Assembly (NCBI GenBank): GCA_028280195.1
Contig: JANQMH010000061.1
Coordinates: 62,001-126,000, forward strand
From: Exilibacterium sp.
GTDB lineage: Bacteria; Pseudomonadota; Gammaproteobacteria; Pseudomonadales; Cellvibrionaceae
DNA: 64,000 nucleotides
Direction: 5' to 3'
In this document: in pieces, positions 1 through 64,000 of the stretch
Layout of the letters: the number at the start of each line of letters is the position of its first letter
How positions within the stretch are numbered: position 1 is the first letter of the stretch
Notes under the pieces: generated by a model
Told to the model about the DNA's origin: nothing
Database searches by the model: none
What the model saw: only the letters and a program-made list of their open reading frames with translations
Made by a program: the position numbers and the translations under genes

Positions 1-407
1 GCCGTGGCCGTATGCCGGCCCTCATTCAGATTGGTGACGTAGAGCCGTTGAATGCCGCCCCGGGTCAGTGCCTGGCGCTGGCTTTCCGAGTAGATATGGG
101 TGGCCACCAGTTTGCCGTCGAGTTTGAGCTTGACGCTTTCGAGGGTAAAAAACTGGCCGGAACTCAACGACACAAATACCGAATACTTGGTGCTGGAGGG
201 AAACAGCAGGGTTTCTTCCATTACCCGCAGGTCCTTATTCAGCGAGACCACTTCGCTTTTCAGCGTCTGCAGCCCGCCGGAAATGCTCTTCAGCGTCGAC
301 AGCGCCTGGGCTTCGGCCGCGGGGCTGGCATTGTTTTCCCCATTGGCTGCCGATAGGCTCGACAATAACAGGGTCACACAAAAGGTAATGGCTATTTTTT
401 TTCGCAT
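1..407 (-). CDS. Exported coiled-coil protein, 3' end cut by window
   Basis: The reverse strand gives an open frame from an ATG at 407 running off the left edge, about 135 residues seen. It starts with a signal peptide (MRKKIAITFCVTLLLSSLSA), then a Ser/Ala-rich stretch and a probable short coiled coil around residues 35-65 (LKSISGGLQTLKSEVVSLNKDL), then a beta-rich part containing KYSVFVSL, GQFFTLESVKLKLDGK and LYVTNLNEGRHTA. This pattern resembles exported proteins often found with ExbB/TolQ-type channel genes in marine gammaproteobacteria, but that is from memory and the neighbouring genes are outside the window. No function is assigned. It faces away from the barrel genes to its right. 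Confidence 0.7.
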   Translation of the reverse strand, partial: MRKKIAITFCVTLLLSSLSAANGENNASPAAEAQALSTLKSISGGLQTLKSEVVSLNKDLRVMEETLLFPSSTKYSVFVSLSSGQFFTLESVKLKLDGKLVATHIYSESQRQALTRGGIQRLYVTNLNEGRHTAT

Positions 408-914
408 GGCGTTACAGCATCCACTTACAGCAAATTGGCTATGGTTCCACTCAGGCTGATGCCCGTTTGCCCGGCGTCCATGCTGTTTTCGAAGTCGGCG
501 GTAATCATCGCCGGCGATTTTTAAAGTCAGAAAAGCCTCGCACTCGCCAGCGGCCTGCGATCGGGCTTACGGGCTTACTAATATAGGTACCGGTATAGAG
601 ACAGGTGCCGATGCTTCTGCCTCACCGCCGAGAGTCTAAAGGCGCCCGCTTCCTTTTTTCTGGTGTGCGCGCCATCCTTCCGAGCCTGCTCCCGAGCTGG
701 TGCTTGCGGACTAATACCGTTGCCAATCAGCATATAACACATATTTGGGCCCCCATAGCCGCATTGACGAAAAAAACAATGTCCGTCACAGATGCAGCGG
801 GATGGGTCTCAAAATTTCAGAACTTTGTCACGGCACATACCTTTTTTTATTGGAGTGGCCTATGCATCGGCGCTAGCATTGGCGGCGATTGATACATCGA
901 ACAAGAGAGCTGTC
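408..914. other. Intergenic region, divergent promoters expected
   Basis: No convincing gene is seen in this 507-base stretch. It separates the leftward exported protein from the rightward barrel genes, so it should hold promoters for both. An open frame reaches upstream of 915, but its early residues look like translated non-coding sequence and the signal peptide begins only at 915. No repeat or operator stood out. Confidence 0.5.
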
Positions 915-1574
915 ATGGTAAAAAAAGGTCTGCGCACACTGTCAGCAATGCTTCTCGGCGGCATCGGTATTGCCGGTGGCGGGGCTGTATTTGCACAGGA
1001 TAGTCGGGATCAGGACTCATCGATAACGATCATTCAACCGGATAAGACTGTAGAAAAGGCCGAGTTCGCAGCGATAGACACGGAGCGATTCGAACTGGGG
1101 GTATACACCGGCAGCCTGTCGGTGGAGGATTTTGGCAACAGCGCAGTGACCGGTCTCGCCTTTACCTTTCACATTGATCCGCGCTTCATCGCCCAGCTTG
1201 GCTACGGTCAGTCCGATGTCGGCCGCGCCGCCTTTGAAGAGGCGCTGGGCAATGACTTCCTCAGCGACAGCGATAAAGAGTTTACCTACACCCACGTCAC
1301 TGCCGGCTATCGCCTGTTTTACGGGCGCTCATTTTTTGGCGCGCGCAATAAGTTCAATACCAACCTGTACCTCACCGCCGGACTCGGCAATGTCGAATTC
1401 GCCGGGGATACGCAGACGGGGCTGGTACTGGGAGCCACCTATAAGGTCGTGCTCAACGACTGGTTAACCTGTGATATTCACCTGCGCGATCATATTTTCG
1501 AACGCGAGTTCCTGGACGATAAGAAAACCACGCAGAATGTCGAGCTGGCGGTGGGTATCAATTTTCTGTTTTAA
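915..1574 (+). CDS. Outer-membrane beta-barrel protein (first of three)
   Basis: A 219-residue exported protein. The chosen ATG at 915 has a purine-rich site (AAGAGAG) just upstream and begins a good signal peptide (MVKKGLRTLSAMLLGGIGIA) ending near AVFAQ. The mature part has alternating aromatic/glycine strands typical of small OmpW/OmpA-like barrels: FELGVYTGSLSVEDFG, GLAFTFHIDPRFIAQLGYG, YTHVTAGYRLFYGR, NLYLTAGLGNVEFAG, and a C-terminal strand ending in FLF, the usual barrel-assembly signal. Phrases in it recur in the protein at 2385-2999 (D-x-F-x-LGVY/DVGVF, SVEDFG/NIEDFS, TAGLGNVEFAG/VAGIGDTDFGG), so the two are paralogues. Role unknown; probably structural or sensory in the outer membrane. 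Confidence 0.8.
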   Translation: MVKKGLRTLSAMLLGGIGIAGGGAVFAQDSRDQDSSITIIQPDKTVEKAEFAAIDTERFELGVYTGSLSVEDFGNSAVTGLAFTFHIDPRFIAQLGYGQSDVGRAAFEEALGNDFLSDSDKEFTYTHVTAGYRLFYGRSFFGARNKFNTNLYLTAGLGNVEFAGDTQTGLVLGATYKVVLNDWLTCDIHLRDHIFEREFLDDKKTTQNVELAVGINFLF

Positions 1575-1650
1575 GCACTGAGCTATGGTTAAGTACGAGT
1601 TGGTTAAGTACGAAATGTCTAAGGTACTGAATTTTGCGGGTGGAGCTGTT

Positions 1651-2415
1651 ATGCGGTTTGCTAAATTTATCGGACTAGTGATCACCTGGGCCTGTTGTGC
1701 CAACCCGGCGCTGGCGCAGGAGGGCGAACAGCGCCTGTTGCAGCTGGAGGTGATCGACCCCTTTGTCGAACTGCACACCGGGCCGGGTCGCGGCTATCCG
1801 GTGTTCTATACCATCGAGCAGGGTGAAACCATCGAAGTGTTGACGCGGCGTACAGGCTGGTATGAACTGCGCATGCGCGACGGCCGCAGCGGCTGGGCCC
1901 GCGCTTCACAGGTGGCGCGCACGCTGCTGCCCACCGGCGAGCCGGTGGACCTGCCTTCGGTCAGCTACGGCGACTACCTGAAAAACAGCTGGCGCGCCGG
2001 CTTCAATGCCGGGCAGCTTTCCAGTGATGAGGTCGACGGCATGGACACCTTCAGCTTTACCCTGGGCTACCGGCCGCTGAGCTGGCTGGGTCTGGAGGGT
2101 GAAGTCGGCAAATTGTACGACAATGAAATCAGGGGCGATTACTACAATCTGAATGTGCTGATCGAGCCGTTTTCCCAGTGGCGGCTGTCGCCGGTGCTGA
2201 TACTTGGCGGCGGCACCATAGAGATTGAATCGCAGCCCGAGCTGACGCCGCTGGAGTTTGAAGACGAGGATTTTTACAGTTACGGCCTGGCCGCCAATTA
2301 CTATATCGGCCGGAATTTTCTGATTCGCGCCGGTTATCAAAGCTACACCATTTCAGCCGACAATGACGACGAGAGACTCGATCGATGGAATATTGGTTTC
2401 AACGCATTTTTCTAA
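1651..2415 (+). CDS. SH3-domain plus beta-barrel outer-membrane protein
   Basis: 254 residues. ATG 1651 is preceded by GGAG at 1642-1645 and starts a signal peptide ending at ALAQ. Residues about 30-90 form a bacterial SH3 domain (VELHTGPGRGYPVFYTIEQG, then LTRRTGWYELRMRDGRSGWA), which in this family tends to bind peptidoglycan or protein peptides. The remainder is a barrel-like domain with FSFTLGYRPLSWLGLEGEVG and a terminal strand ending NIGFNAFF. An SH3 module on a small barrel suggests the N-terminus lies in the periplasm next to the cell wall. It follows the first barrel by 76 bases and its 3' end overlaps the next gene by 31 bases, so the three are likely cotranscribed. A short direct repeat (GTTAAGTACGA twice) lies just upstream at about 1588-1611. 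Confidence 0.75.
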   Translation: MRFAKFIGLVITWACCANPALAQEGEQRLLQLEVIDPFVELHTGPGRGYPVFYTIEQGETIEVLTRRTGWYELRMRDGRSGWARASQVARTLLPTGEPVDLPSVSYGDYLKNSWRAGFNAGQLSSDEVDGMDTFSFTLGYRPLSWLGLEGEVGKLYDNEIRGDYYNLNVLIEPFSQWRLSPVLILGGGTIEIESQPELTPLEFEDEDFYSYGLAANYYIGRNFLIRAGYQSYTISADNDDERLDRWNIGFNAFF

Positions 2416-2999
2416 AGACCAAAAACACCGCGCTGGCGGTTTTTCTCGGGCAGGCGGTGCTGGCGGCAGCGAGCGCGACGGCGCAGAGCAGTGCCGAGGA
2501 TATCGATACCGAGTATTTCGATGTCGGCGTGTTTGCCGGGGTAATCAATATCGAGGATTTCAGCAGCGATCTGGTATACGGGATCAACGCCACTTTCAAT
2601 ACCGATGAAAACTTCTTCATGCAGTTGAACTACCTCGAAGCGGATGCCTCGCTGTCGTCTTTCGAGGAAAGTCAGGGCAAGATTTTCTCCGGCGGCGACC
2701 GCACCTTTCGCCACTTTGATTTTCTGGTGGGCTATAACCTGTTTCAGGGGGAACTGTTCTTCTCCGAAGCCAATGCGAGGTTGTCGTCGCTCTACTTGGT
2801 TGCCGGCATCGGCGATACGGATTTTGGCGGCGAGGGCAGTTTTACCTACACCATCGGTATCGGTTATCAGATAGCGCTGACGCGGGACATCATACTGCGC
2901 TTTGACTATCGGGATTATATTTATAATACGAATTTGATTGGGGACGATAAATATACACACAATACGCAGTTGTCTGGCGGTTTGAGCTATTTATTTTAG
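2385..2999 (+). CDS. Outer-membrane beta-barrel protein (third of three)
   Basis: 204 residues, beginning inside the end of the SH3-barrel gene (31-base overlap) with GAGAGACTCG ahead of ATG 2385. A basic start (MEYWFQRIFLKTKNT) leads into a hydrophobic signal segment ending near ATAQ. The mature part is paralogous to the protein at 915-1574: DVGVFAGVINIEDFS, DENFFMQLNYLEAD, FRHFDFLVGYNLFQGEL, YLVAGIGDTDFGGEG and a C-terminal strand GGLSYLF. Overlap with the upstream gene argues for translational coupling. Likely an OmpW/OmpA-like barrel of unknown role. Confidence 0.78.
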   Translation: MEYWFQRIFLKTKNTALAVFLGQAVLAAASATAQSSAEDIDTEYFDVGVFAGVINIEDFSSDLVYGINATFNTDENFFMQLNYLEADASLSSFEESQGKIFSGGDRTFRHFDFLVGYNLFQGELFFSEANARLSSLYLVAGIGDTDFGGEGSFTYTIGIGYQIALTRDIILRFDYRDYIYNTNLIGDDKYTHNTQLSGGLSYLF

Positions 3000-3012
3000 C
3001 ACTGCAGTGGCA

Positions 3013-3200
3013 GGCCCTTTGCGGGTGTTGGGGTTCGAGACTCTCGACAGCAGGGATGCTGGCGAGAAGCCTACAGGGGTGGAGCGGACAAAGGCGAAGC
3101 ACCGCTTCGCCCCGCGGAACGACCGAAATCTGTGATTTCGGGCCGGGCCCGCTTGCGGGTATTCACGGCGTGTCTCGAACCCCAACACCCGCAGAGGGCC
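3013..3200. repeat. 188-bp element bounded by 29-bp inverted repeats
   Basis: The ends 3013-3041 and 3172-3200 are inverted copies of each other with one mismatch in 29 bases (core GCGGGTGTTGGGGTTCGAGA on the left). Between them lie two smaller hairpins, one around GGCGAAGCACCGCTTCGCC and one around CCGAAATCTGTGATTTCGG. There is no coding capacity. It sits in the convergent space between the barrel genes and the acylase, so it may act as a bidirectional transcription stop. Its form suggests a dispersed palindromic element or a non-autonomous MITE; no second copy was seen in this window. Confidence 0.65.
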
Positions 3201-3226
3201 GGGTCGGCTGGCACCGCCCCCATAGA

Positions 3227-5551
3227 CTATCGCACAGCCACAGAGGGTTTTGCCTGCACAGTAAAAGAGGTAATTTGCCGAAACGTTCTTCTAACTTCCT
3301 CCAACTCCATCGGCACCCGAATATACTCCCCCCGCTGCCACAGCGGCACCTGATCAATGGAATTGGCCGAATTTATCCAGCCGTCCTGCCCGCCGAAAAG
3401 TATAAAATAATTGGCATTGATATCACTCAAATCGGAAACATGCCGCGACTGCGCACCGTAAAATGCCGCGTGTTTCTCCGCGGTGAGATCACCGGCGGTT
3501 TTCATAATGGTTTCCGAATAGCCGGGCACGGGGATATCGTACCAGCGGTAGCGCCGGCCCAGCAGTGGAATATTGCCGAGAAAGTGCTGCACCTTCAGGC
3601 GGTGGATATCGCCCCATACCCGCCCGTCTTCCAGGTGCGCGGCGGTTTGCTGCAGCGATGCCTCGAGCAGCGGTTGTAATTCAGCGGCCGGCCGCTGTCT
3701 GAGATCTTCGTTGACCAGGTGAGGCAGATGGCTGTTTCTGCTCCACAGTTCAAACATATCTCCCTCATAGAGCAGCGGCGTGAAGCTGGAGAGCCACACA
3801 TGGTAGAGATAGGCGGTTGCCGACTGCGCGTGAAAATGGCCATCCCATCTAGCGATAGCCGCCAGCGCCCGCCGCGCCCGCGGGCTCAAGTCGAGCTTGT
3901 CACTGACATCGATCAGCGTATCCCGCACCGCAATATGACTGGCGCTGTAAACGTCCTGCTGCAGTTGCTTGATATCGGCGCGCGACCACCGCTCCCTGGC
4001 GGCCAGCCTGTTGTAGATTTGTTTGACCCGGTCATCCGGGCTGAACAGCCAGCCGAGGCGCAGATCCGCCGCTGCCACCGGTTTGTTATTGGCCGAGGCA
4101 ATCACACCGGTTTGCGGATTGACCAGGTAGGGCAGGCGATCCGGTTTGTAAATATCCTGCCAGGCCCGGTCGCTCTGCTCGGGTGTTACCCATAAGTCGC
4201 TGGGAAATACCGGCTGGCGCTTCGGTATCCAGGCGGCCAGCAGGTGGCCGACATTGCCGGCGGTATCGGCAAAGATGAAGTTCTGGCCGGGAATGGAAAA
4301 ACCCTCGATGGCTTTGTACATATCGCGCCAGCCGCCGGCCTTGGCAACGCCGAGCATGGCGCTGATCTCGTCACTGGGCTGATGACCGATCCAGCGCAGG
4401 GCCACCTGCTTGCCGGCGGGAAAAGCCAGCACCTCGGCATCGGAAATAACCGGCCCGTAAGCACTCAGACGGTTGCTCGATTCAGCATCCCACCACAGGC
4501 GTCTTTTGATGGTGTGAGTTTCGGAGGTGGTGTTTTCGCGCTCATCCAGTTCGACGAAATCGCTGGCTTCCTGGCGCATATTGGTACCGCCCCAGGCCAG
4601 GTCGGCGTTGCGCCCGAAAGCAAAAATCGGCAGCCCGGCGGGCATCATACCGACGACATGATAACCCGGGGATTTCAGCCCGGCGATTAACCACAGGTTG
4701 GGAATGGCAAAACCCAGGTGCGGATCGTTGGCAATAATGGGGGCGCCGGCGGCACTGCGATGACCGGCCACGGCGAAGGAGTTGCTGCCGGCGCGGATAT
4801 AGGGCGCGAGCATCTGCGCCAGCAGCTGCAGTTGCCGGGGCCTGGCGGATGCGGCAGCGGTTTGTGCCGGTACCTGAAAACTGGTTATGGTCTCGGCCTG
4901 AGTGCGGGCGATACGCTGCCAGATCTGCGGCCATTGCGCTTTTGCCCGCTGCGGCAGCAGCGATACGATGGCCAGCCAGTTGACATCGACGCCGCCGAGC
5001 CGCCCCAGGGCGATACTGTCCTCCAGCCGCCAGGGTTCATCGTCCATATTCAGCACCCGCATCTCGTGAGGCAGCGCTTTGAGATGGGATTTATAGTGAT
5101 TGACACCGGCGACATAAGCCTCGAGCCAGGCCCTGCTCGCCGCGGGCATCTGCGCGATCACCGCCGCCGCCGCGCGGTTGACGCCCAGCGCCCGCAGGGC
5201 CGCGTCGATATCGGTGGTCAGCGGGCCGAACATTTCCGAGATTCTGCCGAGGGCCACGCGTTTGCCGATTTCCATGGAGCCGAGGCGCAGGTGGGCGTGT
5301 ATCATGCCCAGCATCAGGGCGGCATCGGTGTCGGTGCCGGCTTCCACAAACGGCACCATGTAATCGTTCCAGTAGACGGTGGCCGGTTGCTGCAGCGGCG
5401 GCGCCGGGATGGCGGCAAACTGTGCGATGCGGGCGTCGGTGGGCGCGGACTTCGGCAGCGGCTGCAGTGTTGTGCAACTGCTTGTCAGCAGGGTCAGGAG
5501 CAGTGTCAGCGCGGCGAATAACAACGGGCGCAGCGGCTTGGCGGATATCAT
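3227..5551 (-). CDS. Penicillin-amidase-family acylase, lipoprotein
   Basis: 774 residues from ATG 5551; an in-frame TTG at 5572 is possible but the signal peptide fits the ATG better. The N-terminus is a lipoprotein signal (LLTLLTSSC lipobox), so the enzyme is likely membrane-anchored in the cell envelope. The family makes one precursor that cleaves itself; the new N-terminal serine of the beta chain is the nucleophile. Here that is Ser256 in AGSNSFAVAGHR, followed by the typical NDPHLGFAIPNLW. RNRDLAWG-like and GNVGHLLAAW segments further on also fit. Family members remove acyl groups from beta-lactams, N-acyl homoserine lactones or peptides; the substrate cannot be read from the sequence. 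It stands alone, leftward, with no partner gene. Confidence 0.85.
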   Translation of the reverse strand: MISAKPLRPLLFAALTLLLTLLTSSCTTLQPLPKSAPTDARIAQFAAIPAPPLQQPATVYWNDYMVPFVEAGTDTDAALMLGMIHAHLRLGSMEIGKRVALGRISEMFGPLTTDIDAALRALGVNRAAAAVIAQMPAASRAWLEAYVAGVNHYKSHLKALPHEMRVLNMDDEPWRLEDSIALGRLGGVDVNWLAIVSLLPQRAKAQWPQIWQRIARTQAETITSFQVPAQTAAASARPRQLQLLAQMLAPYIRAGSNSFAVAGHRSAAGAPIIANDPHLGFAIPNLWLIAGLKSPGYHVVGMMPAGLPIFAFGRNADLAWGGTNMRQEASDFVELDERENTTSETHTIKRRLWWDAESSNRLSAYGPVISDAEVLAFPAGKQVALRWIGHQPSDEISAMLGVAKAGGWRDMYKAIEGFSIPGQNFIFADTAGNVGHLLAAWIPKRQPVFPSDLWVTPEQSDRAWQDIYKPDRLPYLVNPQTGVIASANNKPVAAADLRLGWLFSPDDRVKQIYNRLAARERWSRADIKQLQQDVYSASHIAVRDTLIDVSDKLDLSPRARRALAAIARWDGHFHAQSATAYLYHVWLSSFTPLLYEGDMFELWSRNSHLPHLVNEDLRQRPAAELQPLLEASLQQTAAHLEDGRVWGDIHRLKVQHFLGNIPLLGRRYRWYDIPVPGYSETIMKTAGDLTAEKHAAFYGAQSRHVSDLSDINANYFILFGGQDGWINSANSIDQVPLWQRGEYIRVPMELEEVRRTFRQITSFTVQAKPSVAVR

Positions 5552-5647
5552 CTCAGCGCGGGACCTTTGCAAGCGGGCGGTGGGCAGTCTGCCTGTATAT
5601 ACGGCATTTTATTCGAGGCAGTTTAAAGAACCGTGAAGGTTGTGCGC

Positions 5648-6175
5648 TTAAAGCCGCTCGGCGACGACAAACGACCACCAGCCCTGTGGCTGCCGGTTCA
5701 ATATTGCCTGCCAGTACCAGGCCGATACGTCGCTCCAGCTGTTGCCGGCGCCGTCGGTGATATATTCGCACACCCGCAGGCGGCGGGCGGATTTGCCGGC
5801 GGAGAAGCAGCCCATGGCAGTGCCCTCAGCGTTGCGCTGCAGTGGCAGTGGGGTGATGCTGTAGCCGATGCCCTGAAAACAATCGGCCGCCGGGTGCAGG
5901 CGGCGGCTGGGTGAATGCAACCAGCGGACGATGATTTCCCGCTCACCGTCGGAAAACCGGCCTACCTGGCCGGGGAAATCCCGCACAAAGCGCCGCTCTC
6001 GCGCTGACAGCGGCAATGGGTGCAGGCGCCGGCCTTCATACTGCTCGGGCCAGCCTGGAAATGCCGCGCTTGGCAGCTGCGGCGCGCTTGTCGACGGCAC
6101 CAGCAGCGGCGCCAGTGCGGCGAAAAGCGCAGCACAGCCCAGCGCCGGCAGCGAGCTGCTCAGCCGCGCCAGCAC
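5648..6175 (-). CDS. Small exosortase-partner protein, EpsI-like
   Basis: About 175 residues. The start is set at GTG 6175, overlapping the exosortase end by 16 bases; it is uncertain because no good ribosome site is visible. It has a short N-terminal hydrophobic segment (LPALGCAALFAALAPLLVP) and then a soluble part containing RRLHPAADCFQGIGYSI and a C-terminal AWYWQAILNRQPQGWWSFV. The His-Pro...Cys...Gly-Tyr/Trp-Ser-Ile pattern resembles the HSPEVCLPGxGW motif of EpsI proteins, which accompany or are fused to exosortases. Its place as third gene of a VIT protein-exosortase operon supports this. The exact family is not certain. Confidence 0.7.
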   Translation of the reverse strand: MLARLSSSLPALGCAALFAALAPLLVPSTSAPQLPSAAFPGWPEQYEGRRLHPLPLSARERRFVRDFPGQVGRFSDGEREIIVRWLHSPSRRLHPAADCFQGIGYSITPLPLQRNAEGTAMGCFSAGKSARRLRVCEYITDGAGNSWSDVSAWYWQAILNRQPQGWWSFVVAERL

Positions 6176-7002
6176 GGCCGCAAGCCGTTGAGCGCAACCA
6201 GCAGCGCTGCTGCCGTGGCGAGAAATACCATAACGCCGACACCCTCGTGCCACCAGTGGGGTGCGGCGGGCCACAGCCCGGTCTGCAGGTAGAACAGGCT
6301 GGCGGCGCGCAGCACATTGCCGCAGATGATGAACACTGCACAGATGCCCAGTGCCTGCAGCGTCATCCAGAAGCTGAAGGCGCGCAGATAGGCGACACTG
6401 AAAGTCAGCAGCAGGCCGGCCCAGAGCATGGTGACACCGCTGCAGGGCGCGTCGAACTGCAGCATTTGATTTTGCCAGACCAGGTAGGTGCCCTCGCGCC
6501 GCACCGCCAGGCCGTTCATATTCAACAGCGGTACGGTGAGCCCGGCGCTCAGCAGGCGCGCCGGGTAGCCGAGGTAAAACTGCAGCGACGGCACCACCGG
6601 CAGGGCGCACAGCACCATGCCCCAGTAGGCGGCCACCGGCGGGCGGCCAAACGTGGCCAGGTGCAGCGTCAGCGACAGTGACAGGCAGGCAATGGCGGCG
6701 CGCAGGATTGGCGGCAGCGGCAGCATATGGCACAGCCCGTAAAGCAGCAGCAATAGCATCAGCGGCAGCAGTGAGAAGCGAAATACCCGCCGCTGGCGCA
6801 GTGCCGTGCCGGCCGCCAGGCCGGCGATCACCGCGGCCACCGCCAGCAGGCCGACAAGTTCCTCCGCACGGCCGTAGAGCCAGCGCCAGCTGTGCCAGTA
6901 GGCGGCCAGCTGGCAGGCGCCGAGCGCCGCCAGCCAGCTCAAGTCCCGGGCGAAAGCGGCGCCGGCGCGGCGGTATTGGGTTGTTGTTTTTTCAGTATCC
7001 AC
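6160..7002 (-). CDS. Exosortase-family transmembrane cysteine transpeptidase
   Basis: A polytopic membrane protein of about 280 residues with some eight hydrophobic segments. The three exosortase hallmarks are present in order: catalytic Cys in FDAPCSGVTMLWAG (codon 6442-6444), Arg in CGNVLRAASLFY, and His in WHEGVGVMVF. The family cleaves PEP-CTERM tails of exported proteins and attaches the protein to the cell surface. The start is uncertain: GTG 7002 is used, GTG 7038 is possible; both overlap the upstream VIT gene by 64-100 bases. Gene order VIT protein, exosortase, EpsI-like suggests one dedicated substrate. The numbered exosortase subtype was not assigned. Confidence 0.85.
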   Translation of the reverse strand: MDTEKTTTQYRRAGAAFARDLSWLAALGACQLAAYWHSWRWLYGRAEELVGLLAVAAVIAGLAAGTALRQRRVFRFSLLPLMLLLLLYGLCHMLPLPPILRAAIACLSLSLTLHLATFGRPPVAAYWGMVLCALPVVPSLQFYLGYPARLLSAGLTVPLLNMNGLAVRREGTYLVWQNQMLQFDAPCSGVTMLWAGLLLTFSVAYLRAFSFWMTLQALGICAVFIICGNVLRAASLFYLQTGLWPAAPHWWHEGVGVMVFLATAAALLVALNGLRPCWRG

Positions 7003-9341
7003 AGCATTATCGCCATCACCAGCAGCGCCAGCAGCCACTGGCGCGGCTCCGGAATGGTCGGCACGGTATTGGGGTCGACCGGGTCGAGATCGTTGTCGGC
7101 GTACTGGCGGGCATTTTCCATCACCACCGCACCGCTGACCGCCGTTACCAACTGGTGGGCGGCGGCAATCTCAATGGCCCGCTGGCGATTGTCGCCGCCG
7201 GCCAGCAGCAGCTGGTGAATACGATCCCGCGCCCACAGCCGCGCAATGTGATCCGAGCCCCTGACAAGGTCCGCGGTATCGGCGACGCTGTCGCGCTGGT
7301 AGTGATAGTGCCGGCCCGCCTCGAGGGCGGTGGCAAAGTAGTTGCCGAGATCGCGCTCCACACCCTTGACCGCGCCCAGCGTTCGCGCCTGCAGCGACCA
7401 GTTGCCGCTTGCCAGCAGTTTGTTGGGGCCGGGCGCCAGGCTGTAGAGCACGGTGCGCGGCAGCCGGGTCAGGCGGGCGGCGGCCTGTTCGAAGGCGGCG
7501 GTGCTGTGGCTGAAGGCCACCGGCTGCGGCAGATGAATCCATAACAGCTCGCCGCCCGGATATTTCTCCAACTCGCGCAGGGCGCGGCCAAGCGCTGCCG
7601 CATTGTCCTGACCGCCGGCAAAGTCGAAACCGTTCAGGGCTTCGGTCAGGCGTTGCCGCTGCGCCGCCTGCCACGCCTTCACGGGAATATAAAGCGGCTG
7701 CTCGGCGGCGATAAGCAGCCCCACCGGCACGCCCGCCGGAATTTTTTCGAAAGCGGCGGTAATGGCGCCGACCGCAGCGCCGGCTCTGGCGGAGCCGTCC
7801 AGCACGATCAACAGTGCCGCGGCCGGTTCGACAGTGCGCGCGACGATTTTCTGCACCACTGGCTGGCCGCTGTGTAACTGTGCCCAGCGCGCCGCGCCGC
7901 CGCCGCTGCGCGCGACGGTGATGACTTTTCTGGGGTAGGAAAGCACACTGTCGTTGGGAGTTGCATTGATGCGGTGCACAGATGCCTGCAGGTTTTGCAG
8001 CTGTGCCGCCGGCAGGTTGGTTTGCAACGGCTGGCGACTTTCCAGCCAGATGCTGTGCTCGAGCCTGTCGCCGATAATGAAATTTCTGTCGACGATGGCC
8101 GGCAGTAACAGTTGCGCGCGATCCTCCCCCAACAGCTGCAGCGGTGCGGTGATACCGAGACGGAATTTGATGGTGCCGCCGTTGGGCGCCAGGGGAAAAG
8201 CCTGCGCCTGTATGCGGTCGGTACCACGGGTGGTCACCAGCAGCGGGTCGCGCAGCGTGCGCACTACGCTCTGGTAGGCATTGCTGACCCGGGCGCGCCC
8301 GGCAAAGGCGGCTTCGCGCTCTTCGCCGTTGACCCACAGGGTTGCGCGGGAGACTACGCCCTGCGGCGGCAGCGCCAGTTGCAGTCTGACCTCGCGCTGG
8401 CTGCGGGCATTGTTGCTGAATGCCAGCGTCCACTCCAGATAGGCGACACCCTCATCGCCGTTCAGCGATCCGTCGATGCGCGATGTGGTCAGATACAGTC
8501 CCCTGAGTCTGCCGCCGATCTCGGTGCCGCCCTGGTCGCCGTCAAACTGAAATTCATCGGCCCAGCGCCAGCGCCCGCCGCTGTACGGCGGCGGGCGATA
8601 GTTAAACGGCTCGCCGGTTACCTGGTAGAAAATTTCCCTGACCTGTGTGCTGGAGACAAGATCACTGCGATAAAACAGCAGCCTAGTGGACAGGCTCAGG
8701 GGGCCGGCGGCGCGGCCGCTGCGGTCGTAGCAGCGGCGCAGCAATAAATCCTTGTCGCCGAGCAGACGCAACAGCTGCAGGCCGCGGCGGTTTTGTTGCA
8801 GCGACTGGCTCGCCGCCCAGCGAATGCCCAGTTCGGTTGCCGCCTGGGGAATGTCCAGTACCACCAGGATTAGCAGCGCCGCGCAGACGCCCTGCCACGG
8901 CGGCAGGACGCGGCAGCCTTGCCCGGCGCACGCCGCGCGGTAGCGCCGCCACAGCATAATCGCCACTACCAGGGAAATCAGTGGCGCCAGCGGCAGCAGC
9001 CCGGCGCCGAAGTAGATAATGGCGACAGCGGCGATCGGCGTCAGCGGTAAAAACACCAGCGTATATACGGCGGCGACACCGATGGCCAGAGCGGCGAGAA
9101 AACTCACGGCGCCGCTGTATTGAAAGTCGCCGCTTCTGAGCTGTCGCCACAGCAGAAAGTTTGACAGGGGTACCGCCGCTATCATCAGGCCGTGCCAGAA
9201 CGACGGCATCGGATCGAAAAAAATTTCCGCGCACCAGCGAGTCGACAGTTCGAAGGCAATCACCCCGCCGGGGTAGACTACGCCAAGGGTCAATAAGACC
9301 CAGCCGGGAGCTTTGTTATTGTTCGCATTATTATCGCCCAT
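6939..9341 (-). CDS. VIT-domain membrane protein with PEP-CTERM-like tail
   Basis: 800 residues from ATG 9341. The first about 200 residues hold five or six membrane segments (for example WVLLTLGVVYPGGVIAFEL and VCAALLILVVLDIPQAATEL). A VIT domain follows (YLEWTLAFSNNARSQREVRL, ATLWVNGEEREAAFAGRARV), as in inter-alpha-trypsin inhibitor proteins, and then a von Willebrand A-like region (AALLIVLDGSARAG). The C-terminus has Pro-Glu-Pro at residues 764-766 (TIPEPRQWLLALLVMAIM), a hydrophobic helix, and a basic WILKKQQ end, which is a PEP-CTERM sorting signal. It overlaps the exosortase gene, so it is very probably that enzyme's substrate. Similar one-substrate membrane PEP-CTERM families are known; function unknown. 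Confidence 0.85.
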   Translation of the reverse strand: MGDNNANNNKAPGWVLLTLGVVYPGGVIAFELSTRWCAEIFFDPMPSFWHGLMIAAVPLSNFLLWRQLRSGDFQYSGAVSFLAALAIGVAAVYTLVFLPLTPIAAVAIIYFGAGLLPLAPLISLVVAIMLWRRYRAACAGQGCRVLPPWQGVCAALLILVVLDIPQAATELGIRWAASQSLQQNRRGLQLLRLLGDKDLLLRRCYDRSGRAAGPLSLSTRLLFYRSDLVSSTQVREIFYQVTGEPFNYRPPPYSGGRWRWADEFQFDGDQGGTEIGGRLRGLYLTTSRIDGSLNGDEGVAYLEWTLAFSNNARSQREVRLQLALPPQGVVSRATLWVNGEEREAAFAGRARVSNAYQSVVRTLRDPLLVTTRGTDRIQAQAFPLAPNGGTIKFRLGITAPLQLLGEDRAQLLLPAIVDRNFIIGDRLEHSIWLESRQPLQTNLPAAQLQNLQASVHRINATPNDSVLSYPRKVITVARSGGGAARWAQLHSGQPVVQKIVARTVEPAAALLIVLDGSARAGAAVGAITAAFEKIPAGVPVGLLIAAEQPLYIPVKAWQAAQRQRLTEALNGFDFAGGQDNAAALGRALRELEKYPGGELLWIHLPQPVAFSHSTAAFEQAAARLTRLPRTVLYSLAPGPNKLLASGNWSLQARTLGAVKGVERDLGNYFATALEAGRHYHYQRDSVADTADLVRGSDHIARLWARDRIHQLLLAGGDNRQRAIEIAAAHQLVTAVSGAVVMENARQYADNDLDPVDPNTVPTIPEPRQWLLALLVMAIMLWILKKQQPNTAAPAPLSPGT

Positions 9342-9470
9342 TCTACTTATCGTCCCCGGTGATGATCCGCAGGCAGTCAGATGTCGGCACGGTCGATCGA
9401 GCGCTGATAGTAATACCTGCAATCCGCGCGCGTCCAGCGCTGCCACAATTGATCACAAACTGCCCGGGGA

Positions 9471-9512
9471 ATGTCACAAAGGTGATGTCACAAAGGGGAT
9501 GCCACAAAACCC
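9471..9512. repeat. Three 14-bp direct repeats upstream of abgT
   Basis: Three successive 14-base units begin at 9471, 9485 and 9499: ATGTCACAAAGGTG, ATGTCACAAAGGGG and ATGCCACAAAACCC. Two further CACAA motifs lie just before (9443 and 9454). Repeats in phase about 145 bases before the transporter start could be activator or repressor sites; this is inference only. Confidence 0.45.
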
Positions 9513-9656
9513 CCGCCGTTCACATTTGTGCTGCGGACTCACGCTATATTTTGCTGTGCTGGCGATATTTGCCCGATGAGGTTTTTTCTACCTGCTGCCT
9601 GTGGCACTATCCCTCTGCATCTGCAATAGCAAATCATAATAACGGGAAACTCTGAT

Positions 9657-11192
<1,536 letters not shown>

Positions 11193-11241
11193 GCGGCGGC
11201 TGAGGCTGAAAATCGGTGGTTAAACAGTCCGCTACACTGAG

Positions 11242-14200
11242 CTAAGGAAAGATATACATAGCTCGGTCCGTACTGATCAATAGCCCGCGCGAGCCCTCGG
11301 CTCCCAGCGGGCCTGCCCGCAAGGCGTTTTTTGATAGTTTGCCTAACAGATCAGGGGATCGCCAGTTTCTTGTCCCGGTGGACAGGTTGTAAGAGGCGAT
11401 ATGGCTGTTGTTGTTACTGAAGGGGGCTCTTTCGACGACATAGATTTCCGTGGCAGTTCTAATCATGACGTCGTCTGCCCAATTCAAGGTGGTAAAACTG
11501 TTAATGGTAGAAAACTCACTGTCGATAAACTCTACCGCTTTGGTGGGGCGCCGACTATCGGTAGCAACCAACTCCTGATTGCCGTCTTGGTCGATATCGT
11601 AACTGGTATGAAACTGCAGCCCTCTGTCGGAGCTTGCCAGCAGAACGTAGGTATCATTATTGCGATCGTAGATTCTACTGCTGTTATGGCTGGAAATGGC
11701 GATTTCCAGATCTACGTCCTCGTCCAGGTTAGCTATTTCGAAATCGATGACCTGATAGTTCAAATCAGAACTCCATAGCAGTCTCTGTTCTGCGATATTA
11801 TGGATCTCCAGGCGGCCGTTATTGATGAAGGCTGCTTCGCTGATACCGTCGCCGTCGGTGTCCACCGCCTTTATATTCCTGCAGGCATTGCTGAAAGAAT
11901 TTGGGCCGGAACTCCATTCGGTAGCGCTGGTATCGGGATCGATGACGGCGCAGTATCGGCTCAGGCCGACTAACCAGCGTTGCTCATTGTTGTCCGTATC
12001 GATCAGGACCATTCCGGAGCCCGAACCGGTATTGCCGTCCAGTTGTGGCGATATTGTCAGCTCTCCTGATGCGTTGATCCGGACTACACGTGTGCCGCTA
12101 TCGTTAAAATTGGCGCTGCTCCATTGCGTGGCGAGAAATACCGCGGTAAAAGCCTCCGTGCCCCCTGTCTGTATGCCCCCCGCCCAGAAGCCGGATCTGA
12201 ACCCGCTCTGTTCAGTATCGATCCATTGCGGCAGGGTTGCGGCGGCGGGCTCAATGACGCCAATGGAGCCGCGTGCTTGTCGATAGTTGCTTTGATAGAC
12301 GATTTCAATATTGCCGTCACCGTCAACGTCGCCGGCACTGAGATGGTGGCTGGTTTCGGTGCTGTCATCGGCTGTCCATACCGGCGTTAGTGCATTGTTG
12401 GTCCACTGATAGGCTTTCAGGCCTTCGCCATAACAGGGCCCGATAAGGACTTCATATGCGGCATCGTCGAGCACATCGGCAGTTTGCAGGCTGCAGGTTG
12501 TAGCGGAGATCTGGTGCAGGCGCTCTTTACTTGCGGCACTGAATACCGACAGCTTGTCGGAGGTGGCGCCGATAATCTCATCGATGCCATCGTTGTCCAG
12601 GTCGCCCACTGCGAGATAATCGCCAAACTCAGTCGAGCGCAGCCATTCATTGGTCAGGGTAACGCCGTCGTAGACACTGCCGGCCGATGCAATGATCTCC
12701 AGAGCCGGATCGCTATCGACATTGCCCACCGCCAAGCGCCGGCCGTAGCGGGTGCCGACGACTATCTGGTAGTCGGCCAGCTCAGTCGCGCGGGCGAGAT
12801 AAAGTGTCTGGTTGCTCGAGTGGTGGCTCTGTGTGAGCAGAATGGCGACCTGTAAATTGCCGTCGTTGTTGAAATCGGCAGCCTCGATATCGAGTATATG
12901 GAAGTCGTACTCGTGCTTGCCAATCAGCTGGCCACTGCGGCCATTGATAATGGCAACGGTTTTGCCGCCGGCTACCAGGAGATCATCGGTGTTGTCGCCG
13001 TCGACGTCGGCCAAAGAGATACTGCGGATAGTGCCGTTGTCTATCAGGTTGTACGGATACGCCCAATCCTGATGAAATCCGCCGTTATCATATTGCAGTG
13101 AGAACACCAGGTTGGAGCCGTCGGAGGCATAGATTTTCTGCACGCCGTTGATATCGGGGCTGGCTGTAGCCAGTAGTTTCAGATGGCTGCCTTGAGTGGT
13201 TACAGCTGTGCTGGTTCTGACGATTGGCGCGTTTTTTTCAGTGCCGATAGCCTCTATGAAGCCCGACACAGGAGCCTGGTCTGTATCGGCAACGGAAAAA
13301 CTGAACTCGAATTGCTGGCTGGAAAAGGCCAGATCGGGCACCTGCCAGGATACCTTGCCCGCTGCATCGACGCTGGCTCCGGTAGGCCCTTGCAGTACGA
13401 TGCCCGTGGGAATGCTATCGTTGTCGGGATCTTCCCAGACGATGTCGAATTCCACCAGTTCGCCCTCAGCGATGAGCTTTGGCATATTGATCAGGCTCAA
13501 GCGGCCCTCAGCATTGCCGATAACGGTGGTGTCCTCCTGGCTGACCTCGTTGCTGCCGTCACTGGCTGTCACTACCACTTTGACGGTATCGCCTTTGCTG
13601 AAATACTCTGCCGCCAGTTCCCCTTTCTCCGCCCCTTCGAGCACCAGCGTGTCATTCACATACCATTGTATGTTATTGGTCACTTCATCTTCCAGATCGG
13701 AAAACCACAAATACGGCAACTCCAGTATGTCCAGCGTGTTGGGCGCAGTGGGCTGAATATCGACGTTGAATATGCTCGGCGGTTGATTCTGCAGGGTAAC
13801 CAGTATTTCTTTTGAGCTGATTGACGAGCCGTCTGAAGCGGAAATGGTAAAGCGATAATCCCCAACCGTATCAGCGTGAAAGATCAGCACATAGGACTGA
13901 TAGGGCGGGGAGGGATGGTAGTTATCGTGAGGCCGGATATATGCCTCTTCGATAAACGTTGCGCCCTCAGGTGCCGATACCAGACTGGTGGAGAACGCCA
14001 TTTCAGCTCCCTCTATGTCCATCGCAAAAAAGAAGACATAGGACTGGCGTTTATACGACGACTCAATTGCCTCCTCGGGCGTGTTGAGAATGGGCGCTGA
14101 GTCGATATCATAACAGTGGACGACGATATCGCGCACATCCATACCAGTGGCGGTGCCTTCGCCATTACTGATATCACACTGGCTGTCATAGGGCGGCTCG

Positions 14201-14460
14201 GCAACCTCGAGCGCAAATGTTTCCCCCTGCGCGACAAGAAACAACTGGTGAACGCCGTCGCTTTCGATGCGTACTTGCTGCTCGCCATTGCGCAGCAGCA
14301 CACCGCCCTCGGGCACACTGTCGAATGAGGCGATCAACATTACCTTGTCGGCCTGTGCCGGCACTTGTACAACCTTTTCTTTATCGTCGCCGCAGGCGCT
14401 TATGATCAATACTGTGGCCAGACCCAGTGATAAGAATTTAGAGCGTGAACAGGTCGACAT
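11242..14460 (-). CDS. FG-GAP/VCBS-repeat surface lipoprotein
   Basis: 1072 residues from ATG 14460, which has GGAGG upstream. Lipoprotein signal with lipobox LIISAC. Residues roughly 130-400 contain Ig/cadherin-like folds (YRFTISASDGSS, VKVVVTASDGSNEVSQ, FSVADTDQAPVSG). From about 420 there are FG-GAP/VCBS-type repeats with Asp-rich calcium loops (LADVDGDNTDDLLVAGG, AVGDLDNDGIDEIIGA, SAGDVDGDGNIEIVYQ, AVDTDGDGISEAAF), which build a beta-propeller. Such proteins are exported and often bind ligands or other cells. It is a single gene with no linked secretion system; function unknown. Confidence 0.8.
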   Translation of the reverse strand: MSTCSRSKFLSLGLATVLIISACGDDKEKVVQVPAQADKVMLIASFDSVPEGGVLLRNGEQQVRIESDGVHQLFLVAQGETFALEVAEPPYDSQCDISNGEGTATGMDVRDIVVHCYDIDSAPILNTPEEAIESSYKRQSYVFFFAMDIEGAEMAFSTSLVSAPEGATFIEEAYIRPHDNYHPSPPYQSYVLIFHADTVGDYRFTISASDGSSISSKEILVTLQNQPPSIFNVDIQPTAPNTLDILELPYLWFSDLEDEVTNNIQWYVNDTLVLEGAEKGELAAEYFSKGDTVKVVVTASDGSNEVSQEDTTVIGNAEGRLSLINMPKLIAEGELVEFDIVWEDPDNDSIPTGIVLQGPTGASVDAAGKVSWQVPDLAFSSQQFEFSFSVADTDQAPVSGFIEAIGTEKNAPIVRTSTAVTTQGSHLKLLATASPDINGVQKIYASDGSNLVFSLQYDNGGFHQDWAYPYNLIDNGTIRSISLADVDGDNTDDLLVAGGKTVAIINGRSGQLIGKHEYDFHILDIEAADFNNDGNLQVAILLTQSHHSSNQTLYLARATELADYQIVVGTRYGRRLAVGNVDSDPALEIIASAGSVYDGVTLTNEWLRSTEFGDYLAVGDLDNDGIDEIIGATSDKLSVFSAASKERLHQISATTCSLQTADVLDDAAYEVLIGPCYGEGLKAYQWTNNALTPVWTADDSTETSHHLSAGDVDGDGNIEIVYQSNYRQARGSIGVIEPAAATLPQWIDTEQSGFRSGFWAGGIQTGGTEAFTAVFLATQWSSANFNDSGTRVVRINASGELTISPQLDGNTGSGSGMVLIDTDNNEQRWLVGLSRYCAVIDPDTSATEWSSGPNSFSNACRNIKAVDTDGDGISEAAFINNGRLEIHNIAEQRLLWSSDLNYQVIDFEIANLDEDVDLEIAISSHNSSRIYDRNNDTYVLLASSDRGLQFHTSYDIDQDGNQELVATDSRRPTKAVEFIDSEFSTINSFTTLNWADDVMIRTATEIYVVERAPFSNNNSHIASYNLSTGTRNWRSPDLLGKLSKNALRAGPLGAEGSRGLLISTDRAMYIFP

Positions 14461-14783
14461 TGAAACCTCCACTGTTAAAAAATAATCCGTGTGATGGCCA
14501 CGACAGTGTCGCCGTCACCGGTGAACGTCAAAATGGTGGGCCAGTATATGTCGTCTAAATTTCTATCGCAATTGCGAATAAGTTTATTACAGAATTATAA
14601 AGATTGGACTAAAGCAATCTGCATTCTTCGCTGCAGTATCATGGGGGAAATCTCGTTATCACTCGTGTAGTATTAAAAAATCCTATCAGAGTTTAGTAGT
14701 TTCATGCGTGCACTCTATGAATATATCGGCACTGATGTGAGTACGCAGTAACTGATATCCATTACTGTGTTTGCGCTAAAAAC
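14461..14783. other. Intergenic, AT-rich promoter region
   Basis: This 323-base gap separates two leftward transcription units and is clearly more AT-rich than its surroundings (for example 14560-14720). It should carry the lipoprotein promoter. No gene, RNA or clear operator is seen. Confidence 0.4.
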
Positions 14784-15203
14784 TCAGAACGGCTTGACAA
14801 TCACCAGCACCGCAATCACCACCAGCATCGCAATCTTGGCCGGCAGTAAATAGCTGATCCAACCGGGCGGGGTAAAGTCGTTATTGCTTGCGATACGGCG
14901 CAGCATCCCGGAATACATACCGTGAACGCCGGAGACGATAACCACAAACAGCAGCTTGGCGTGCATCCAGCCCGACGCCATCCAGCTGCCGGAACTCATC
15001 AGCCACAGACCCAGCGCCCAGGTCAGTATCATCGCCGGTACACTCAGCCGGCGAAACAGGGTGCGGCTTGCCGGCGCGGCCGCTGTGCGAACTTCAATGC
15101 TCTGCCGCCCGAGCCAGGCGATAACGGCGGGCGCCGCCAGCATGGCGGCCATCCACACAAAAATTGCGCTGATATGCAGTGCTTTTATCCACAAGTATGT
15201 CAC
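14784..15203 (-). CDS. CopD/HemJ-like four-helix membrane protein
   Basis: 139 residues with four membrane helices. MTYLWIKALHISAIFVWMAAM and the later SGSWMASGWMHAKLLFVVIVSGVHG match the His-bearing helices of the HemJ/CopD group. HemJ is a haem-dependent protoporphyrinogen IX oxidase and CopD a copper importer; the length fits HemJ, but assigning haem synthesis would need more evidence. It begins five bases after the end of the DUF3817 gene, so the two form an operon. Confidence 0.7.
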   Translation of the reverse strand: MTYLWIKALHISAIFVWMAAMLAAPAVIAWLGRQSIEVRTAAAPASRTLFRRLSVPAMILTWALGLWLMSSGSWMASGWMHAKLLFVVIVSGVHGMYSGMLRRIASNNDFTPPGWISYLLPAKIAMLVVIAVLVIVKPF

Positions 15204-15208
15204 GGGTA

Positions 15209-15535
15209 TTAGCTCTCCTGAGACTGAAGGAACTCAGTGTGTTTGCGGGCCAGGTATCGGTCGTTGATAAAAGTGCCGAAGGGCAGGACGGCGGCAATCA
15301 GCACGCGGGCGATTTCCCCGGCGCGCCAGCCGCCACCCGATACGGCGTTTGTCGCCATTATCAGGTAAGCGATAAAAGTAAAGCCGTGTATCGGCCCCAT
15401 GATTGTCACCGCAGTCGGGTAGTCGCCGAGGCGTTTCAGCGGAACGGCTACAAACAGCAGTAAAATCAGCGTTGTGCCTTCGACAAATCCCGCCAGGCGC
15501 AGCTGTCCGATAGGGTCTTTTAACAAGCGGGTCAT
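15209..15535 (-). CDS. DUF3817 membrane protein
   Basis: 108 residues from ATG 15535. The frame is open further upstream, but the helices fit this start and GAAGACCC precedes it. Motifs RLAGFVEGTTLILLLFVAVPLK, MGPIHGFTFIAYLI and a C-terminal LPFGTFINDRYLA are typical of DUF3817 proteins, three-helix membrane proteins of unknown function often next to respiratory or transport genes. First gene of a pair with the CopD/HemJ-like gene. Confidence 0.8.
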   Translation of the reverse strand: MTRLLKDPIGQLRLAGFVEGTTLILLLFVAVPLKRLGDYPTAVTIMGPIHGFTFIAYLIMATNAVSGGGWRAGEIARVLIAAVLPFGTFINDRYLARKHTEFLQSQES

Positions 15536-15696
15536 TGGGTCTTCGGTATTGATACTCGGGTTTGCAGGTAGCGCCCAGCCTGCGCGCAGCCACTGTGGGG
15601 GCCGGCAGCCACAATACAATAAGCCGACTGCCGGCGCAATGCCCGCTGCCGGCCGGCCAGGTGAAAAAGCGGCCGCGGGTATTGACTTTTCTTACG

Positions 15697-17523
15697 TTAA
15701 CGGATTTGGTCGGGTTTGGTTTTCCCTGAGGTGGATTCTTTTTGCCCGGGCGGTTTGTATTCCCCGGCAGCGGTGTCCTGTGCCTGCGGATCATTACCAG
15801 TGCATTCCAGAGTTTCTTTCAGCGCTTCAATGGCCTGATGCTGCGTAAGGAATACCTGCCCGTTTAGGCGCTGTAAAAACCGCGTCCTGGCCAGGCAGTC
15901 CATCACCGGGCCTTTGACTTCGCTGAGGTTGAAGCTCAATTGTAATTCGGTCAGGCGCTGGTTGACGGCTTCCAGCGTTTCCAGCGCGCTCAGATCGATC
16001 TCGTTGACCGCCGAGCACATCAGCACCACATGCCTGGCGTCGCGGTTTTCCGCCAGCAGGGCGTAGATGGTATCTTCCAGATAGGCCGCATTGGCGAAGT
16101 AAAGGCTTTCGTCGACCCGCAGCGAAATGATTTCCGGGTGAGTAATGACTTTGTGGCGCAGCACATTGCGAAAATGCTCGGTGCCGCCGACATTGCCGAC
16201 GATGGCGATATGCGGGCGCGAGGTTTTATACAGGTGCAGGGCGATGGACGCCAGTACGCCGCTGAGCACACCGCGCTCGACGCCCAGCAGCAGGGTTACC
16301 GCAATGGTGATCACCAGGCCGATAAAGTCCGAGGTCGAGTAGCGCCAGGCCTGCCGCAGTATGGAAAAGTCCACCAGCGACAGTACCGCGACGATAATGG
16401 TGGCCGCCAGTGTGGCCTTGGGCAGGTAGTACAGCAGCGGCGTTAAAAACAGCGCCGCCAGCGCGATGCCCAGCGCCGTGAAAATACTGGCCGCCTGGGT
16501 TTCGGCGCCGGCATCGAAGTTGACAATGGAGCGGGAGAAACCCCCGGTAACCGGAAAGCCGGCACATACCGCCGAGCCGACATTGGCGCCGCCGAGACCG
16601 ATCAGTTCCTGGTCGGGGTCGATGCGCTGGCGGCGCTTGGCTGCCAGGGTTTTGCCGACCGACACCGATTCCACGTAGCCGATGATCGAGATCAGCAGCG
16701 CCGAGCCCGCCAGCGACGACCACAGGTCAACGGAAAAAGCAGGCAGTTGCAGTGACGGCAGGCCGCGGGGTATTTCCCCCACCAGGGCCACACCGCGGTC
16801 GCCCAAGTCCAGCAGATAAGCCGCCAGGGTGGTGACGAGGACCACGAAAACCGGTGCCGTTCGGGCCAGGGTGGCGGCGCTGTAGGGGCTCAGCCCGGCG
16901 CCTATCAAGATCGCTTTCAGCCCGCTGCGCGCCCAGAACAGAAAGGCCAGCGCGCCGGCGCCGATCGCCAGCGTCGGCGGATTGATCTGCTGCAGATGCC
17001 GAAACAGCGACAACCCCAGGTCGACGATGTTTTCGCCGTGGGCCTCGATACCGAGGATATGTTTGAGCTGGCTGAGGGCGATGATGAGGCCGGAGGCGGT
17101 GATAAAGCCGGCGACCACCGGATGGGAGAGAAAGTTGGCGAAGAAACCGAAGCGCAGCAGGCCCATGACGATCAGGATCAGGCCCGACAGCAGCGCCAGA
17201 GCGATGGCGGCGCCGACGGCATCGGTGTAACCGGCTTCGACGGCCTTGCCGACCGCCGCGGCCGTCATCAGCGAGGCCACCGCCACCGGGCCCACCGACA
17301 GGGTGCGGCTGGTGCCGAGCAGGGCATAGATCAGCAGCGGCAGGATGCTGGCGTACAGCCCCATCTGCGCCGGCATGCCGGCGAGCATGGCATAGGCCAG
17401 TGACTGCGGAATCAGCATCACGGTAACGATCAGCGCGGCGATCAGATCGCTGCCCAGCAGTTGCCGGTTGTAGCCCCGGGCCCAGGCCAGTACGGGCAGA
17501 TAGCGGTGCAGGGTAGCAAGCAT
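15697..17523 (-). CDS. SulP-family anion permease with STAS domain
   Basis: 608 residues. The transmembrane part begins with YLPVLAWARGYNRQLLGSDLIAAL and contains the SulP signature around PQSLAYAMLAGMPAQMGLYAS; FPVTGGFSRSIVNFDAGAETQ and GVERGVLSGVLASI are also typical. A cytoplasmic STAS domain occupies about residues 440-555 (HVVLMCSAVNEIDLSALETL). Its ATG shares a base with the stop of the upstream quinone oxidoreductase gene, so it is translationally coupled to the sulfide operon. In that setting it may export sulfite or sulfate formed from sulfide, or import sulfate; direction is inference. Confidence 0.88.
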   Translation of the reverse strand: MLATLHRYLPVLAWARGYNRQLLGSDLIAALIVTVMLIPQSLAYAMLAGMPAQMGLYASILPLLIYALLGTSRTLSVGPVAVASLMTAAAVGKAVEAGYTDAVGAAIALALLSGLILIVMGLLRFGFFANFLSHPVVAGFITASGLIIALSQLKHILGIEAHGENIVDLGLSLFRHLQQINPPTLAIGAGALAFLFWARSGLKAILIGAGLSPYSAATLARTAPVFVVLVTTLAAYLLDLGDRGVALVGEIPRGLPSLQLPAFSVDLWSSLAGSALLISIIGYVESVSVGKTLAAKRRQRIDPDQELIGLGGANVGSAVCAGFPVTGGFSRSIVNFDAGAETQAASIFTALGIALAALFLTPLLYYLPKATLAATIIVAVLSLVDFSILRQAWRYSTSDFIGLVITIAVTLLLGVERGVLSGVLASIALHLYKTSRPHIAIVGNVGGTEHFRNVLRHKVITHPEIISLRVDESLYFANAAYLEDTIYALLAENRDARHVVLMCSAVNEIDLSALETLEAVNQRLTELQLSFNLSEVKGPVMDCLARTRFLQRLNGQVFLTQHQAIEALKETLECTGNDPQAQDTAAGEYKPPGQKESTSGKTKPDQIR

Positions 17524-19190
17524 CAGGCGCTGGCTTTAACCGGCTTCACCAGCCACTCCCTGCCTTTTAGCATGGCTTTCCAGTAGATCGGCGGCAGCAG
17601 CACTTCTTTTAACCACCAGGCGGCGCGGCTGGGCCTGGTGCCGTCGATGACCCAGCTCGGGAAGCTCGGCAGCAGTTTGCCGCCGTAACCGAACTCGGCG
17701 AGGATGATTTTGCCCCGCTCCACGGTCAGCGGGCAGGAGCCGTAGCCGTTGTAGTGTGCCACCCCTTTTACCACGCCCATATCCTCCAGCACATTGTTGG
17801 CCACCACCGGCGCCTGCATGCGCGCCGCGGCGGCGGTTTTGGCGTTGGGCGCGTTCATGGCGTCGCCCAAGGCCCAGATATTGTCGAACTGCTTGTGGCG
17901 CAGTGTGGTCTGGTCCACATCCACCCAGCCGCCCGCATCCGCCAGCGGGCTGGCTTTGATAAAATCCGGTGCGCACTGCGGCGGGCACACGTGGATCATA
18001 TCGAATTCCCGGGTGACGGTTTCGGTATTGCCCTGACTGTCCTGCCTGGCAAACCAGGCGGTTTTTGCAGCGCCGTCGATTTTAACCAGATTGTGGGAAA
18101 AATTGAGCTGGGCGCGGTATTTTTCCACATAGGACATCAGCGCCGGTACATAGTCTTTGACGCCGAACAGCACCGCGCCGGCGTTGTAAAAACCGATATC
18201 GATATTATCGATGCTGCCGCCGCGGTACCAGTGGTCGGCCGACAGGTACATGGCTTTCTGCGGCGCGCCGGCGCACTTGATGGGCATCGGCGGCTGGGTA
18301 AACAGCGCGCGCCCGGACTTCAGGTTTTTTACCAGCTGCCAGGTGTACTGCGCCAGATCGAAGCGGTAATTGGAGGTGACGCCGTTGCGTCCCAGGGTCT
18401 CGGGCAGACCTTCGACGGCATGCCAGTCCAGTTTGATACCCGGCGCCACCACCAGCCGGTGGTAGTAGAGCGGCTGGCAGTTTTCCAGGGTCACGCAGTC
18501 GTTGTGCGGGTCGAAGGCCGCCACCGCAGCTTTGATCCAGTCAACTTCCGCAGGTATCAGCGAGGCCATGGTTTTGACTGTCTTTTCGCGCTCGAACACG
18601 CCCGCGCCCACCAGGGTCCAGCCGGGCTGGTAGTAGTGCACTTCGGCGGGATCGACAATGGCCACCGATATCTGCTTGTTTCTCGCCAGCAGGCTCGAGG
18701 CCACGGCGATGCCGGCGGCACCGGCACCGATAATCAGCACATCGTAGCGCTGCCGCGCGGCAGAAGTCTGGCGATAACCGGCGATGCGGTGGGCCACGCT
18801 GCTCATGTCGTAACCCGCCGCCTTGGCAGTGGCGAGGATTTGCGCCGGTGAGGCGCCCTGCCGCGCCTGCGACAGCGACCACAGTGTCATACTGCGGGTG
18901 CCGGTGCGGCAGTAGGCGTGAATGGGTTTGGGCAGCTGCTCGCAGGCCTGCTGGAATTTTTCCGCATCCTCGTCGGTGACTTTGCCGGATAATACCGGCA
19001 GGTAGACAAATTCCAGCTGCGCCTGCTGCGCGGCCTGTTCCACTTCGACCATATTTGGCTGATCCGCCCCCTCGCCGTCGGGGCGATTGCAGATAATCGC
19101 TCTGACGCCGGTGCTCGCCAGCGCCGCGATATCGCCGGGCAGCAACTGCCCGGACACCGAAAACTCTGTGTTGACCTGTTGTTTGTTCAT
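17523..19190 (-). CDS. DUF442 phosphatase-like domain fused to sulfide:quinone oxidoreductase
   Basis: 555 residues. Residues 1-115 are a DUF442/TIGR01244 domain (FSVSGQLLPGDIAALASTGV, then the catalytic loop HAYCRTGTRSMTLWS), a tyrosine-phosphatase-like fold also read as a sulfurtransferase. From about 145 a flavoprotein starts with YDVLIIGAGAAGIAVASSL (FAD site). KCAGAPQKAMYLSADHW and YGSCPLTVERGK carry cysteines, and the C-terminus PSFPSWVIDGTRPSRAAWWLK fits SQR proteins. The enzyme oxidises sulfide to polysulfide and passes electrons to quinone at the membrane. It lies between the persulfide dioxygenase (75-base gap) and the SulP permease. Confidence 0.87.
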   Translation of the reverse strand: MNKQQVNTEFSVSGQLLPGDIAALASTGVRAIICNRPDGEGADQPNMVEVEQAAQQAQLEFVYLPVLSGKVTDEDAEKFQQACEQLPKPIHAYCRTGTRSMTLWSLSQARQGASPAQILATAKAAGYDMSSVAHRIAGYRQTSAARQRYDVLIIGAGAAGIAVASSLLARNKQISVAIVDPAEVHYYQPGWTLVGAGVFEREKTVKTMASLIPAEVDWIKAAVAAFDPHNDCVTLENCQPLYYHRLVVAPGIKLDWHAVEGLPETLGRNGVTSNYRFDLAQYTWQLVKNLKSGRALFTQPPMPIKCAGAPQKAMYLSADHWYRGGSIDNIDIGFYNAGAVLFGVKDYVPALMSYVEKYRAQLNFSHNLVKIDGAAKTAWFARQDSQGNTETVTREFDMIHVCPPQCAPDFIKASPLADAGGWVDVDQTTLRHKQFDNIWALGDAMNAPNAKTAAAARMQAPVVANNVLEDMGVVKGVAHYNGYGSCPLTVERGKIILAEFGYGGKLLPSFPSWVIDGTRPSRAAWWLKEVLLPPIYWKAMLKGREWLVKPVKASA

Positions 19191-19264
19191 CGCTCAATTC
19201 CACGTTTTATCATGTTTATAAGTGAGGTTTATAGGTAAACGTTGCGCGGTGTTGCCCGCGCCTT

Positions 19265-20164
19265 TCAGGCGAAGGCGTTGATCGGTATTTTCAGATAGAC
19301 CGCGTCGTTGTTTTCCGGCGCCGGCAGGTGGCCGGCGCGCATATTGACCTGCAGTGACGGCAGAATCAGCCTGGGCATGTCCAGGGTGGCGTCGCGCGCC
19401 TCGCGCATCTGCACAAACTCCGCCTCGCTGACGGTTTTATTCACGTGGATATTGTTTGCGCGCTCCGCGGCCACCGTGGTTTCGTATTCTACCTCGCGGC
19501 CGTTGCCGCAGTAATCGTGACACATAAACAGCCGTGTCTGATCCGGCAGGCTCAGCACCCGCTGAATGGACTGGTACAGCTGGCGGGCATCGCCGCCGGG
19601 AAAGTCGGTGCGCGCAGTGCCGCTGTCGGGCATGAACAGGGTGTCGCCGACGAAGGCCGCGTCGCCGATGACATAGGTCATACAGGCCGGCGTGTGCCCG
19701 GGCGTATACAGGGCGTGGCCGAGCATGGCGCCGACCTCGAAGCCGTCGCCGTCGTTAAACAGCACATCGAACTGGGAACCGTCACGGCAGAAGTCGGTGC
19801 CCTCATTGAATATTTTGCCAAAGGTTTTTTGCACGACGGTGATATTGGCGCCGATACCGAGTTTGCCGCCGGCCCGCTGCTGGATATAGGGGGCGGCCGA
19901 CAGGTGATCGGCGTGAACATGGGTTTCCAATATCCACTGCAGCTGCAACTGGTGCTGGGCCAGATAGGCAATGATCTGATCGGCGCCTTCAAAGCTGATG
20001 GTGCCCGAGGCCTGGTCGAAGTTCATTACCGAGTCGATCAGCGCACAGGCCTTGCTGGCCGGATCTTTGACGATATAGGAAAAGGTATTGGTCAGTTCGT
20101 CGAAAAAGGGGATCACCAGGGGTTGGGTATGGATATCCGCTTGAAACGGAAGTTGGGTGGTCAT
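19265..20164 (-). CDS. Persulfide dioxygenase-like metallo-beta-lactamase protein
   Basis: 299 residues. Metal ligands are seen in LETHVHADHLSAAP (HxHxDH), PGHTPACMTYVIGDAAFVGDTLFM and LFMCHDYCGNGREV, the pattern of the Blh/ETHE1 group. It should oxidise glutathione persulfide to sulfite with a single iron. As first gene of the sulfide operon, behind a sigma-54 promoter, it would act right after the quinone oxidoreductase makes persulfide. Length and the C-terminal DMPRLILPSLQVNMRAG fit Blh-type sequences. Confidence 0.88.
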   Translation of the reverse strand: MTTQLPFQADIHTQPLVIPFFDELTNTFSYIVKDPASKACALIDSVMNFDQASGTISFEGADQIIAYLAQHQLQLQWILETHVHADHLSAAPYIQQRAGGKLGIGANITVVQKTFGKIFNEGTDFCRDGSQFDVLFNDGDGFEVGAMLGHALYTPGHTPACMTYVIGDAAFVGDTLFMPDSGTARTDFPGGDARQLYQSIQRVLSLPDQTRLFMCHDYCGNGREVEYETTVAAERANNIHVNKTVSEAEFVQMREARDATLDMPRLILPSLQVNMRAGHLPAPENNDAVYLKIPINAFA

Positions 20165-20255
20165 CGCGGTCCTCCACTCGAGGTTCTAATAAGCGTTTAT
20201 CGGGAAAGTACGGCGGCCCCGCAGGCCGGCTTGTAGTAGCGCACGCTCTTGGTGC

Positions 20256-20271
20256 AGCGAAATTTGTGCCA
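20256..20271 (-). promoter_or_regulatory. Sigma-54 (-24/-12) promoter of the sulfide operon
   Basis: Read leftward the sequence is TGGCACAAATTTCGCT. It has the GG and GC dinucleotides exactly ten bases apart and is one base from the consensus TTGC at -12. It lies about 90 bases before the dioxygenase start and faces it, and the divergent gene encodes a sigma-54 activator. Confidence 0.75.
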
Positions 20272-20378
20272 TACCCGGATAAATTCATGGCGCTGGTGTA
20301 ACTTTCTGAATTTATTGGGTTTTCTTATGGCGTTATGAAGGCTTGCGGCTACAGCTATTTACTGATTCAATGAGCCTT

Positions 20379-20415
20379 TGCCATTTATGGCAGATCCTCT
20401 GACAGATATGTCAGA
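20379..20415. promoter_or_regulatory. Candidate activator sites (two inverted repeats)
   Basis: TGCCATTTATGGCA (20379-20392) and TCTGACA-GATA-TGTCAGA (20398-20415) are perfect inverted repeats. They lie about 110-145 bases upstream of the -12 element of the sigma-54 promoter, the usual distance for enhancer sites of a sigma-54 activator, and just before fisR. Which one FisR binds is unknown. Confidence 0.5.
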
Positions 20416-20462
20416 TATAACAGCTATGGCTGGTATGGCGGAAAGCTGAGAGGTGCCGGATT

Positions 20463-21785
20463 ATGGAAATCATTGCCGCGGATACCGACCGCGATATTGC
20501 CCGCATGCTCGACGGCTATGAGCACCCGGCTATTCTGGTTACCGCCGATTACCGCATACTGGCCACCAACGAACTCTACCGGCAGCGCTTTGGCCGTATA
20601 GCCGGCGACGCGCCGGCCTATTGTTACCGGGTTTCCCACGGCTACGACAGGCCCTGCGATCAGGCCGGAGAGGATTGTCCGCTGGCGGCGGCCAGGGCTT
20701 CCGGCCGCAAGGAGCGCGTGCTGCACATTCACCAGTCGCCGCGCGGCAAGGAACATGTCGATGTGGAAATGCTGCCGATTCTCGATAAGCAGGGGGCCTT
20801 GAAGTACTTTGTCGAGTTGTTGAAGTCGGTGCCGGTGGCCGCCACTGAGGCCAGCAATCAAGCGCTGATCGGTGCCAGTCGCGCCTTCAATAAGATGCTC
20901 GGGCTGATCGCCCGCGTCGGCCCCAGCGATGCGGCGGTACTATTGCTGGGTGAATCCGGCAGCGGTAAGGAACTGGTGGCCCGCGCCCTGCACCAGACCA
21001 GCCATCGCAGCGGCCGGCCGCTGGTGGCGCTGGAGTGCGCCGGCCTCACCGAGACCCTGTTTGAAAGCGAGTTGTTCGGCCACCTCAAAGGCGCCTTTAC
21101 CGGCGCCAACTACGCCAAACAGGGCTTAGTGGAGGCCGCCGACGGCGGCACCTTGTTTCTCGACGAGATCGGCGATATTCCCTACAGTCTGCAGGTAAAA
21201 CTGCTGCGCCTGATCGAAACCGGAACCTACCGGCCGGTGGGGAGTTCGCAAACCAAAAGGGCCGACTTCCGGCTGATATGCGCCACCCATAAAAACCTCG
21301 GCAAGATGGTGGCAGACGGCAGCTTTCGCCAGGATCTCTACTATCGCATCAACGTTTTCCCGATACATATACCCTCCCTGGCCGAGCGCAGCGAGGATAT
21401 CCCGCTGATCGCCAACGCACTGCTGAAACAGTTCCCCGGCAAAACCCAATACCGCCTGACAGAGTCGGCCATGGCACAGCTGCGGCGCTACCATTACCGC
21501 GGCAATATTCGCGAGTTGAGAAATATCCTGACCCGCGCCACGGTGCTGGCCAATACCAATGTCATCGATCAGCAGATAATAATCGAGTGCCTCGATGACA
21601 GCGGCGCCACCGGCACCGGGGAACAGGCCTATGTCGATCTGAAGACACTGGAGAGAAACTACCTGCAGAGGCTGCTGCAGGCCTATGCCGGTGACAAGGA
21701 AAAAGCGGCACGGGTCGCCGGCATCAGTGTGCGCTCGCTGTATCGCAAACTGCGCGATGTGCTGCCGCCGCAGGAACAGGGTTGA
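20463..21785 (+). CDS. fisR: FisR-type sulfide/persulfide-responsive sigma-54 activator
   Basis: 440 residues. Residues 1-120 are a PAS-like sensor with cysteines at 54, 65 and 72 ([21 protein letters not shown]), the same spacing as the three sensing cysteines of Cupriavidus FisR. The AAA+ domain has GESGSGKE, the sigma-54 contact loop GAFTGA in [15 protein letters not shown], and LFLDEIGD. A Fis-type helix-turn-helix ends the protein ([17 protein letters not shown]). Known FisR proteins sense polysulfide and switch on sqr/pdo genes, and here it diverges from exactly those genes. AGAGG precedes the ATG. Confidence 0.9.
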
Positions 21786-21791
21786 GGGCCG

Positions 21792-22628
21792 CTACTTCCA
21801 CTCACTGTTATCCAGTTCGATCAGGCCGGCGACGATGGCGCGATAAACCGCGGTGGCCTGGGTTCTGGCGCCGAGCGCGGCCTTGACCCCGGCGATATGC
21901 TTGTTGGCGGTATCCAGGCTGATAAACAGCGCATCGGCAGCGCCCTGCAGCGTGACATTGTCCTTGGCCAGTTTCTGCAGCAGCTGCAGTTGTTTGGGGG
22001 TGATATGGTGGCTCCGGCGGCTGAAGGCTTTGGCGCCGAAGAAAAAGTTCGCATAGCGGCTGGTGGCGAGATTGACAACAATATCCGCCAGCAGGTGCAG
22101 CAGCGCTTTGTCGCTTTCAACCAGTTCTGTGAGCTGTGGGGTCCCGGTGTTTTTGCGTGTTACCGAGAACAGGCAGTTGATACCCATCGGCGTCACCAGG
22201 GGAATGTGGTAGGTGTCGAGTAAACCGAAACCGGCCAGCATCTCGCAGAGTTCGAGATACTTGTCGTTGGATTCGAGGTACAGCGGCGAATTGGCGACAT
22301 AATCGGCAATGGTGGACTGATAGATCGGCGAGGTGCGGGTTTCGGCATGCCGCTGCACCAGATCGTATTGCCGGTAACCCCGGCGCCGGTAGTTCTCGCA
22401 TATTTCTGCCGGGCCGCTGAACAGGCACCCCGCTCCCTCCACCCCCACCGGGGCAAAGGCGTATTCATCGAATCCCACCTGCTCGACGGCGCTCAGCAGG
22501 CGCACTTTGAAGTCGTCCAGGTTCTTTGCGGCGGATAAACGCGAATACAGCAGAAAGTCACCCGCCAGCGATAGTTTGATAGCGGACGTCTGCTGCTGAT
22601 GTGTCGCTGGTTTTTTTTCAGAAATCAT
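21792..22628 (-). CDS. LuxR-type transcriptional regulator (solo)
   Basis: 278 residues. About residues 25-190 look like an autoinducer-binding domain (FDEYAFAPVG, RRRGYRQYDLVQRHAETRTSP, DTYHIPLVTPMGINCLFSV). The C-terminal 65 residues are a LuxR helix-turn-helix (HHITPKQLQLLQKLAKDNVT, then ISLDTANKHIAGVKAALGAR). The HTH diverges somewhat from the standard pattern, with QGAADALFISLDTANKH in place of the usual EIA..L..S..TVK. No luxI-type synthase lies in the window, so it is a solo that may hear foreign or non-AHL signals. It converges on fisR with six bases between them. Confidence 0.85.
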   Translation of the reverse strand: MISEKKPATHQQQTSAIKLSLAGDFLLYSRLSAAKNLDDFKVRLLSAVEQVGFDEYAFAPVGVEGAGCLFSGPAEICENYRRRGYRQYDLVQRHAETRTSPIYQSTIADYVANSPLYLESNDKYLELCEMLAGFGLLDTYHIPLVTPMGINCLFSVTRKNTGTPQLTELVESDKALLHLLADIVVNLATSRYANFFFGAKAFSRRSHHITPKQLQLLQKLAKDNVTLQGAADALFISLDTANKHIAGVKAALGARTQATAVYRAIVAGLIELDNSEWK

Positions 22629-22852
22629 TTCACGGCTTCTATATTGTGTTTATTTAATGGCCAAACTGCGCAGGCTTGCCGGCGCGCGGGGTAGGGGCAA
22701 TCCATGGCTTAAGCACCCCGTATATAAGGCTGATTGCGCGATTTACTGTCATTTTTCCATGATAAAAACTCCTATTTGGGATGCGATTTTAGCCACAGCG
22801 AAAACCACCTTTACTCTCGCCCCATGTTCACCTGCAGTGTCTACAGTGATGA

Positions 22853-23071
22853 GTGCGCGACCCTAGAGCCCGGCTAGTGCAAAAGCGTCGAGACGCGGGA
22901 CACTCTATCCGCTCACTCGCCGAGGTACTCGAAGTCGATCACTCCGTTATCGCCAAATTTGAAGCCGGGCGACGAAAGCCGGACGTGTTCGAATATCTGC
23001 GCCTGTGCACTGCCCCCGCCGCCGACCCCTGTGAAGGATTGCAGTTGGAGAAGGACAGGCATTCCTGTTGA
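22853..23071 (+). CDS. Short XRE-family helix-turn-helix protein
   Basis: 72 residues. The HTH spans nearly the whole protein: LVQKRRDAGHSIRSLAEVLE, VDHSVIAKFEAGRRKPDVFE, with the DVFEYLRLC ending seen in many XRE regulators. A stop lies directly upstream of the GTG at 22853; GTG 22877 is also possible, and no strong ribosome site is seen. It may be a small regulator or the remnant of a longer one. Confidence 0.5.
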   Translation: MRDPRARLVQKRRDAGHSIRSLAEVLEVDHSVIAKFEAGRRKPDVFEYLRLCTAPAADPCEGLQLEKDRHSC

Positions 23072-23529
23072 GCCGTTCCCGTCGATTCGCCCTTGTCGAT
23101 CCGCCCCAGTTGATCCGTCCTATCTGGCCGGCTGCTGCCCGGCATCGGATCGCTTTCCGCAGCGCCGAAGACTCCACTTTTTATACCCTATAACTACGCA
23201 AGAAACAGCCACCCCCTCAATGTAAGAAATATCTACAAGATTTTACAATTTGTTGGAGGGCCCACCGTTACTGGACTGGGGCTTGTCTTGTGCGGTTGCG
23301 GCGAGTGTCTGTAGTTGTGCGATAAATTTAGCCCCACTAACATAGGTGCCTGCACGGCCGCGGTTGCGGCAGTTGTATGGGCCTTGTTTGAGGGTTTGTC
23401 GGGAAAAAGTTGTATGGACGCTGTTTTATGACTCTCTGTTTTATGACTCTCGGTCGTAGCGAGGCGAGTGATAAATGGCGCCGCCGCAGTAGGCCGAGAG
23501 TCATGAAACAGTTTCTAAGGACATTATCT
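23072..23529. other. Intergenic with direct and inverted repeats
   Basis: No gene is seen. At 23421-23435 and 23436-23450 the 15-mer CTGTTTTATGACTCT occurs twice in tandem. The second copy extends to 23455 and pairs with an inverted copy at 23492-23511 (two mismatches in 20). The arms would form a long hairpin just before the barrel gene at 23530. It may be a small palindromic repeat or a leader structure. Confidence 0.5.
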
Positions 23530-24237
23530 ATGAAGATGCTTTTTACTGGTGTTCTGCTCGGCGGTCTGGCCTTTGCCGGCGCCGCGTCTGCCCAGGGGGC
23601 GGAGGCGGAAGACACCTGGGATCTGCGCTATCTGCAGGTCATGCTGGGCACGCTGGACGCCGGCGATGCCTGGACCATAAGGGATGACAGCGGTGAGATA
23701 AGCAGCAGCGACTGGAGTGATCTGATTTACGGCGGTGTGGCGGTGCAGCTCGGCAGCAGCACCGGCAAATTCCAGTACGGCCTGGAAACCGGCGGTATGA
23801 TTTCCTTCAAAAACGATACCAATGTGTTTGGCCGCTCTGAGGAGGATGAGGGGCTGAACGCGCAGATAGAAGTGGAAAACGACTTTCTGCTGCTGGATGT
23901 GGCGGCCGGTGGCTTTGTCAGTTATCGCCCCTGGCGCGCGTTCAGGGTTTACGCCTCGGCGGGGCCGGCACTTATGCTGGGCACGTTGTTTATCGAAGAT
24001 GAAGATGTGGAAATCAGGCGTGGCGAGGACGGGGATATTGATTTCCGGCCCGGCGATCGCGAGACCGACGTCGATGCCGGACTCTATGCGCGCGTCGGTT
24101 TCGATATTATTCTCGACAACGGTTTTGTCTTCGGCGCCAGTGCGCGCAAGGTCGATGGGGAGCTGGATTTCGGCAACTCGGGTACCGTCGAGCTGGACGA
24201 TGTGCAGTATTTTCTCAGTTTGGGCTGGTCTTATTAG
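23530..24237 (+). CDS. Outer-membrane beta-barrel protein
   Basis: 235 residues from ATG 23530, which has TAAGGA eight bases ahead; ATG 23503 is an alternative. Signal peptide MKMLFTGVLLGGLAFAGAAS-AQ. The mature chain alternates amphipathic strands and turns: LIYGGVAVQLGSSTGKFQYG, FLLLDVAAGGFVSYRPWRAF, VYASAGPALMLGTLFIEDED, DAGLYARVGFDIILDNGFVF, ending VQYFLSLGWSY with a terminal aromatic. Likely a porin-like or OmpA-type barrel; no role known. It converges with the small exported protein at 24234-24449. Confidence 0.75.
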   Translation: MKMLFTGVLLGGLAFAGAASAQGAEAEDTWDLRYLQVMLGTLDAGDAWTIRDDSGEISSSDWSDLIYGGVAVQLGSSTGKFQYGLETGGMISFKNDTNVFGRSEEDEGLNAQIEVENDFLLLDVAAGGFVSYRPWRAFRVYASAGPALMLGTLFIEDEDVEIRRGEDGDIDFRPGDRETDVDAGLYARVGFDIILDNGFVFGASARKVDGELDFGNSGTVELDDVQYFLSLGWSY

Positions 24238-24449
24238 GTTCTCCATCTGGCGGCTGCCGCGGCCGCCTCAAGCATACGCTGCAGGCAGGCCGCCGAGTTG
24301 CTGTAAGGAATGAACCTGGAGAGTATGATCTGCCCGGAGTCATTCACGCCGCCGAGAAACCGCAGGGGGAATTCCCTGCCGGCGACCTGTGCTGCGCAGG
24401 CGTTCACAGCGAGAAAGGCGCTTGTGGCGACACTCAATGGTTTTTTCAT
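24234..24449 (-). CDS. Small exported protein
   Basis: 71 residues from ATG 24449, with GAAGAGAG about ten bases upstream. MKKPLSVATSAFLAVNACAAQVAG is a clear signal sequence; a cysteine at NAC could make it a lipoprotein. The mature part (REFPLRFLGGVNDSG, IPYSNSAACLQRMLEAAAAA) has one further cysteine and no known domain. It overlaps the barrel gene by four bases at their 3' ends. Not recognised. Confidence 0.5.
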   Translation of the reverse strand: MKKPLSVATSAFLAVNACAAQVAGREFPLRFLGGVNDSGQIILSRFIPYSNSAACLQRMLEAAAAAARWRT

Positions 24450-24606
24450 TGTCAAAACTCTCTTCAGCTGCAGTCATTTCCTATGGGGAGTTATCACTGA
24501 CCACGGCTTCAGTCTAGGAAATCGTATATCTACTTTATAGCATCGCTCTGTGATACCATCAGTTGGCGCCAGTCGGACCATATAATAAGTTTATACAGGG
24601 TGTGCC

Positions 24607-25275
24607 ATGTACCAGATTCTCATCGCGGATGACCATCCGCTTTACCGCGAAGCCATCGCCGGTGTCATCGGCCGTGCCTTTGGCGGTGCCGCCGTGGTTG
24701 AGGCCGAGGACTTCGACTCGGCGCTGGCCGCAATCGATCACAACGACGAACTGGATCTGGTGTTGCTGGATCTGAACATGCCGGGCATGGACGGCCTCAA
24801 CGGCCTGATACAGATGCGCAATACCGCGCCAGATGTGCCGGTGGCGATGATCTCGGCTGAACAGGATCGCGAGGTCATCCTGCGGGCCATTACCTATGGC
24901 GCCGTCGGCTTTATCAGTAAGACTACCGGCCGCGACAAGATCGGTGAGGCGATCGAACAGATCCTCGACGGGCAGGTCTATCTACCCGCCGACATCATCC
25001 GCAGCGGCAAGCAGGCCGGCACCGGCGCGGCCAGGAACGATGCCCAGTCGCTGGACCCGAAACTGCTCGCATCGCTGACCCGCCGCCAGCTGCTGGTGCT
25101 GGAACACATGGCCAACGGCGAGTCCAATAAGCAGATCGCCTACCAGCTCAATATTGCCGAAACGACGGTAAAGACCCACGTATCGGCGATACTGAACAAG
25201 CTGGAGGTACACAACCGCATGCAGGCGGTGCTGTGCGCCAGCAAGATCAATTTTGACCAGTATCTGCACCGCTGA
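24607..25275 (+). CDS. LuxR-type response regulator, EraR/ExaE-like
   Basis: 222 residues. Receiver domain with acidic pocket (IADDHPLY), phosphorylation site Asp55 in [14 protein letters not shown] and Lys in GFISKTTG. The C-terminal GerE/LuxR helix-turn-helix is [20 protein letters not shown] plus [16 protein letters not shown]. It belongs to the NarL class. It faces the hybrid kinase gene and lies in the alcohol-oxidation region, where comparable regulators (EraR, ExaE, AgmR) switch on quinoprotein dehydrogenase genes. Target genes are inferred, not shown. Confidence 0.88.
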
Positions 25276-25290
25276 ACGCCGGCTGTGCGA

Positions 25291-27918
25291 TCAGATCAGC
25301 AGGTGGCGCAGCATTGATTTCAGTTTGTGGGGTTTGATCGGCTTGTTGAGCAGGTGATAACCCTGCTCACGCACCTGCTGCTTGAGTTCCTGGGTGCGGT
25401 TGGCGGTAATCATCAGTACCGGCAGGCTCTGCCCCAGCCAGTGGCGCAGTTGTTTTGCCGCATCGATGCCGGTCTCGCCGTCATCCAGATGGTAATCGGC
25501 AATGACCAGGTCGGGCATGGAACTGCGCAGCTCAGCGGCGTCCAACTCGCCGATACCGGTGGCGCTCAGCACCCGGCAGCCCCAACTGCCGAGCAGGGTT
25601 TCCATACCCGCGCAAATGCTGGTGTCGTTGTCGATTACCAGTATGCAGCTCTCGGCCAGCGGCGTGGCCAGCGCCATGGCCTGCTGCCGTACCGCCGAGG
25701 CCCGCTGCAGGCTGAGTTCTCCGTAGGGCACCAGAATCGAAAACACCGAGCCCTTGCCCTCCTCGGAGCGCACATGAATCTGATTGCCGAGGATGCGCGC
25801 AATCTTATCGACAATCGCCAGCCCCAGCCCCAGGCCGCGGGTGACGTTTTTGCGCTTTGATGCGAGGCGCTTGAATTCGAGAAAGACTTCAGTGAGTTTA
25901 TTCTGCGGAATGCCGATGCCGGTGTCCCAGACCTGAATCAGCAGGCCTTCCCGGTGGCGGCGGCAGCCGAGCAGGATATCTCCCTGCTCGGTATAGCGGA
26001 TGGCGTTTGACAGCAGGTTGCGCAAGATACGCGCCAGCAGCTGGGAGTCGGTGGAAATGGTGGCCGTGCACGGTACGAAACGAAAGTTGAGCCCCGCCAC
26101 GGCCGCCTGCTGGCGAAATTCGTTGGCCAGATTGCCGAGCAGTGTAGCGATATCGAAGGCGACGATATCCGGCTGTACGACGCCGGCATCGAGTTTGGAT
26201 ATATCCACCAGGGTGCTGACCAGCGACTCCACATCCTCCATGGAGTAGTTTAGCGATTCCACCAGCCTGGCGGCCTGCGCCGGCAGTTGGTGTTCCTGCA
26301 GGGCGGTGGTAAACAGGCGCGCGGCGCTCATCGGCTGCAACAGGTCGTGGCCGACGGCGGCGAGGAATTTGGTCTTGGTCAGGTTGGCATGTTCAGCCTC
26401 GTGCTTGGCTTCGACCAGTTGTTTTTCCGCCTGCATGCGCTCCACCACTTCGCGCCGCAGCTGGCTGTTGAGTTCGGTCAGTTCCTTGGTGCGCTCGTTG
26501 ACGCGGTGCTCCATATGCCGGTAGGCCTGGTTGAGGGCCTCGGCGGTGCGGCGCTGCTGGGTGACGTCCCGCTCCAGGGCAAACAGGCCGACGACATTGC
26601 CGAGTTCGTCGCGGTCGGGGATATAGCTTTTGTGGATGTGTTTTTTGCCGCAGGGCAGGGTCTGTTCGATCTCGAAATCCGCGCGCTGGCCGGCCAGGGT
26701 TCTGGCCAGATACTGGAGGTGGCGTTTAAACTCCTCGGCACCGAGTATTTCCTCCAGGGTGAGTTTTTCAATGCCCTCACGCGGCCGTTGAAACCACGCT
26801 TCGAAGGTCTTGTTGATAAAGGTATAGCGCATGTCGCGGGTGATATAGCCGATCAGCGCTGGCACCGTGTCGGTAATCAGGCGGATGCGGTTTTCGCTGG
26901 CCCGCAATGCGGTTTCATACGCTTCGTGCTCGGTGATATCGGTAAAGGTGATGACAAAGCCGCCGCTGCCGGTGCGGTATCTTTTGATTTCCAGCAGTCT
27001 GTCGCCTTTCAATATCCTCTCCAGATGGCAGTCGCCGCCGTCCGGGCTGAGGTTGACCGGCACCGAGTCGAGCTTGGCCCGCAGTATCAGCTCCTGAAAG
27101 CCGATGCCCCGGCGGATGGTTTTTACCGGGGTATTGGTCAGCGCCAGCAACTGGTTGTTCCAGGCCTCGAGCCGCTGCTGCTGATTGAACAGGGCGATGC
27201 CCTGTGACAGGTGGTCGAGGGTGGACTGCAGCACGCGGGATTTTTCCGCCAGTGCCTGCTCGCGCTGCGCCGCTTCACTGTGTTGCAGGGCGGTGATATC
27301 GCTGAAAATAATGACCAGCCCGCCCTCGCGGGTGTGGCTTTCGGTGATGCGTATCCAGCGCCCGTCGCGCAGGCGGAATACGCCGCGATGGGACAGCTCG
27401 CCGCGGCGCAGATTTCTCTTGTCCGCCGGCGCGGTGAGATCGACAATGCCGGAGTTTTCGATCTGGCGGCGGATCTGGTCGAGGCTGCGGCCGGGCTCGC
27501 AGCGCAGTCCGGCGGTACTCCAGAGTTCGTGGAAGCTGCTGTTGGCGAGGGTGAAGCGGCGCTGCCTGTCAAACAGCACAAAGGCGTCGGAAATGATTTC
27601 GATGGCGTCGATCAGCAGCTGGTGCTTTTCCTCGGCGTCGCGCTTGGCCAGCGACAGGTCGCCGTTGGCCGTTTCCAGGTCGTTCATCGCCTGCTGCAGC
27701 TGTATGGTGCGCTGCTTGACTTTTTCCGACAGCGTAACGGCGCTTTCAAACGAGGCGTAGGCGCCGCGGTAGTTGCCGAGACCGTTTTCAATACGCTGTA
27801 CCAGTACGTTGTTGATTTTTCTCAGTTTACTGTTTTCGTAGCGCAGTGCTTCCAGTTCGGCAGTGGCATCGGCGGCCGTATGCGGGTAGTCGTTCAACTC
27901 GGTGCGGGGTTTGTCCAT
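25291..27918 (-). CDS. PAS-containing hybrid sensor histidine kinase
   Basis: 875 residues, cytoplasmic with no membrane helix. N-terminal coiled coil (ALRYENSKLRKINNVLVQRI and the following helix to about 95), then three PAS-like domains at about 105-225, 230-330 and 345-460. The phosphoacceptor is His524 (AAVGHDLLQPMSAARLF), followed by an ATPase domain (LLSNAIRYTEQGD, VWDTGIGIP, TRGLGLGLAIVDKIA). A C-terminal receiver at about 755-875 has Asp in DLVIADYHLDDGETG. The coiled coil and HDLLQPM box are like the ErcS/NahK kinases that act with FIST/NosP sensors. It lies 15 bases after the FIST gene and is likely the partner of the regulator at 24607. Confidence 0.88.
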   Translation of the reverse strand: MDKPRTELNDYPHTAADATAELEALRYENSKLRKINNVLVQRIENGLGNYRGAYASFESAVTLSEKVKQRTIQLQQAMNDLETANGDLSLAKRDAEEKHQLLIDAIEIISDAFVLFDRQRRFTLANSSFHELWSTAGLRCEPGRSLDQIRRQIENSGIVDLTAPADKRNLRRGELSHRGVFRLRDGRWIRITESHTREGGLVIIFSDITALQHSEAAQREQALAEKSRVLQSTLDHLSQGIALFNQQQRLEAWNNQLLALTNTPVKTIRRGIGFQELILRAKLDSVPVNLSPDGGDCHLERILKGDRLLEIKRYRTGSGGFVITFTDITEHEAYETALRASENRIRLITDTVPALIGYITRDMRYTFINKTFEAWFQRPREGIEKLTLEEILGAEEFKRHLQYLARTLAGQRADFEIEQTLPCGKKHIHKSYIPDRDELGNVVGLFALERDVTQQRRTAEALNQAYRHMEHRVNERTKELTELNSQLRREVVERMQAEKQLVEAKHEAEHANLTKTKFLAAVGHDLLQPMSAARLFTTALQEHQLPAQAARLVESLNYSMEDVESLVSTLVDISKLDAGVVQPDIVAFDIATLLGNLANEFRQQAAVAGLNFRFVPCTATISTDSQLLARILRNLLSNAIRYTEQGDILLGCRRHREGLLIQVWDTGIGIPQNKLTEVFLEFKRLASKRKNVTRGLGLGLAIVDKIARILGNQIHVRSEEGKGSVFSILVPYGELSLQRASAVRQQAMALATPLAESCILVIDNDTSICAGMETLLGSWGCRVLSATGIGELDAAELRSSMPDLVIADYHLDDGETGIDAAKQLRHWLGQSLPVLMITANRTQELKQQVREQGYHLLNKPIKPHKLKSMLRHLLI

Positions 27919-27933
27919 GGATACTTTCCCCCC

Positions 27934-29076
27934 TCAGTCGTGCGGCGCGCCGATGGCCACGCCGGAAAACGTCTGGTTGACATGCATGGCGTGAATCTGC
28001 TCGCCGTAGGTTTCGAAGCCGATGGTATTGCTGTCGATGAACAGCTGCGACATCTGCTGTTGTAATTGCAGGTGGTCGATTTCAATGCGCCGCAGGATAC
28101 AGTCACAGCCGATAATCAGCTGCGGTTTGCCGACAGCGTTTTCGAGGCTGGCCAGCAGGTCTTGCAGATGCCGCATCTGATCGCCGCGGCTGCAGGTGGA
28201 AAACACGATGCCTTCATCGACAGCGCAGAAAAACGTCAGGCTCAGATCGTCGTTTACCTGGCGAATGGAGCGGATGAAACAGCGGTCGTGGATAGTGACG
28301 CCGATAGGGTGCAGGGCAAAGGTTTTCAGGTCCAACTCGTCCAGCGGGACACCGACGGCGCGGGCATATTCCAGTGCCGCCGGTTCGGCATTGAATTCCT
28401 GCACCACCCGCGCCTGGGGATCGGCGGCGGTGACCACCAGTTTGCTGTCTTTCGGCTGCAGGTGGTGGCTGGAAAACACTTCGAACGGGCAGTGGGTGTT
28501 AATCAGCACAATGATGGCCGCATCGCTGGAAAATTTACCCTGGTAAAAAACGTGGGTATCCTGAAAATCCAGCGCCCCGCCGGCCGATCCGCCCACCAGC
28601 GGGATTTTGTGCAGTGAATCGCTCAAGGCATTGAGCACCACCTCTTCGCGAATGGCCAGACCGTCGAGCAGGGACAGGGCGAAGCTGTTGCCCTCGAGCG
28701 CGGTAATTGCCCTGCGCTCCAGGGAGCGCAACAGCTCTTGCATCAGCGACTGGGCATCGCCGAAGGAAAAATTGCACAGGTCGTTGATCTGCACCGCCTC
28801 CACGGCAAAGTGCTCGGCCGCCAGCGCGAAGCCGGTGATGCTGCCGCGCTGGTAGCCCACCGGCGTGATCTCGCCGGCGGTGGTACAGCCGAGCAGCGGC
28901 GTAGTGCCGAAACTGCCGGTCAGCGCCGCCGCCAGGGCCGGCAGATCGTACTCTACCGAGCAGAAAAAGATAACGCACTCCAGCCCCGGCTGGTACAGTT
29001 GCCGGTGGAGTTCTGCGGCCGCGAGTCGCGGTTCGCGCTGTTGTGAATATGCGGTTTTTATTAATGTTTTATCCAT
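27934..29076 (-). CDS. FIST-domain sensor protein, NosP-like
   Basis: 380 residues covering the N- and C-terminal FIST domains: LECVIFFCSVEYDLPALAAA, GCTTAGEITPVGYQRGSITG, FALSLLDGLAIREEVVLNAL, KIPLVGGSAGGALDFQDTHV, then a C-terminal CSRGDQMRHLQDLLASL and a GVAIGAPHD end. FIST proteins are cytoplasmic sensors. NosP members bind haem and nitric oxide and regulate a neighbouring kinase, and other FIST proteins sense small metabolites. It forms an operon with the hybrid kinase. Whether it binds haem or senses an alcohol-oxidation signal cannot be told from sequence. Confidence 0.87.
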   Translation of the reverse strand: MDKTLIKTAYSQQREPRLAAAELHRQLYQPGLECVIFFCSVEYDLPALAAALTGSFGTTPLLGCTTAGEITPVGYQRGSITGFALAAEHFAVEAVQINDLCNFSFGDAQSLMQELLRSLERRAITALEGNSFALSLLDGLAIREEVVLNALSDSLHKIPLVGGSAGGALDFQDTHVFYQGKFSSDAAIIVLINTHCPFEVFSSHHLQPKDSKLVVTAADPQARVVQEFNAEPAALEYARAVGVPLDELDLKTFALHPIGVTIHDRCFIRSIRQVNDDLSLTFFCAVDEGIVFSTCSRGDQMRHLQDLLASLENAVGKPQLIIGCDCILRRIEIDHLQLQQQMSQLFIDSNTIGFETYGEQIHAMHVNQTFSGVAIGAPHD

Positions 29077-29328
29077 GCAGGCTTCCTCATCTGGAGCCCT
29101 GCAGCCTTTCCCATCACTTTTCCGTCACTCTCCTGCCACTCTCCCGTCGGGCTGACTGCGCGGGACTACGGCGCAAACGGCAGTGAGAGGATACTCCATT
29201 TCCCCGCACTGTTTGAAGGCAATATAGGCTCTCCTGAGGTTGTTACTGTAACAGATGGGTGCCGCCGCCGGGATTGGACTTTGGTAGCAGGCGGCAGCCG
29301 GCAGCGGCCGCCTGCGCACTGCCGGCAG

Positions 29329-30849
29329 CTAGAAGAATCCCAGCGGTTCGGTGCTGTAGCTGACCAGCAGGTTTTTGGTCTGCTGATAGTGCTCCAGCAT
29401 CATTTTGTGGTTTTCCCGCCCGACGCCGGATTTCTTGTAGCCGCCGAACGCCGAGTGGGCCGGGTAGATATGGTAGCAGTTGGTCCATACGCGGCCGGCC
29501 TGGATACCGCGGCCGATGCGGTAGGCGCGATTGATGTCCCGGGTCCAGACACCGGCGCCGAGGCCGTAGTCGGTGTCGTTGGCAATGGCCAGGGCGTGCG
29601 CTTCGTCATCGAAAGTGGTGATACCCAGGGTCGGGCCGAAGATCTCCTCCTGAAAGACGCGCATATCGTTGCTGCCCTTGAGCAGCGTCGGCTGCACGTA
29701 GAAGCCGCCGGCCAGGTCGCCGCCCAGTTCACTGCGCTGGCCGCCGAACAGAAACTCAGCACCTTCCTGGCGCGCCACGTCCATGTAGGAGAGGATCTTG
29801 TCGAGCTGTTCGCGCGAGGCCTGGGCGCCGACCATGGTTTCGGTATCCAGCGGGTTGCCCTGTTTGATCTGCCCGGCGCGCTCCAGCACCTTGCTGATAA
29901 ACTCATCATAGATACTTTTCTGTACCAGCGCGCGCGAGGGACAGGTACAGACCTCGCCCTGGTTGAAAAAGCCGAGCAACAGCCCCTCGATACACTTGCT
30001 GGTGTAGCTGTCCTCCTGCTGCAATACGTCCTCGAAATAGAGGTTGGGAGACTTGCCGCCCAGTTCCACAGTGGAGGGGATAAGGTTCTTCGCCGCGCTG
30101 GCCATGATTTTGGCGCCGGTCGGGGTGGAGCCGGTAAAGGCGATTTTGGCGATGCGCGTGCTCTCGGCCAGCGCCTGGCCCACCTCGGGGCCGTAGCCGT
30201 TGACGACATTGAGCACACCCGGGGGCAGCAGATCCTCGATCAGTTCCATCAGCAGCATAATCGAGGCCGGTGTCTGCTCGGCCGGCTTCAGCACCACGCA
30301 GTTGCCGCAGGCCAGGGCCGGCGCCAGCTTCCAGGCCGCCATCAGCAGTGGAAAGTTCCAGGGAATGATCTGCCCGACCACACCCAGGGGTTCGTGCAGG
30401 TGGTAGGTAACGGTATTGTCGTCCAGTTCGGCGGCGCTGCCCTCCTGGGCGCGAATGCAGCCGGCGAAATAGCGGAAGTGATCCACCACCAGCGGCAGGT
30501 CGGCGTTGAGCGTTTCGCGCACGCTTTTGCCGTTGTCCCAGGTCTCGGCGACCGCCAGCATTTCCATATTTTCCTCGACCCGATCGGCGATCTTCAACAG
30601 CAGGTTGGAGCGGTCGGCGGCCGGGGTCCTGCCCCACGAGTCTTTGGCGGCGTGGGCGGCGTCCAGCGCCAGTTCCAGATCGGCTGCACTGGAGCGCGCC
30701 ACTTCGCAAAAGTCCTTACCGGTAACCGGGGTGACATTGGCGAAGTACTGACCTTTGACCGGGGCCACCCACTTGCCACCGATGAAGTTTTCATAGCGGG
30801 ATTTAAAAGCGACTACCGCGCCTTCGCTCCCCGGTTGTGCATATATCAT
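29329..30849 (-). CDS. exaC: NAD-dependent aldehyde dehydrogenase, ExaC type
   Basis: 506 residues, the usual length. The start [20 protein letters not shown] and the end [17 protein letters not shown] are characteristic of ExaC/AldB-like acetaldehyde dehydrogenases. Catalytic Cys sits in [13 protein letters not shown], the general-base Glu in [11 protein letters not shown], and the NAD fold in [13 protein letters not shown] and [14 protein letters not shown]. It would oxidise aldehyde made by the periplasmic alcohol dehydrogenase to the acid in the cytoplasm. It stands alone between the FIST gene and the NosR-like gene. GAGGGA precedes the ATG; a short inverted repeat (GTTTACAGC at 30875 with its partner at 30954) lies upstream. 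Confidence 0.93.
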
Positions 30850-31071
30850 AGTCTATCCCTCACAGACGTTTTGGGTTTACAGCTCACAGGGGACAGCTTA
30901 CAGCAGTGCGGTGGCGCATCGGGCAAGGCCTGTTTGCGGTGTTTCAGTTGTAGGCTGTAAACTGTATGTTGTCAGCTTTCAACCCATACTATGCCCCGCG
31001 GCAGGCTTGCCATATTCTACTTTGGTGTCGGAAAAATAGACCTTTGGTATGATGCCTCGGGGCCGGTCGCG

Positions 31072-33195
31072 TCAGCGCTGCGAACTGGCCGCGATAATCC
31101 CGGGTTGCGCCACAGCAGCGGCGGCGGCTTTCTTTGCGGCGTTGATCTGCGGCGGGCACAGCGTCTCCCCGTGGTAGTAGACGATGCACTCAAAGCACTG
31201 AATGCATTCACTGTAGTCGATACGGCCAGCGGGGCTGATGGCGCCGATCTCGCATTTGTGGCGGCACAGCTGGCAGGGCGAGCCGCATTCGCGGCGCCGG
31301 TTCAACCACTCGAAGCGCCGCAGCCGGCCGACAATGGCCAGGCCGGCCCCCAGCGGGCACAGGTAGCGGCAGAAGAATTTATGCACGAACAGACCCAGCG
31401 CCAGCAATATCGCGGCGTAGAGTACGAACGGCCAGCTGCGGACGAAGACCAGCGTAATCGCGGTTTTGAAAGGCTCCACCTCCGACAGCACCTCGGCCAG
31501 GGTGAGTGAGTAGAACGAGGTGCCGACCAGTATCAACAGCAGCACATATTTAACCCGCCACAGGCGGGTGTGCCAGTGGTAGGGAATCTTCCACTGGCGT
31601 ATGCGCAGCCGCTGCGCGATGCCGGCCACCATTTCCTGCAATACCCCGAAGGGGCATAGCCAGCCGCAGAATATACCGCGGCCCCACAGCAGCAGCGAGG
31701 CGAACACATAGAGCCACAGAATGAAAACAATCGGGTCGATCAGAAAATCGCGGATATTGAAGCCGTGCAACAGCGCCTGCAACAGCGTCAGCACATTGAC
31801 CACCGACAACTGGCCCTGGGCGTACCAGCCGATGAATACCAGGGTAAACAGCAGGAAGCCGCCCCGCAGCCAGCGCAATAGCGGCCGCTGCCGGGTCAGC
31901 CGGTGCTGCCATACAATGATGGCAGTGAGGACCACGAGGCTCAGCACCAGCACGGCGATATCGACGCGGCGGCTTTCCCACAGCAACACCCAGGCCGGTG
32001 TATAGTCGTAGCCGCGGGTTTCCGGGTAGCGGAAAAAAAACGCCGGCAGCTGGTAGTCGCCGTCGAAGTTTGCAGTAACGGTATCGAAAAACAGGCCTCT
32101 GGAGCGGCTTACCAGCAGCGACAGCCGCCACGCCGAGGCAGGATCGAACTCCGACTGCGGTTTGATGCGCAGCAGTTTATAGCTGTCGAACTGCTGCAGG
32201 TAAGCAGAGTTTACCGGGTGGTAGTCGTAGAAGTTGATGTCGCGAATTTCAATCGGCAGGCTGCCCTGCTGCACGGTCAGCCGATCGGGCACCGAAGCCG
32301 GCACGAAGTCTTCTCCGGCAAAGGAGTAGCTGCCGCTGGACATGACCGCCAGGGCCTGTTCCCCCGGGCTCAGCTCATCCATTAACCGCTGATAGTCGCG
32401 CTCGCCGAGCAGGTTGCGACCGATACTCGGCACGTTCAGATAGGCGTAGTACAGATCGATAAACGGCTGTGCGTCGCCCTGCGGCAGGTCCTCGTCCATT
32501 GCCGCCGCCCAGGTGCCGGCAAACGCCGCCTCGATATCGCTGCGATGGAGTGTAAGCCGGCGCACATAGCCTTTGTCCAGCAGCGCCTGCCAGTCCAGAG
32601 GCGTGAAATCGCCGCCGCGAACCTCGGCTACCGGTGCCGGCTCGAAGCCCTCGAGTTTTTGCCGCGCGACTTTCAGCGCCGACAGCAGAATGCTCTCGTT
32701 GATCACTACCACCGAGGCGGTGGCTTTGGTGATGCCGTCCAGGTAAGTGATGGCGGTGGAGCTGCCGGTGCCGACCTTGATGCTGTCGATGGCCGACAGG
32801 CCCTGATACTGCTGCAGAAAGCCCAGCAGCGGCGCTTCACCCAGGCCGTGCAGGAAGATCGGCTCGTTGTGGGCCAGCAGCCTGACATCGACAAAGGTAC
32901 CGGCGCTGTCGATACCCACCAGCAGGTTGATGGGCTCGCCGGAATAGCCGGGAATGGCGACAAAGTCGACCGATTCGAACAGATAGCCTATGGTGCTGCC
33001 CACCTGGTATACGGGCCAGACGGGCAGCCCGGCGTCCTTTTCTCCCAGTTCGGTGGCATTCGGAAATATCTGCTGCCACAGCGCAGCGGCTGCCGCCGCC
33101 GGCGCGCCCGCAGCAGCGTCGCCGGCGGCAGCGGGGTGCTGTGCCGGCAGCAGGTAAAGCAGGGTCGCCAGGCAACAGGCGGCGAGCTGTTTCAC
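31072..33195 (-). CDS. NosR/NirI-like FMN-binding membrane iron-sulfur protein
   Basis: 707 residues from GTG 33195 with GGAGG nine bases ahead. After a signal peptide comes a periplasmic FMN-binding-like domain (about 60-180; GVGSSTAI-type threonine in IKVGTGSSTAITYLDGITKA). Then come six or so membrane helices with FCGWLCPFGVLQEMVAGIAQ and FFCRYLCPLGAGLAI, and a C-terminal pair of 4Fe-4S motifs (CGSPCQLCRHKCEIGAISP and CIQCFECIVYYHGETLCPP). NosR proteins pass electrons across the membrane for N2O reductase maturation. No nos genes are here; the neighbours are a PqqD-like gene and PedF, so a role in quinoprotein electron transfer or maturation is more likely. Confidence 0.85.
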   Translation of the reverse strand: MKQLAACCLATLLYLLPAQHPAAAGDAAAGAPAAAAAALWQQIFPNATELGEKDAGLPVWPVYQVGSTIGYLFESVDFVAIPGYSGEPINLLVGIDSAGTFVDVRLLAHNEPIFLHGLGEAPLLGFLQQYQGLSAIDSIKVGTGSSTAITYLDGITKATASVVVINESILLSALKVARQKLEGFEPAPVAEVRGGDFTPLDWQALLDKGYVRRLTLHRSDIEAAFAGTWAAAMDEDLPQGDAQPFIDLYYAYLNVPSIGRNLLGERDYQRLMDELSPGEQALAVMSSGSYSFAGEDFVPASVPDRLTVQQGSLPIEIRDINFYDYHPVNSAYLQQFDSYKLLRIKPQSEFDPASAWRLSLLVSRSRGLFFDTVTANFDGDYQLPAFFFRYPETRGYDYTPAWVLLWESRRVDIAVLVLSLVVLTAIIVWQHRLTRQRPLLRWLRGGFLLFTLVFIGWYAQGQLSVVNVLTLLQALLHGFNIRDFLIDPIVFILWLYVFASLLLWGRGIFCGWLCPFGVLQEMVAGIAQRLRIRQWKIPYHWHTRLWRVKYVLLLILVGTSFYSLTLAEVLSEVEPFKTAITLVFVRSWPFVLYAAILLALGLFVHKFFCRYLCPLGAGLAIVGRLRRFEWLNRRRECGSPCQLCRHKCEIGAISPAGRIDYSECIQCFECIVYYHGETLCPPQINAAKKAAAAAVAQPGIIAASSQR

Positions 33196-33257
33196 TGTTG
33201 GTCGCCTCCGTTCAGCGCCGCCGCCGCCGTTGACTGTGGTATTAACTATGGCATTGA

Positions 33258-33569
33258 TTATGGCGGCGGCGAATCGCTGAGCAGGTTAAAGATAAACCCG
33301 TTGACATCGAAACCCTGGATGATTCCGAGCACATCCTCGCGCACGGTGGCGCGCTGCAGAACACCGCTGTCACAAAGTTGCTCGCAGATGGCGCCGAGAC
33401 TGGTTTTGCCGTCACAGCGCTTCAGCACTTCATAGGACAGATCGTTGAGAAACACGACCTGGTTCATGCCGGAAATCACCCAGCGGTCCAGCAGGCCATC
33501 GTGGTAGAAGTCGATGCCCTGATGCAAAGCGGGTATCCACCGCGAGTAGTCATCATGGTTTACACGCAT
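33258..33569 (-). CDS. Free-standing PqqD-like protein
   Basis: 103 residues. RWVISGMNQVVFLNDLSYEV, LKRCDGKTSLGAICEQLCDS and VLGIIQGFDVNGFI match the PqqD/RRE fold, which holds a precursor peptide for a radical-SAM enzyme. No pqqA, pqqB, pqqC or pqqE gene is in the window, so it is a stand-alone copy. It lies 62 bases before the NosR-like gene in the same direction. It could help PQQ or peptide-derived cofactor delivery to that system. Weak ribosome site; palindrome upstream. Confidence 0.75.
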   Translation of the reverse strand: MRVNHDDYSRWIPALHQGIDFYHDGLLDRWVISGMNQVVFLNDLSYEVLKRCDGKTSLGAICEQLCDSGVLQRATVREDVLGIIQGFDVNGFIFNLLSDSPPP

Positions 33570-33650
33570 TGAAACAACCCCAAATCCGGTTCGAGAGCAT
33601 GACGCCGGGTAAGGTTGATACCTTGCCAGGCAATATCGTCAGTAGTCCAA

Positions 33651-33668
33651 TGTCGATATCTATCGACA
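33651..33668. promoter_or_regulatory. 18-bp palindrome upstream of PqqD-like gene
   Basis: TGTCGATATCTATCGACA is an eight-base inverted repeat around a two-base centre. It lies about 80 bases before the PqqD-like start and just past the PedF stop. A regulator-binding site or a terminator of PedF is possible; no U-run follows, so the first is preferred. Confidence 0.4.
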
Positions 33669-33711
33669 ATATCATCGCCGGGTTACACCAGTTGTTGTCT
33701 CTTTATTGCCG

Positions 33712-34149
33712 TTACAGGTTGGGGTCGTAGCGAGTTTCCAGCCAGGCGCGAATGGTCCACAGTGCCTCCTGACTCAGTACGCCCTCGAACTTGGGCATAT
33801 AGGGAATGCCGTTGCGGGTGGCGCCTTTGCGCACCCGGTAGACATACCACTCATCGCCCTCGATGCCCGGCTCCAGTGCGCGCAAATCCGGCGCGATACC
33901 GCCGGAAATACCCTCCAGGCCGTGGCAGCGGGCGCAGTTCTGATTGTAGGCGGAAGCGCCGATTTCAATGGCGATCTTATTGCCGGAGTAGGGGTTGGTT
34001 TCCAGCCACTCCTCTCCCAGTTTTTTCAGCCCGTCGGTGTTTACCGCCTGCGGCGTCATCTCGCCGTGGGCCCCTACCCATTGACTTGCCAGCAGCACTG
34101 CCGCGCTGAGCGCAGCGGTCAACAAGGTGGAATGCGCGAATCTCATCAT
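33712..34149 (-). CDS. pedF: Cytochrome c-550 PedF
   Basis: 145 residues from ATG 34149 (ATG 34146 also possible) with GGAGGAG ahead. Signal peptide ends near VGAHG. One haem site, CARCHGLEG, and the sequence PDLRALEPGIEGDEWYVYRV with KGATRNGIPYMPKFEGVLSQ fit the PedF/ExaB cytochrome family, periplasmic electron acceptors of PQQ alcohol dehydrogenase. Divergent from the dehydrogenase gene across a 255-base promoter region. Confidence 0.92.
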   Translation of the reverse strand: MMRFAHSTLLTAALSAAVLLASQWVGAHGEMTPQAVNTDGLKKLGEEWLETNPYSGNKIAIEIGASAYNQNCARCHGLEGISGGIAPDLRALEPGIEGDEWYVYRVRKGATRNGIPYMPKFEGVLSQEALWTIRAWLETRYDPNL

Positions 34150-34327
34150 TTTTCTCCTCCAGGAAATGGGCTGCCAGTGACCTGCAGGCCGGACACAGAC
34201 GCCCCTAGCCCCGTTGCTCACTGTTGTTGTCCACTAAAGTACCTGCCGCCGCGTTGCGGGGGCATCCTTCTTAAGAATGATTTTGCTGGTTCTTTCTGTG
34301 GAATTGGCCGCGGATGCCGCCCGCTGC

Positions 34328-34349
34328 GCATTGCTATCGCATACAATGC
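34328..34349. promoter_or_regulatory. Inverted repeat in the divergent pedF/exaA promoter
   Basis: GCATTG (34328-34333) and CAATGC (34344-34349) form an inverted repeat with a ten-base spacer, about 57 bases before the exaA start. It is well placed for the LuxR-type regulator at 24607. The link is inference. Confidence 0.4.
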
Positions 34350-34404
34350 CCCCGCACCCCCCGATAACGGCTTGAATACTCAGCATCCTAATGAGGAGAG
34401 AGGC

Positions 34405-36309
34405 ATGAAGAGAGGTATAGAAAATATCCGTCGACACAGCGCCCGGTTCATCGCCATCAGGCTGCGCAACTTGCTCCGCCATGGCGCCCTGGGCCTGGCT
34501 GTAGCCGCCGCTGCGCTGCTGCCGGCACAGTTCGCCGCGGCTGTCAGCTGGGAGGATATCGTGCGCGACGATCAGACCACCGGCGATGTCTTAATGTACG
34601 GCAAAGGGCTGAAGGCACAGCGTTACAGTGAGCTGGAGCAGATCAATACCCGCTCGGTAAAAGCCCTGGTACCGGCCTGGAGCATGTCGTTCGGCGATGA
34701 AAAACAGCGCGGCCAGGAAACACAGGCGATTGTGCACGACGGCGTTATCTATGTGACTGCCTCCTATTCGAGAATGTTTGCCATGGATGCACGCACCGGC
34801 AAAAAACTGTGGAGTTATGCCCAGCGCCTGCCCGAGGACATTCGCCCCTGCTGTGACGTGGTCAACCGCGGTGCGGCCATATACGGCGACAAGGTTTTTT
34901 TCGGTACCCTGGATGCGCGCATGGTGGCGCTGAATAAGAAAACCGGCAAAGCGGTCTGGAAGAAGAAATTCGGCGATCACACCGCCGGCTATACCATGAC
35001 CGGCGCTCCCACCATCGTCAAAGACCAGAAGACCGGGCGCGTGCTGTTGATTCACGGCTCCTCCGGAGACGAGTTCGGCATCGTTGGCAAATTGTTTGCC
35101 CGCGACCCGGATACCGGCGAGGAAGTCTGGATGCGGCCCTTTGTCGAAGGGCATATGGGGCGACTGAACGGCAAGCCCAGTACTCCCACCGGTGATATCG
35201 AGGCGCCTTCCTGGCCGCGCGACGCCAATGGCGAACTGGTGGAGGCCTGGCATCACGGCGGTGGTGCGCCGTGGCAGAGCGCCAGTTTCGATATCGAAAC
35301 CAATACCATTATCATCGGTGCCGGCAACCCCGCGCCGTGGAATACCTGGGCGCGCACCTCCGAGGGCGGCAATCCGGCCGATTACGACAATCTCTATACC
35401 TCCGGGCAGGTGGCGGTCGACCCGAGCAACGGCGAAGTCAAATGGTTTTACCAGCATACACCGAATGATGCCTGGGATTTTTCCGGCAATAACGAACTGG
35501 TGCTGTTCGAATACAAGGAGCGGGGCAAAACCGTCAAAGCAACCGCCCACGCCGATCGCAACGGTTTTTTCTATGTGATCAATCGCCTTAACGGCGACTT
35601 CATCCGCGCCTTTCCTTTCGTCGACAACATTACCTGGGCGACCCATATCGACCCCAAAACCGGACGGCCGGTAGAAGTGCCCGGGCAGCGTCCGCCAAAA
35701 CCCGAACCCGGGCAGAAGCGCGGCAAGTCCATCGAGGTATCGCCGCCGTTTCTCGGCGGCAAGAACTGGAACCCGATGGCCTACAGCCACGATACGGGCC
35801 TGTTCTATATCGGCGCCAACCACTGGAAGGAAGATTACTGGACCGAAGAGGTGCAGTATAAAAAAGGCTCTGCCTATCTCGGCCAGGGTTTTCGTATCAA
35901 GCGCATGTATGACGATCACGTCGGGATTCTGCGCGCCATCGATCCGCTCAGCGGCAAAATAGTCTGGCAGCATAAGGAAGAGCTGCCGCTGTGGGCCGGG
36001 GTGCTGGCGACCAAGGGCAATCTGGTTTTTACCGGCACCGGGGACGGTTATTTCAAAGCCTTCAACGCCAAAACCGGTGAGGAACTGTGGAAGTTCCAGA
36101 CCGGCAGCGGCATTGTCTCTTCGCCGGTTACCTGGGAGATGGACGGCGAGCAGTATGTTGGCGTTGCCTCCGGCTACGGCGGTGCGGTACCGCTGTGGGG
36201 CGGCGATATGGCCGAACTGACCAAGCCCGTCCCCCAAGGGGGTGCGTACTGGGTATTCAAGATACCGGCGTGGGCGAAAAACAATCCGGAATTTATGGCG
36301 CAGAACTGA
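34405..36309 (+). CDS. exaA: PQQ-dependent alcohol dehydrogenase, calcium type
   Basis: 634 residues from ATG 34405, with GAGGAGAGAGG ahead. Long basic signal peptide ending at FAAA, so periplasmic. It shows the quinoprotein features: beta-propeller tryptophan motifs, the adjacent cysteines 149-150 (RPCCDVVNRG), and the catalytic Asp358 in PNDAWDFSGNNELVLF. The residue two after that Asp is Ser360, whereas lanthanide-type enzymes (XoxF, PedH) have Asp there, so this should be a calcium enzyme like ExaA/PedE. It oxidises primary alcohols to aldehydes and reduces cytochrome PedF. The next gene downstream encodes a pentapeptide-repeat protein. Confidence 0.93.
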   Translation: MKRGIENIRRHSARFIAIRLRNLLRHGALGLAVAAAALLPAQFAAAVSWEDIVRDDQTTGDVLMYGKGLKAQRYSELEQINTRSVKALVPAWSMSFGDEKQRGQETQAIVHDGVIYVTASYSRMFAMDARTGKKLWSYAQRLPEDIRPCCDVVNRGAAIYGDKVFFGTLDARMVALNKKTGKAVWKKKFGDHTAGYTMTGAPTIVKDQKTGRVLLIHGSSGDEFGIVGKLFARDPDTGEEVWMRPFVEGHMGRLNGKPSTPTGDIEAPSWPRDANGELVEAWHHGGGAPWQSASFDIETNTIIIGAGNPAPWNTWARTSEGGNPADYDNLYTSGQVAVDPSNGEVKWFYQHTPNDAWDFSGNNELVLFEYKERGKTVKATAHADRNGFFYVINRLNGDFIRAFPFVDNITWATHIDPKTGRPVEVPGQRPPKPEPGQKRGKSIEVSPPFLGGKNWNPMAYSHDTGLFYIGANHWKEDYWTEEVQYKKGSAYLGQGFRIKRMYDDHVGILRAIDPLSGKIVWQHKEELPLWAGVLATKGNLVFTGTGDGYFKAFNAKTGEELWKFQTGSGIVSSPVTWEMDGEQYVGVASGYGGAVPLWGGDMAELTKPVPQGGAYWVFKIPAWAKNNPEFMAQN

Positions 36310-36351
36310 TTGCCCGAGGTTTTTCCACCGGCCAGCAAAGGGACCCATACC

Positions 36352-36939
36352 ATGTGCTCTGCCAAATTATTACTGCGTTTTTCCGCTCTGTTGTTGTCGC
36401 TGGCGCTGGTGCCGGCGGCGGCTGCCGCTGACAAAGAAGAGCCGTGGGTTATCGGCGGCTGCGTGATAGCGCCGAAGACGCGCTGCCACAATGCCGATCT
36501 GCGGCATGCGGACCTGCGTCAGGCCAATCTGGAGGGCGCCGATCTGCGCGGCGCCAACCTGGCGCGGGCCGACCTGCGCCATGCCAATTTACGTGGCGCT
36601 AACCTCCGAGGCGCCAACCTTGAAGCGGCCCAGGCCTGGGCCGCTTTTTTTCAAGGGGCGAAAATGGACAAGGCCAACCTGCACGGCACCAATTTCGAGT
36701 TCGCCCGCCTGAGCGGTGCCAAATTGCGGGACGCCAACCTGCAGGCGGCGAATCTCGAGATGACCTGGCTGGCGAAGGCCGATCTGGCGCGCGCCAACCT
36801 TACCAATGCCAATCTGCAGGAGGCCAAATGCTACGGCACCAACTTTGAAAAAGCGGTTCTGGAGGGTGTCAATAAACGCTACGCTATTTTTCAGGACGCC
36901 CATATGGAAGGCTGCCAGGGCTGCCCCCACGACTGGTAG
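36352..36939 (+). CDS. Exported pentapeptide-repeat protein
   Basis: 195 residues from ATG 36352; 42 bases after exaA. Signal peptide (MCSAKLLLRFSALLLSLALV) ending near AAAA. About 25 pentapeptides of A(D/N)LRx form follow (NADLRHADLRQANLEGADLR, GANLARADLRHANLRGANLR), which fold into a right-handed quadrilateral beta-helix. It ends with a cysteine-bearing tail (MEGCQGCPHDW). Its place directly after the alcohol dehydrogenase implies a periplasmic helper of that enzyme, but the role is unknown. Confidence 0.85.
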   Translation: MCSAKLLLRFSALLLSLALVPAAAAADKEEPWVIGGCVIAPKTRCHNADLRHADLRQANLEGADLRGANLARADLRHANLRGANLRGANLEAAQAWAAFFQGAKMDKANLHGTNFEFARLSGAKLRDANLQAANLEMTWLAKADLARANLTNANLQEAKCYGTNFEKAVLEGVNKRYAIFQDAHMEGCQGCPHDW

Positions 36940-37013
36940 CTGGATGATTTTTCCGCACCGATTCCCCCGGGTGCAGGGTATTCGCGATCTGTCCGGTGTC
37001 GCCATACGGGTGG

Positions 37014-37047
37014 CCGGGCATTGAATCGCCGGGCTGCCCGGGTTTTT
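37014..37047 (+). terminator. Putative rho-independent terminator
   Basis: A seven-base stem CCGGGCA/TGCCCGG (37014-37020 with 37035-37041) is followed by GTTTTT. It lies 75 bases after the pentapeptide gene and would end the exaA transcript. Confidence 0.5.
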
Positions 37048-37051
37048 ACCC

Positions 37052-37192
37052 TTAAGGTATATAGGTAATGCTCGACTCCGGTTGAGCGCTGCTTTCACTT
37101 TCTTCACCACTTTCTTCACGGAGCAGCTTGTCGTTGGACTGCATGTCCCGGAACGGCAGATTGTCCTGCATGAAACGACACTCACGCCACAT
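37052..37192 (-). CDS. Possible 46-residue acidic protein
   Basis: A short open frame, MWRECRFMQDNLPFRDMQSN followed by an acidic Ser/Glu-rich tail ending ITYIP. GCAGG lies seven bases before the ATG. Nothing recognised; it may be chance. It sits in the otherwise empty 519-base gap between the pentapeptide gene and the DUF72 gene. Confidence 0.25.
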   Translation of the reverse strand: MWRECRFMQDNLPFRDMQSNDKLLREESGEESESSAQPESSITYIP

Positions 37193-37458
37193 ATAACAGC
37201 CTGCGGGTCAACGGCTTTAAGGGTGTCGTGCCGGCCGGCGACAGCAGCGGCCATAAGGCCGGCAGGGAAAATATCGGCAGGAAACTCTCTTAACAGTGGC
37301 CAAATGGCACCCAAATCCATTATATTCCCGGCCATATATTCCCGACTCTATATTTCCAACTATGCGGGTTAGCAGCGGGCGATTCAATACCGGCTAGTTT
37401 GTCGGCTGAACCGCCGCTGCGGTGAGCAAATCCATAAAGCAGGTTGAATGAGGCAGTA

Positions 37459-38310
37459 ATGGCACAGCAATATCTGGGGTACCGGCTGGGGCTTCCGGCC
37501 TGGAATTTCCCCGGATGGAAAGATCGTTATTTTACCGCCACGCCGAGTCAACTCGGCAGTTATGCGCGGGTGTTCAATAGCGTTGAAGGCAATACCACCT
37601 TTTACGGCATACCTGACTTTGCTACGGTGGACCGCTGGCGCGGAGATGTGTCCGGCACGGATTTCAAGTTCTGCTTCAAAATCCCGCGCACGGTGACCCA
37701 CGAACGCATACCCAACTGGCCGGATTTGAAACAGTTCCTCGACGCTGTGGCGCGGCTGGGCGATTGCCTGGGGCCGTTTCTGGTGCAGTTGCCCGCCCAG
37801 ATCGGCCCCCGGCAGCTGTTTTTTATCGAGCGTTTGTTTTCCCGGCTGCCCGCACAGTTCCGCTATGTACTGGAGCTTCGCCATCTCGATTTTTTTGCGC
37901 AGCCGCAGCTTATCGAGCCGCTGCTGGAAAAATATCGGGCCGGGCTGGTGATGTTTGACAGCCGGCCGCTGTATCGAGGGGATCGCAATCACCCGGAGGT
38001 CCTGGCGGGCAAGCACAAGAAGCCCGATGTGCCGGTAGTGGCGAAGGTCTATAACCGGCTGGCATTTGTGCGGCTTATTCTTCACCCCGACCCGCGCTAC
38101 AACAGCGTTTTTGTCGGCCAGTGGCTGGATCGGGTAAAGCAGTACCTGGCGGCGGGAGATGAAGTGTATTTCATGGTTCACTGCCCGAATAATCTGCACT
38201 GTCCCGCTTATGCCGAAGAGTTCCACAACCAGCTGATCGGCCACGCCGGAAACCCGGCGCTAAAGCCGCTGCCGGCCTGGCCGATTCCACAGCAGGAAAC
38301 CCTGTTTTGA
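37459..38310 (+). CDS. DUF72 (YecE-like) protein
   Basis: 283 residues. A DUF72 TIM-barrel: LGLPAWNFPGWKDRYFTATP, FNSVEGNTTFYGIPDFATVD, FKFCFKIPRTVTHERI, LGPFLVQLPAQIGPRQLFFI, YVLELRHLDFF and a late EVYFMVHCPNNLHCPAYAEE. The family has no firm biochemical role; some members sit near DNA-repair or iron-sulfur genes. ATG 37459 with GAGG ahead; an upstream TTG at 37444 is less likely. A single gene converging on the OmpA-like gene. Confidence 0.88.
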   Translation: MAQQYLGYRLGLPAWNFPGWKDRYFTATPSQLGSYARVFNSVEGNTTFYGIPDFATVDRWRGDVSGTDFKFCFKIPRTVTHERIPNWPDLKQFLDAVARLGDCLGPFLVQLPAQIGPRQLFFIERLFSRLPAQFRYVLELRHLDFFAQPQLIEPLLEKYRAGLVMFDSRPLYRGDRNHPEVLAGKHKKPDVPVVAKVYNRLAFVRLILHPDPRYNSVFVGQWLDRVKQYLAAGDEVYFMVHCPNNLHCPAYAEEFHNQLIGHAGNPALKPLPAWPIPQQETLF

Positions 38311-38335
38311 TAAAGGCGCGCCCGGCGCGTCTCAG

Positions 38336-39472
38336 TTAACGCAACTGCTGTGATTCGACCTCGGTGCTGATTTTTGCCACCACCCGCCGGTTGGCCTGGC
38401 GGCCGGCGGCGGTGGCATTGTCGGCCACCGGGTTTTCCTCACCGTAGCCCAGCGGACTGATACGGCTGGCATCTATGCCGAATCGTTCGCTCAAGACCTC
38501 GGCAACGGCTTCGGCGCGGCGCTGGGACAGCGAGCGATTGTAAGCTGCCGCACCGCTGCTGTCGGTGTGGCCTTCGATGGTGACCACGGTATTGGCGTAC
38601 TGGGCCATAAACTCGGCCACCCGTCCGATTTCGGCATAATAGCTTTGCTCGACCGCAGCGCTGTCGCTATCGAAGTTGATTTTCAGATCGATGGATACGG
38701 TTTCGGTCAGACTGATCGGGCAGCCGCGGCTGTCCACTTTCAGCCTGGCGGCAGTGCCCGGGCACTGGTCCTGCTGGTCATAAACACCGTCGCCGTCGCT
38801 GTCGACATTCTTCACCAGGGTGCAGCCGCGCCGGTCGACTTCTTCCCCCGCCGGCGTGTTGGGGCAGGCGTCGGCGGTATCGTAGACACCGTCGCCATCG
38901 CTGTCGGACGGCGCCGCCACTCTGGCAGCCGGCCTGGCCCTGGCGCCGAGCAGGTAGCTCAGACCCAGATTCAGGCCGTAGTCGAGGGTTTCGTTATCGA
39001 GGCTGTTATACAAACGCGCGTCACCGCGCAGCTGCCAGCGCTGACTCAGCGCGTACTTTACCCCCGCTCCCAGGTTGAGCAGCGTTTCTTCGGCGGCGCT
39101 GCCAGTGTCCGGGTCGAACTCCATATTGCCGGCGCCGCCGATGATAAATGGCCGCCACTTGCCGCGCGGGGCAAAGTGAAATAAGGCATCCAGATGGTAG
39201 TGGCGACCGTCAAATTCCACACCGCCCTGTTCCGCATCGGCGTCGAAGTCGACAATCCGGCCTTCCAGGGTCCAGTCCCGGTTCAGTACATAGCCGAGCC
39301 CCAGGCTGAGATTGTTGTCATCATCCAGGTCGCGGTCACTGTCGAAAAAGTATCGGCCAACGCCGGCCTGCAATTCAGCCCGGTGGTCGTTGCCTGCAAC
39401 CGGCCCGCTGAGGGCGGCTGTCAATATCGCGCCCAGTACAGCAGGCCGGTTTAATCGTTGTATAAACTTCAC
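38336..39472 (-). CDS. OmpA-family outer-membrane protein with thrombospondin-3 repeats
   Basis: 378 residues from GTG 39472, GGGAGA six bases ahead. After the signal peptide, residues about 30-185 form an eight-strand barrel (AELQAGVGRYFFDSDRDL, SLGLGYVLNRDWTLEGRIVD, WRPFIIGGAGNMEF). Two calcium-binding thrombospondin type 3 repeats follow (DSDGDGVYDTADACPNTPAG and DSDGDGVYDQQDQCPGTAAR). The OmpA peptidoglycan-binding domain ends it (IEGHTDSSGAAAYNRSLSQR, ISPLGYGEENPVADN). It ties the outer membrane to the wall, like OprF. Confidence 0.93.
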   Translation of the reverse strand: MKFIQRLNRPAVLGAILTAALSGPVAGNDHRAELQAGVGRYFFDSDRDLDDDNNLSLGLGYVLNRDWTLEGRIVDFDADAEQGGVEFDGRHYHLDALFHFAPRGKWRPFIIGGAGNMEFDPDTGSAAEETLLNLGAGVKYALSQRWQLRGDARLYNSLDNETLDYGLNLGLSYLLGARARPAARVAAPSDSDGDGVYDTADACPNTPAGEEVDRRGCTLVKNVDSDGDGVYDQQDQCPGTAARLKVDSRGCPISLTETVSIDLKINFDSDSAAVEQSYYAEIGRVAEFMAQYANTVVTIEGHTDSSGAAAYNRSLSQRRAEAVAEVLSERFGIDASRISPLGYGEENPVADNATAAGRQANRRVVAKISTEVESQQLR

Positions 39473-39694
39473 ATCATTCTCCCTGACGTCATTGGAACTG
39501 AACCGGAATTAAGGCATTCACCGCCCTCGGAACGGGGCACTAATATAAGTGAAAACCGGGAAGCTGATAAGTGATTGAAGCGACGCTTTTTGGCCAACAG
39601 CTAAATCCGTAGATAAAGGTGTCGCCGGGCGGTGACATGCCGCTACCGCCTGCGGGTGATTGGGATATCCACTTATCTGTAGTTTTGCCGCTGC

Positions 39695-41374
39695 TCAACC
39701 CTCATAGGCAATGCGATAAATCACGCCGGCATAGTCGTCCGACAGCAACACTGACCCGTCCGGCATTTGCAGGATGTCTGCCGGGCGCCCCCAGGCGTCG
39801 TTCTTTTCCTCGTCGAGCCAGCCGTCGACAAACGCTCGGTAGCCGACAACCCGGTTGCCTTCGAGTTGCAGCAGGCTCAGCCGGTAGCCCACCTTGCGGG
39901 TGCGGTTCCAGGAGCCGTGCTCGGCAAGCAGAATCTGGTTGCGGTATTGCGGCGGGAATTGGCTGCCGGTATAAAACTTCAGGCTGACCGGCGCCACATG
40001 TGCCGGCAGGTCGAAGACTGTGGGGGTGAATTCGTTGCAGCGGCGCTGCGAGCCGAATTCGGGGTCGGCAATATCCCTGCCGTGACAAAACGGAAAGCCG
40101 AAATGCATGCCGGCCGCGGGGGCCAGATTGATTTCGCAGGGCGGCATATCGTCGCCCATCAGGTCGCGGCCGTGATCGCTGAGCCACAGCTCCCGGGTGA
40201 GCGGATGCCAGTCGTAGCCGCGGGAGTTGCGCACGCCGTGGGCAAAAATTTCGAATCCGCTGCCGTCGGGATTGATGCGGGTGATGCTGGAAAATATCGG
40301 GTTTTCCTCCAGGCAGCTGTTGCAGGGCGCCCCCACCGGCACATAGAGTTTGTCGTCGGGCCCGAAGCGAATGTATTTATCGCCGTGCTTGGGCTCCGGC
40401 GGGTAGGTGAATACCAGTACCGGCTCGGGAGGGTCGGGCAGGTGCTGTTCGATATTGGCAAACTTGACGATGCGATCGATTTCACCCACATACAGGTCGC
40501 TGCCGCGCATGGCCACTCCCATGGGCCGCCACTTCAGGCCCCGGGATATCTTGTTGACAGTGTCGGCCCGCCAGTCGCCGTCTTCATCGCGAATGGCGTA
40601 GATAAAATCGGTTTTGTTGCGGCGCGTTCCCACAAATACTGTGCCCCGATCCCCCAGGGCGAGGGAGCGGGGGTTTTCCAGTCCGCTGGCGAAAACCCGG
40701 ATGCTGAATCCCGCCGGTACCCGCAGGGTATCCATATAGAGCTGGCCTTTCTGGAAGACATTGCCCACCCGGCTCTGAACACGCGGGCCCTGCAATTTGC
40801 GCCTGGCGGCATAATCGGTTACCGGCCTGACATCGGCGAAGTCGACCGCGGACTCGTTGAGCGATTTGCCCGCGCGCACGGTTTTGACTTCCGCGGTGCT
40901 AACCGCGCTGGCCCGATTGCCAAAACTGTTGCGGATATAGGTCAGCACCGCGGCGACTTCGCTGTCCGACAGATAAGGCAGCGCCGGCATAACCCCCTCG
41001 TATACCTCGCCGTGCACCACAATGCGTTCGCTCAAACCGTTCAGTACGATATCAATCAGCCTTTCTTTGCTGCCCAGGACCCAGGCGGTCTGGTTCAATG
41101 GCGGGTGCACCGCTGCCACCCCGCGGCCGTCGGGCTGGTGGCAGACCGCGCAATGCGCCCGGTAGACGGCTTCGCCGCGCGCGAAGCCTGCGGCGGCGCC
41201 ATTGCCGGCAGTCGGTTGGCGGCCCGGGGGATCTGGTGCCGGGCTGCAGCCTGCCAGGGTCAGCGCAAGCCAGCATACGGCGGCGTAGCGGCAATCGCGG
41301 GGGGCAGAAATCCTCTCAAGGCGCGCCCCGCGGCGCCCCGGTTTTGCGCTGCTGAGCAAATTGCGCTGTTGCAT
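39695..41374 (-). CDS. Cytochrome c fused to PQQ sugar-dehydrogenase-like propeller, lipoprotein
   Basis: 559 residues. Lipoprotein signal (LALTLAGC). A class I cytochrome c domain spans about 65-155 with haem site CAVCHQPDGRG and distal methionine region VMPALPYLSDSEV. From about 205 a six-bladed propeller resembles sorbosone/glucose dehydrogenases (YMDTLRVPAGFSIRVFASGL, NPRSLALGDRGTVFVGT, GVRNSRGYDWHPLTRELWLS, GPDDKLYVPVGAPCNSC, ILLAEHGSWNRT). The enzyme would oxidise a sugar or sugar derivative with PQQ and pass electrons through its own haem in the envelope. The substrate is unknown. A 15-base tandem repeat lies upstream. Confidence 0.85.
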   Translation of the reverse strand: MQQRNLLSSAKPGRRGARLERISAPRDCRYAAVCWLALTLAGCSPAPDPPGRQPTAGNGAAAGFARGEAVYRAHCAVCHQPDGRGVAAVHPPLNQTAWVLGSKERLIDIVLNGLSERIVVHGEVYEGVMPALPYLSDSEVAAVLTYIRNSFGNRASAVSTAEVKTVRAGKSLNESAVDFADVRPVTDYAARRKLQGPRVQSRVGNVFQKGQLYMDTLRVPAGFSIRVFASGLENPRSLALGDRGTVFVGTRRNKTDFIYAIRDEDGDWRADTVNKISRGLKWRPMGVAMRGSDLYVGEIDRIVKFANIEQHLPDPPEPVLVFTYPPEPKHGDKYIRFGPDDKLYVPVGAPCNSCLEENPIFSSITRINPDGSGFEIFAHGVRNSRGYDWHPLTRELWLSDHGRDLMGDDMPPCEINLAPAAGMHFGFPFCHGRDIADPEFGSQRRCNEFTPTVFDLPAHVAPVSLKFYTGSQFPPQYRNQILLAEHGSWNRTRKVGYRLSLLQLEGNRVVGYRAFVDGWLDEEKNDAWGRPADILQMPDGSVLLSDDYAGVIYRIAYEG

Positions 41375-41400
41375 AATCGGATCTCCGCCTGGTTGTCACG

Positions 41401-41460
41401 GGTCTACTTGTCTCGGGTCTGCTTGTCAGGGGCCTACTTGTCTCAGGTCTATGCAGTAGC
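41401..41460. repeat. 15-bp tandem repeat, four units
   Basis: Units start at 41401, 41416, 41431 and 41446: GGTCTACTTGTCTCG, GGTCTGCTTGTCAGG, GGCCTACTTGTCTCA and a partial GGTCTATGCAGTAGC. It lies in the divergent promoter between the sugar-dehydrogenase-like and WD40-like genes. Could be a protein-binding array or slippage product. Confidence 0.6.
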
Positions 41461-41553
41461 ATAAAAATACCACAAATGCATTTTTTGTGTTGAACTGTAA
41501 TAAATTTTACACTATATTCAGCGCTTCATAGCAACAATAAAAGTTGATCGACG

Positions 41554-42684
41554 ATGACCCATAAGCGTCCGCAAAAACGCCGGGCTACAGCGGCAAACCT
41601 TGTTCTGGCCGCTGCCGTTCTGACACTGTCTTGTGCCGTTGAGGCGGGGGGCAAGCTGGGCCTGAACCAGGTCTGGTCAAGGTTGGCCGATATCAACGGC
41701 GAGTACGGTTCAGTGGAATCGGCGGAGTTTTCCCCCGACTCACAGTATATTGTCACCGGCACCAAGTTCGATAACTCGGTGCGTATCTTCCGCACGGTGG
41801 ACGGCCGGCAGATGTGGGCGCGCCATGTGCCGCAGGAGATTGAGCGCGTTGCCTGGACCAGGGATGGTGCCCATGTGGCATCGGTCAGTGAAGACGGCCT
41901 GTTGCGGGTGTTCAACGCAGAATCCGCCGATATCGTTTTTCAATACCAGCATGAAAACGGCATCGACGGGCTGACCGTTTCCCACGATGGCCGCTATCTG
42001 GTTACCGGTCGCGAGCGGGTTGACGGCAAGGGTGTGTCGCGGGTATTTGATACCTCGAATTGGCAATTGGTCAAGGAGCTGGAGCACCCCGGTACGGTGA
42101 ATGAACTGGATTTCAGCTCCGATGATACCTACCTGGCGGCGGTCGGAGATTACTCGGCACGCATCTGGCGGGTAAACAGGTGGCGGCTGCACAAAGAGGT
42201 GACGCTGCCCGAAGCCAGACTGCCGGATGGCCGCAGGCATATCTATATCAATACCCGCTTCAGCCCTGACGATAAAATTCTCGCCGTGGGCGCTACCCAT
42301 GGGTTTGTTTATCTGATCGATGTCAAAAGCGGGAAAAAACTCAGGGTTTTCAACAAAACCGGACAAAAAACCGAGACTGTAGAATGGACCAAAGACGGCC
42401 GCCACCTGCTGGTGGCGGGCCACGGCGAGTCGATCGATTTCTTCCGGGTCGAGCAGCTGCTGGATAGCGAGATCGGCAATGACGCCATACCCTATGCCCT
42501 GCGTGCGCCGGTTTCCGATGCGCTGGAATATATGGATTTCAATTCGTCTGGCGCGCTGTTGACCACCGCCCATCAGGATGGCACGGTGCAGCTGTGGACC
42601 TATATGTCCGACGATACGCAAATCAATGAAAGGGGGCACCGGCGCGTGCGGAAAATGCAGGATGAGGCGAAACGGGCCCGCTGA
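41554..42684 (+). CDS. Exported WD40-like beta-propeller protein
   Basis: 376 residues with a signal peptide (TAANLVLAAAVLTLSCAVEA). Six or seven WD40-like blades are seen (VESAEFSPDSQYIVTGTKFD, RVAWTRDGAHVASVSEDGLL, GLTVSHDGRYLVTGRERVDG, ELDFSSDDTYLAAVGDYSAR, YMDFNSSGALLTTAHQDGTV). No catalytic motif; such periplasmic propellers usually carry protein-protein contacts. It ends with a basic tail. No strong ribosome site. It diverges from the sugar-dehydrogenase-like gene. Confidence 0.75.
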   Translation: MTHKRPQKRRATAANLVLAAAVLTLSCAVEAGGKLGLNQVWSRLADINGEYGSVESAEFSPDSQYIVTGTKFDNSVRIFRTVDGRQMWARHVPQEIERVAWTRDGAHVASVSEDGLLRVFNAESADIVFQYQHENGIDGLTVSHDGRYLVTGRERVDGKGVSRVFDTSNWQLVKELEHPGTVNELDFSSDDTYLAAVGDYSARIWRVNRWRLHKEVTLPEARLPDGRRHIYINTRFSPDDKILAVGATHGFVYLIDVKSGKKLRVFNKTGQKTETVEWTKDGRHLLVAGHGESIDFFRVEQLLDSEIGNDAIPYALRAPVSDALEYMDFNSSGALLTTAHQDGTVQLWTYMSDDTQINERGHRRVRKMQDEAKRAR

Positions 42685-42746
42685 GGGCCTTTTTACCCCC
42701 GCCTCAGTGAGCGGCACATCCCTGTGCGCTCTGCATTTATCGCCGC

Positions 42747-44855
42747 TTAGTTGCGCAGTCTGATATTACTGAAAACACTTTGATTGTTTTGTCTGCCTCT
42801 GTCTTTATCATTGACAAGAATCAGGCGCATACTCGAGCCGGTGTAGTACCGGCCGACCGGGATCTCGAAAGACTGCGTACCGCCACTGTAGGAGAAATCC
42901 TGAATTCCCCAGTTTTGTGAACCTGCCAGTTTGAAAATCCGGTTGCTGCTGGCGAAGCCGTCGCCATCGAGGCCGATACCGTGAATTTCGCCTCGGCCAT
43001 TGGTGGCAAAGTCGAATGTCAGCACCGTGTCCGCAGTGACTTCGAATGTCTCGTTGGTGGCCCGCCAGATATTGCCGTTGAGTGTCATATTGCAGCCCGA
43101 GGCGCTGAAACTGCCGGTATTCCTGTTGGAGAAAGGCGCAACGTCTTCCAGGTCGATACAGCTGCCGGGCTGCGGTGCGCCCTCGGAAAGCAGCACATTG
43201 CTGACCGTTACTGAGTTACCGGCAACACCGTTGTCTTTGTCATTGGCGATGACAAAGCCGAAGTCGACACCGGTATAGAACTCGCCCACGGGGATGGTGA
43301 AGGTTTGCGGCGCGCCGCCACCGCTGTAGGAGAAGCCGCCGATACCCCAGTTTTGCGTGCCCGCCAGTTTGAACACCCGATTTGCGCTGGCACGGTTGTC
43401 GGCATCGAAGCCGACTCCCTGAATCTCAGCGGGACCTGTGGCGGAGAATTCGAAAGTTACCTGGGTTTCGGGGGTAATATCGTATCCCGTCTCGGTGATG
43501 CGCCAGATATTGCCGTTGAGAGTGATGGAACAGCCGTTATCAGACACGGAAAAACTACCGGTATTGGTGCCCGAGTAAGCCTCGACATTGCGCAGATCCA
43601 GAGCATTGGGTACACAGTCGGGCGCCGGCGGTGGCGGCGGTGTGTCGCCGGGAACAAGGCAGGACGCATTGGCCACAATCGGGGCGATCTGATTGAGGCT
43701 GCACTGGGAAAACTGATCGCTGCCGTTGATGGAAGGGTTCATAAGAAAATTGCCCGGCGTGCTGGCGCAGGCTGAGCCGCCCTGGTTGTCGTGGGGGGCA
43801 CCAAAGTTATGGCCGAACTCGTGGGCTGCAGTCAAGGCGCCGAGGTTGCCGCGCCCGCCGGCCTGGGTAACGCCGACGCCACTGCGGGTGCACAGTGCCC
43901 TAAGGTAAGCGATGCCGATAACATTGCCATTGAGGTTTTTACCGGAGAACAAATGCGCCAGCCCCGGGTTGCCCACCTGGCTGTTGACATAGGAACGGAA
44001 AGCATTCAGCAGGGTGGAAGGGTTGGTCGAGGTCAAAGAGCCGTTGTTGGACAGTGCAATGATGCGCTCGATACCAAGCTGTACGCCGACCTGCTCCGAA
44101 AAAATACCGTCGACGACATTCATTTGCGACAGCACCTGCCCGTTGGTATCACCGTTACTGCTGGCGACATACTGAGTGTCGGCAACTATGGCGATATTCA
44201 CCTGCAGATCTGCTGCCATGGCGATATTGCCATCGGCCGCCATGTTTTTGAGTTCGTCCACCAGGTTTTGATAGGCCTTGCTTTTGTTGTCGCCTTCAAC
44301 GCCGCAGGATGCGGTATCGGCTGTGTCGGACAGTTGGTAGATAACGGAACGAGCCGGCTCGGAGCGCAGTTGGTGCTGCAGCCAGGGGGCCATGCCGCTT
44401 TCGATATCGCGGATTTCATCGATGATGTAGAGTTCATTGCCATCGTAAATGGCGCCGTTATAGGTAGCGTTTTTACGCGTTAGGCGCACCCAGGAGTCGT
44501 CATTGCCCTCAATCTTTCCCTTGTAGAGTACTACGTCAGAGTTCACGGGCGTTTGCATATTTCGCAGCAGCGCTTTGTTCTCATGCAGGGTAAGCGAAAA
44601 TGTCTGATCGTAGGCAGAGATTTCCAGGCGCAGCTCGCGGTCACTGGCGCCGGCGGACCTGGCTGCCATCCGCTCTGTGAATTGCAGAGGCCTGGCATCC
44701 AATATCGTGATTTCACTCGCACTGAATTTGCTGTCGCCCGCTTGCGCGGCTGCCAGCGACGCTGGCTGGCTTAATAAGCCTGCCAGACCAATTGTCACAA
44801 TGTGGTGTATGACTGTACCCCGAAAATATTTGTATTTGAACATAGAGCTTCTCAT
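42747..44855 (-). CDS. Secreted M12-type zinc metalloprotease
   Basis: 702 residues, AGGAG before ATG 44855. Signal peptide, then a propeptide to about 180 and a catalytic domain with His345 in AAHEFGHNFGAPHDNQGGSA (HExxHxxGxxHD) and the methionine turn GNFLMNPSI, as in reprolysins/adamalysins. After a proline-rich linker (GDTPPPPPAP) come two similar beta-rich domains of about 135 residues each (both with NTGSFSxSxNGC/SGC, SITLNGNIWR/MTLNGNIWR, FKLAGTQNWGI/FKLAGSQNWGI), probably carbohydrate- or surface-binding. Secreted protease. Confidence 0.9.
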   Translation of the reverse strand: MRSSMFKYKYFRGTVIHHIVTIGLAGLLSQPASLAAAQAGDSKFSASEITILDARPLQFTERMAARSAGASDRELRLEISAYDQTFSLTLHENKALLRNMQTPVNSDVVLYKGKIEGNDDSWVRLTRKNATYNGAIYDGNELYIIDEIRDIESGMAPWLQHQLRSEPARSVIYQLSDTADTASCGVEGDNKSKAYQNLVDELKNMAADGNIAMAADLQVNIAIVADTQYVASSNGDTNGQVLSQMNVVDGIFSEQVGVQLGIERIIALSNNGSLTSTNPSTLLNAFRSYVNSQVGNPGLAHLFSGKNLNGNVIGIAYLRALCTRSGVGVTQAGGRGNLGALTAAHEFGHNFGAPHDNQGGSACASTPGNFLMNPSINGSDQFSQCSLNQIAPIVANASCLVPGDTPPPPPAPDCVPNALDLRNVEAYSGTNTGSFSVSDNGCSITLNGNIWRITETGYDITPETQVTFEFSATGPAEIQGVGFDADNRASANRVFKLAGTQNWGIGGFSYSGGGAPQTFTIPVGEFYTGVDFGFVIANDKDNGVAGNSVTVSNVLLSEGAPQPGSCIDLEDVAPFSNRNTGSFSASGCNMTLNGNIWRATNETFEVTADTVLTFDFATNGRGEIHGIGLDGDGFASSNRIFKLAGSQNWGIQDFSYSGGTQSFEIPVGRYYTGSSMRLILVNDKDRGRQNNQSVFSNIRLRN

Positions 44856-45222
44856 GAGAACTCCTGGTGTTTTTTTACTTAGTTTGTTGGTGTCAGTTTG
44901 TCGATGAGTGGTGTTGCCGGTGATGCGATTGTTTGATGGTCAAACAACAATTCAACTCGCGGTGAATTGAAGTGCGATAACACCGAATTTCCACAGCCGT
45001 TGCGATGAAAGTGTTCACAAAGTTTTTGCTTTGACATCCAAAGCGCTATTATTGTCGCGGATCTGTGCCTCAGTGTTTGCCGCCGGGGCACCCACAACGG
45101 TGATCGCAGTGATGAACGGTGATCGCAGTGATGATAGGAGAAAGGCCTGGCGCCCGGATTGACTGCGGGCGAAAAACAGATTTAGCTGCCGGGCGTCATG
45201 CCGCGGCTTCTCGTTGTAGAGA
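44856..45222. other. Intergenic, with hairpin
   Basis: No gene is seen in this 367-base stretch. An inverted repeat (AATTCAACTCGCGGTGAATT, about 44949-44968) and the 19-base duplication at 45096-45133 are the only structures noted. The protease promoter should lie here. Confidence 0.4.
45096..45133. repeat. Exact 19-bp tandem duplication
   Basis: AACGGTGATCGCAGTGATG occurs twice head to tail (45096-45114 and 45115-45133). It looks like recent replication slippage in non-coding DNA. Confidence 0.8.
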
Positions 45223-46146
45223 TCAGTCGCCCATTAAACCCTTCAAATGCGCCACCACACTGCGCCCCAGCGCGCTGAGGGCATAGCCACCTTCCAGGCA
45301 TGACACGATGCGGCCCTGGCAGTGCTGTTCGGCGACCTTTTTCAACTCCCTGGAAACCCAGAGATAGTCGGCTTCAGTCAGGCCGATGTGGGACATGTCG
45401 TCTTCGATATGGGCATCGAAGCCGGCGGAGATAAAAAGCATCTGCGGTTTGAAATTGTCCAGCGCCGGTAACCAGTGCTCGCTGATCTTTTGCCGGAAGA
45501 CTTCTCCCCTGGTTGTTGCCTGCAGGGGAATATTGACAATATGTTCCCGCTGGCTGTCGTGCCCGGAGTAGGGGTAGAACGGGTGTTGGAAGGTGGAGCA
45601 GAACAATACGCTGGCGTTGTCGTTGAAGATATGCTCGGTGCCGTTGCCGTGATGCACATCGAAATCGACGATGGCAACCCGGCTCAGCCCGTGCTTTTTT
45701 TGCGCGTAAGCGGCGGCAATGGCGACATTATTGAAGATACAAAACCCCATCGCCCTGTCCCGTTCCGCATGATGGCCCGGCGGCCTGACGGCACAGAAAG
45801 CTGTTTTGACCTTGTTTTCCGCCACCAGGTCGACGGCGTCGACGGCGGCACCGGCGGCATACAGGGCGGCCTCCAGTGTGTCCGGCATCATCAGTGTATC
45901 CTCGTCCAGCCAGATATGGCCCTCTGCCGGTGACTTCTCAAACAGGCTGTCTATATATACCTGGTCGTGGACCAGGTTGAGCAGGTTGGGGTCGATGGCG
46001 CTGGCGTCGATTTGCCGTACGACAAACTCCATCCCGGAGGATATCAGCTGGTCCTGGATGGCGTTGAGCCTGGCGGGTTGCTCCGGGTGTTCCGGGCCCA
46101 TATTGTGACGCAGGCAGTTTTTATGGCCGATTATGGCGATTGTCAT
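45223..46146 (-). CDS. Histone-deacetylase-family amidohydrolase
   Basis: 307 residues. The class II HDAC/acetylpolyamine amidohydrolase motifs are intact: FCAVRPPGHHAERDRAMGFC, IFNNVAIAAAYA, VAIVDFDVHHGNGTEHIF (zinc-binding Asp and His), FISAGFDAHIEDDMSHIGLT and a final CLEGGYALSALG. Substrates may be acetylated lysines, polyamines or acetoin-pathway proteins. It starts 35 bases after the CoA-transferase/GNAT gene with AGGAGGGC ahead, so both probably act on acyl groups together. Confidence 0.92.
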   Translation of the reverse strand: MTIAIIGHKNCLRHNMGPEHPEQPARLNAIQDQLISSGMEFVVRQIDASAIDPNLLNLVHDQVYIDSLFEKSPAEGHIWLDEDTLMMPDTLEAALYAAGAAVDAVDLVAENKVKTAFCAVRPPGHHAERDRAMGFCIFNNVAIAAAYAQKKHGLSRVAIVDFDVHHGNGTEHIFNDNASVLFCSTFQHPFYPYSGHDSQREHIVNIPLQATTRGEVFRQKISEHWLPALDNFKPQMLFISAGFDAHIEDDMSHIGLTEADYLWVSRELKKVAEQHCQGRIVSCLEGGYALSALGRSVVAHLKGLMGD

Positions 46147-46181
46147 CTTGCCCTCCTGTCGGATCGATTCATGCTGACAGT

Positions 46182-48014
46182 CTATTGCGTTTGCAGATCC
46201 AGTTCCAGATAGACTTCCTGAACGCTGTCGTGCGGTTTTTTTGCAAAGCCGCCTTTCTTGAAAATACTGAGCATTGGCTTATTGTCTTTTCTGACATAAG
46301 CACACATTGTGCTTATTCCACGGGAGCGGGCTATCCTGGTCATTTCACTCAGCAGTATTTTGGCCATCCCTTTGCCGCGATGGTTTTCCCGTATGACAAA
46401 AGCCGCCTCGCAGCTGTTGCTGGATTCGATCAAATAGTAACGACCGACAGCGTGTATCACCTCAGTTTGATTGCTGTTGTCGACAATGCACAATGCCAGA
46501 TCTTTTTGCTGGTTGACACTGACCAGATTACAGGATTTTTCGCGCGACATCTGCTTGGGGTGATAATTATATCTGAGCAGCAGGGTTTCCTTGGTGTGGG
46601 AATAAAAGAACTCCTGCAAACGCCTTTCGTCGGCGGGGTGCAGCGGCCTCAACTCGAACGGCTTGTCGTCAATGTCGAGCTTTTTGATCTCTATAGCGCC
46701 GAGTTCCTTGACGGAGGTGGGCATGCCCGTCTGGTAGCCGGGCACCCAAAAATGTTTGCGGACTTCAGTCAGCAGTTGCTCGCGGAAGTCGGGGTGTGCC
46801 ACTCTGATTAACTCCAGAGCCCGTTCGCGGATGCTTTTGCCCTGCAGTGATGCAATGCCAAATTCAGTGACAATATAGTGCACATGTCCTCTCGAGGTGA
46901 CCACGCCGGCCCCCTCGGTGATATAGGGAACAATGCGCGAGACGGCACCGTCCCTGGTGGTGGAGGGCAGGGCAATGACCGGCTTGCCGCCCTTGCTTAA
47001 CGCCGCGCCGCGCACGAAGTCCACCTGACCGCCGATACCGCTGTAGAACTTATAACCGATGGAGTCGGCCACCACCTGCCCAGTCAGGTCCACCTCGATG
47101 GCGCTGTTGATGGATATCATCCGCTCGTTGCGGGAGATATTGACCGGCGAGTTGACATATTCGGAGGGCAGGAATTCGATATGCGGGTTGCCGTCGACGA
47201 AATCGTAGAGCCGCTGCGTGCCGACGCAGAAGGTTGTCACGGCCTTACCGTTGTGAAAGGTTTTTTTGCGGTTGTTGATCACACCTTTTTCCATCAGATC
47301 GAGAATACCGTCGGAGATCATTTCGCTGTGAACGCCGAGGTCTTTATGGTGGGCCAGATAACTGAGCACTGCCTGGGGTATTTTGCCGATACCGATCTGC
47401 AGTGTGGCGCCGTCCTCGACCAGTATGGATACGTATTGTCCAATACGCTCGGTTACCTGATCGAGACTGGGTGGTGGCAGGGTCGGCAGTGCCTGCTCGG
47501 CCTCCATCCAGGCACTGATCTGATCCATATGAATAAAACTGTGGCCGTTGGTTCTGGGCATGCGGGGATTGATCTGCGCAATGATATGCCTGGCCGACTG
47601 TGCCGCGGCGGATACCACGTCCACAGATACCCCCATGGAACAGTAGCCGTATTTATCCGGCGGGCTGAGCATAATCAAAGCGGCATCCAGCGGTAGCTGG
47701 TTTTCCTCGAACAGCTGTGGGACTTCGGATAAAAAACAGGGCGTATAATCGGCCCTGCCCTCCGCAACGGCCTGTCTGACGGCCTCGCCGCCGATAAATA
47801 AGGTGTTGATCTTAAAAAGGTTTTTGTATTCAGCTTGAGCCCAGACATTATCCGACAGGGTCAGAATATGAACCACTTCGATATCGTTCAAATCCTGGCT
47901 GTGTGCAATCAAGTCCTCAATCAGGGCGTTGGGCACGGCTGCATTGGAGCCGATAAACAGTCGATTGCCGGACTTGATATAGGCTTTCCAGTCGATGGCA
48001 GGTTGTGCGGACAT
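46182..48014 (-). CDS. Acetyl-CoA hydrolase/CoA-transferase fused to GNAT acetyltransferase
   Basis: 610 residues from ATG 48014 (AGGAG ahead). Residues 1-430 are an acetyl-CoA hydrolase/4-hydroxybutyrate CoA-transferase (NALIEDLIAHSQDLNDIEVV, MLSPPDKYGYCSMGVSVDVV, GIGKIPQAVLSYLAHHKDLG, GIGGQVDFVRGAALSKGGKP, RGHVHYIVTEFGIASLQGKS). The probable CoA-binding glutamate is in IVTEFG. About 445-610 is a GNAT domain with the acetyl-CoA loop ENHRGKGMAKILLSEMTRIA. The fusion could feed acyl-CoA to a protein acetyltransferase and is paired with a deacetylase gene. Confidence 0.88.
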   Translation of the reverse strand: MSAQPAIDWKAYIKSGNRLFIGSNAAVPNALIEDLIAHSQDLNDIEVVHILTLSDNVWAQAEYKNLFKINTLFIGGEAVRQAVAEGRADYTPCFLSEVPQLFEENQLPLDAALIMLSPPDKYGYCSMGVSVDVVSAAAQSARHIIAQINPRMPRTNGHSFIHMDQISAWMEAEQALPTLPPPSLDQVTERIGQYVSILVEDGATLQIGIGKIPQAVLSYLAHHKDLGVHSEMISDGILDLMEKGVINNRKKTFHNGKAVTTFCVGTQRLYDFVDGNPHIEFLPSEYVNSPVNISRNERMISINSAIEVDLTGQVVADSIGYKFYSGIGGQVDFVRGAALSKGGKPVIALPSTTRDGAVSRIVPYITEGAGVVTSRGHVHYIVTEFGIASLQGKSIRERALELIRVAHPDFREQLLTEVRKHFWVPGYQTGMPTSVKELGAIEIKKLDIDDKPFELRPLHPADERRLQEFFYSHTKETLLLRYNYHPKQMSREKSCNLVSVNQQKDLALCIVDNSNQTEVIHAVGRYYLIESSNSCEAAFVIRENHRGKGMAKILLSEMTRIARSRGISTMCAYVRKDNKPMLSIFKKGGFAKKPHDSVQEVYLELDLQTQ

Positions 48015-48146
48015 AGAGACTCCTGTTATCCACAAGCAGAGAACAGACGTGAGCTTATCATGCCAAATGGCCGGCCGGATTGAGCTGAGTCTATATCAGA
48101 TATCCAAGAAACGCAGGCAATCTCGCCTCCAGATCGGCTCTCTAGT

Positions 48147-48278
48147 CCAGCAGCGCACGTCCCGGCTGTGCCGCGAGATCGCGGGAGGCCTTTTGAATAG
48201 GCGGGCTCATTGCGGCATTGCCTTTGCCGTATGTTCGACGATCATCCCGTCGGACCAGCGGATGAGGCGGTCGGCGCG
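48147..48278 (-). pseudogene. Inverted 132-bp copy of the ABC ATPase/permease junction
   Basis: The reverse complement matches 50265-50396, the 3' end of the ATPase gene plus the 5' end of the permease gene, with eight mismatches in 132 bases and no gaps (about 94% identity). The ATGA overlap of the two genes is kept, but TACTAG-like changes break the frame at the edges. It is a non-functional remnant within the 447-base gap before the exported protein gene. Confidence 0.85.
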
Positions 48279-48461
48279 GCTACTTTATGTAGATGTCCAC
48301 CGCCTATAGTCTACAGGTTTTAGCAATCGCTATATTCACAGAACAATCCGCCGGATTGGCTTACACTGCACAAAGCAGTTGCCGGTTTTTTAAAACAATA
48401 ACAACCACAAACTGCTGATTTCGGAGGACTGAAGTCATTGCGGACTACCTGGAGTAACATC

Positions 48462-49034
48462 ATGTCAAAACAAAGAAATACAGCATTAACATTTACCATA
48501 GCCTTGGCTGCAACATCCCTTACGCAGGCGGCAACGCCTTATCTGCCCGACCTCGTGACCAACGGCAATCGCTGGACCATTACCGGTTACGACGATTCCA
48601 GTACAGTTCACACCGAACTGGCTACGCAGGGTATTTGTTTTTATGCCACCGGAACCCTGGGCACACAGCAATTATATGAATGGGTATCGGATACCTTTCC
48701 CAATTGGAAAGGCAGGGCGGCACAGGAAGGCGACCAGATATTCATGCACGGAGACTTCGCGAATCTAAATATTCACGACAGTATGCAGTGGCAGATTGTC
48801 ACCAGCTCTACATTGAACCTGGGAACCGGACACTGGATTGAATGGGCCAGTGACGGCAGTTTTGGCAGCACAATCGGTTTTGCCAATGCCAAGCTGGAAC
48901 GCGTTGGCAGTTGCGAGAGAAGTACCGCCAAAGAAGCACTGGACTTTTATAAAAACATAAATTTCCCTCTCGATAAAGACGGCAACGAAATCACCACTCC
49001 AATAGGCGCACCTTTACTGATAAGAACGCCCTAA
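48462..49034 (+). CDS. Exported protein of unknown function
   Basis: 190 residues from ATG 48462, GGAG nine bases ahead; the frame is open 24 bases further upstream. Signal peptide (LTFTIALAATSLTQA-ATP). The mature chain is beta-rich and aromatic (RWTITGYDDSSTVHTELATQ, GICFYATGTLGTQQLYEWVS, DTFPNWKGRAAQEGDQIFMH, GTGHWIEWASDGSFGSTIGF) with a few cysteines. Base use is less GC-rich than the genes to its right. Not recognised. It lies between the two halves of the inverted ABC repeat. Confidence 0.6.
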   Translation: MSKQRNTALTFTIALAATSLTQAATPYLPDLVTNGNRWTITGYDDSSTVHTELATQGICFYATGTLGTQQLYEWVSDTFPNWKGRAAQEGDQIFMHGDFANLNIHDSMQWQIVTSSTLNLGTGHWIEWASDGSFGSTIGFANAKLERVGSCERSTAKEALDFYKNINFPLDKDGNEITTPIGAPLLIRTP

Positions 49035-49053
49035 AATCCTCCTGCCTGTTTTG

Positions 49054-49073
49054 CCCCCCTTTGCAAAGGGGGG
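49054..49073. repeat. 20-bp perfect palindrome
   Basis: CCCCCCTTTGCAAAGGGGGG lies 20 bases after the exported protein gene. It may act as a terminator, although no T-run follows, or be a dispersed palindromic repeat. Confidence 0.6.
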
Positions 49074-49578
49074 ATCCTTTACCAGACAACCCGCCGTTGC
49101 CAGGCCAGTCCGCTTGAGAGGCACCAAAACGGAACAGCGAAATTTCCCGCCGGTGTCCGCTGCGCACTGTTTGCCCTGCGAAGTACATCTGCAGCAGCCT
49201 CTGGACTTCGGGATTACCGAATCCGCCGGGCAAAATGCGGCAATTTTCAGTCTGCGGACCCCAATACCTTGCTGTCCCGATCCTTTCTCCCTTCTTTCCG
49301 TCAGCCCTTTTTGAATAGAGCCTTTACCGTTGAACAATCCCTTCCCCTTCCTTTGCGGTTTCCATTTCGCCCGTCCGGTTCCATTCCAGGCGTCACAATC
49401 AGTTGCTGTGGCCAGTTACGATTGACTATCGTTCCTTCACCTCTGGTCGATCAGAAACGGCATGCGGGCCCAAGAAACGAACTGGATTCATCTGCAAGCG
49501 AACCAGCCAGTGTTCACGCCCAGCGCCAAAGTTCGCCGCCAGCATGCGGCTTGTGTCCGCAGAAGTACTGGTGGTATA
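49074..49578. other. Intergenic, apparent left edge of efflux island
   Basis: No gene is seen in about 500 bases. Frames here give only short, unlikely peptides. The stretch separates host-like sequence from the ABC operon, so it may contain the island junction. Confidence 0.4.
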
Positions 49579-49602
49579 TTATAAGCGGTCAGCCGCTTAT
49601 AA
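49579..49602. promoter_or_regulatory. Palindromic operator, candidate TetR site
   Basis: TTATAAGCGG and CCGCTTATAA flank a four-base TCAG centre, a perfect 24-base inverted repeat. It lies 26 bases before the ATPase start and probably overlaps the promoter. The TetR-family gene at the end of this operon is the obvious candidate to bind it. Confidence 0.6.
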
Positions 49603-49628
49603 AAAGCCGAAAACCACGGAGGTGAGAC

Positions 49629-50336
49629 GTGTCCGATCCTGAACTGATCGAACTTCGAGATATTTCAAAGCGGTACGATCGGCCTGGCGGCCCCTCCTTT
49701 GACGCCTTGAAGGCTGTGACCTGCACCATCTCGGCAAGCGGCTTGACCGCGGTCGTGGGCCGGTCAGGAAGCGGCAAGTCCACATTGCTCCACTTGATCG
49801 CCGGTCTTGATCGTCCGAGCGCCGGGTCGGTGGCGGTGTCGGGCGTCTCTCTCGGCAGCCTGGGCGAAGATGGCCTTGCCAAGTGGCGCGGTGCCGAAGT
49901 CGGTGTCGTTTTCCAGTTTTTTCAATTGCTGCCTACCCTGACGGTTCTCGAGAATCTGCTGCTGGCGATGGATTTTGTCGGCTCGGTGCCGGCCCGGGAT
50001 CGCCGCTCTCGAGCGCTCGCACTGCTCGATCGCGTCGGCGTTGCCGACCAGGCAAACAAGCTGCCCGGTGCGCTTTCCGGCGGCCAACAGCAGCGTGCCG
50101 CCATTGCGCGGGCGCTTGCCAACGACCCGCAACTCCTCGTCGCGGACGAGCCGACCGGTAATCTGGACACGGACTCGGCCGCGACGGTCACTGACCTGCT
50201 GACGGCCCTGGCAGGCGACGGCCGTTCAGTGGTCGTTGTCACGCACGACGAGGGCTTCGCCGCACGCGCCGACCGCCTCATCCGCCTGTCCGACGGGATG
50301 ATCGTCGAAGATACGGCAAAGGCAATGTCGCAATGA
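49629..50336 (+). CDS. ABC exporter ATPase, LolD/MacB type
   Basis: 235 residues from GTG 49629, with GGAGGTGAG six bases ahead. Walker A GRSGSGKST (residues 44-52), Q-loop in VVFQFFQLLPTLTVLENLL, signature LSGGQQQRAAIARAL, Walker B LLVADEPTGNLD, and the switch His in VVVVTHDEGF. It energises the permease whose start overlaps it by four bases (ATGA). First gene of the exporter operon behind a palindromic operator. Confidence 0.93.
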   Translation: MSDPELIELRDISKRYDRPGGPSFDALKAVTCTISASGLTAVVGRSGSGKSTLLHLIAGLDRPSAGSVAVSGVSLGSLGEDGLAKWRGAEVGVVFQFFQLLPTLTVLENLLLAMDFVGSVPARDRRSRALALLDRVGVADQANKLPGALSGGQQQRAAIARALANDPQLLVADEPTGNLDTDSAATVTDLLTALAGDGRSVVVVTHDEGFAARADRLIRLSDGMIVEDTAKAMSQ

Positions 50337-52684
50337 GCCCGTATATTCAAAAGGCCGCCCGCGATCTCGCGGCACAGCCGGGGCGTGCGCTGCTGGTCTG
50401 CCTGGCCATCGCCCTGGGCGCGGCGGCGCTGACGGTTGCGGTCGCCGCGCGTTCGGTACTGCTGCGCGAGATTCCGGCCAGTTTCGACACAGCCGACCCG
50501 CCGGCAGCCGTATTCCGGCTCGAGGACGTGGACGAGCAGCTCCTCGACAGGGTGCGCGCGTTGCCCGGAGTCGTTGACGCGGACGCTCGCCGATTGGTGC
50601 GGGCACGGGTCGAAGTTGCGCCGGCGGACTGGCGGACACTGCTCCTTTTTGGCGTGCGAGACTTTGCCGACCTGCGTGTTTCGTCATTCGAGAAGCTGGC
50701 AGGCCAAGCGTCCCCGGCGCGTGGTGCCGTCCTTGTGGAGCGGTCGGGTCTGCCGGTGCTGGGTGTGGGTATCGGCGATGAGATAGCCGTGCGGGTTCCC
50801 GCAGGCGCGTCCGCAACGCTGCCTGTCCAGGGCATCGTGCACGATCCGGCCCTCGCGCCCGGTTGGCAGGACAACGCGGCTTACGCTTACGCGAGCCGCG
50901 AAACCCTCGCCGATCTTGGACTCGGTAGCCATCTGGACGAGCTTCGCATAACGGTGAACGGCAACCGCTCCGATACGGCTGTTGTGGCCGACGACGTGGC
51001 GGGCTGGCTTTCCCGGAACGGCTACGAGGTCTTCCGTGTCGAAATCCCGCCCCGGCGCCATCCCCATGCCGACCATATGGCGACGATGCTCCTGCTGTTG
51101 AGCGTATTCAGCGGCCTGGCGCTGCTGCTGAGCGGCGCGCTCGCGGCAAGTGTTACGGCGGCACTGCTGGCGCGGCAGGCCCGTCAGATCGGCATCATGA
51201 AGGCGATCGGTGCGCGCTCGCGGGATATCGCCTCGATCTATCTGGCAATGATCGTCGTGCTTGCGTTGCCGGCCACGGCACTGGGTATGGGCGCCGGTCT
51301 GTTCGGCGCGCGGGCCTTTTCGGGTTTCGCCGGCCGGCAGCTCAATCTCGATATTGCCAGCTATGCCGTTGGTGCCCCAACCTTGCTGGCGATCGTTTGC
51401 GCCGGTCTGGCCGTGCCGCTCCTGGCAGCCGCGCTTCCCATCGCCCGCGCCGTGCGCATGCCCGTGCAAAAAGCCCTGCAGAATCCGGGCATCGCAGTGC
51501 CCAGGGCGAAGGGGGATGTGTTACCCCTTGTTGGCCGGCTCGGGCGACCGGCGGTGCTGGCCGTGCGCAACAGCTTTCGCAGACCGGCGCGTCTCTGGCT
51601 GACCCTGTTCGCCCTCGCGCTCGGCGGCGCGGCGCTCATGACTGCCGGGAACGTGCATGTCAGCCTTATCGCGGCGGTTGACCGGTCCCTGGAGCGGCGC
51701 GGTGATAATATCGACATACGGCTCCTGAAACCGGTTAATGCCGCAGGTATTCTGGCCGGCGTCCGCACTATGCCCGGTGTCGCTCACGCCGAGGCCTGGG
51801 GCGGTGCTCTGGTGGCGCTGAGCGCGGGGCAATCCCCGGGCTTGAGCCGCGGCCGATACGGTCTGCTGGCACCGCCGCCGGATACCGCACTGCTCGACGT
51901 GCCGATCGTCGAAGGGCGCTGGCCCGCGTCGGACGCTATCGGAGAATTGGTCGTCAACCGCAACCTCCAGGCCATCGAGCCTGCGCTCGTCGTCGGTGGT
52001 GAAGTACGACTGGCGCTCGGGCAGCGTTCGCTGAGCGCGCGCGTCGTCGGCGTCATTGAAGAAGTGGCCGAGCCGTCTCTCTATACGAATCCAGGTACGT
52101 TTGCAGCGCTGGCGGGCACGGAGGGTCTCGCCGGCGTCATCCGCGTCACCACCGAGCCCGGCGGGGAAGCCCGTCTGGCGAGCGAGATCGAAGAGGTCAT
52201 TGTGGAAGCGGGCTCGATACCGGCGCTGCTGTTCACGCGACCGGCCTTGCGGCAGGCCATGGTGGACCACTTTGCGATTTTGCTCGCGCTGCTATCGGCC
52301 GCTGCGCTGGCAGCGATTGTCGTCGGCGGGCTCAGCCTGGCCGTGTCAATGGGGTTGAACGTGCTCGAGCGGACACGGGAGATTGGTGTCATCCGCGCCA
52401 TCGGCGCCCGTCCGGCGGCGGTGCGCAAGCTGATCCTGATGGAAGGCTATGCCATCGCTTGCGCCAGTGTGTTGCTTGGCGGATTCCTGTCTGTTCCATT
52501 ATCGGCGGCTGTCACCTATATTGTCGGCCATCACGGCCTTCATCTGACGCTGCCCTTGGTCCTCTCGGCAACAGGCGTAATCGTATGGAGCGTGCTGGTC
52601 ATCATATTGACGCTGATCGCCTGTATCGGCTCGGTAAGGCGCGCTATTAAAATGCCGGTTTGCCAGGCCATCGCCTACGGATAA
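50333..52684 (+). CDS. FtsX-like ABC permease (DUF214 type)
   Basis: 783 residues. Two FtsX units: helices around 255-370 (LLLLSVFSGLALLLSGALAA, GIMKAIGARSRDIASIYLAM) and around 640-775 (AILLALLSAAALAAIVVGGL, EIGVIRAIGARPAAVRKLIL). Large periplasmic domains precede each. It works with the ATPase as a lipid-like, peptide or drug exporter; no periplasmic adaptor is adjacent, so MacA-type partnering is not seen. Substrate unknown. Confidence 0.9.
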   Translation: MSPYIQKAARDLAAQPGRALLVCLAIALGAAALTVAVAARSVLLREIPASFDTADPPAAVFRLEDVDEQLLDRVRALPGVVDADARRLVRARVEVAPADWRTLLLFGVRDFADLRVSSFEKLAGQASPARGAVLVERSGLPVLGVGIGDEIAVRVPAGASATLPVQGIVHDPALAPGWQDNAAYAYASRETLADLGLGSHLDELRITVNGNRSDTAVVADDVAGWLSRNGYEVFRVEIPPRRHPHADHMATMLLLLSVFSGLALLLSGALAASVTAALLARQARQIGIMKAIGARSRDIASIYLAMIVVLALPATALGMGAGLFGARAFSGFAGRQLNLDIASYAVGAPTLLAIVCAGLAVPLLAAALPIARAVRMPVQKALQNPGIAVPRAKGDVLPLVGRLGRPAVLAVRNSFRRPARLWLTLFALALGGAALMTAGNVHVSLIAAVDRSLERRGDNIDIRLLKPVNAAGILAGVRTMPGVAHAEAWGGALVALSAGQSPGLSRGRYGLLAPPPDTALLDVPIVEGRWPASDAIGELVVNRNLQAIEPALVVGGEVRLALGQRSLSARVVGVIEEVAEPSLYTNPGTFAALAGTEGLAGVIRVTTEPGGEARLASEIEEVIVEAGSIPALLFTRPALRQAMVDHFAILLALLSAAALAAIVVGGLSLAVSMGLNVLERTREIGVIRAIGARPAAVRKLILMEGYAIACASVLLGGFLSVPLSAAVTYIVGHHGLHLTLPLVLSATGVIVWSVLVIILTLIACIGSVRRAIKMPVCQAIAYG

Positions 52685-52689
52685 CGCCT

Positions 52690-53289
52690 ATGGGAAGAAC
52701 ACGCACTGTTGCAGACGAAGACATCCTCGAGGCGGCCCGCAAGGTGTTTCTCGACCGCGGCCAGCTCGCCACGACGCGCGAGATCGCGGCAACGGCGGGC
52801 ATTTCGCAGGCCGTGCTCTACCAGCGCTTCGGCTCCAAGGACGATCTGTTTTTCGCCGCCATGGCGCCGCCGCCGCCGAACGTCGAAACACTGCTCGGCA
52901 AACCACCGCTGGGGGCTCGGGAAACCGAGTCCTATCTGATCGCACTCGCCGAACGTCTGTTCGAATACTTCGAAACAGTGGCGCCGCTTTTTGTTCAACT
53001 GGCCACCCACACGGCGTTTGACTCGGAACACCTCGCAAACGCGCATCGGCCGGTGGTCGATAGCGGACTGCTGGAGTCGCTCGGCAAGCGGCTCGATCAA
53101 CTGGCCGCCGCGGACTGCGTCCGCGCCGGGGACGGAAACGCCATGGCTCAGCTCCTCATATCGGTGATTCACTCGGAAGCGCTGTCGAGCGTGCTGCTGA
53201 AGACAGCCCCCGACGCAGGTCGCCGGCGCGAGATGATACGGCTGGTCTGGCGTGGCTTGTCTCCGGCTGACACTGGCCAACAACGGTAG
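52690..53289 (+). CDS. TetR-family regulator
   Basis: 199 residues, six bases after the permease. N-terminal TetR helix-turn-helix (ADEDILEAARKVFLDRGQLA, TTREIAATAGISQAVLYQRF, GSKDDLFFAAM) and a variable helical ligand domain. As last gene of the ABC operon it probably controls it through the palindrome before the ATPase gene. Confidence 0.9.
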   Translation: MGRTRTVADEDILEAARKVFLDRGQLATTREIAATAGISQAVLYQRFGSKDDLFFAAMAPPPPNVETLLGKPPLGARETESYLIALAERLFEYFETVAPLFVQLATHTAFDSEHLANAHRPVVDSGLLESLGKRLDQLAAADCVRAGDGNAMAQLLISVIHSEALSSVLLKTAPDAGRRREMIRLVWRGLSPADTGQQR

Positions 53290-53410
53290 GGGCAAGCGCG
53301 TTTTCCAATCGCAAGGCTTGCCGTCTTCGCTCCGCCAGAGTTGTCATTTTGCCAACGCCGGTCTATCAACCGCCGCGTTCGTCCCGGCGGCGGACGAGCG
53401 GCTTGCCGGC

Positions 53411-53755
53411 TCAGACACTGCGTGTAATATCTCTGTTGGCAGGCCAGCACGGATGCAGATCGTCGATCACGTAAGCGTGGCTGTGATGCGGTCCTGCGGC
53501 GATGTGCGGATGGTCAGGCGGCAGGTCGTCATGGCGGTGCGCAATCTCGGCGGGATCGCGATGCGGCCAGAGCGCGACAGCCACCGCAAGTCCGATCAGG
53601 CTGAGCGTGGCGAGTGTGAGTATCGCCGTCACACTGCCACAGGTGCTTTGCAGCCAGCCGGCCAGGGGATAGGTGACCAGCCAGCAGGCATGCGACAGTG
53701 CGAATTGCGCGGCGAACAGATGGCGATAAGTGCGGTTGGACAGGACGCTGAGCAT
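53411..53755 (-). pseudogene. MFS transporter gene reduced to its two ends
   Basis: 114 codons. The first 17 (MLSVLSNRTYRHLFAAQ) are the usual N-terminus of an MFS exporter of about 400 residues. They continue directly into FALSHACWLVTYPLAGWLQS and a His-rich C-terminus (HRHDDLPPDHPHIAAGPHHS, IDDLHPCWP) normally near the end of such proteins. About ten membrane helices are missing, so an internal in-frame deletion is inferred. It lies 23 bases past the His-rich gene at the end of the metal-efflux operon. Confidence 0.6.
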
Positions 53756-53778
53756 GGCGGGTTGCAGCAGCTTTTACG

Positions 53779-54417
53779 CTACGGCCGTACCACCACGGTG
53801 AATGGCGCGATGATCTCCCGCCCGTCATGTTTTGTTCGAAGAAACAGGCGATGTACGCCGGCTTGATCGAATACCAGAGTGAAATCGAGATTCGATCCGC
53901 GGCGCCCGCTTTCGTCCTCGTGCTTCGCACCACTGAGTTGGGCGTGCGTCATCTCTGTGGCGCCGCGGTTGAACGCCACAAGATGCGCATGGGCGCCCAT
54001 CTGTGGTTCAAGCTCATCGATTGGTGTGCCGGAGGTGTCGATGACGCATATCCGCAGATCCTGAGATTCGTCTGCTTTGAGATCGGCACGCTTCGACAGC
54101 GCGAAGCGCAAGCCGTTCGCTTCGGCTTCGAGCACCTCGCGGGGTGCAATGGCTGGCGCCGCCGCCTCCCCAACCGTGAGCCACGATACGGCGTAGTGTG
54201 CAGTGCGGGCGTCATGCGCATGATGATCGCGGTGCCGATGCACATGCTCGTCCGCGTGCCCATCACCGTGACTGTGGTCGGCGTGAGCATCAGCATGGCC
54301 ATGGGGAACATCGTGATCGCGATGCCCGCCCGTGACCGTACCGAAGTGCGGGCTGTCTTCGGCGATGTTGGTCATGTTAGCGATGGTGGTTGTCACGCCT
54401 CTATCCTTCTGAATCAT
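53779..54417 (-). CDS. His-rich probable metal-binding protein
   Basis: 212 residues, four-base overlap with the RND pump gene. Residues about 30-70 are very His/Asp-rich (HGHADAHADHSHGDGHADEH), a metal-loading segment. The C-terminal about 110 residues form an Ig-like domain (LRFALSKRADLKADESQDLR, MGAHAHLVAFNRGATEMTHA, VHRLFLRTKHDGREI) like those of copper/metal-handling proteins. No signal peptide is obvious. It probably binds the cation handled by the pump. Confidence 0.7.
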   Translation of the reverse strand: MIQKDRGVTTTIANMTNIAEDSPHFGTVTGGHRDHDVPHGHADAHADHSHGDGHADEHVHRHRDHHAHDARTAHYAVSWLTVGEAAAPAIAPREVLEAEANGLRFALSKRADLKADESQDLRICVIDTSGTPIDELEPQMGAHAHLVAFNRGATEMTHAQLSGAKHEDESGRRGSNLDFTLVFDQAGVHRLFLRTKHDGREIIAPFTVVVRP

Positions 54418-57400
54418 GCAGCCGCTGTTGCGGCGGCGGATTGTTGGGCAATGCTGTCGGCGGCGCGACCAAATCGCCGGTAGACGGCAGGCAGCACGAT
54501 CATGTTGAGCACGGTGGAGCTTAGCAGACCGAGTAAGATCACCACCGCCATCGGGGACTGGATCTCGCTGCCGGGCTCCCCGCCGCGCAAGGCCAGGGGG
54601 ATCAACGCCAGCGCGGTTGCCAGCGCCGTCATCAGGATCGGGATCAGGCGCTCCATGGCCCCGCGACGCACGGCGGCGTCGAAATTCGTCTCTTCTCCAC
54701 TGTCGAGCAGGTAGCGGATGTGCGCGACCAGCATCACGCCGTTGCGGGTGGCGATGCCGAAGAGGGTGATGAAGCCGATGATCGAGGCTACCGACAATAC
54801 CCCTCCCGACACGAATACGCCCGCCACGCCGCCGATCAAGGCCAGCGGCAGATTGAGCATGACGATGGCGGCATCGCGCGCCGAATGAAACGCCATGTAG
54901 AGCAGCAGAAACACTGCTGCTATTACGGCCACGGAAAACAACGCCAGCCGGTTTGAGGCCTCCGTCGCGCTTTCGAACTGACCGCCGTATTCGACACTGT
55001 AACCGGCCGGGAGCGTCACATTAGCGGTGACATTCGCCTGGATCTCGTTGACCACGCTCAGCAGGTCGCGGTCGGCGACGTTGGCCATCACGACGATTTT
55101 GCGCTGCACGTTCTCGCGGCTGATGGTGTTGGGCCCCCGGTCGCGGCGGATGTCCGCCAGCGCTTTGAGGGGGACCTGCGCGCCGCTGGCGGTGGTGAAG
55201 CGGGTATCGCCCACGGCTTCGAGATCCTCGCGTGTGGCGGAGGGATAGCGCACCACCAGATCGAAAGCGGCCTGGCCGTCCAGAATGGCGGACACTGCTG
55301 TACCGGCGAAGGCCGCTTCGATAGCCTCGGCGACGTCGCCAACCTGCAGGCCGTAGCGGGCGATGACCTCGCGGCGGAAATCGACCGCGAGCACAGGCAC
55401 ATAACCCTGCCGCTCCACCGACAGATCGACGACGCCCGCGACCGGCTCCATCTGCGCGCGGATTCGTTCGGCTACCCGGCGCAATTCATCCAGCTTCGGG
55501 CCGAATACTTTCACTGCGATATTGGCCCGCGTGCCCGACAGCATATGATCGATTCGGTGTGAAATGGGTTGTCCAATGGTGATGTTCATGCCCGGCACGC
55601 CGGCGAGCGACGCTCTGAGGTCATCCAGGAACGCTTCCTTGGACCGGTCCTGCATGCGCAAGGCAACTTCGATCTCCGAAGCGCTGACCGCCTGGGCGTG
55701 TTCGTCGAGTTCGGCCCGGCCCGTGCGCCGGGAGGTGGACACGACCTCGGGATGGGACAGGAGGATCTCCTCCACCACGCCGCCGAGGGCATCCGATTGC
55801 GCCAGTGATGTTCCGGGCAGGGTCGCGGCGCTTACGGTGAGACTGCCTTCATTGAAATCGGGCAGGAAAGAGCGCCCCGCCATGCTCAGCGCGATCACCG
55901 CGGCGATGACACTGGCGCCGAAAATCGCGCTCAGCATGGCCCAGCGCCTGATCGTCAGGTCGAGAACCGGCGCAAAGGCGGCCTTGATGGTGCGATTGAG
56001 CCAGGACTCGCGGGCGCGGGCTACCGCTTTCGAACGCGGCAGCAGGATTGCGGCCAGTGCCGGCGTGACTGTGATCGCCACCAGTGTCGAAGCGGTGAGC
56101 GCCGCAATATAAGCGAGGCCCAGGGGCTCGAGCAGGCGCCCCTCTACCCCCGAAAGGAAAAACAGCGGCAGGAACACCAGTATGATGATCAGTGTGGAGA
56201 ACACGATGACCCCCTGTATCTCATGTGTCGCAGCGCCGACGATCTCGAGCAGCGGCGCCGGCGTGTCCTTTTCGCCGTTCTCCCGCAGGCGGCGAACGAC
56301 GTTCTCCACGACCACGATGGCGTCGTCGACCAGTGCGCCGAGGGCGATGGCCATCCCGCCGAGGGTCATGGTATTGATGCTGGCGCCCATGGCCTTGAGG
56401 ATCAGCACCGTGACCACCAGCGATAGCGGGATTGCCAGCAGGGAAATCAGCGTGGCGCGCCCGCTCACCAGAAACGCGAACACGATCACGACGATCAGAA
56501 TGGCGCCGTCGCGCAGCGCGGCGCGCACATTGTCAATGGCCACGGAGATGAAATCGGCCTGGCGGAACAGCCTGGTTTCGATGCGCATGCCGTCCGGCAG
56601 GCCCGCTTGCACTTCCGCCATCACCGCATCGAGCTCACGGGTAAGAGACAGCGTATTGGCTGCAGGCTGTTTTTGAATGCTGAGAATGACGGCCGTTTGC
56701 CCATTGTACGCGCCGGTGCCACGCTTGAGCGCCGGACCGACGCTCACCTCCGCGATGTCGCGCAACAGGACGGGTATGCCTTCGCGTTCGGCAACCCGGG
56801 TCAGGGCGATATGATCGATCGAGCGCGCTCGCCCCAGACCACGGATGAGATACTCCTGCCCGCCCTGCTCGACAAAGCCGGCGGAGGAGTTCTTGTTGGT
56901 GTCGCGGACTGCATCGAGCACCTCCTCGAAGGTCAGCCCGTAAAGCGAAAGGCGCTCGGGTTGCACCGTGACCTGATACTGCTTGGTGTCGCCCCCGATG
57001 GGTATCACCTGGGCGACGCCGCCGACGGCCAGCAATCGCCGGCGCAGGGTCCAGTCCGCAACGGTCTTGAGTTCCATGGCATCGTGCCGGTCCGACGCCA
57101 GCGCGATAAACATGATCTCACCCATGATGGAGGCCACCGGCGCCAGCGCTGGCTGGGGGATGTCCGCCGGTAACTGCTCGCGCACCAGCTGGAGCTTTTC
57201 CGATACGATCTGGCGCGCGCGATAAATGTCCGTGCCCCACTCGAAGTCCACCCAGATGATTGCGCTGCCGACGGCGGTGGAGGAACGGATCCGGCGCACG
57301 CCGGTCGCACCGTTCAGGGCGGTCTCGACAGGAAAGGTGATGAGCGTCTCGACTTCCTCCGGCGCCATGCCATGGGCTTCGGCGACGACGGAGACTGTGG

Positions 57401-57533
57401 GTGCGGTGAGATCGGGAAACACGTCGACCGGCATTCGCGTGGCTTCCAGCGTTCCCCAGATCAACAGGCCCGCAGCCGCAACCAAAACGAAGAGGCGATT
57501 CGCCAGCGACCAATTGATGGTTTGGGTGATCAT
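54414..57533 (-). CDS. Heavy-metal RND efflux pump, CzcA/CusA family
   Basis: 1039 residues with the RND layout of twelve helices and two large periplasmic loops. N-terminal LFVLVAAAGLLIWGTLEATR, the HAE/HME helix-4 motif GALVDDAIVVVENVVRRLRE, and LILVFLPLFFLSGVEGRLLE are present. The helix-4 motif differs from both CzcA (DGA) and CusA (DAAIVMIEN), so the metal is not assigned; a group HME3-like divalent-cation pump is possible. With the adaptor and TolC genes it forms a tripartite pump. Confidence 0.92.
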   Translation of the reverse strand: MITQTINWSLANRLFVLVAAAGLLIWGTLEATRMPVDVFPDLTAPTVSVVAEAHGMAPEEVETLITFPVETALNGATGVRRIRSSTAVGSAIIWVDFEWGTDIYRARQIVSEKLQLVREQLPADIPQPALAPVASIMGEIMFIALASDRHDAMELKTVADWTLRRRLLAVGGVAQVIPIGGDTKQYQVTVQPERLSLYGLTFEEVLDAVRDTNKNSSAGFVEQGGQEYLIRGLGRARSIDHIALTRVAEREGIPVLLRDIAEVSVGPALKRGTGAYNGQTAVILSIQKQPAANTLSLTRELDAVMAEVQAGLPDGMRIETRLFRQADFISVAIDNVRAALRDGAILIVVIVFAFLVSGRATLISLLAIPLSLVVTVLILKAMGASINTMTLGGMAIALGALVDDAIVVVENVVRRLRENGEKDTPAPLLEIVGAATHEIQGVIVFSTLIIILVFLPLFFLSGVEGRLLEPLGLAYIAALTASTLVAITVTPALAAILLPRSKAVARARESWLNRTIKAAFAPVLDLTIRRWAMLSAIFGASVIAAVIALSMAGRSFLPDFNEGSLTVSAATLPGTSLAQSDALGGVVEEILLSHPEVVSTSRRTGRAELDEHAQAVSASEIEVALRMQDRSKEAFLDDLRASLAGVPGMNITIGQPISHRIDHMLSGTRANIAVKVFGPKLDELRRVAERIRAQMEPVAGVVDLSVERQGYVPVLAVDFRREVIARYGLQVGDVAEAIEAAFAGTAVSAILDGQAAFDLVVRYPSATREDLEAVGDTRFTTASGAQVPLKALADIRRDRGPNTISRENVQRKIVVMANVADRDLLSVVNEIQANVTANVTLPAGYSVEYGGQFESATEASNRLALFSVAVIAAVFLLLYMAFHSARDAAIVMLNLPLALIGGVAGVFVSGGVLSVASIIGFITLFGIATRNGVMLVAHIRYLLDSGEETNFDAAVRRGAMERLIPILMTALATALALIPLALRGGEPGSEIQSPMAVVILLGLLSSTVLNMIVLPAVYRRFGRAADSIAQQSAAATAAA

Positions 57534-57545
57534 CTTCCTGCCCCT

Positions 57546-59153
57546 TCAGTGTGCATGGCCATGGCCGATTTCGGCTGTTCCGCCGGCGGCGAGATGCACG
57601 AGATAGGCACCGCGAGACACGACGCGCTCGCCAACCTCCACACCGTCTGTAATGCCGACGACATCGGCGTCGCGCACGGCGATGCGCACGACCCGGCGTT
57701 CCCAGTGCTCCGCGTCCGCCATCACGAACACCACCGGCTGGCCGGCATCGTCGACAACGGCGGAGGCGGGAACCGCCGGCAGGGTCATGGCCGGCCCGGT
57801 ACGCACACGCGCCTGGACGCTCATGCCGGCGCGGAACGCGTTGGCCGGGTTGGTGAACTCGAACACCACTGGAACTGTGCGCTTGACGGGATCGACCGCG
57901 GCGCCGGCGGCAACCAAACGACCATCGGCTGCAGCAGTGTCAAACAGATGATCGCTGCCAGCCGCATGGAACCATGCACTGCTAGGCAGGCCCAACCCCA
58001 CCGCGTCGATCTCGGCGACGTCTGCCTGCAGGCGCAGCGTCGAGGCGTCCACAATCCGAAACAGGGGCGCGCCGGCATTCACATAGGCGCCGACGCCGAC
58101 GGCAATGTGGGCGATGCGCCCGGCAACGGGCGAGCGGATGGCCACGCCGGTTCTGCCCGCCGCGTCCCCGGAAATGGGTGTGAGCCGGGCATTGGCGGCC
58201 TGCAGTTGCGCGCGCGCGGTGCGTTCTGCCGCCCGGGCCTGTTCCAGGCGGCGTGCGGACACGGCGCCGTCGGCCAGCAGTCGCTCGACGCGCCCGCGGT
58301 CGGGTTGGGCGGCGTCGAGCGCGGCCTGCGCGGCCTCGGCTGCCGCCACAATGCCGGCGTAGTCCTGCTCGCCGCCGAGGCGCGGGGCCAGGCGCGCCAG
58401 AATCTGACCCCGCTCGACCGCATCGCCGATATCCGCAAAGCGCTCGCCTTCGGCGAGGAGAATACCGTCGGCCGGCGCCGGCAGCGTGGCGTCGCCGCCG
58501 GGTGCCGGGGTCAATATCGCCGGTGCGGCAACCGAGGCGGACAATGTGCGCTGCTCTACCTCGGCGGTGGCGAAATCCACGCGCCACTGCTGTTCTTTCA
58601 GAAAGGGGATGAGGCCGGCATCGTCTTCGTCTTGCGGCAAGGACGCGTCCGCCTCCGCGGCTGTGGCGAACACCTGATAAGTTCCAACATCGTGAAAGGC
58701 GATGACATCGCCGGTGTAAAGCTCAAACGTCAGTCGACGGCCGGCGCCGGCATGGCCCGGGATTGCGACGGGGCGGAAGATGCCGGGTATGCCGGACGGC
58801 CGGGCCGTGAACACCTCTTCCGGTGCGCCGCCGCCGGCAAGGCGCACGACCAGCTCGCCTGCGGCGATCGGCTCGAAGCTGTCAAGTCGCGTCAAGTGCG
58901 CGGCAAACTCCGATGCACGTCCGACGGCCAGCGGAGGAAATTCCACAAACAGCTCCGTGGCTTCGGAGAAATCCGTGATCACCACCCCGCCGCCGTGCCC
59001 ATGATCATCGCCTGAAGCACCATCATCGTGATGGTCATGCGCATCATCGCCATGGCGATGACCGCCCGATTCATGGTCGTGGCCGTGCATCCTGTCGCAC
59101 GCAGCGATGCTCCAGAGAAGACCGACGAGAAGCAGTATCCGAAAGGGGGTCAT
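57546..59153 (-). CDS. His-rich RND periplasmic adaptor, lipoprotein
   Basis: 535 residues. Lipoprotein signal (LLWSIAAC, Cys19) and a His/Asp-rich segment (MHGHDHESGGHRHGDDAHDH) that likely binds metal. From about 210 the CzcB-like adaptor: AEVEQRTLSASVAAPAI, the lipoyl half PADGILLAEGERFADIGDAV, a helical hairpin (AAAEAAQAALDAAQPDRGRV) and the closing ATRSPVAGRI-like GVAIRSPVAGRIAHIAVGVG. Twelve bases before the pump gene. Confidence 0.9.
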   Translation of the reverse strand: MTPFRILLLVGLLWSIAACDRMHGHDHESGGHRHGDDAHDHHDDGASGDDHGHGGGVVITDFSEATELFVEFPPLAVGRASEFAAHLTRLDSFEPIAAGELVVRLAGGGAPEEVFTARPSGIPGIFRPVAIPGHAGAGRRLTFELYTGDVIAFHDVGTYQVFATAAEADASLPQDEDDAGLIPFLKEQQWRVDFATAEVEQRTLSASVAAPAILTPAPGGDATLPAPADGILLAEGERFADIGDAVERGQILARLAPRLGGEQDYAGIVAAAEAAQAALDAAQPDRGRVERLLADGAVSARRLEQARAAERTARAQLQAANARLTPISGDAAGRTGVAIRSPVAGRIAHIAVGVGAYVNAGAPLFRIVDASTLRLQADVAEIDAVGLGLPSSAWFHAAGSDHLFDTAAADGRLVAAGAAVDPVKRTVPVVFEFTNPANAFRAGMSVQARVRTGPAMTLPAVPASAVVDDAGQPVVFVMADAEHWERRVVRIAVRDADVVGITDGVEVGERVVSRGAYLVHLAAGGTAEIGHGHAH

Positions 59154-60421
59154 GGGGTATTCTCCGGTACCAGGGTGTACAGCGCCGTGTGAGCGGCGCG
59201 GGCGTTGCGTTGTAATTGAATCGCGCGCAGTTGGGTGTCGCGGGCAGCGCGCAGCGCGTCGGTCGCCTCGAGCACGGTAATTTCCCCGCCCGCATAGGCG
59301 GACCCTGAGATGCGCAGGAATGCCTCGGACGCCGCGCGGGCGCTCTGGTCATAGTCGAGCGCAACCTCGCGCAGCGCTCTCGTCCGGTACGCCAACGCCG
59401 CCACGTCCGCGGCAGTTTGGTCGCGCGCCAATCGATAGCGCGCCGTCGCGCGGGAGGCTTCGGCCGCGCGGCTCAGCCTTTCGCCCTGATTGCGGTCGAA
59501 CAGCGGTAGCGGCACGGAGAAGCTGACGATAAAGCCGGTTTCATCGGCCGTGCCGCCGCCAACCGAGCGGACGCCGCCGCCCAGCGTGACGTCCGGCGCG
59601 ATGCGGCCGGCGGCGCGCGCCCGCAGCTGCGATGCATCGGCCTGCGCCGCAAGCGCCTGCAGCCGCGGCGTCCGCTGTGCGCGCAGCAGAAGCGCTTCGA
59701 CCGGTTCGGTCTCGGGCGGTGCGAGAACGCCGGCGACGGTTGCGCTGGCCTCGAGGGTCTCAGCGCCGATGAGCGCGCCCAGAGCCTGGCGCGCAGCGAA
59801 GGCTTCGGCACGCGTTTCCGCCAGCATCACAGGGGCCAAAGCCGTTTCCTGGCGGACGCGTTCGAGATCGTAACGCGATGCATCGCCTTCACGTTGGCGT
59901 GCGGTGGTAGCGTCGTGCAGCGTCACTGCCGCATTTTGGTGGCGCTCGGCGACGGCGACGCGAAGATCCGCCGCCAGCACGTCATAAAACCGCGACAGCG
60001 CTTTGGCTCGAAGGATCGCCTCTGCATCGGTCTGTCCGAACTCAGCGGCCGATACACGTGCATCGGCCGCCTGCCGCTCGAGCCGGCGGCGGCCTGAGAC
60101 ATCGAATGTGCGTTCGAGGCGCACAAAGGTCTCATACCCTTCGCTGCGGAACCCGTCCGTTCCTTCCCGTTCAACCTGGAGAACGGGATTGCGCCAGGTG
60201 CGCGCCGAGACTTGATCGCCGCGCGCGGCCTCCAGGTCCGCAGCGATCACAGCAGCGTTCTCCGGTCGCGATAGCGCCAGGCGCCCCACGTCGTCCGCGG
60301 TCAGGGCTTGGGCCACGGCGAGCGGCGGCGCGGCCAGCGCCAAGGCCAATACAGTGCTTAGCACAAAAAGCCGATCGACAATCGGTTTTTTGTGCGTAGG
60401 AAAGTACTCTGACGACGCCAT
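59150..60421 (-). CDS. TolC-family outer-membrane channel, CzcC-like
   Basis: 423 residues, overlapping the adaptor gene by four bases. Two outer-membrane-factor repeats: LALSRPENAAVIAADLEAAR, NPVLQVEREGTDGFRSEGYE, VSFSVPLPLFDRNQGERLSR, YAGGEITVLEATDALRAARD. The first 20 residues (MASSEYFPTHKKPIVDRLFV) look atypical and are partly encoded by a palindromic element, so the original start may be the GTG at about 60364 that begins a normal signal peptide. Confidence 0.85.
   Translation of the reverse strand: MASSEYFPTHKKPIVDRLFVLSTVLALALAAPPLAVAQALTADDVGRLALSRPENAAVIAADLEAARGDQVSARTWRNPVLQVEREGTDGFRSEGYETFVRLERTFDVSGRRRLERQAADARVSAAEFGQTDAEAILRAKALSRFYDVLAADLRVAVAERHQNAAVTLHDATTARQREGDASRYDLERVRQETALAPVMLAETRAEAFAARQALGALIGAETLEASATVAGVLAPPETEPVEALLLRAQRTPRLQALAAQADASQLRARAAGRIAPDVTLGGGVRSVGGGTADETGFIVSFSVPLPLFDRNQGERLSRAAEASRATARYRLARDQTAADVAALAYRTRALREVALDYDQSARAASEAFLRISGSAYAGGEITVLEATDALRAARDTQLRAIQLQRNARAAHTALYTLVPENTP
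60361..60396. repeat. 36-bp palindromic element, copy 1 (inside czcC start)
   Basis: GCACAAAAAGCCGATCGACA followed by ATCGGTTTTTTGTGCG is close to the copy at 60825-60860. It encodes part of the unusual N-terminus of the channel protein, as if the gene start was rearranged by the element. Confidence 0.55.
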
Positions 60422-60426
60422 AACGA

Positions 60427-60597
60427 TCAGTGTCCGGGGTTAAAAAAATACGTTTCGATTTCGTGGTGTAGCGGCTCGCAGCCGAGCATACCGACCAAGG
60501 CCATGATGGCCAAAACAATGGTGCGGCGGCCGGCCGGCAGAAAGCGCGGTTCGACCAGGGCGCGCGCGTGCGGTGATTGGCGCATCGACACAGGCAT
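60427..60597 (-). CDS. 56-residue membrane protein ahead of czcC
   Basis: A short open frame with GAGAAGG seven bases before ATG 60597 and its stop five bases before the channel gene. Sequence MPVSMRQSPHARALVEPRFL leads into one hydrophobic helix with a cysteine (IVLAIMALVGMLGCEPLHHE) and a His-bearing end. Position and ribosome site make it a likely first gene of the efflux operon; it may help the pump. It overlaps the tail of the broken repressor frame. Family not recognised. Confidence 0.55.
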   Translation of the reverse strand: MPVSMRQSPHARALVEPRFLPAGRRTIVLAIMALVGMLGCEPLHHEIETYFFNPGH

Positions 60598-60793
60598 GGC
60601 CGGCCTTCTCGCGAATCGGCAGTCCCTTGCGGCAGAGGCGCTGTCGCGCCGATTACACCGTCGAGAGTGAGATTCTGCGAGAGAAACTCCTATGCCGGTG
60701 CATGGCGCGGGCGTCTATTTGCCCGCTTGCCCAAAGCTGCGCCAGCACTGCGATTTTCAGATCGCCTACTGCATTGAGCGCAGACTCACGCAT
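60550..60793 (-). pseudogene. BlaI/CopY-type repressor remnant
   Basis: From ATG 60793 the first 46 codons (VGDLKIAVLAQLWASGQIDA, then SLSTV) match the winged-helix start of BlaI/MecI/CopY repressors. A TAA at 60653-60655 replaces the usual Gln codon (CAA), and the frame then continues with the expected RLCRKGLPIREKAGHAC. Such regulators often head metal-efflux operons, so loss of it may leave the pump unregulated. Right-hand end is approximate. Confidence 0.6.
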
Positions 60794-60824
60794 ACAAGCC
60801 CCCAGTCGATGCGGGCATGTTAAC

Positions 60825-60860
60825 GCACAAAAAACCGATAGGCAATCGGTTTTTATGCTA
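60825..60860 (-). terminator. Terminator after DHA2 exporter; palindrome copy 2
   Basis: Read leftward, AAAAACCGATTGCCTATCGG and its T-run form a ten-base stem with a five-base loop, 18 bases after the exporter stop. It fits a rho-independent terminator and is also the second copy of the 36-base element at 60361-60396. Confidence 0.65.
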
Positions 60861-60878
60861 GGCGCACGTCCATTGAAC

Positions 60879-62459
60879 TCACGATTGTTCGCCGGTTTGT
60901 CCGATCCTGCGGACCTGCCGTAGCGCTACCGCGGCAAGCACAACGAGCACTGCGACGCTGATCGCGCTGAAGACCGCCGCAGCGGTGAAGCCTGCGATGA
61001 AAGCAATCTGCGCTTCCTCGATCAGCCCGGGCGGCAAGTCCGCAGCGATGGTGGATGCTGCCCAAAGGCTATCGCTGACCGCTTCGCGCGCGTTATCGGC
61101 AAGATTGTCCGGCACGTGTTGCAGCATCGTGCGGCGGTAGACGGCCGTGGCCAGGCTGCCGAGCACAGCGATGCCGAGCGAGACCCCCAGGTCCTGAACG
61201 GTCTCGGACATGGCTGAGGCCGACCCCGCTTTTTCGGGCGGCGCCGATCCGACGACCAGACCGGTGCCGAGCGCAGCGATGGTTCCAAGACCGAGATAGG
61301 CGAGCGAAAAGGAAGCAACCACCATAGTCACGGCTGCCCTGTCGTTGCCCAATTGGGTCAGCATCAGATAGCCGACAACGGACAGACCGAGCCCGCCGGC
61401 TACCACGAAGCCCGGTCGGACCCGCCGCGCAACAAGCGGGGCGCCGATACCCGCCACGACCATGGCGAGCGCGGGTGGTCCCATCCAGAGGCCGGCGACT
61501 AAGGGCGAAAAGCCGGCCACCAGTTGCAAATATTGTGTGACGAGTAACATCGTTCCGCCGACCGCTATCAACCCGAAGAGCAACACGATCAGCGCCACCG
61601 AAAAGGCTCTGTTAGCAAACAGGCTCATGTCGAGCAGCGGGTCGGACAGTCCCCTCTGCCGTCGAACAAAGAGCACCGCGAAGCAGGCGCCGATCGCAAC
61701 CGCAGCGCTCGCGTCGAGAGTGAAGCCGTACTTCGCGAGCTGCTTGATGCCGTAGATCACCGGCAGCATCGCGGCGAGCGAGAGTGCCACGCTGGAGAGA
61801 TCGATCCGTCCGGCGTTCGGCGCCCGGTACTCCGGCAGCAGCAGGGGGGCGAGCAAAAGCAAGAGAGCGACAATAGGCACGGCGAGAAGGAAGGCGGCAC
61901 CCCACCAGAAATGCTCGAGCAGTGCGCCGCCCACGATCGGGCCCATCGCCATACCGAGCGCAAACATCGTCGCCCACACCCCGAAGCCGAGCGCGCGTTG
62001 ACGCGGATCGGCAAACAGATTACTGATGAGCGCCAGCGTCGAGGGCATCAGCGTTGCGCCGGCGATGCCGAGCGCAGCCCGCGCCGCGATCAGCATGGTC
62101 GTGCTGGTCGAAAAGGCGGCAACCACCGAAGCTACGGCAAACGCAGTCGCACCGATCATCAGGAGCTTGCGCCGTCCGATCCGATCTCCCAGCGTGCCCA
62201 TGGTGATCAGAAAACCCGCGATCATGAAGCCATAGGCGTCCATGATCCAAAGTGCCTCGGTGCTCGTCGGCTGCAGATCCGCGGCGAGCGCAGGCAAGGC
62301 CAGATGCAGTAGTGTCAGATCGAGGCCAAGCAGAATGGTCGGCAAGGCCAGCAGCGCCAGCCCCAGCCATTGCCGCGCGCCAGCTCTGGCGGGCAATGCC
62401 GGTTTGGCCCGAAATCTTGCTCCAGGACGTGAACTTTGTATGTCGTACTGATCCGTCAT
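60879..62459 (-). CDS. DHA2-family multidrug exporter (SmvA/QacA-like)
   Basis: 526 residues from ATG 62459 (GGAGG ahead). Fourteen membrane helices; start LALLALPTILLGLDLTLLHL with WIMDAYGFMIAGFLITMGTL and the motif GDRIGRRKLLM are hallmarks of SmvA/QacA exporters. Proton-driven export of cationic biocides is the usual role. It diverges from the regulator at 62534. Confidence 0.92.
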   Translation of the reverse strand: MTDQYDIQSSRPGARFRAKPALPARAGARQWLGLALLALPTILLGLDLTLLHLALPALAADLQPTSTEALWIMDAYGFMIAGFLITMGTLGDRIGRRKLLMIGATAFAVASVVAAFSTSTTMLIAARAALGIAGATLMPSTLALISNLFADPRQRALGFGVWATMFALGMAMGPIVGGALLEHFWWGAAFLLAVPIVALLLLLAPLLLPEYRAPNAGRIDLSSVALSLAAMLPVIYGIKQLAKYGFTLDASAAVAIGACFAVLFVRRQRGLSDPLLDMSLFANRAFSVALIVLLFGLIAVGGTMLLVTQYLQLVAGFSPLVAGLWMGPPALAMVVAGIGAPLVARRVRPGFVVAGGLGLSVVGYLMLTQLGNDRAAVTMVVASFSLAYLGLGTIAALGTGLVVGSAPPEKAGSASAMSETVQDLGVSLGIAVLGSLATAVYRRTMLQHVPDNLADNAREAVSDSLWAASTIAADLPPGLIEEAQIAFIAGFTAAAVFSAISVAVLVVLAAVALRQVRRIGQTGEQS

Positions 62460-62511
62460 GTCGCCTCCGCGTTCGAGGCGCATTATCGATGCAGTATATA
62501 ACTGTTACAAT

Positions 62512-62528
62512 ATAGGTAATTATCCTAT
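62512..62528. promoter_or_regulatory. Inverted repeat in the divergent promoter
   Basis: ATAGG-N7-CCTAT lies in the 74-base space between exporter and regulator. Likely operator of the divergent regulator. Confidence 0.5.
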
Positions 62529-62533
62529 TACTG

Positions 62534-63337
62534 ATGGCGATAGCTTTGTCCGATCGTACCCTTGCGCGCACACGTAGTGATCTGTCCGACTTCGTCACGC
62601 GCCACCGCAAAAAACTCAAGCCTGCCGATGTCGGGCTGCCTACCACCGGCGGCCGCCGCACGCCGGGTCTCAGGCGCGAGGAAGTGGCTGCGCTGGCCGG
62701 CGTTGGGCTCACCTGGTATACATGGTTCGAGCAGGGTCGTGATATCCAGGTTTCAGAGAACTTTCTACTCAGAGTCTCGAAGGCTTTGAAACTCGATGAC
62801 GCCGAGTGCAGCCATCTCTTTCTCCTCGCCCACAGGCGCCCGCCGCCTCCGGAAGCCCGGCAATGGCCATCGGTCGACCCGCCAATCCAGCAATTGCTGG
62901 ACGACCTGCCGGCGCGACCCGCTTACGTCTCGAATCTTCGCTGGGATGTCATCGCCTGGAACGCCGCGGCTGATCGCCTGTTCGACTTCTCCGCTCGGGC
63001 GCAAGGGGACTGCAACATCATCCGTATGCTCTTTGCCGATCCGGACCTGCGCCGCCGCCTGCCGGCGTGGCGGGAAGACGCACCCCGGTTGCTCGCACAG
63101 TTCCGCTGCGATCTGGCGGCCGCGCCGGACGACCCGGCCATGCTTCGGCTGATCGGCGAACTCAAAAAGCTGTCGCCTGATTTTCGGTGCTGGATGGAAC
63201 AGCCGGGCATGGAAGGCTATGGCTGGGGCGTCCGTGTCGTGCTAGCTGATGATGGCACGCGCCATAGCTTTGTTCATCAGATGCTGATCGTAGACGAGCA
63301 CCGCCATTTAAAAATGGTCGTCTATTTCGAGGAATGA
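62534..63337 (+). CDS. MmyB-type XRE regulator
   Basis: 267 residues. N-terminal helix-turn-helix (RRTPGLRREEVAALAGVGLT with WYTWFEQGRDIQVSENFLLR) and the MmyB-like ligand domain (LPARPAYVSNLRWDVIAWNA, GDCNIIRMLFADPDLRR). Such proteins usually control an adjacent exporter or dehydrogenase. Divergent from the DHA2 exporter, which it probably regulates. Confidence 0.88.
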   Translation: MAIALSDRTLARTRSDLSDFVTRHRKKLKPADVGLPTTGGRRTPGLRREEVAALAGVGLTWYTWFEQGRDIQVSENFLLRVSKALKLDDAECSHLFLLAHRRPPPPEARQWPSVDPPIQQLLDDLPARPAYVSNLRWDVIAWNAAADRLFDFSARAQGDCNIIRMLFADPDLRRRLPAWREDAPRLLAQFRCDLAAAPDDPAMLRLIGELKKLSPDFRCWMEQPGMEGYGWGVRVVLADDGTRHSFVHQMLIVDEHRHLKMVVYFEE

Positions 63338-63511
63338 GCGCTGGTGCGATGTCGTTGTGCATGGATAGCGCCTTGGCCCTCTATATACAGGCAGCTGCCT
63401 ACACAATCCTCGCGTTGCAAATACCCTCAAGCCCGGCGGTAAAGAATCAGTGAGTTATTGCAGTTGAACCCCGGGGCCGGGTATAAGAATAGAGGAGCCT
63501 TCACGGCTTCT

Positions 63512-63883
63512 CTACTCCAAATAGCCGTGACCGCGGTTGTTGATACTGACTACGACGCCGTTTTCGAAGCGCACTTGCTTGATCAGTTTGCTGGGGCCGA
63601 AGTTATAGATCCAATCCTCAACGACCACTTCCACCAAAGATCGTTGATGCAGCAATAATTCGTCATCAGTAGCGTCGTCGGTCGTTCTGTCCCAGTGTCG
63701 GGATCTCGGCAGGCCGGAGCGGTAAACATTGCGCACTTGGACATAACTGGGTTCACCGCACAGCTTTTGTACTTTGAGTTGATGGTCGCCCTTGGCGATT
63801 AATTTGGTGCCGCAGCGCATCGCAATGGCCGGGTCGGACGCCAGTAAGGCAGCGGTTATCAGGCTCCAGCAGATCGACTTCAT
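63512..63883 (-). CDS. DUF2845 exported protein
   Basis: 123 residues with a signal peptide (SICWSLITAALLASDPAIA). Motifs MRCGTKLIAKGDHQLKVQKL, CGEPSYVQVRNVYRSGL, VEDWIYNFGPSKLIKQVRFE and NGVVVSINNRGHGY fit DUF2845, small periplasmic proteins of unknown role. It looks host-like and marks the right edge of the efflux region. The 174 bases before it and the 117 after it hold no gene. Confidence 0.85.
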   Translation of the reverse strand: MKSICWSLITAALLASDPAIAMRCGTKLIAKGDHQLKVQKLCGEPSYVQVRNVYRSGLPRSRHWDRTTDDATDDELLLHQRSLVEVVVEDWIYNFGPSKLIKQVRFENGVVVSINNRGHGYLE

Positions 63884-64000
63884 AACACACTATCTCGGTG
63901 ATGATTAACCGGACCAAATATAATACCAGTAGCTGAATAGGAGCTGAATAAGCGGAAGGGCATATATGTCAATGTGGCCAAACAGTAAGCGCTTGTATTG

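Follow-up and report, generated by a model that had tools for sequence, protein, structure and literature searches.

A VIT-domain membrane protein, an exosortase and an EpsI-like partner as a probable private sorting line in Exilibacterium

Three overlapping genes on the minus strand (9341-5648) of the 64,000-nucleotide stretch of Exilibacterium sp. DNA analysed here (the window) encode a predicted polytopic VIT protein, an exosortase and an EpsI-like protein. We judge it probable, at about three chances in four, that this trio is a private sorting line in which the exosortase handles the neighbouring VIT protein only. The kind of system is already known from XrtN, XrtK and XrtQ, and the form in the window is a multi-phylum variant without a name. 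An exosortase adjoins the VIT gene at 20 loci, the window included (the linked loci).

The locus and its proteins

The VIT protein (P0001; 6939..9341, minus strand, 800 amino acids) is the predicted exosortase substrate and scores 31.6 bits on the Pfam VIT model against a cut-off of 26.5. Its structure model has five long N-terminal helices; the export signal usual among PEP-CTERM substrates is, in excerpts of PMC1569441 and PMC12188702, an N-terminal signal peptide. For the body, the predicted fold resembles that of inter-alpha-inhibitor heavy chain 1 (6fpy; 13% identity), with the VIT/hybrid/vWA arrangement of that fold present in the model, and the predicted position is outside the membrane. 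The heavy chain comes from animals, is secreted, and has a functional MIDAS and no exosortase, whereas in the window protein the MIDAS is degenerate and the metal-binding DxSxS of the vWA domain is absent. The C-terminal sorting tail (6975..7067, minus strand), TVPTIPEPRQW followed by a helix and KK, can be read in the sequence, with PEP at residues 764-766, a helix at 768-785 in the model and KK near its end. The earlier note had described the overlapping genes, the PEP, a hydrophobic stretch and the Lys-Lys end, all of which are confirmed, and had suggested that the system puts the protein at the surface. This last claim is doubtful, as the five predicted N-terminal helices would keep the protein anchored in the inner membrane once the tail had been cut; since they stay, removal of the tail would not free it.

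The longest exosortase frame starts at 7038, and for the gene (6160..7002, minus strand) we preferred the GTG at 7002, a choice made on sequence that gives 280 amino acids, close to the lengths common among the nearest relatives in the matches listed (279 and 284 amino acids). With this start the VIT and exosortase genes would overlap by about 60 bases. The EpsI-like frame is listed from 6733; its first part is open and matches nothing, and the homologous part (5648..6175, minus strand) probably begins near the GTG at 6175, a start that is again chosen, and ends at 5648.

None of the nine flanking proteins scanned (792 to 17523) matches an exopolysaccharide family, and to that extent the earlier remark that no such genes lie nearby holds. 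Compared over 20 kb, the window and a copy from the same genus have nothing in common but the trio, and in the linked proteobacterial loci no close-by gene outside the trio recurs. Among the next neighbour clusters listed, two (20 loci and 9 loci) are made up of antisense frames, one at seven loci groups genes resembling response regulators, which lie at no fixed distance (11 kb off in the window), and a PadR cluster at 25 loci is mainly from Verrucomicrobia.

The position of the PadR-type regulator, just upstream of the VIT gene at those 25 loci and confirmed by Pfam in both of the two scanned, bears on an alternative that we consider unlikely but to be reckoned with, in which the VIT protein would chiefly serve as a sensor or effector of envelope stress, with maturation for signalling as the purpose of the exosortase step. 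HAAS-PadR dyads are proposed as envelope-stress signalling pairs in the available part of PMC11237479, and four of nine full-length VIT proteins scanned have a sub-threshold N-terminal HAAS match. However, every HAAS score lies under the curated cut-off, P0001 has no HAAS match, the PadR cluster is unrepresented among the window frames of 1-24 kb, and the dyad follows Verrucomicrobia, Kiritimatiellota, Sumerlaeota and Planctomycetota.

The exosortase lineage and its linkage to VIT proteins

The window exosortase is recognized by PF09721 (68.3 bits, cut-off 25.7) and TIGR04178 (42.2, cut-off 23). The triad described in the earlier note, Cys199, Arg244 and His264, proved invariant in all 20 aligned exosortases, the window's included, and the same is true of every residue (C199, G201, N241, R244, H264, G268) of the superfamily motifs Cys-x-Gly, Asn-x-x-Arg and His-x-x-x-Gly as described in the accessible portion of PMC1569441.

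In a first tree, from which a motif filter had dropped three of the 20 other exosortases fetched (L067, L073, L079), the 20 linked exosortases and two outsiders formed one clade with 100/100 support, and both outsiders, checked afterwards, turned out to have a VIT tail next to them, together with an EpsI-like gene or domain. A strict clade of the first 20 was rejected (AU test, p 0.001) because these two more members belong inside. The VIT-linked lineage comprises 29 tree members (100/100 support), with XrtQ as a branch inside it, in a tree that used six other rows as outgroup and left many further PF09721 matches outside. Twenty of the 29 were found via VIT and nine were not, and a VIT protein adjoins the exosortase in 29/29 members examined. 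Over 50 genomes the lineage profile gave 22 strong matches (302-410 bits), every one VIT-linked, and a single weak one (61.5 bits, genome G131). A search not seeded on VIT found matches to this profile at E <= 1e-15 in eight of 398 Pseudomonadota genomes, the window's among them; four of these exosortases stand in a trio with a polytopic VIT protein, and the other four, XrtQ by score, each have a PEP-tailed VIT/vWA protein as neighbour. A set of 402 protein matches (120 listed) served solely for a profile. The figure of 2 of 97 obtained with P0001 as sole query is a lower bound, as this query reaches close relatives only, and excludes a further match at 24.6 bits.

The EpsI-like protein (P0003) has one predicted N-terminal helix and is presumably located in the periplasm. 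A profile built from the window protein and five fused copies finds it in 19/19 linked loci with enough sequence, in five of them fused to the exosortase, and across the whole lineage all 28 members with enough sequence have an EpsI-like gene or domain. Its His-x4-Cys motif (H103 and C108 of P0003) is invariant in the 19 sequences; compared by eye, it resembles HSPRSC in the EpsI portion of one general exosortase (L002). Neither of the EpsI models TIGR02914 and PF11984 matches P0003, whose sole NCBIfam match is to the C-terminal region of XrtT (E 5.7e-9); TIGR02914 (cut-off 42.8) does match two general exosortases encoded in this genome, at 140.9 and 75.7, and PF11984 matches one, at 209.2. 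The structure model is confident (pLDDT 92.8) and has no PDB match at E <= 0.001. Its best PDB match (E 0.032), to SciW in entries where that protein binds a transmembrane domain of Rhs, is a lead only.

The sorting tail and competing exosortases

The VIT tail has the tripartite PEP-CTERM layout (PEP, hydrophobic helix, basic end), and in this the earlier reading of it stands, but the general PEP-CTERM model TIGR02595 leaves it (contig C48) unmatched at E <= 0.1. The same model gives eight matches elsewhere in the genome, away from the locus, and there are two further exosortases, XrtA (contig 29) and XrtD (contig 83) by score, so that cross-processing is possible. The earlier note had proposed a dedicated system with one local substrate and had named many other PEP-CTERM substrates as evidence to the contrary; read literally, that evidence exists, but the linkage in relatives speaks for the proposal, in this genome the general tails and the VIT tail are each found by a separate profile only, and the other exosortases are of distant lineages.

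Across the 20 linked VIT tails P3, P6, E7 and P8 are invariant, and V2 and W11 occur in at least 90%. A tail profile, A4, was built from these tails, on which its own VIT tails score high by construction; in the window's genome the VIT tail is its only match and none of the eight general tails is found. A4 has the VIT tail as its sole match in 15 of the 20 trio genomes; the remaining five have extra matches, none above 23.1 bits, whereas no VIT tail scores below 49.3 bits. In 12 of the 20, PF09721 finds no exosortase besides the adjacent one, which, the relatives being mostly MAGs, may mean only one recovered, and in 12/12 of these the VIT tail is again the only match of A4. This bears on whether the exosortase might have extra substrates with tails too unlike the VIT tail for detection, so that the relation would not be one-to-one, which we find very doubtful. 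Tail searches do miss substrates whose tails differ, short tails are hard to detect, and the general model misses even the VIT tail; yet in the 12 genomes without a second exosortase the general model too gives no match (eight genomes) or one (four genomes), possibly the VIT tail itself, and the VIT linkage covers every lineage member examined, including the two predicted exceptions.

Not all VIT proteins of this kind have such an enzyme beside them. At 22 VIT loci with downstream sequence, mostly from Verrucomicrobia, there is no adjacent exosortase of the lineage; in Verrucomicrobia the same VIT protein mostly bears a general-type tail. At one non-linked locus (L042) a general-type exosortase lies about 1.8 kb off on the opposite strand, and no exosortase was detected in an Acidobacteriota MAG (L030) with a PEP-tailed VIT protein. 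These Verrucomicrobial genomes have 1-6 other exosortase matches and 0-23 PEP-CTERM matches, which lends something to the idea that XrtA and XrtD also process the window's VIT protein and make the adjacent enzyme redundant. We hold this to be highly improbable, as a glycine at +11 from the PEP occurs in 17/19 Verrucomicrobial VIT tails, and in all three of the window genome's eight general tails that are readable with a literal PEP, but in 0/20 exosortase-adjacent VIT tails, 0/5 further linked tails and 0/4 XrtQ substrates. Taken over every locus at which no exosortase was seen next to the VIT gene, the figure is 17/21, and three of these loci end within 400 bases; the count excludes eight VIT frames without a near-end PEP (L020, L049, L051, L053, L055, L057, L059, L060), and the contrast between linked and non-linked groups largely mirrors one clade.

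Known systems and proposed role

XrtQ (NF012182) is the nearest named family and lies in the same clade as the window enzyme; as in the window, an EpsI-like gene or domain and an adjoining PEP-tailed VIT protein are found at 4/4 of its loci. The window exosortase nevertheless stays below the NF012182 cut-off (124 against 270 bits), which XrtQ proper exceeds at the four loci (335-397). All four XrtQ substrates are similar to the marine sortase target (scores of 407-424 bits on TIGR03788, cut-off 551.65) and keep DxSxS intact, whereas the window substrate is polytopic with its degenerate MIDAS. The XrtN system (TIGR04476/TIGR04477) likewise joins an exosortase to a VIT target, and TIGR04477 matches 39/39 aligned VIT proteins at E <= 0.001 (39 VIT frames, a locus with fragmented frames, L062, being excluded from the VIT tree), but the window proteins fall short of membership (VIT 99.9 against 250 bits, exosortase 37.7 against 200). 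XrtK serves MSEP-CTERM (TIGR04287/TIGR04286). TIGR04286 matches 38/39 VIT proteins at E <= 0.001, but the window VIT protein reaches 38.9 of the 150 bits needed and ends in PEP, not MSEP, and the XrtK model matches only one of the 20 exosortases. In the sortase/LPXTG cassette (TIGR03784/TIGR03788) and in GlyGly-CTERM systems, too, a VIT/vWA protein is the dedicated target of an adjacent sorting enzyme; compared with the window, both the enzyme and the tail motif are unrelated, and TIGR03788 is matched by 10/39 aligned VIT proteins. Tails of the LPXTG, GlyGly-CTERM or PEP-CTERM type are attributed to the VIT/vWA family in part of PMC3237569. Within the open-licence literature, which does not imply absence from print, we found nothing pairing an exosortase with a VIT domain, nothing relevant linking inter-alpha-trypsin to exosortase, and nothing on exosortase Q or MSEP-CTERM.

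As a private sorting line, the trio may work as follows. The exosortase would recognize the neighbouring VIT protein, and likely no other, by its VPTIPEP tail and would use the Cys/Arg/His triad to cut this tail at or near the PEP. The new C-terminus would be passed to water or to some molecule of the envelope, and the EpsI-like protein is predicted to help from the periplasmic side. Processing would shift the VIT protein from being pinned at both ends to an N-terminal hold only, a hold rather than a release because the five predicted helices remain. A bolder and quite unlikely version has the exosortase link the new VIT C-terminus to a lipid or polymer of the envelope, the EpsI-like protein acting as its partner in the second step; with the N-terminal helices staying in the inner membrane, the product would be a covalent envelope bridge and a bacterial counterpart of the inter-alpha-inhibitor heavy chains, and VIT bodies would be the ancestral cargo of the lineage (window group and XrtQ), its tails swapped elsewhere for LPXTG or general PEP types.

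General exosortase systems have many substrates, which makes it hard to test what these become attached to. The trio spans many phyla, including genomes with no other exosortase found, and as a portable three-gene unit of one likely substrate, an enzyme and a partner it offers a minimal test bed. In addition, the protein that carries the exosortase signal is here predicted to be polytopic, so that cleavage would not amount to release.

The probable private exosortase unit and its motifs

The three genes considered here appear, by all comparative evidence, to form a private exosortase system. All lie on the minus strand, and, as the earlier note had described, they overlap: a VIT protein of 800 aa (9341-6939), an exosortase that begins at 7002 or 7038, within the VIT gene, and ends at 6160, and an EpsI-like protein encoded from about 6175 to 5648. 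The VIT protein has the tail sequence TVPTIPEPRQW, after which come a hydrophobic helix and two lysines; Pro-Glu-Pro is at residues 764-766, exactly as that note had it. The model comparison it proposed took the VIT protein and the exosortase over the Pfam cut-offs for the VIT and exosortase models respectively; none of the named NCBIfam exosortase subfamilies exceeded its cut-off for the window enzyme (best XrtQ, 124 of 270 bits). The Cys/Arg/His triad read from the single sequence holds up on alignment, with C199, R244 and H264 invariant in 20/20 aligned exosortases that adjoin a VIT gene (hereafter linked). EpsH/EpsI, the triad and PEP-CTERM have been described (PMC1569441). His103 and Cys108 of the EpsI-like protein are likewise invariant (19/19 linked loci), and the EpsI part of XrtD from the same genome carries a comparable His-x4-Cys. 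The EpsI models TIGR02914 and PF11984 leave the window protein unmatched, though they match that EpsI part. A structure model of the EpsI-like protein (window 5651-6202) showed a weak likeness (E 0.032) to SciW, solved with an Rhs-protein transmembrane domain bound.

Linkage, lineage and number of targets

One scan recovered 48 VIT loci from many phyla. Among these, the window and a same-genus copy, the exosortase is adjacent in 20, downstream sequence is present but an exosortase of the window lineage is not adjacent in 22, and eight end within 400 bases. The EpsI-like gene lies 3' of the exosortase in all 19 linked loci with enough sequence (L016 ends too soon to be counted); five of these loci have the two fused. 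PF09721 finds no second exosortase in 12 of the 20 linked genomes; in these the general PEP-CTERM model (TIGR02595, E <= 0.01) has zero matches in eight genomes and one each in four, and A4, a profile built from the linked VIT tails, matches the VIT protein alone. Over all 20 genomes the VIT protein is the sole A4 match in 15, and the other five hold 11 extra matches at 16-23 bits versus 49-63 for the VIT tails, which are scored against a profile built from those very tails.

The genome of the window has three exosortases, the other two being XrtA (300 vs 208 bits) and XrtD (592 vs 400 bits) by score, and eight matches to the general PEP-CTERM model, from which the VIT tail is absent; two tail types coexist in one genome. 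The unit is not the only exosortase system of this genome, in which A4 matches the VIT tail alone.

A tree of the 20 linked enzymes with 17 other exosortases places the linked ones and two outsiders in one group (support 100/100). Both outsiders belong to genomes in which the VIT contig was cut short, and their own contigs show a VIT tail immediately upstream of each and, downstream, an EpsI-like gene or domain. Run over all 50 genomes, a profile of the lineage strongly matched exactly the 22 linked exosortases (302-410 bits) and gave a single further, weak match at 61.5 bits (G131). Searching 398 Pseudomonadota genomes with the exosortase profile gave eight carriers, including the window's genome: four with the polytopic VIT protein, while the other four score as XrtQ, each of the latter adjoining a PEP-tailed VIT/vWA protein and an EpsI-like gene or domain. 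The enlarged tree joins all 29 members (20 found via the VIT protein; nine otherwise, comprising the two outsiders and seven from the phylum sample) in a single group (support 100/100) apart from six general enzymes; XrtQ sits inside this group, on a branch supported at 98/99. The order is permuted to exosortase, EpsI-like, VIT in one genome (G210; L104:4924-8810). The VIT/vWA proteins of the XrtQ loci (L100-L103) resemble the marine sortase target (TIGR03788) and bear a PEP tail, so that this substrate family is paired with two unrelated sorting enzymes.

Over 20 kb compared, the trio is all that the window and the same-genus copy share, and a single-protein search of 97 relatives found a clear copy in these two alone; the trio seems to move as a three-gene unit. 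Elsewhere in the window, 792-2999 holds a run of three genes, of which the product of one matches nothing in Pfam and the other two match outer-membrane beta-barrels, an SH3 domain being present as well in one of that pair, and 11242-14472 encodes a 1076 aa protein with FG-GAP-like repeats.

VIT proteins apart from the linked enzyme

Verrucomicrobial VIT proteins form a 22-row clade (SH-aLRT 92), and no adjacent exosortase of the window lineage was found at those of their loci with enough sequence; at L042 a general-type exosortase lies about 1.8 kb from the VIT gene. These genomes have one to six exosortase matches and 0 to 23 PEP-CTERM matches. Glycine occupies position +11 from PEP in 17/19 Verrucomicrobial tails versus 0/20 tails with an adjacent exosortase, a contrast that, falling mostly in one lineage, counts as few events; it is also absent from the nine later linked and XrtQ substrates (0/9). 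Such tail sequences suggest that the VIT tail follows whichever enzyme serves it. An acidobacterial MAG encodes a PEP-tailed VIT protein (L030:5661-8120) with no exosortase adjacent or matched genome-wide, and in a poribacterial MAG, whose genome lacks an exosortase match, the VIT frame (L020:5959-8121) stops short of the conserved C-terminal part and tail.

A PadR-type regulator gene lies directly upstream of the VIT gene in 25 loci (L021, L022 and 23 others), mainly from Verrucomicrobia, with Kiritimatiellota, Sumerlaeota and Planctomycetota; Pfam confirmed PadR in both regulators scanned (2/25 loci). A sub-threshold N-terminal HAAS domain occurs in 4/9 VIT proteins scanned, and HAAS-PadR pairs have been put forward as dyads that signal envelope stress (PMC11237479). 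No PadR/HAAS-type element was found with the window trio.

The predicted VIT substrate and related sorting systems

The fold and topology of the VIT protein are predicted by an AlphaFold2 model (pLDDT 89.1, pTM 0.85) with five long helices at the N-terminus, a body of VIT/hybrid/vWA type and a C-terminal tail helix. The vWA MIDAS is degenerate, the window protein being without DxSxS, and across the family, of the 46 rows with a residue at its fifth position, 13 have Ser or Thr there. Glu31, Pro44, Pro46 and Pro58 are each kept in 90% or more of 39 proteins, with and without a linked enzyme alike, so the N-terminal part is probably important to what the protein itself does. If the modelled topology is right, cleavage by the exosortase would free one end only. 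The closest solved structure is inter-alpha-inhibitor heavy chain 1, to whose C-terminus a glycosaminoglycan is joined covalently (PMC7170535), a parallel to the VIT tail rather than evidence for its attachment.

VIT/vWA proteins are known with LPXTG, GlyGly-CTERM or PEP-CTERM tails, and the genes of dedicated one-target sorting systems tend to lie side by side (PMC3237569). XrtN, XrtK and XrtQ have named NCBIfam models, from which model scores set the window system apart; its VIT protein does match the target models of XrtN and XrtK, but with scores far under both cut-offs. The window system is an unnamed variant of a kind already known, with putative cleavage, attachment and physiological role for its VIT protein.
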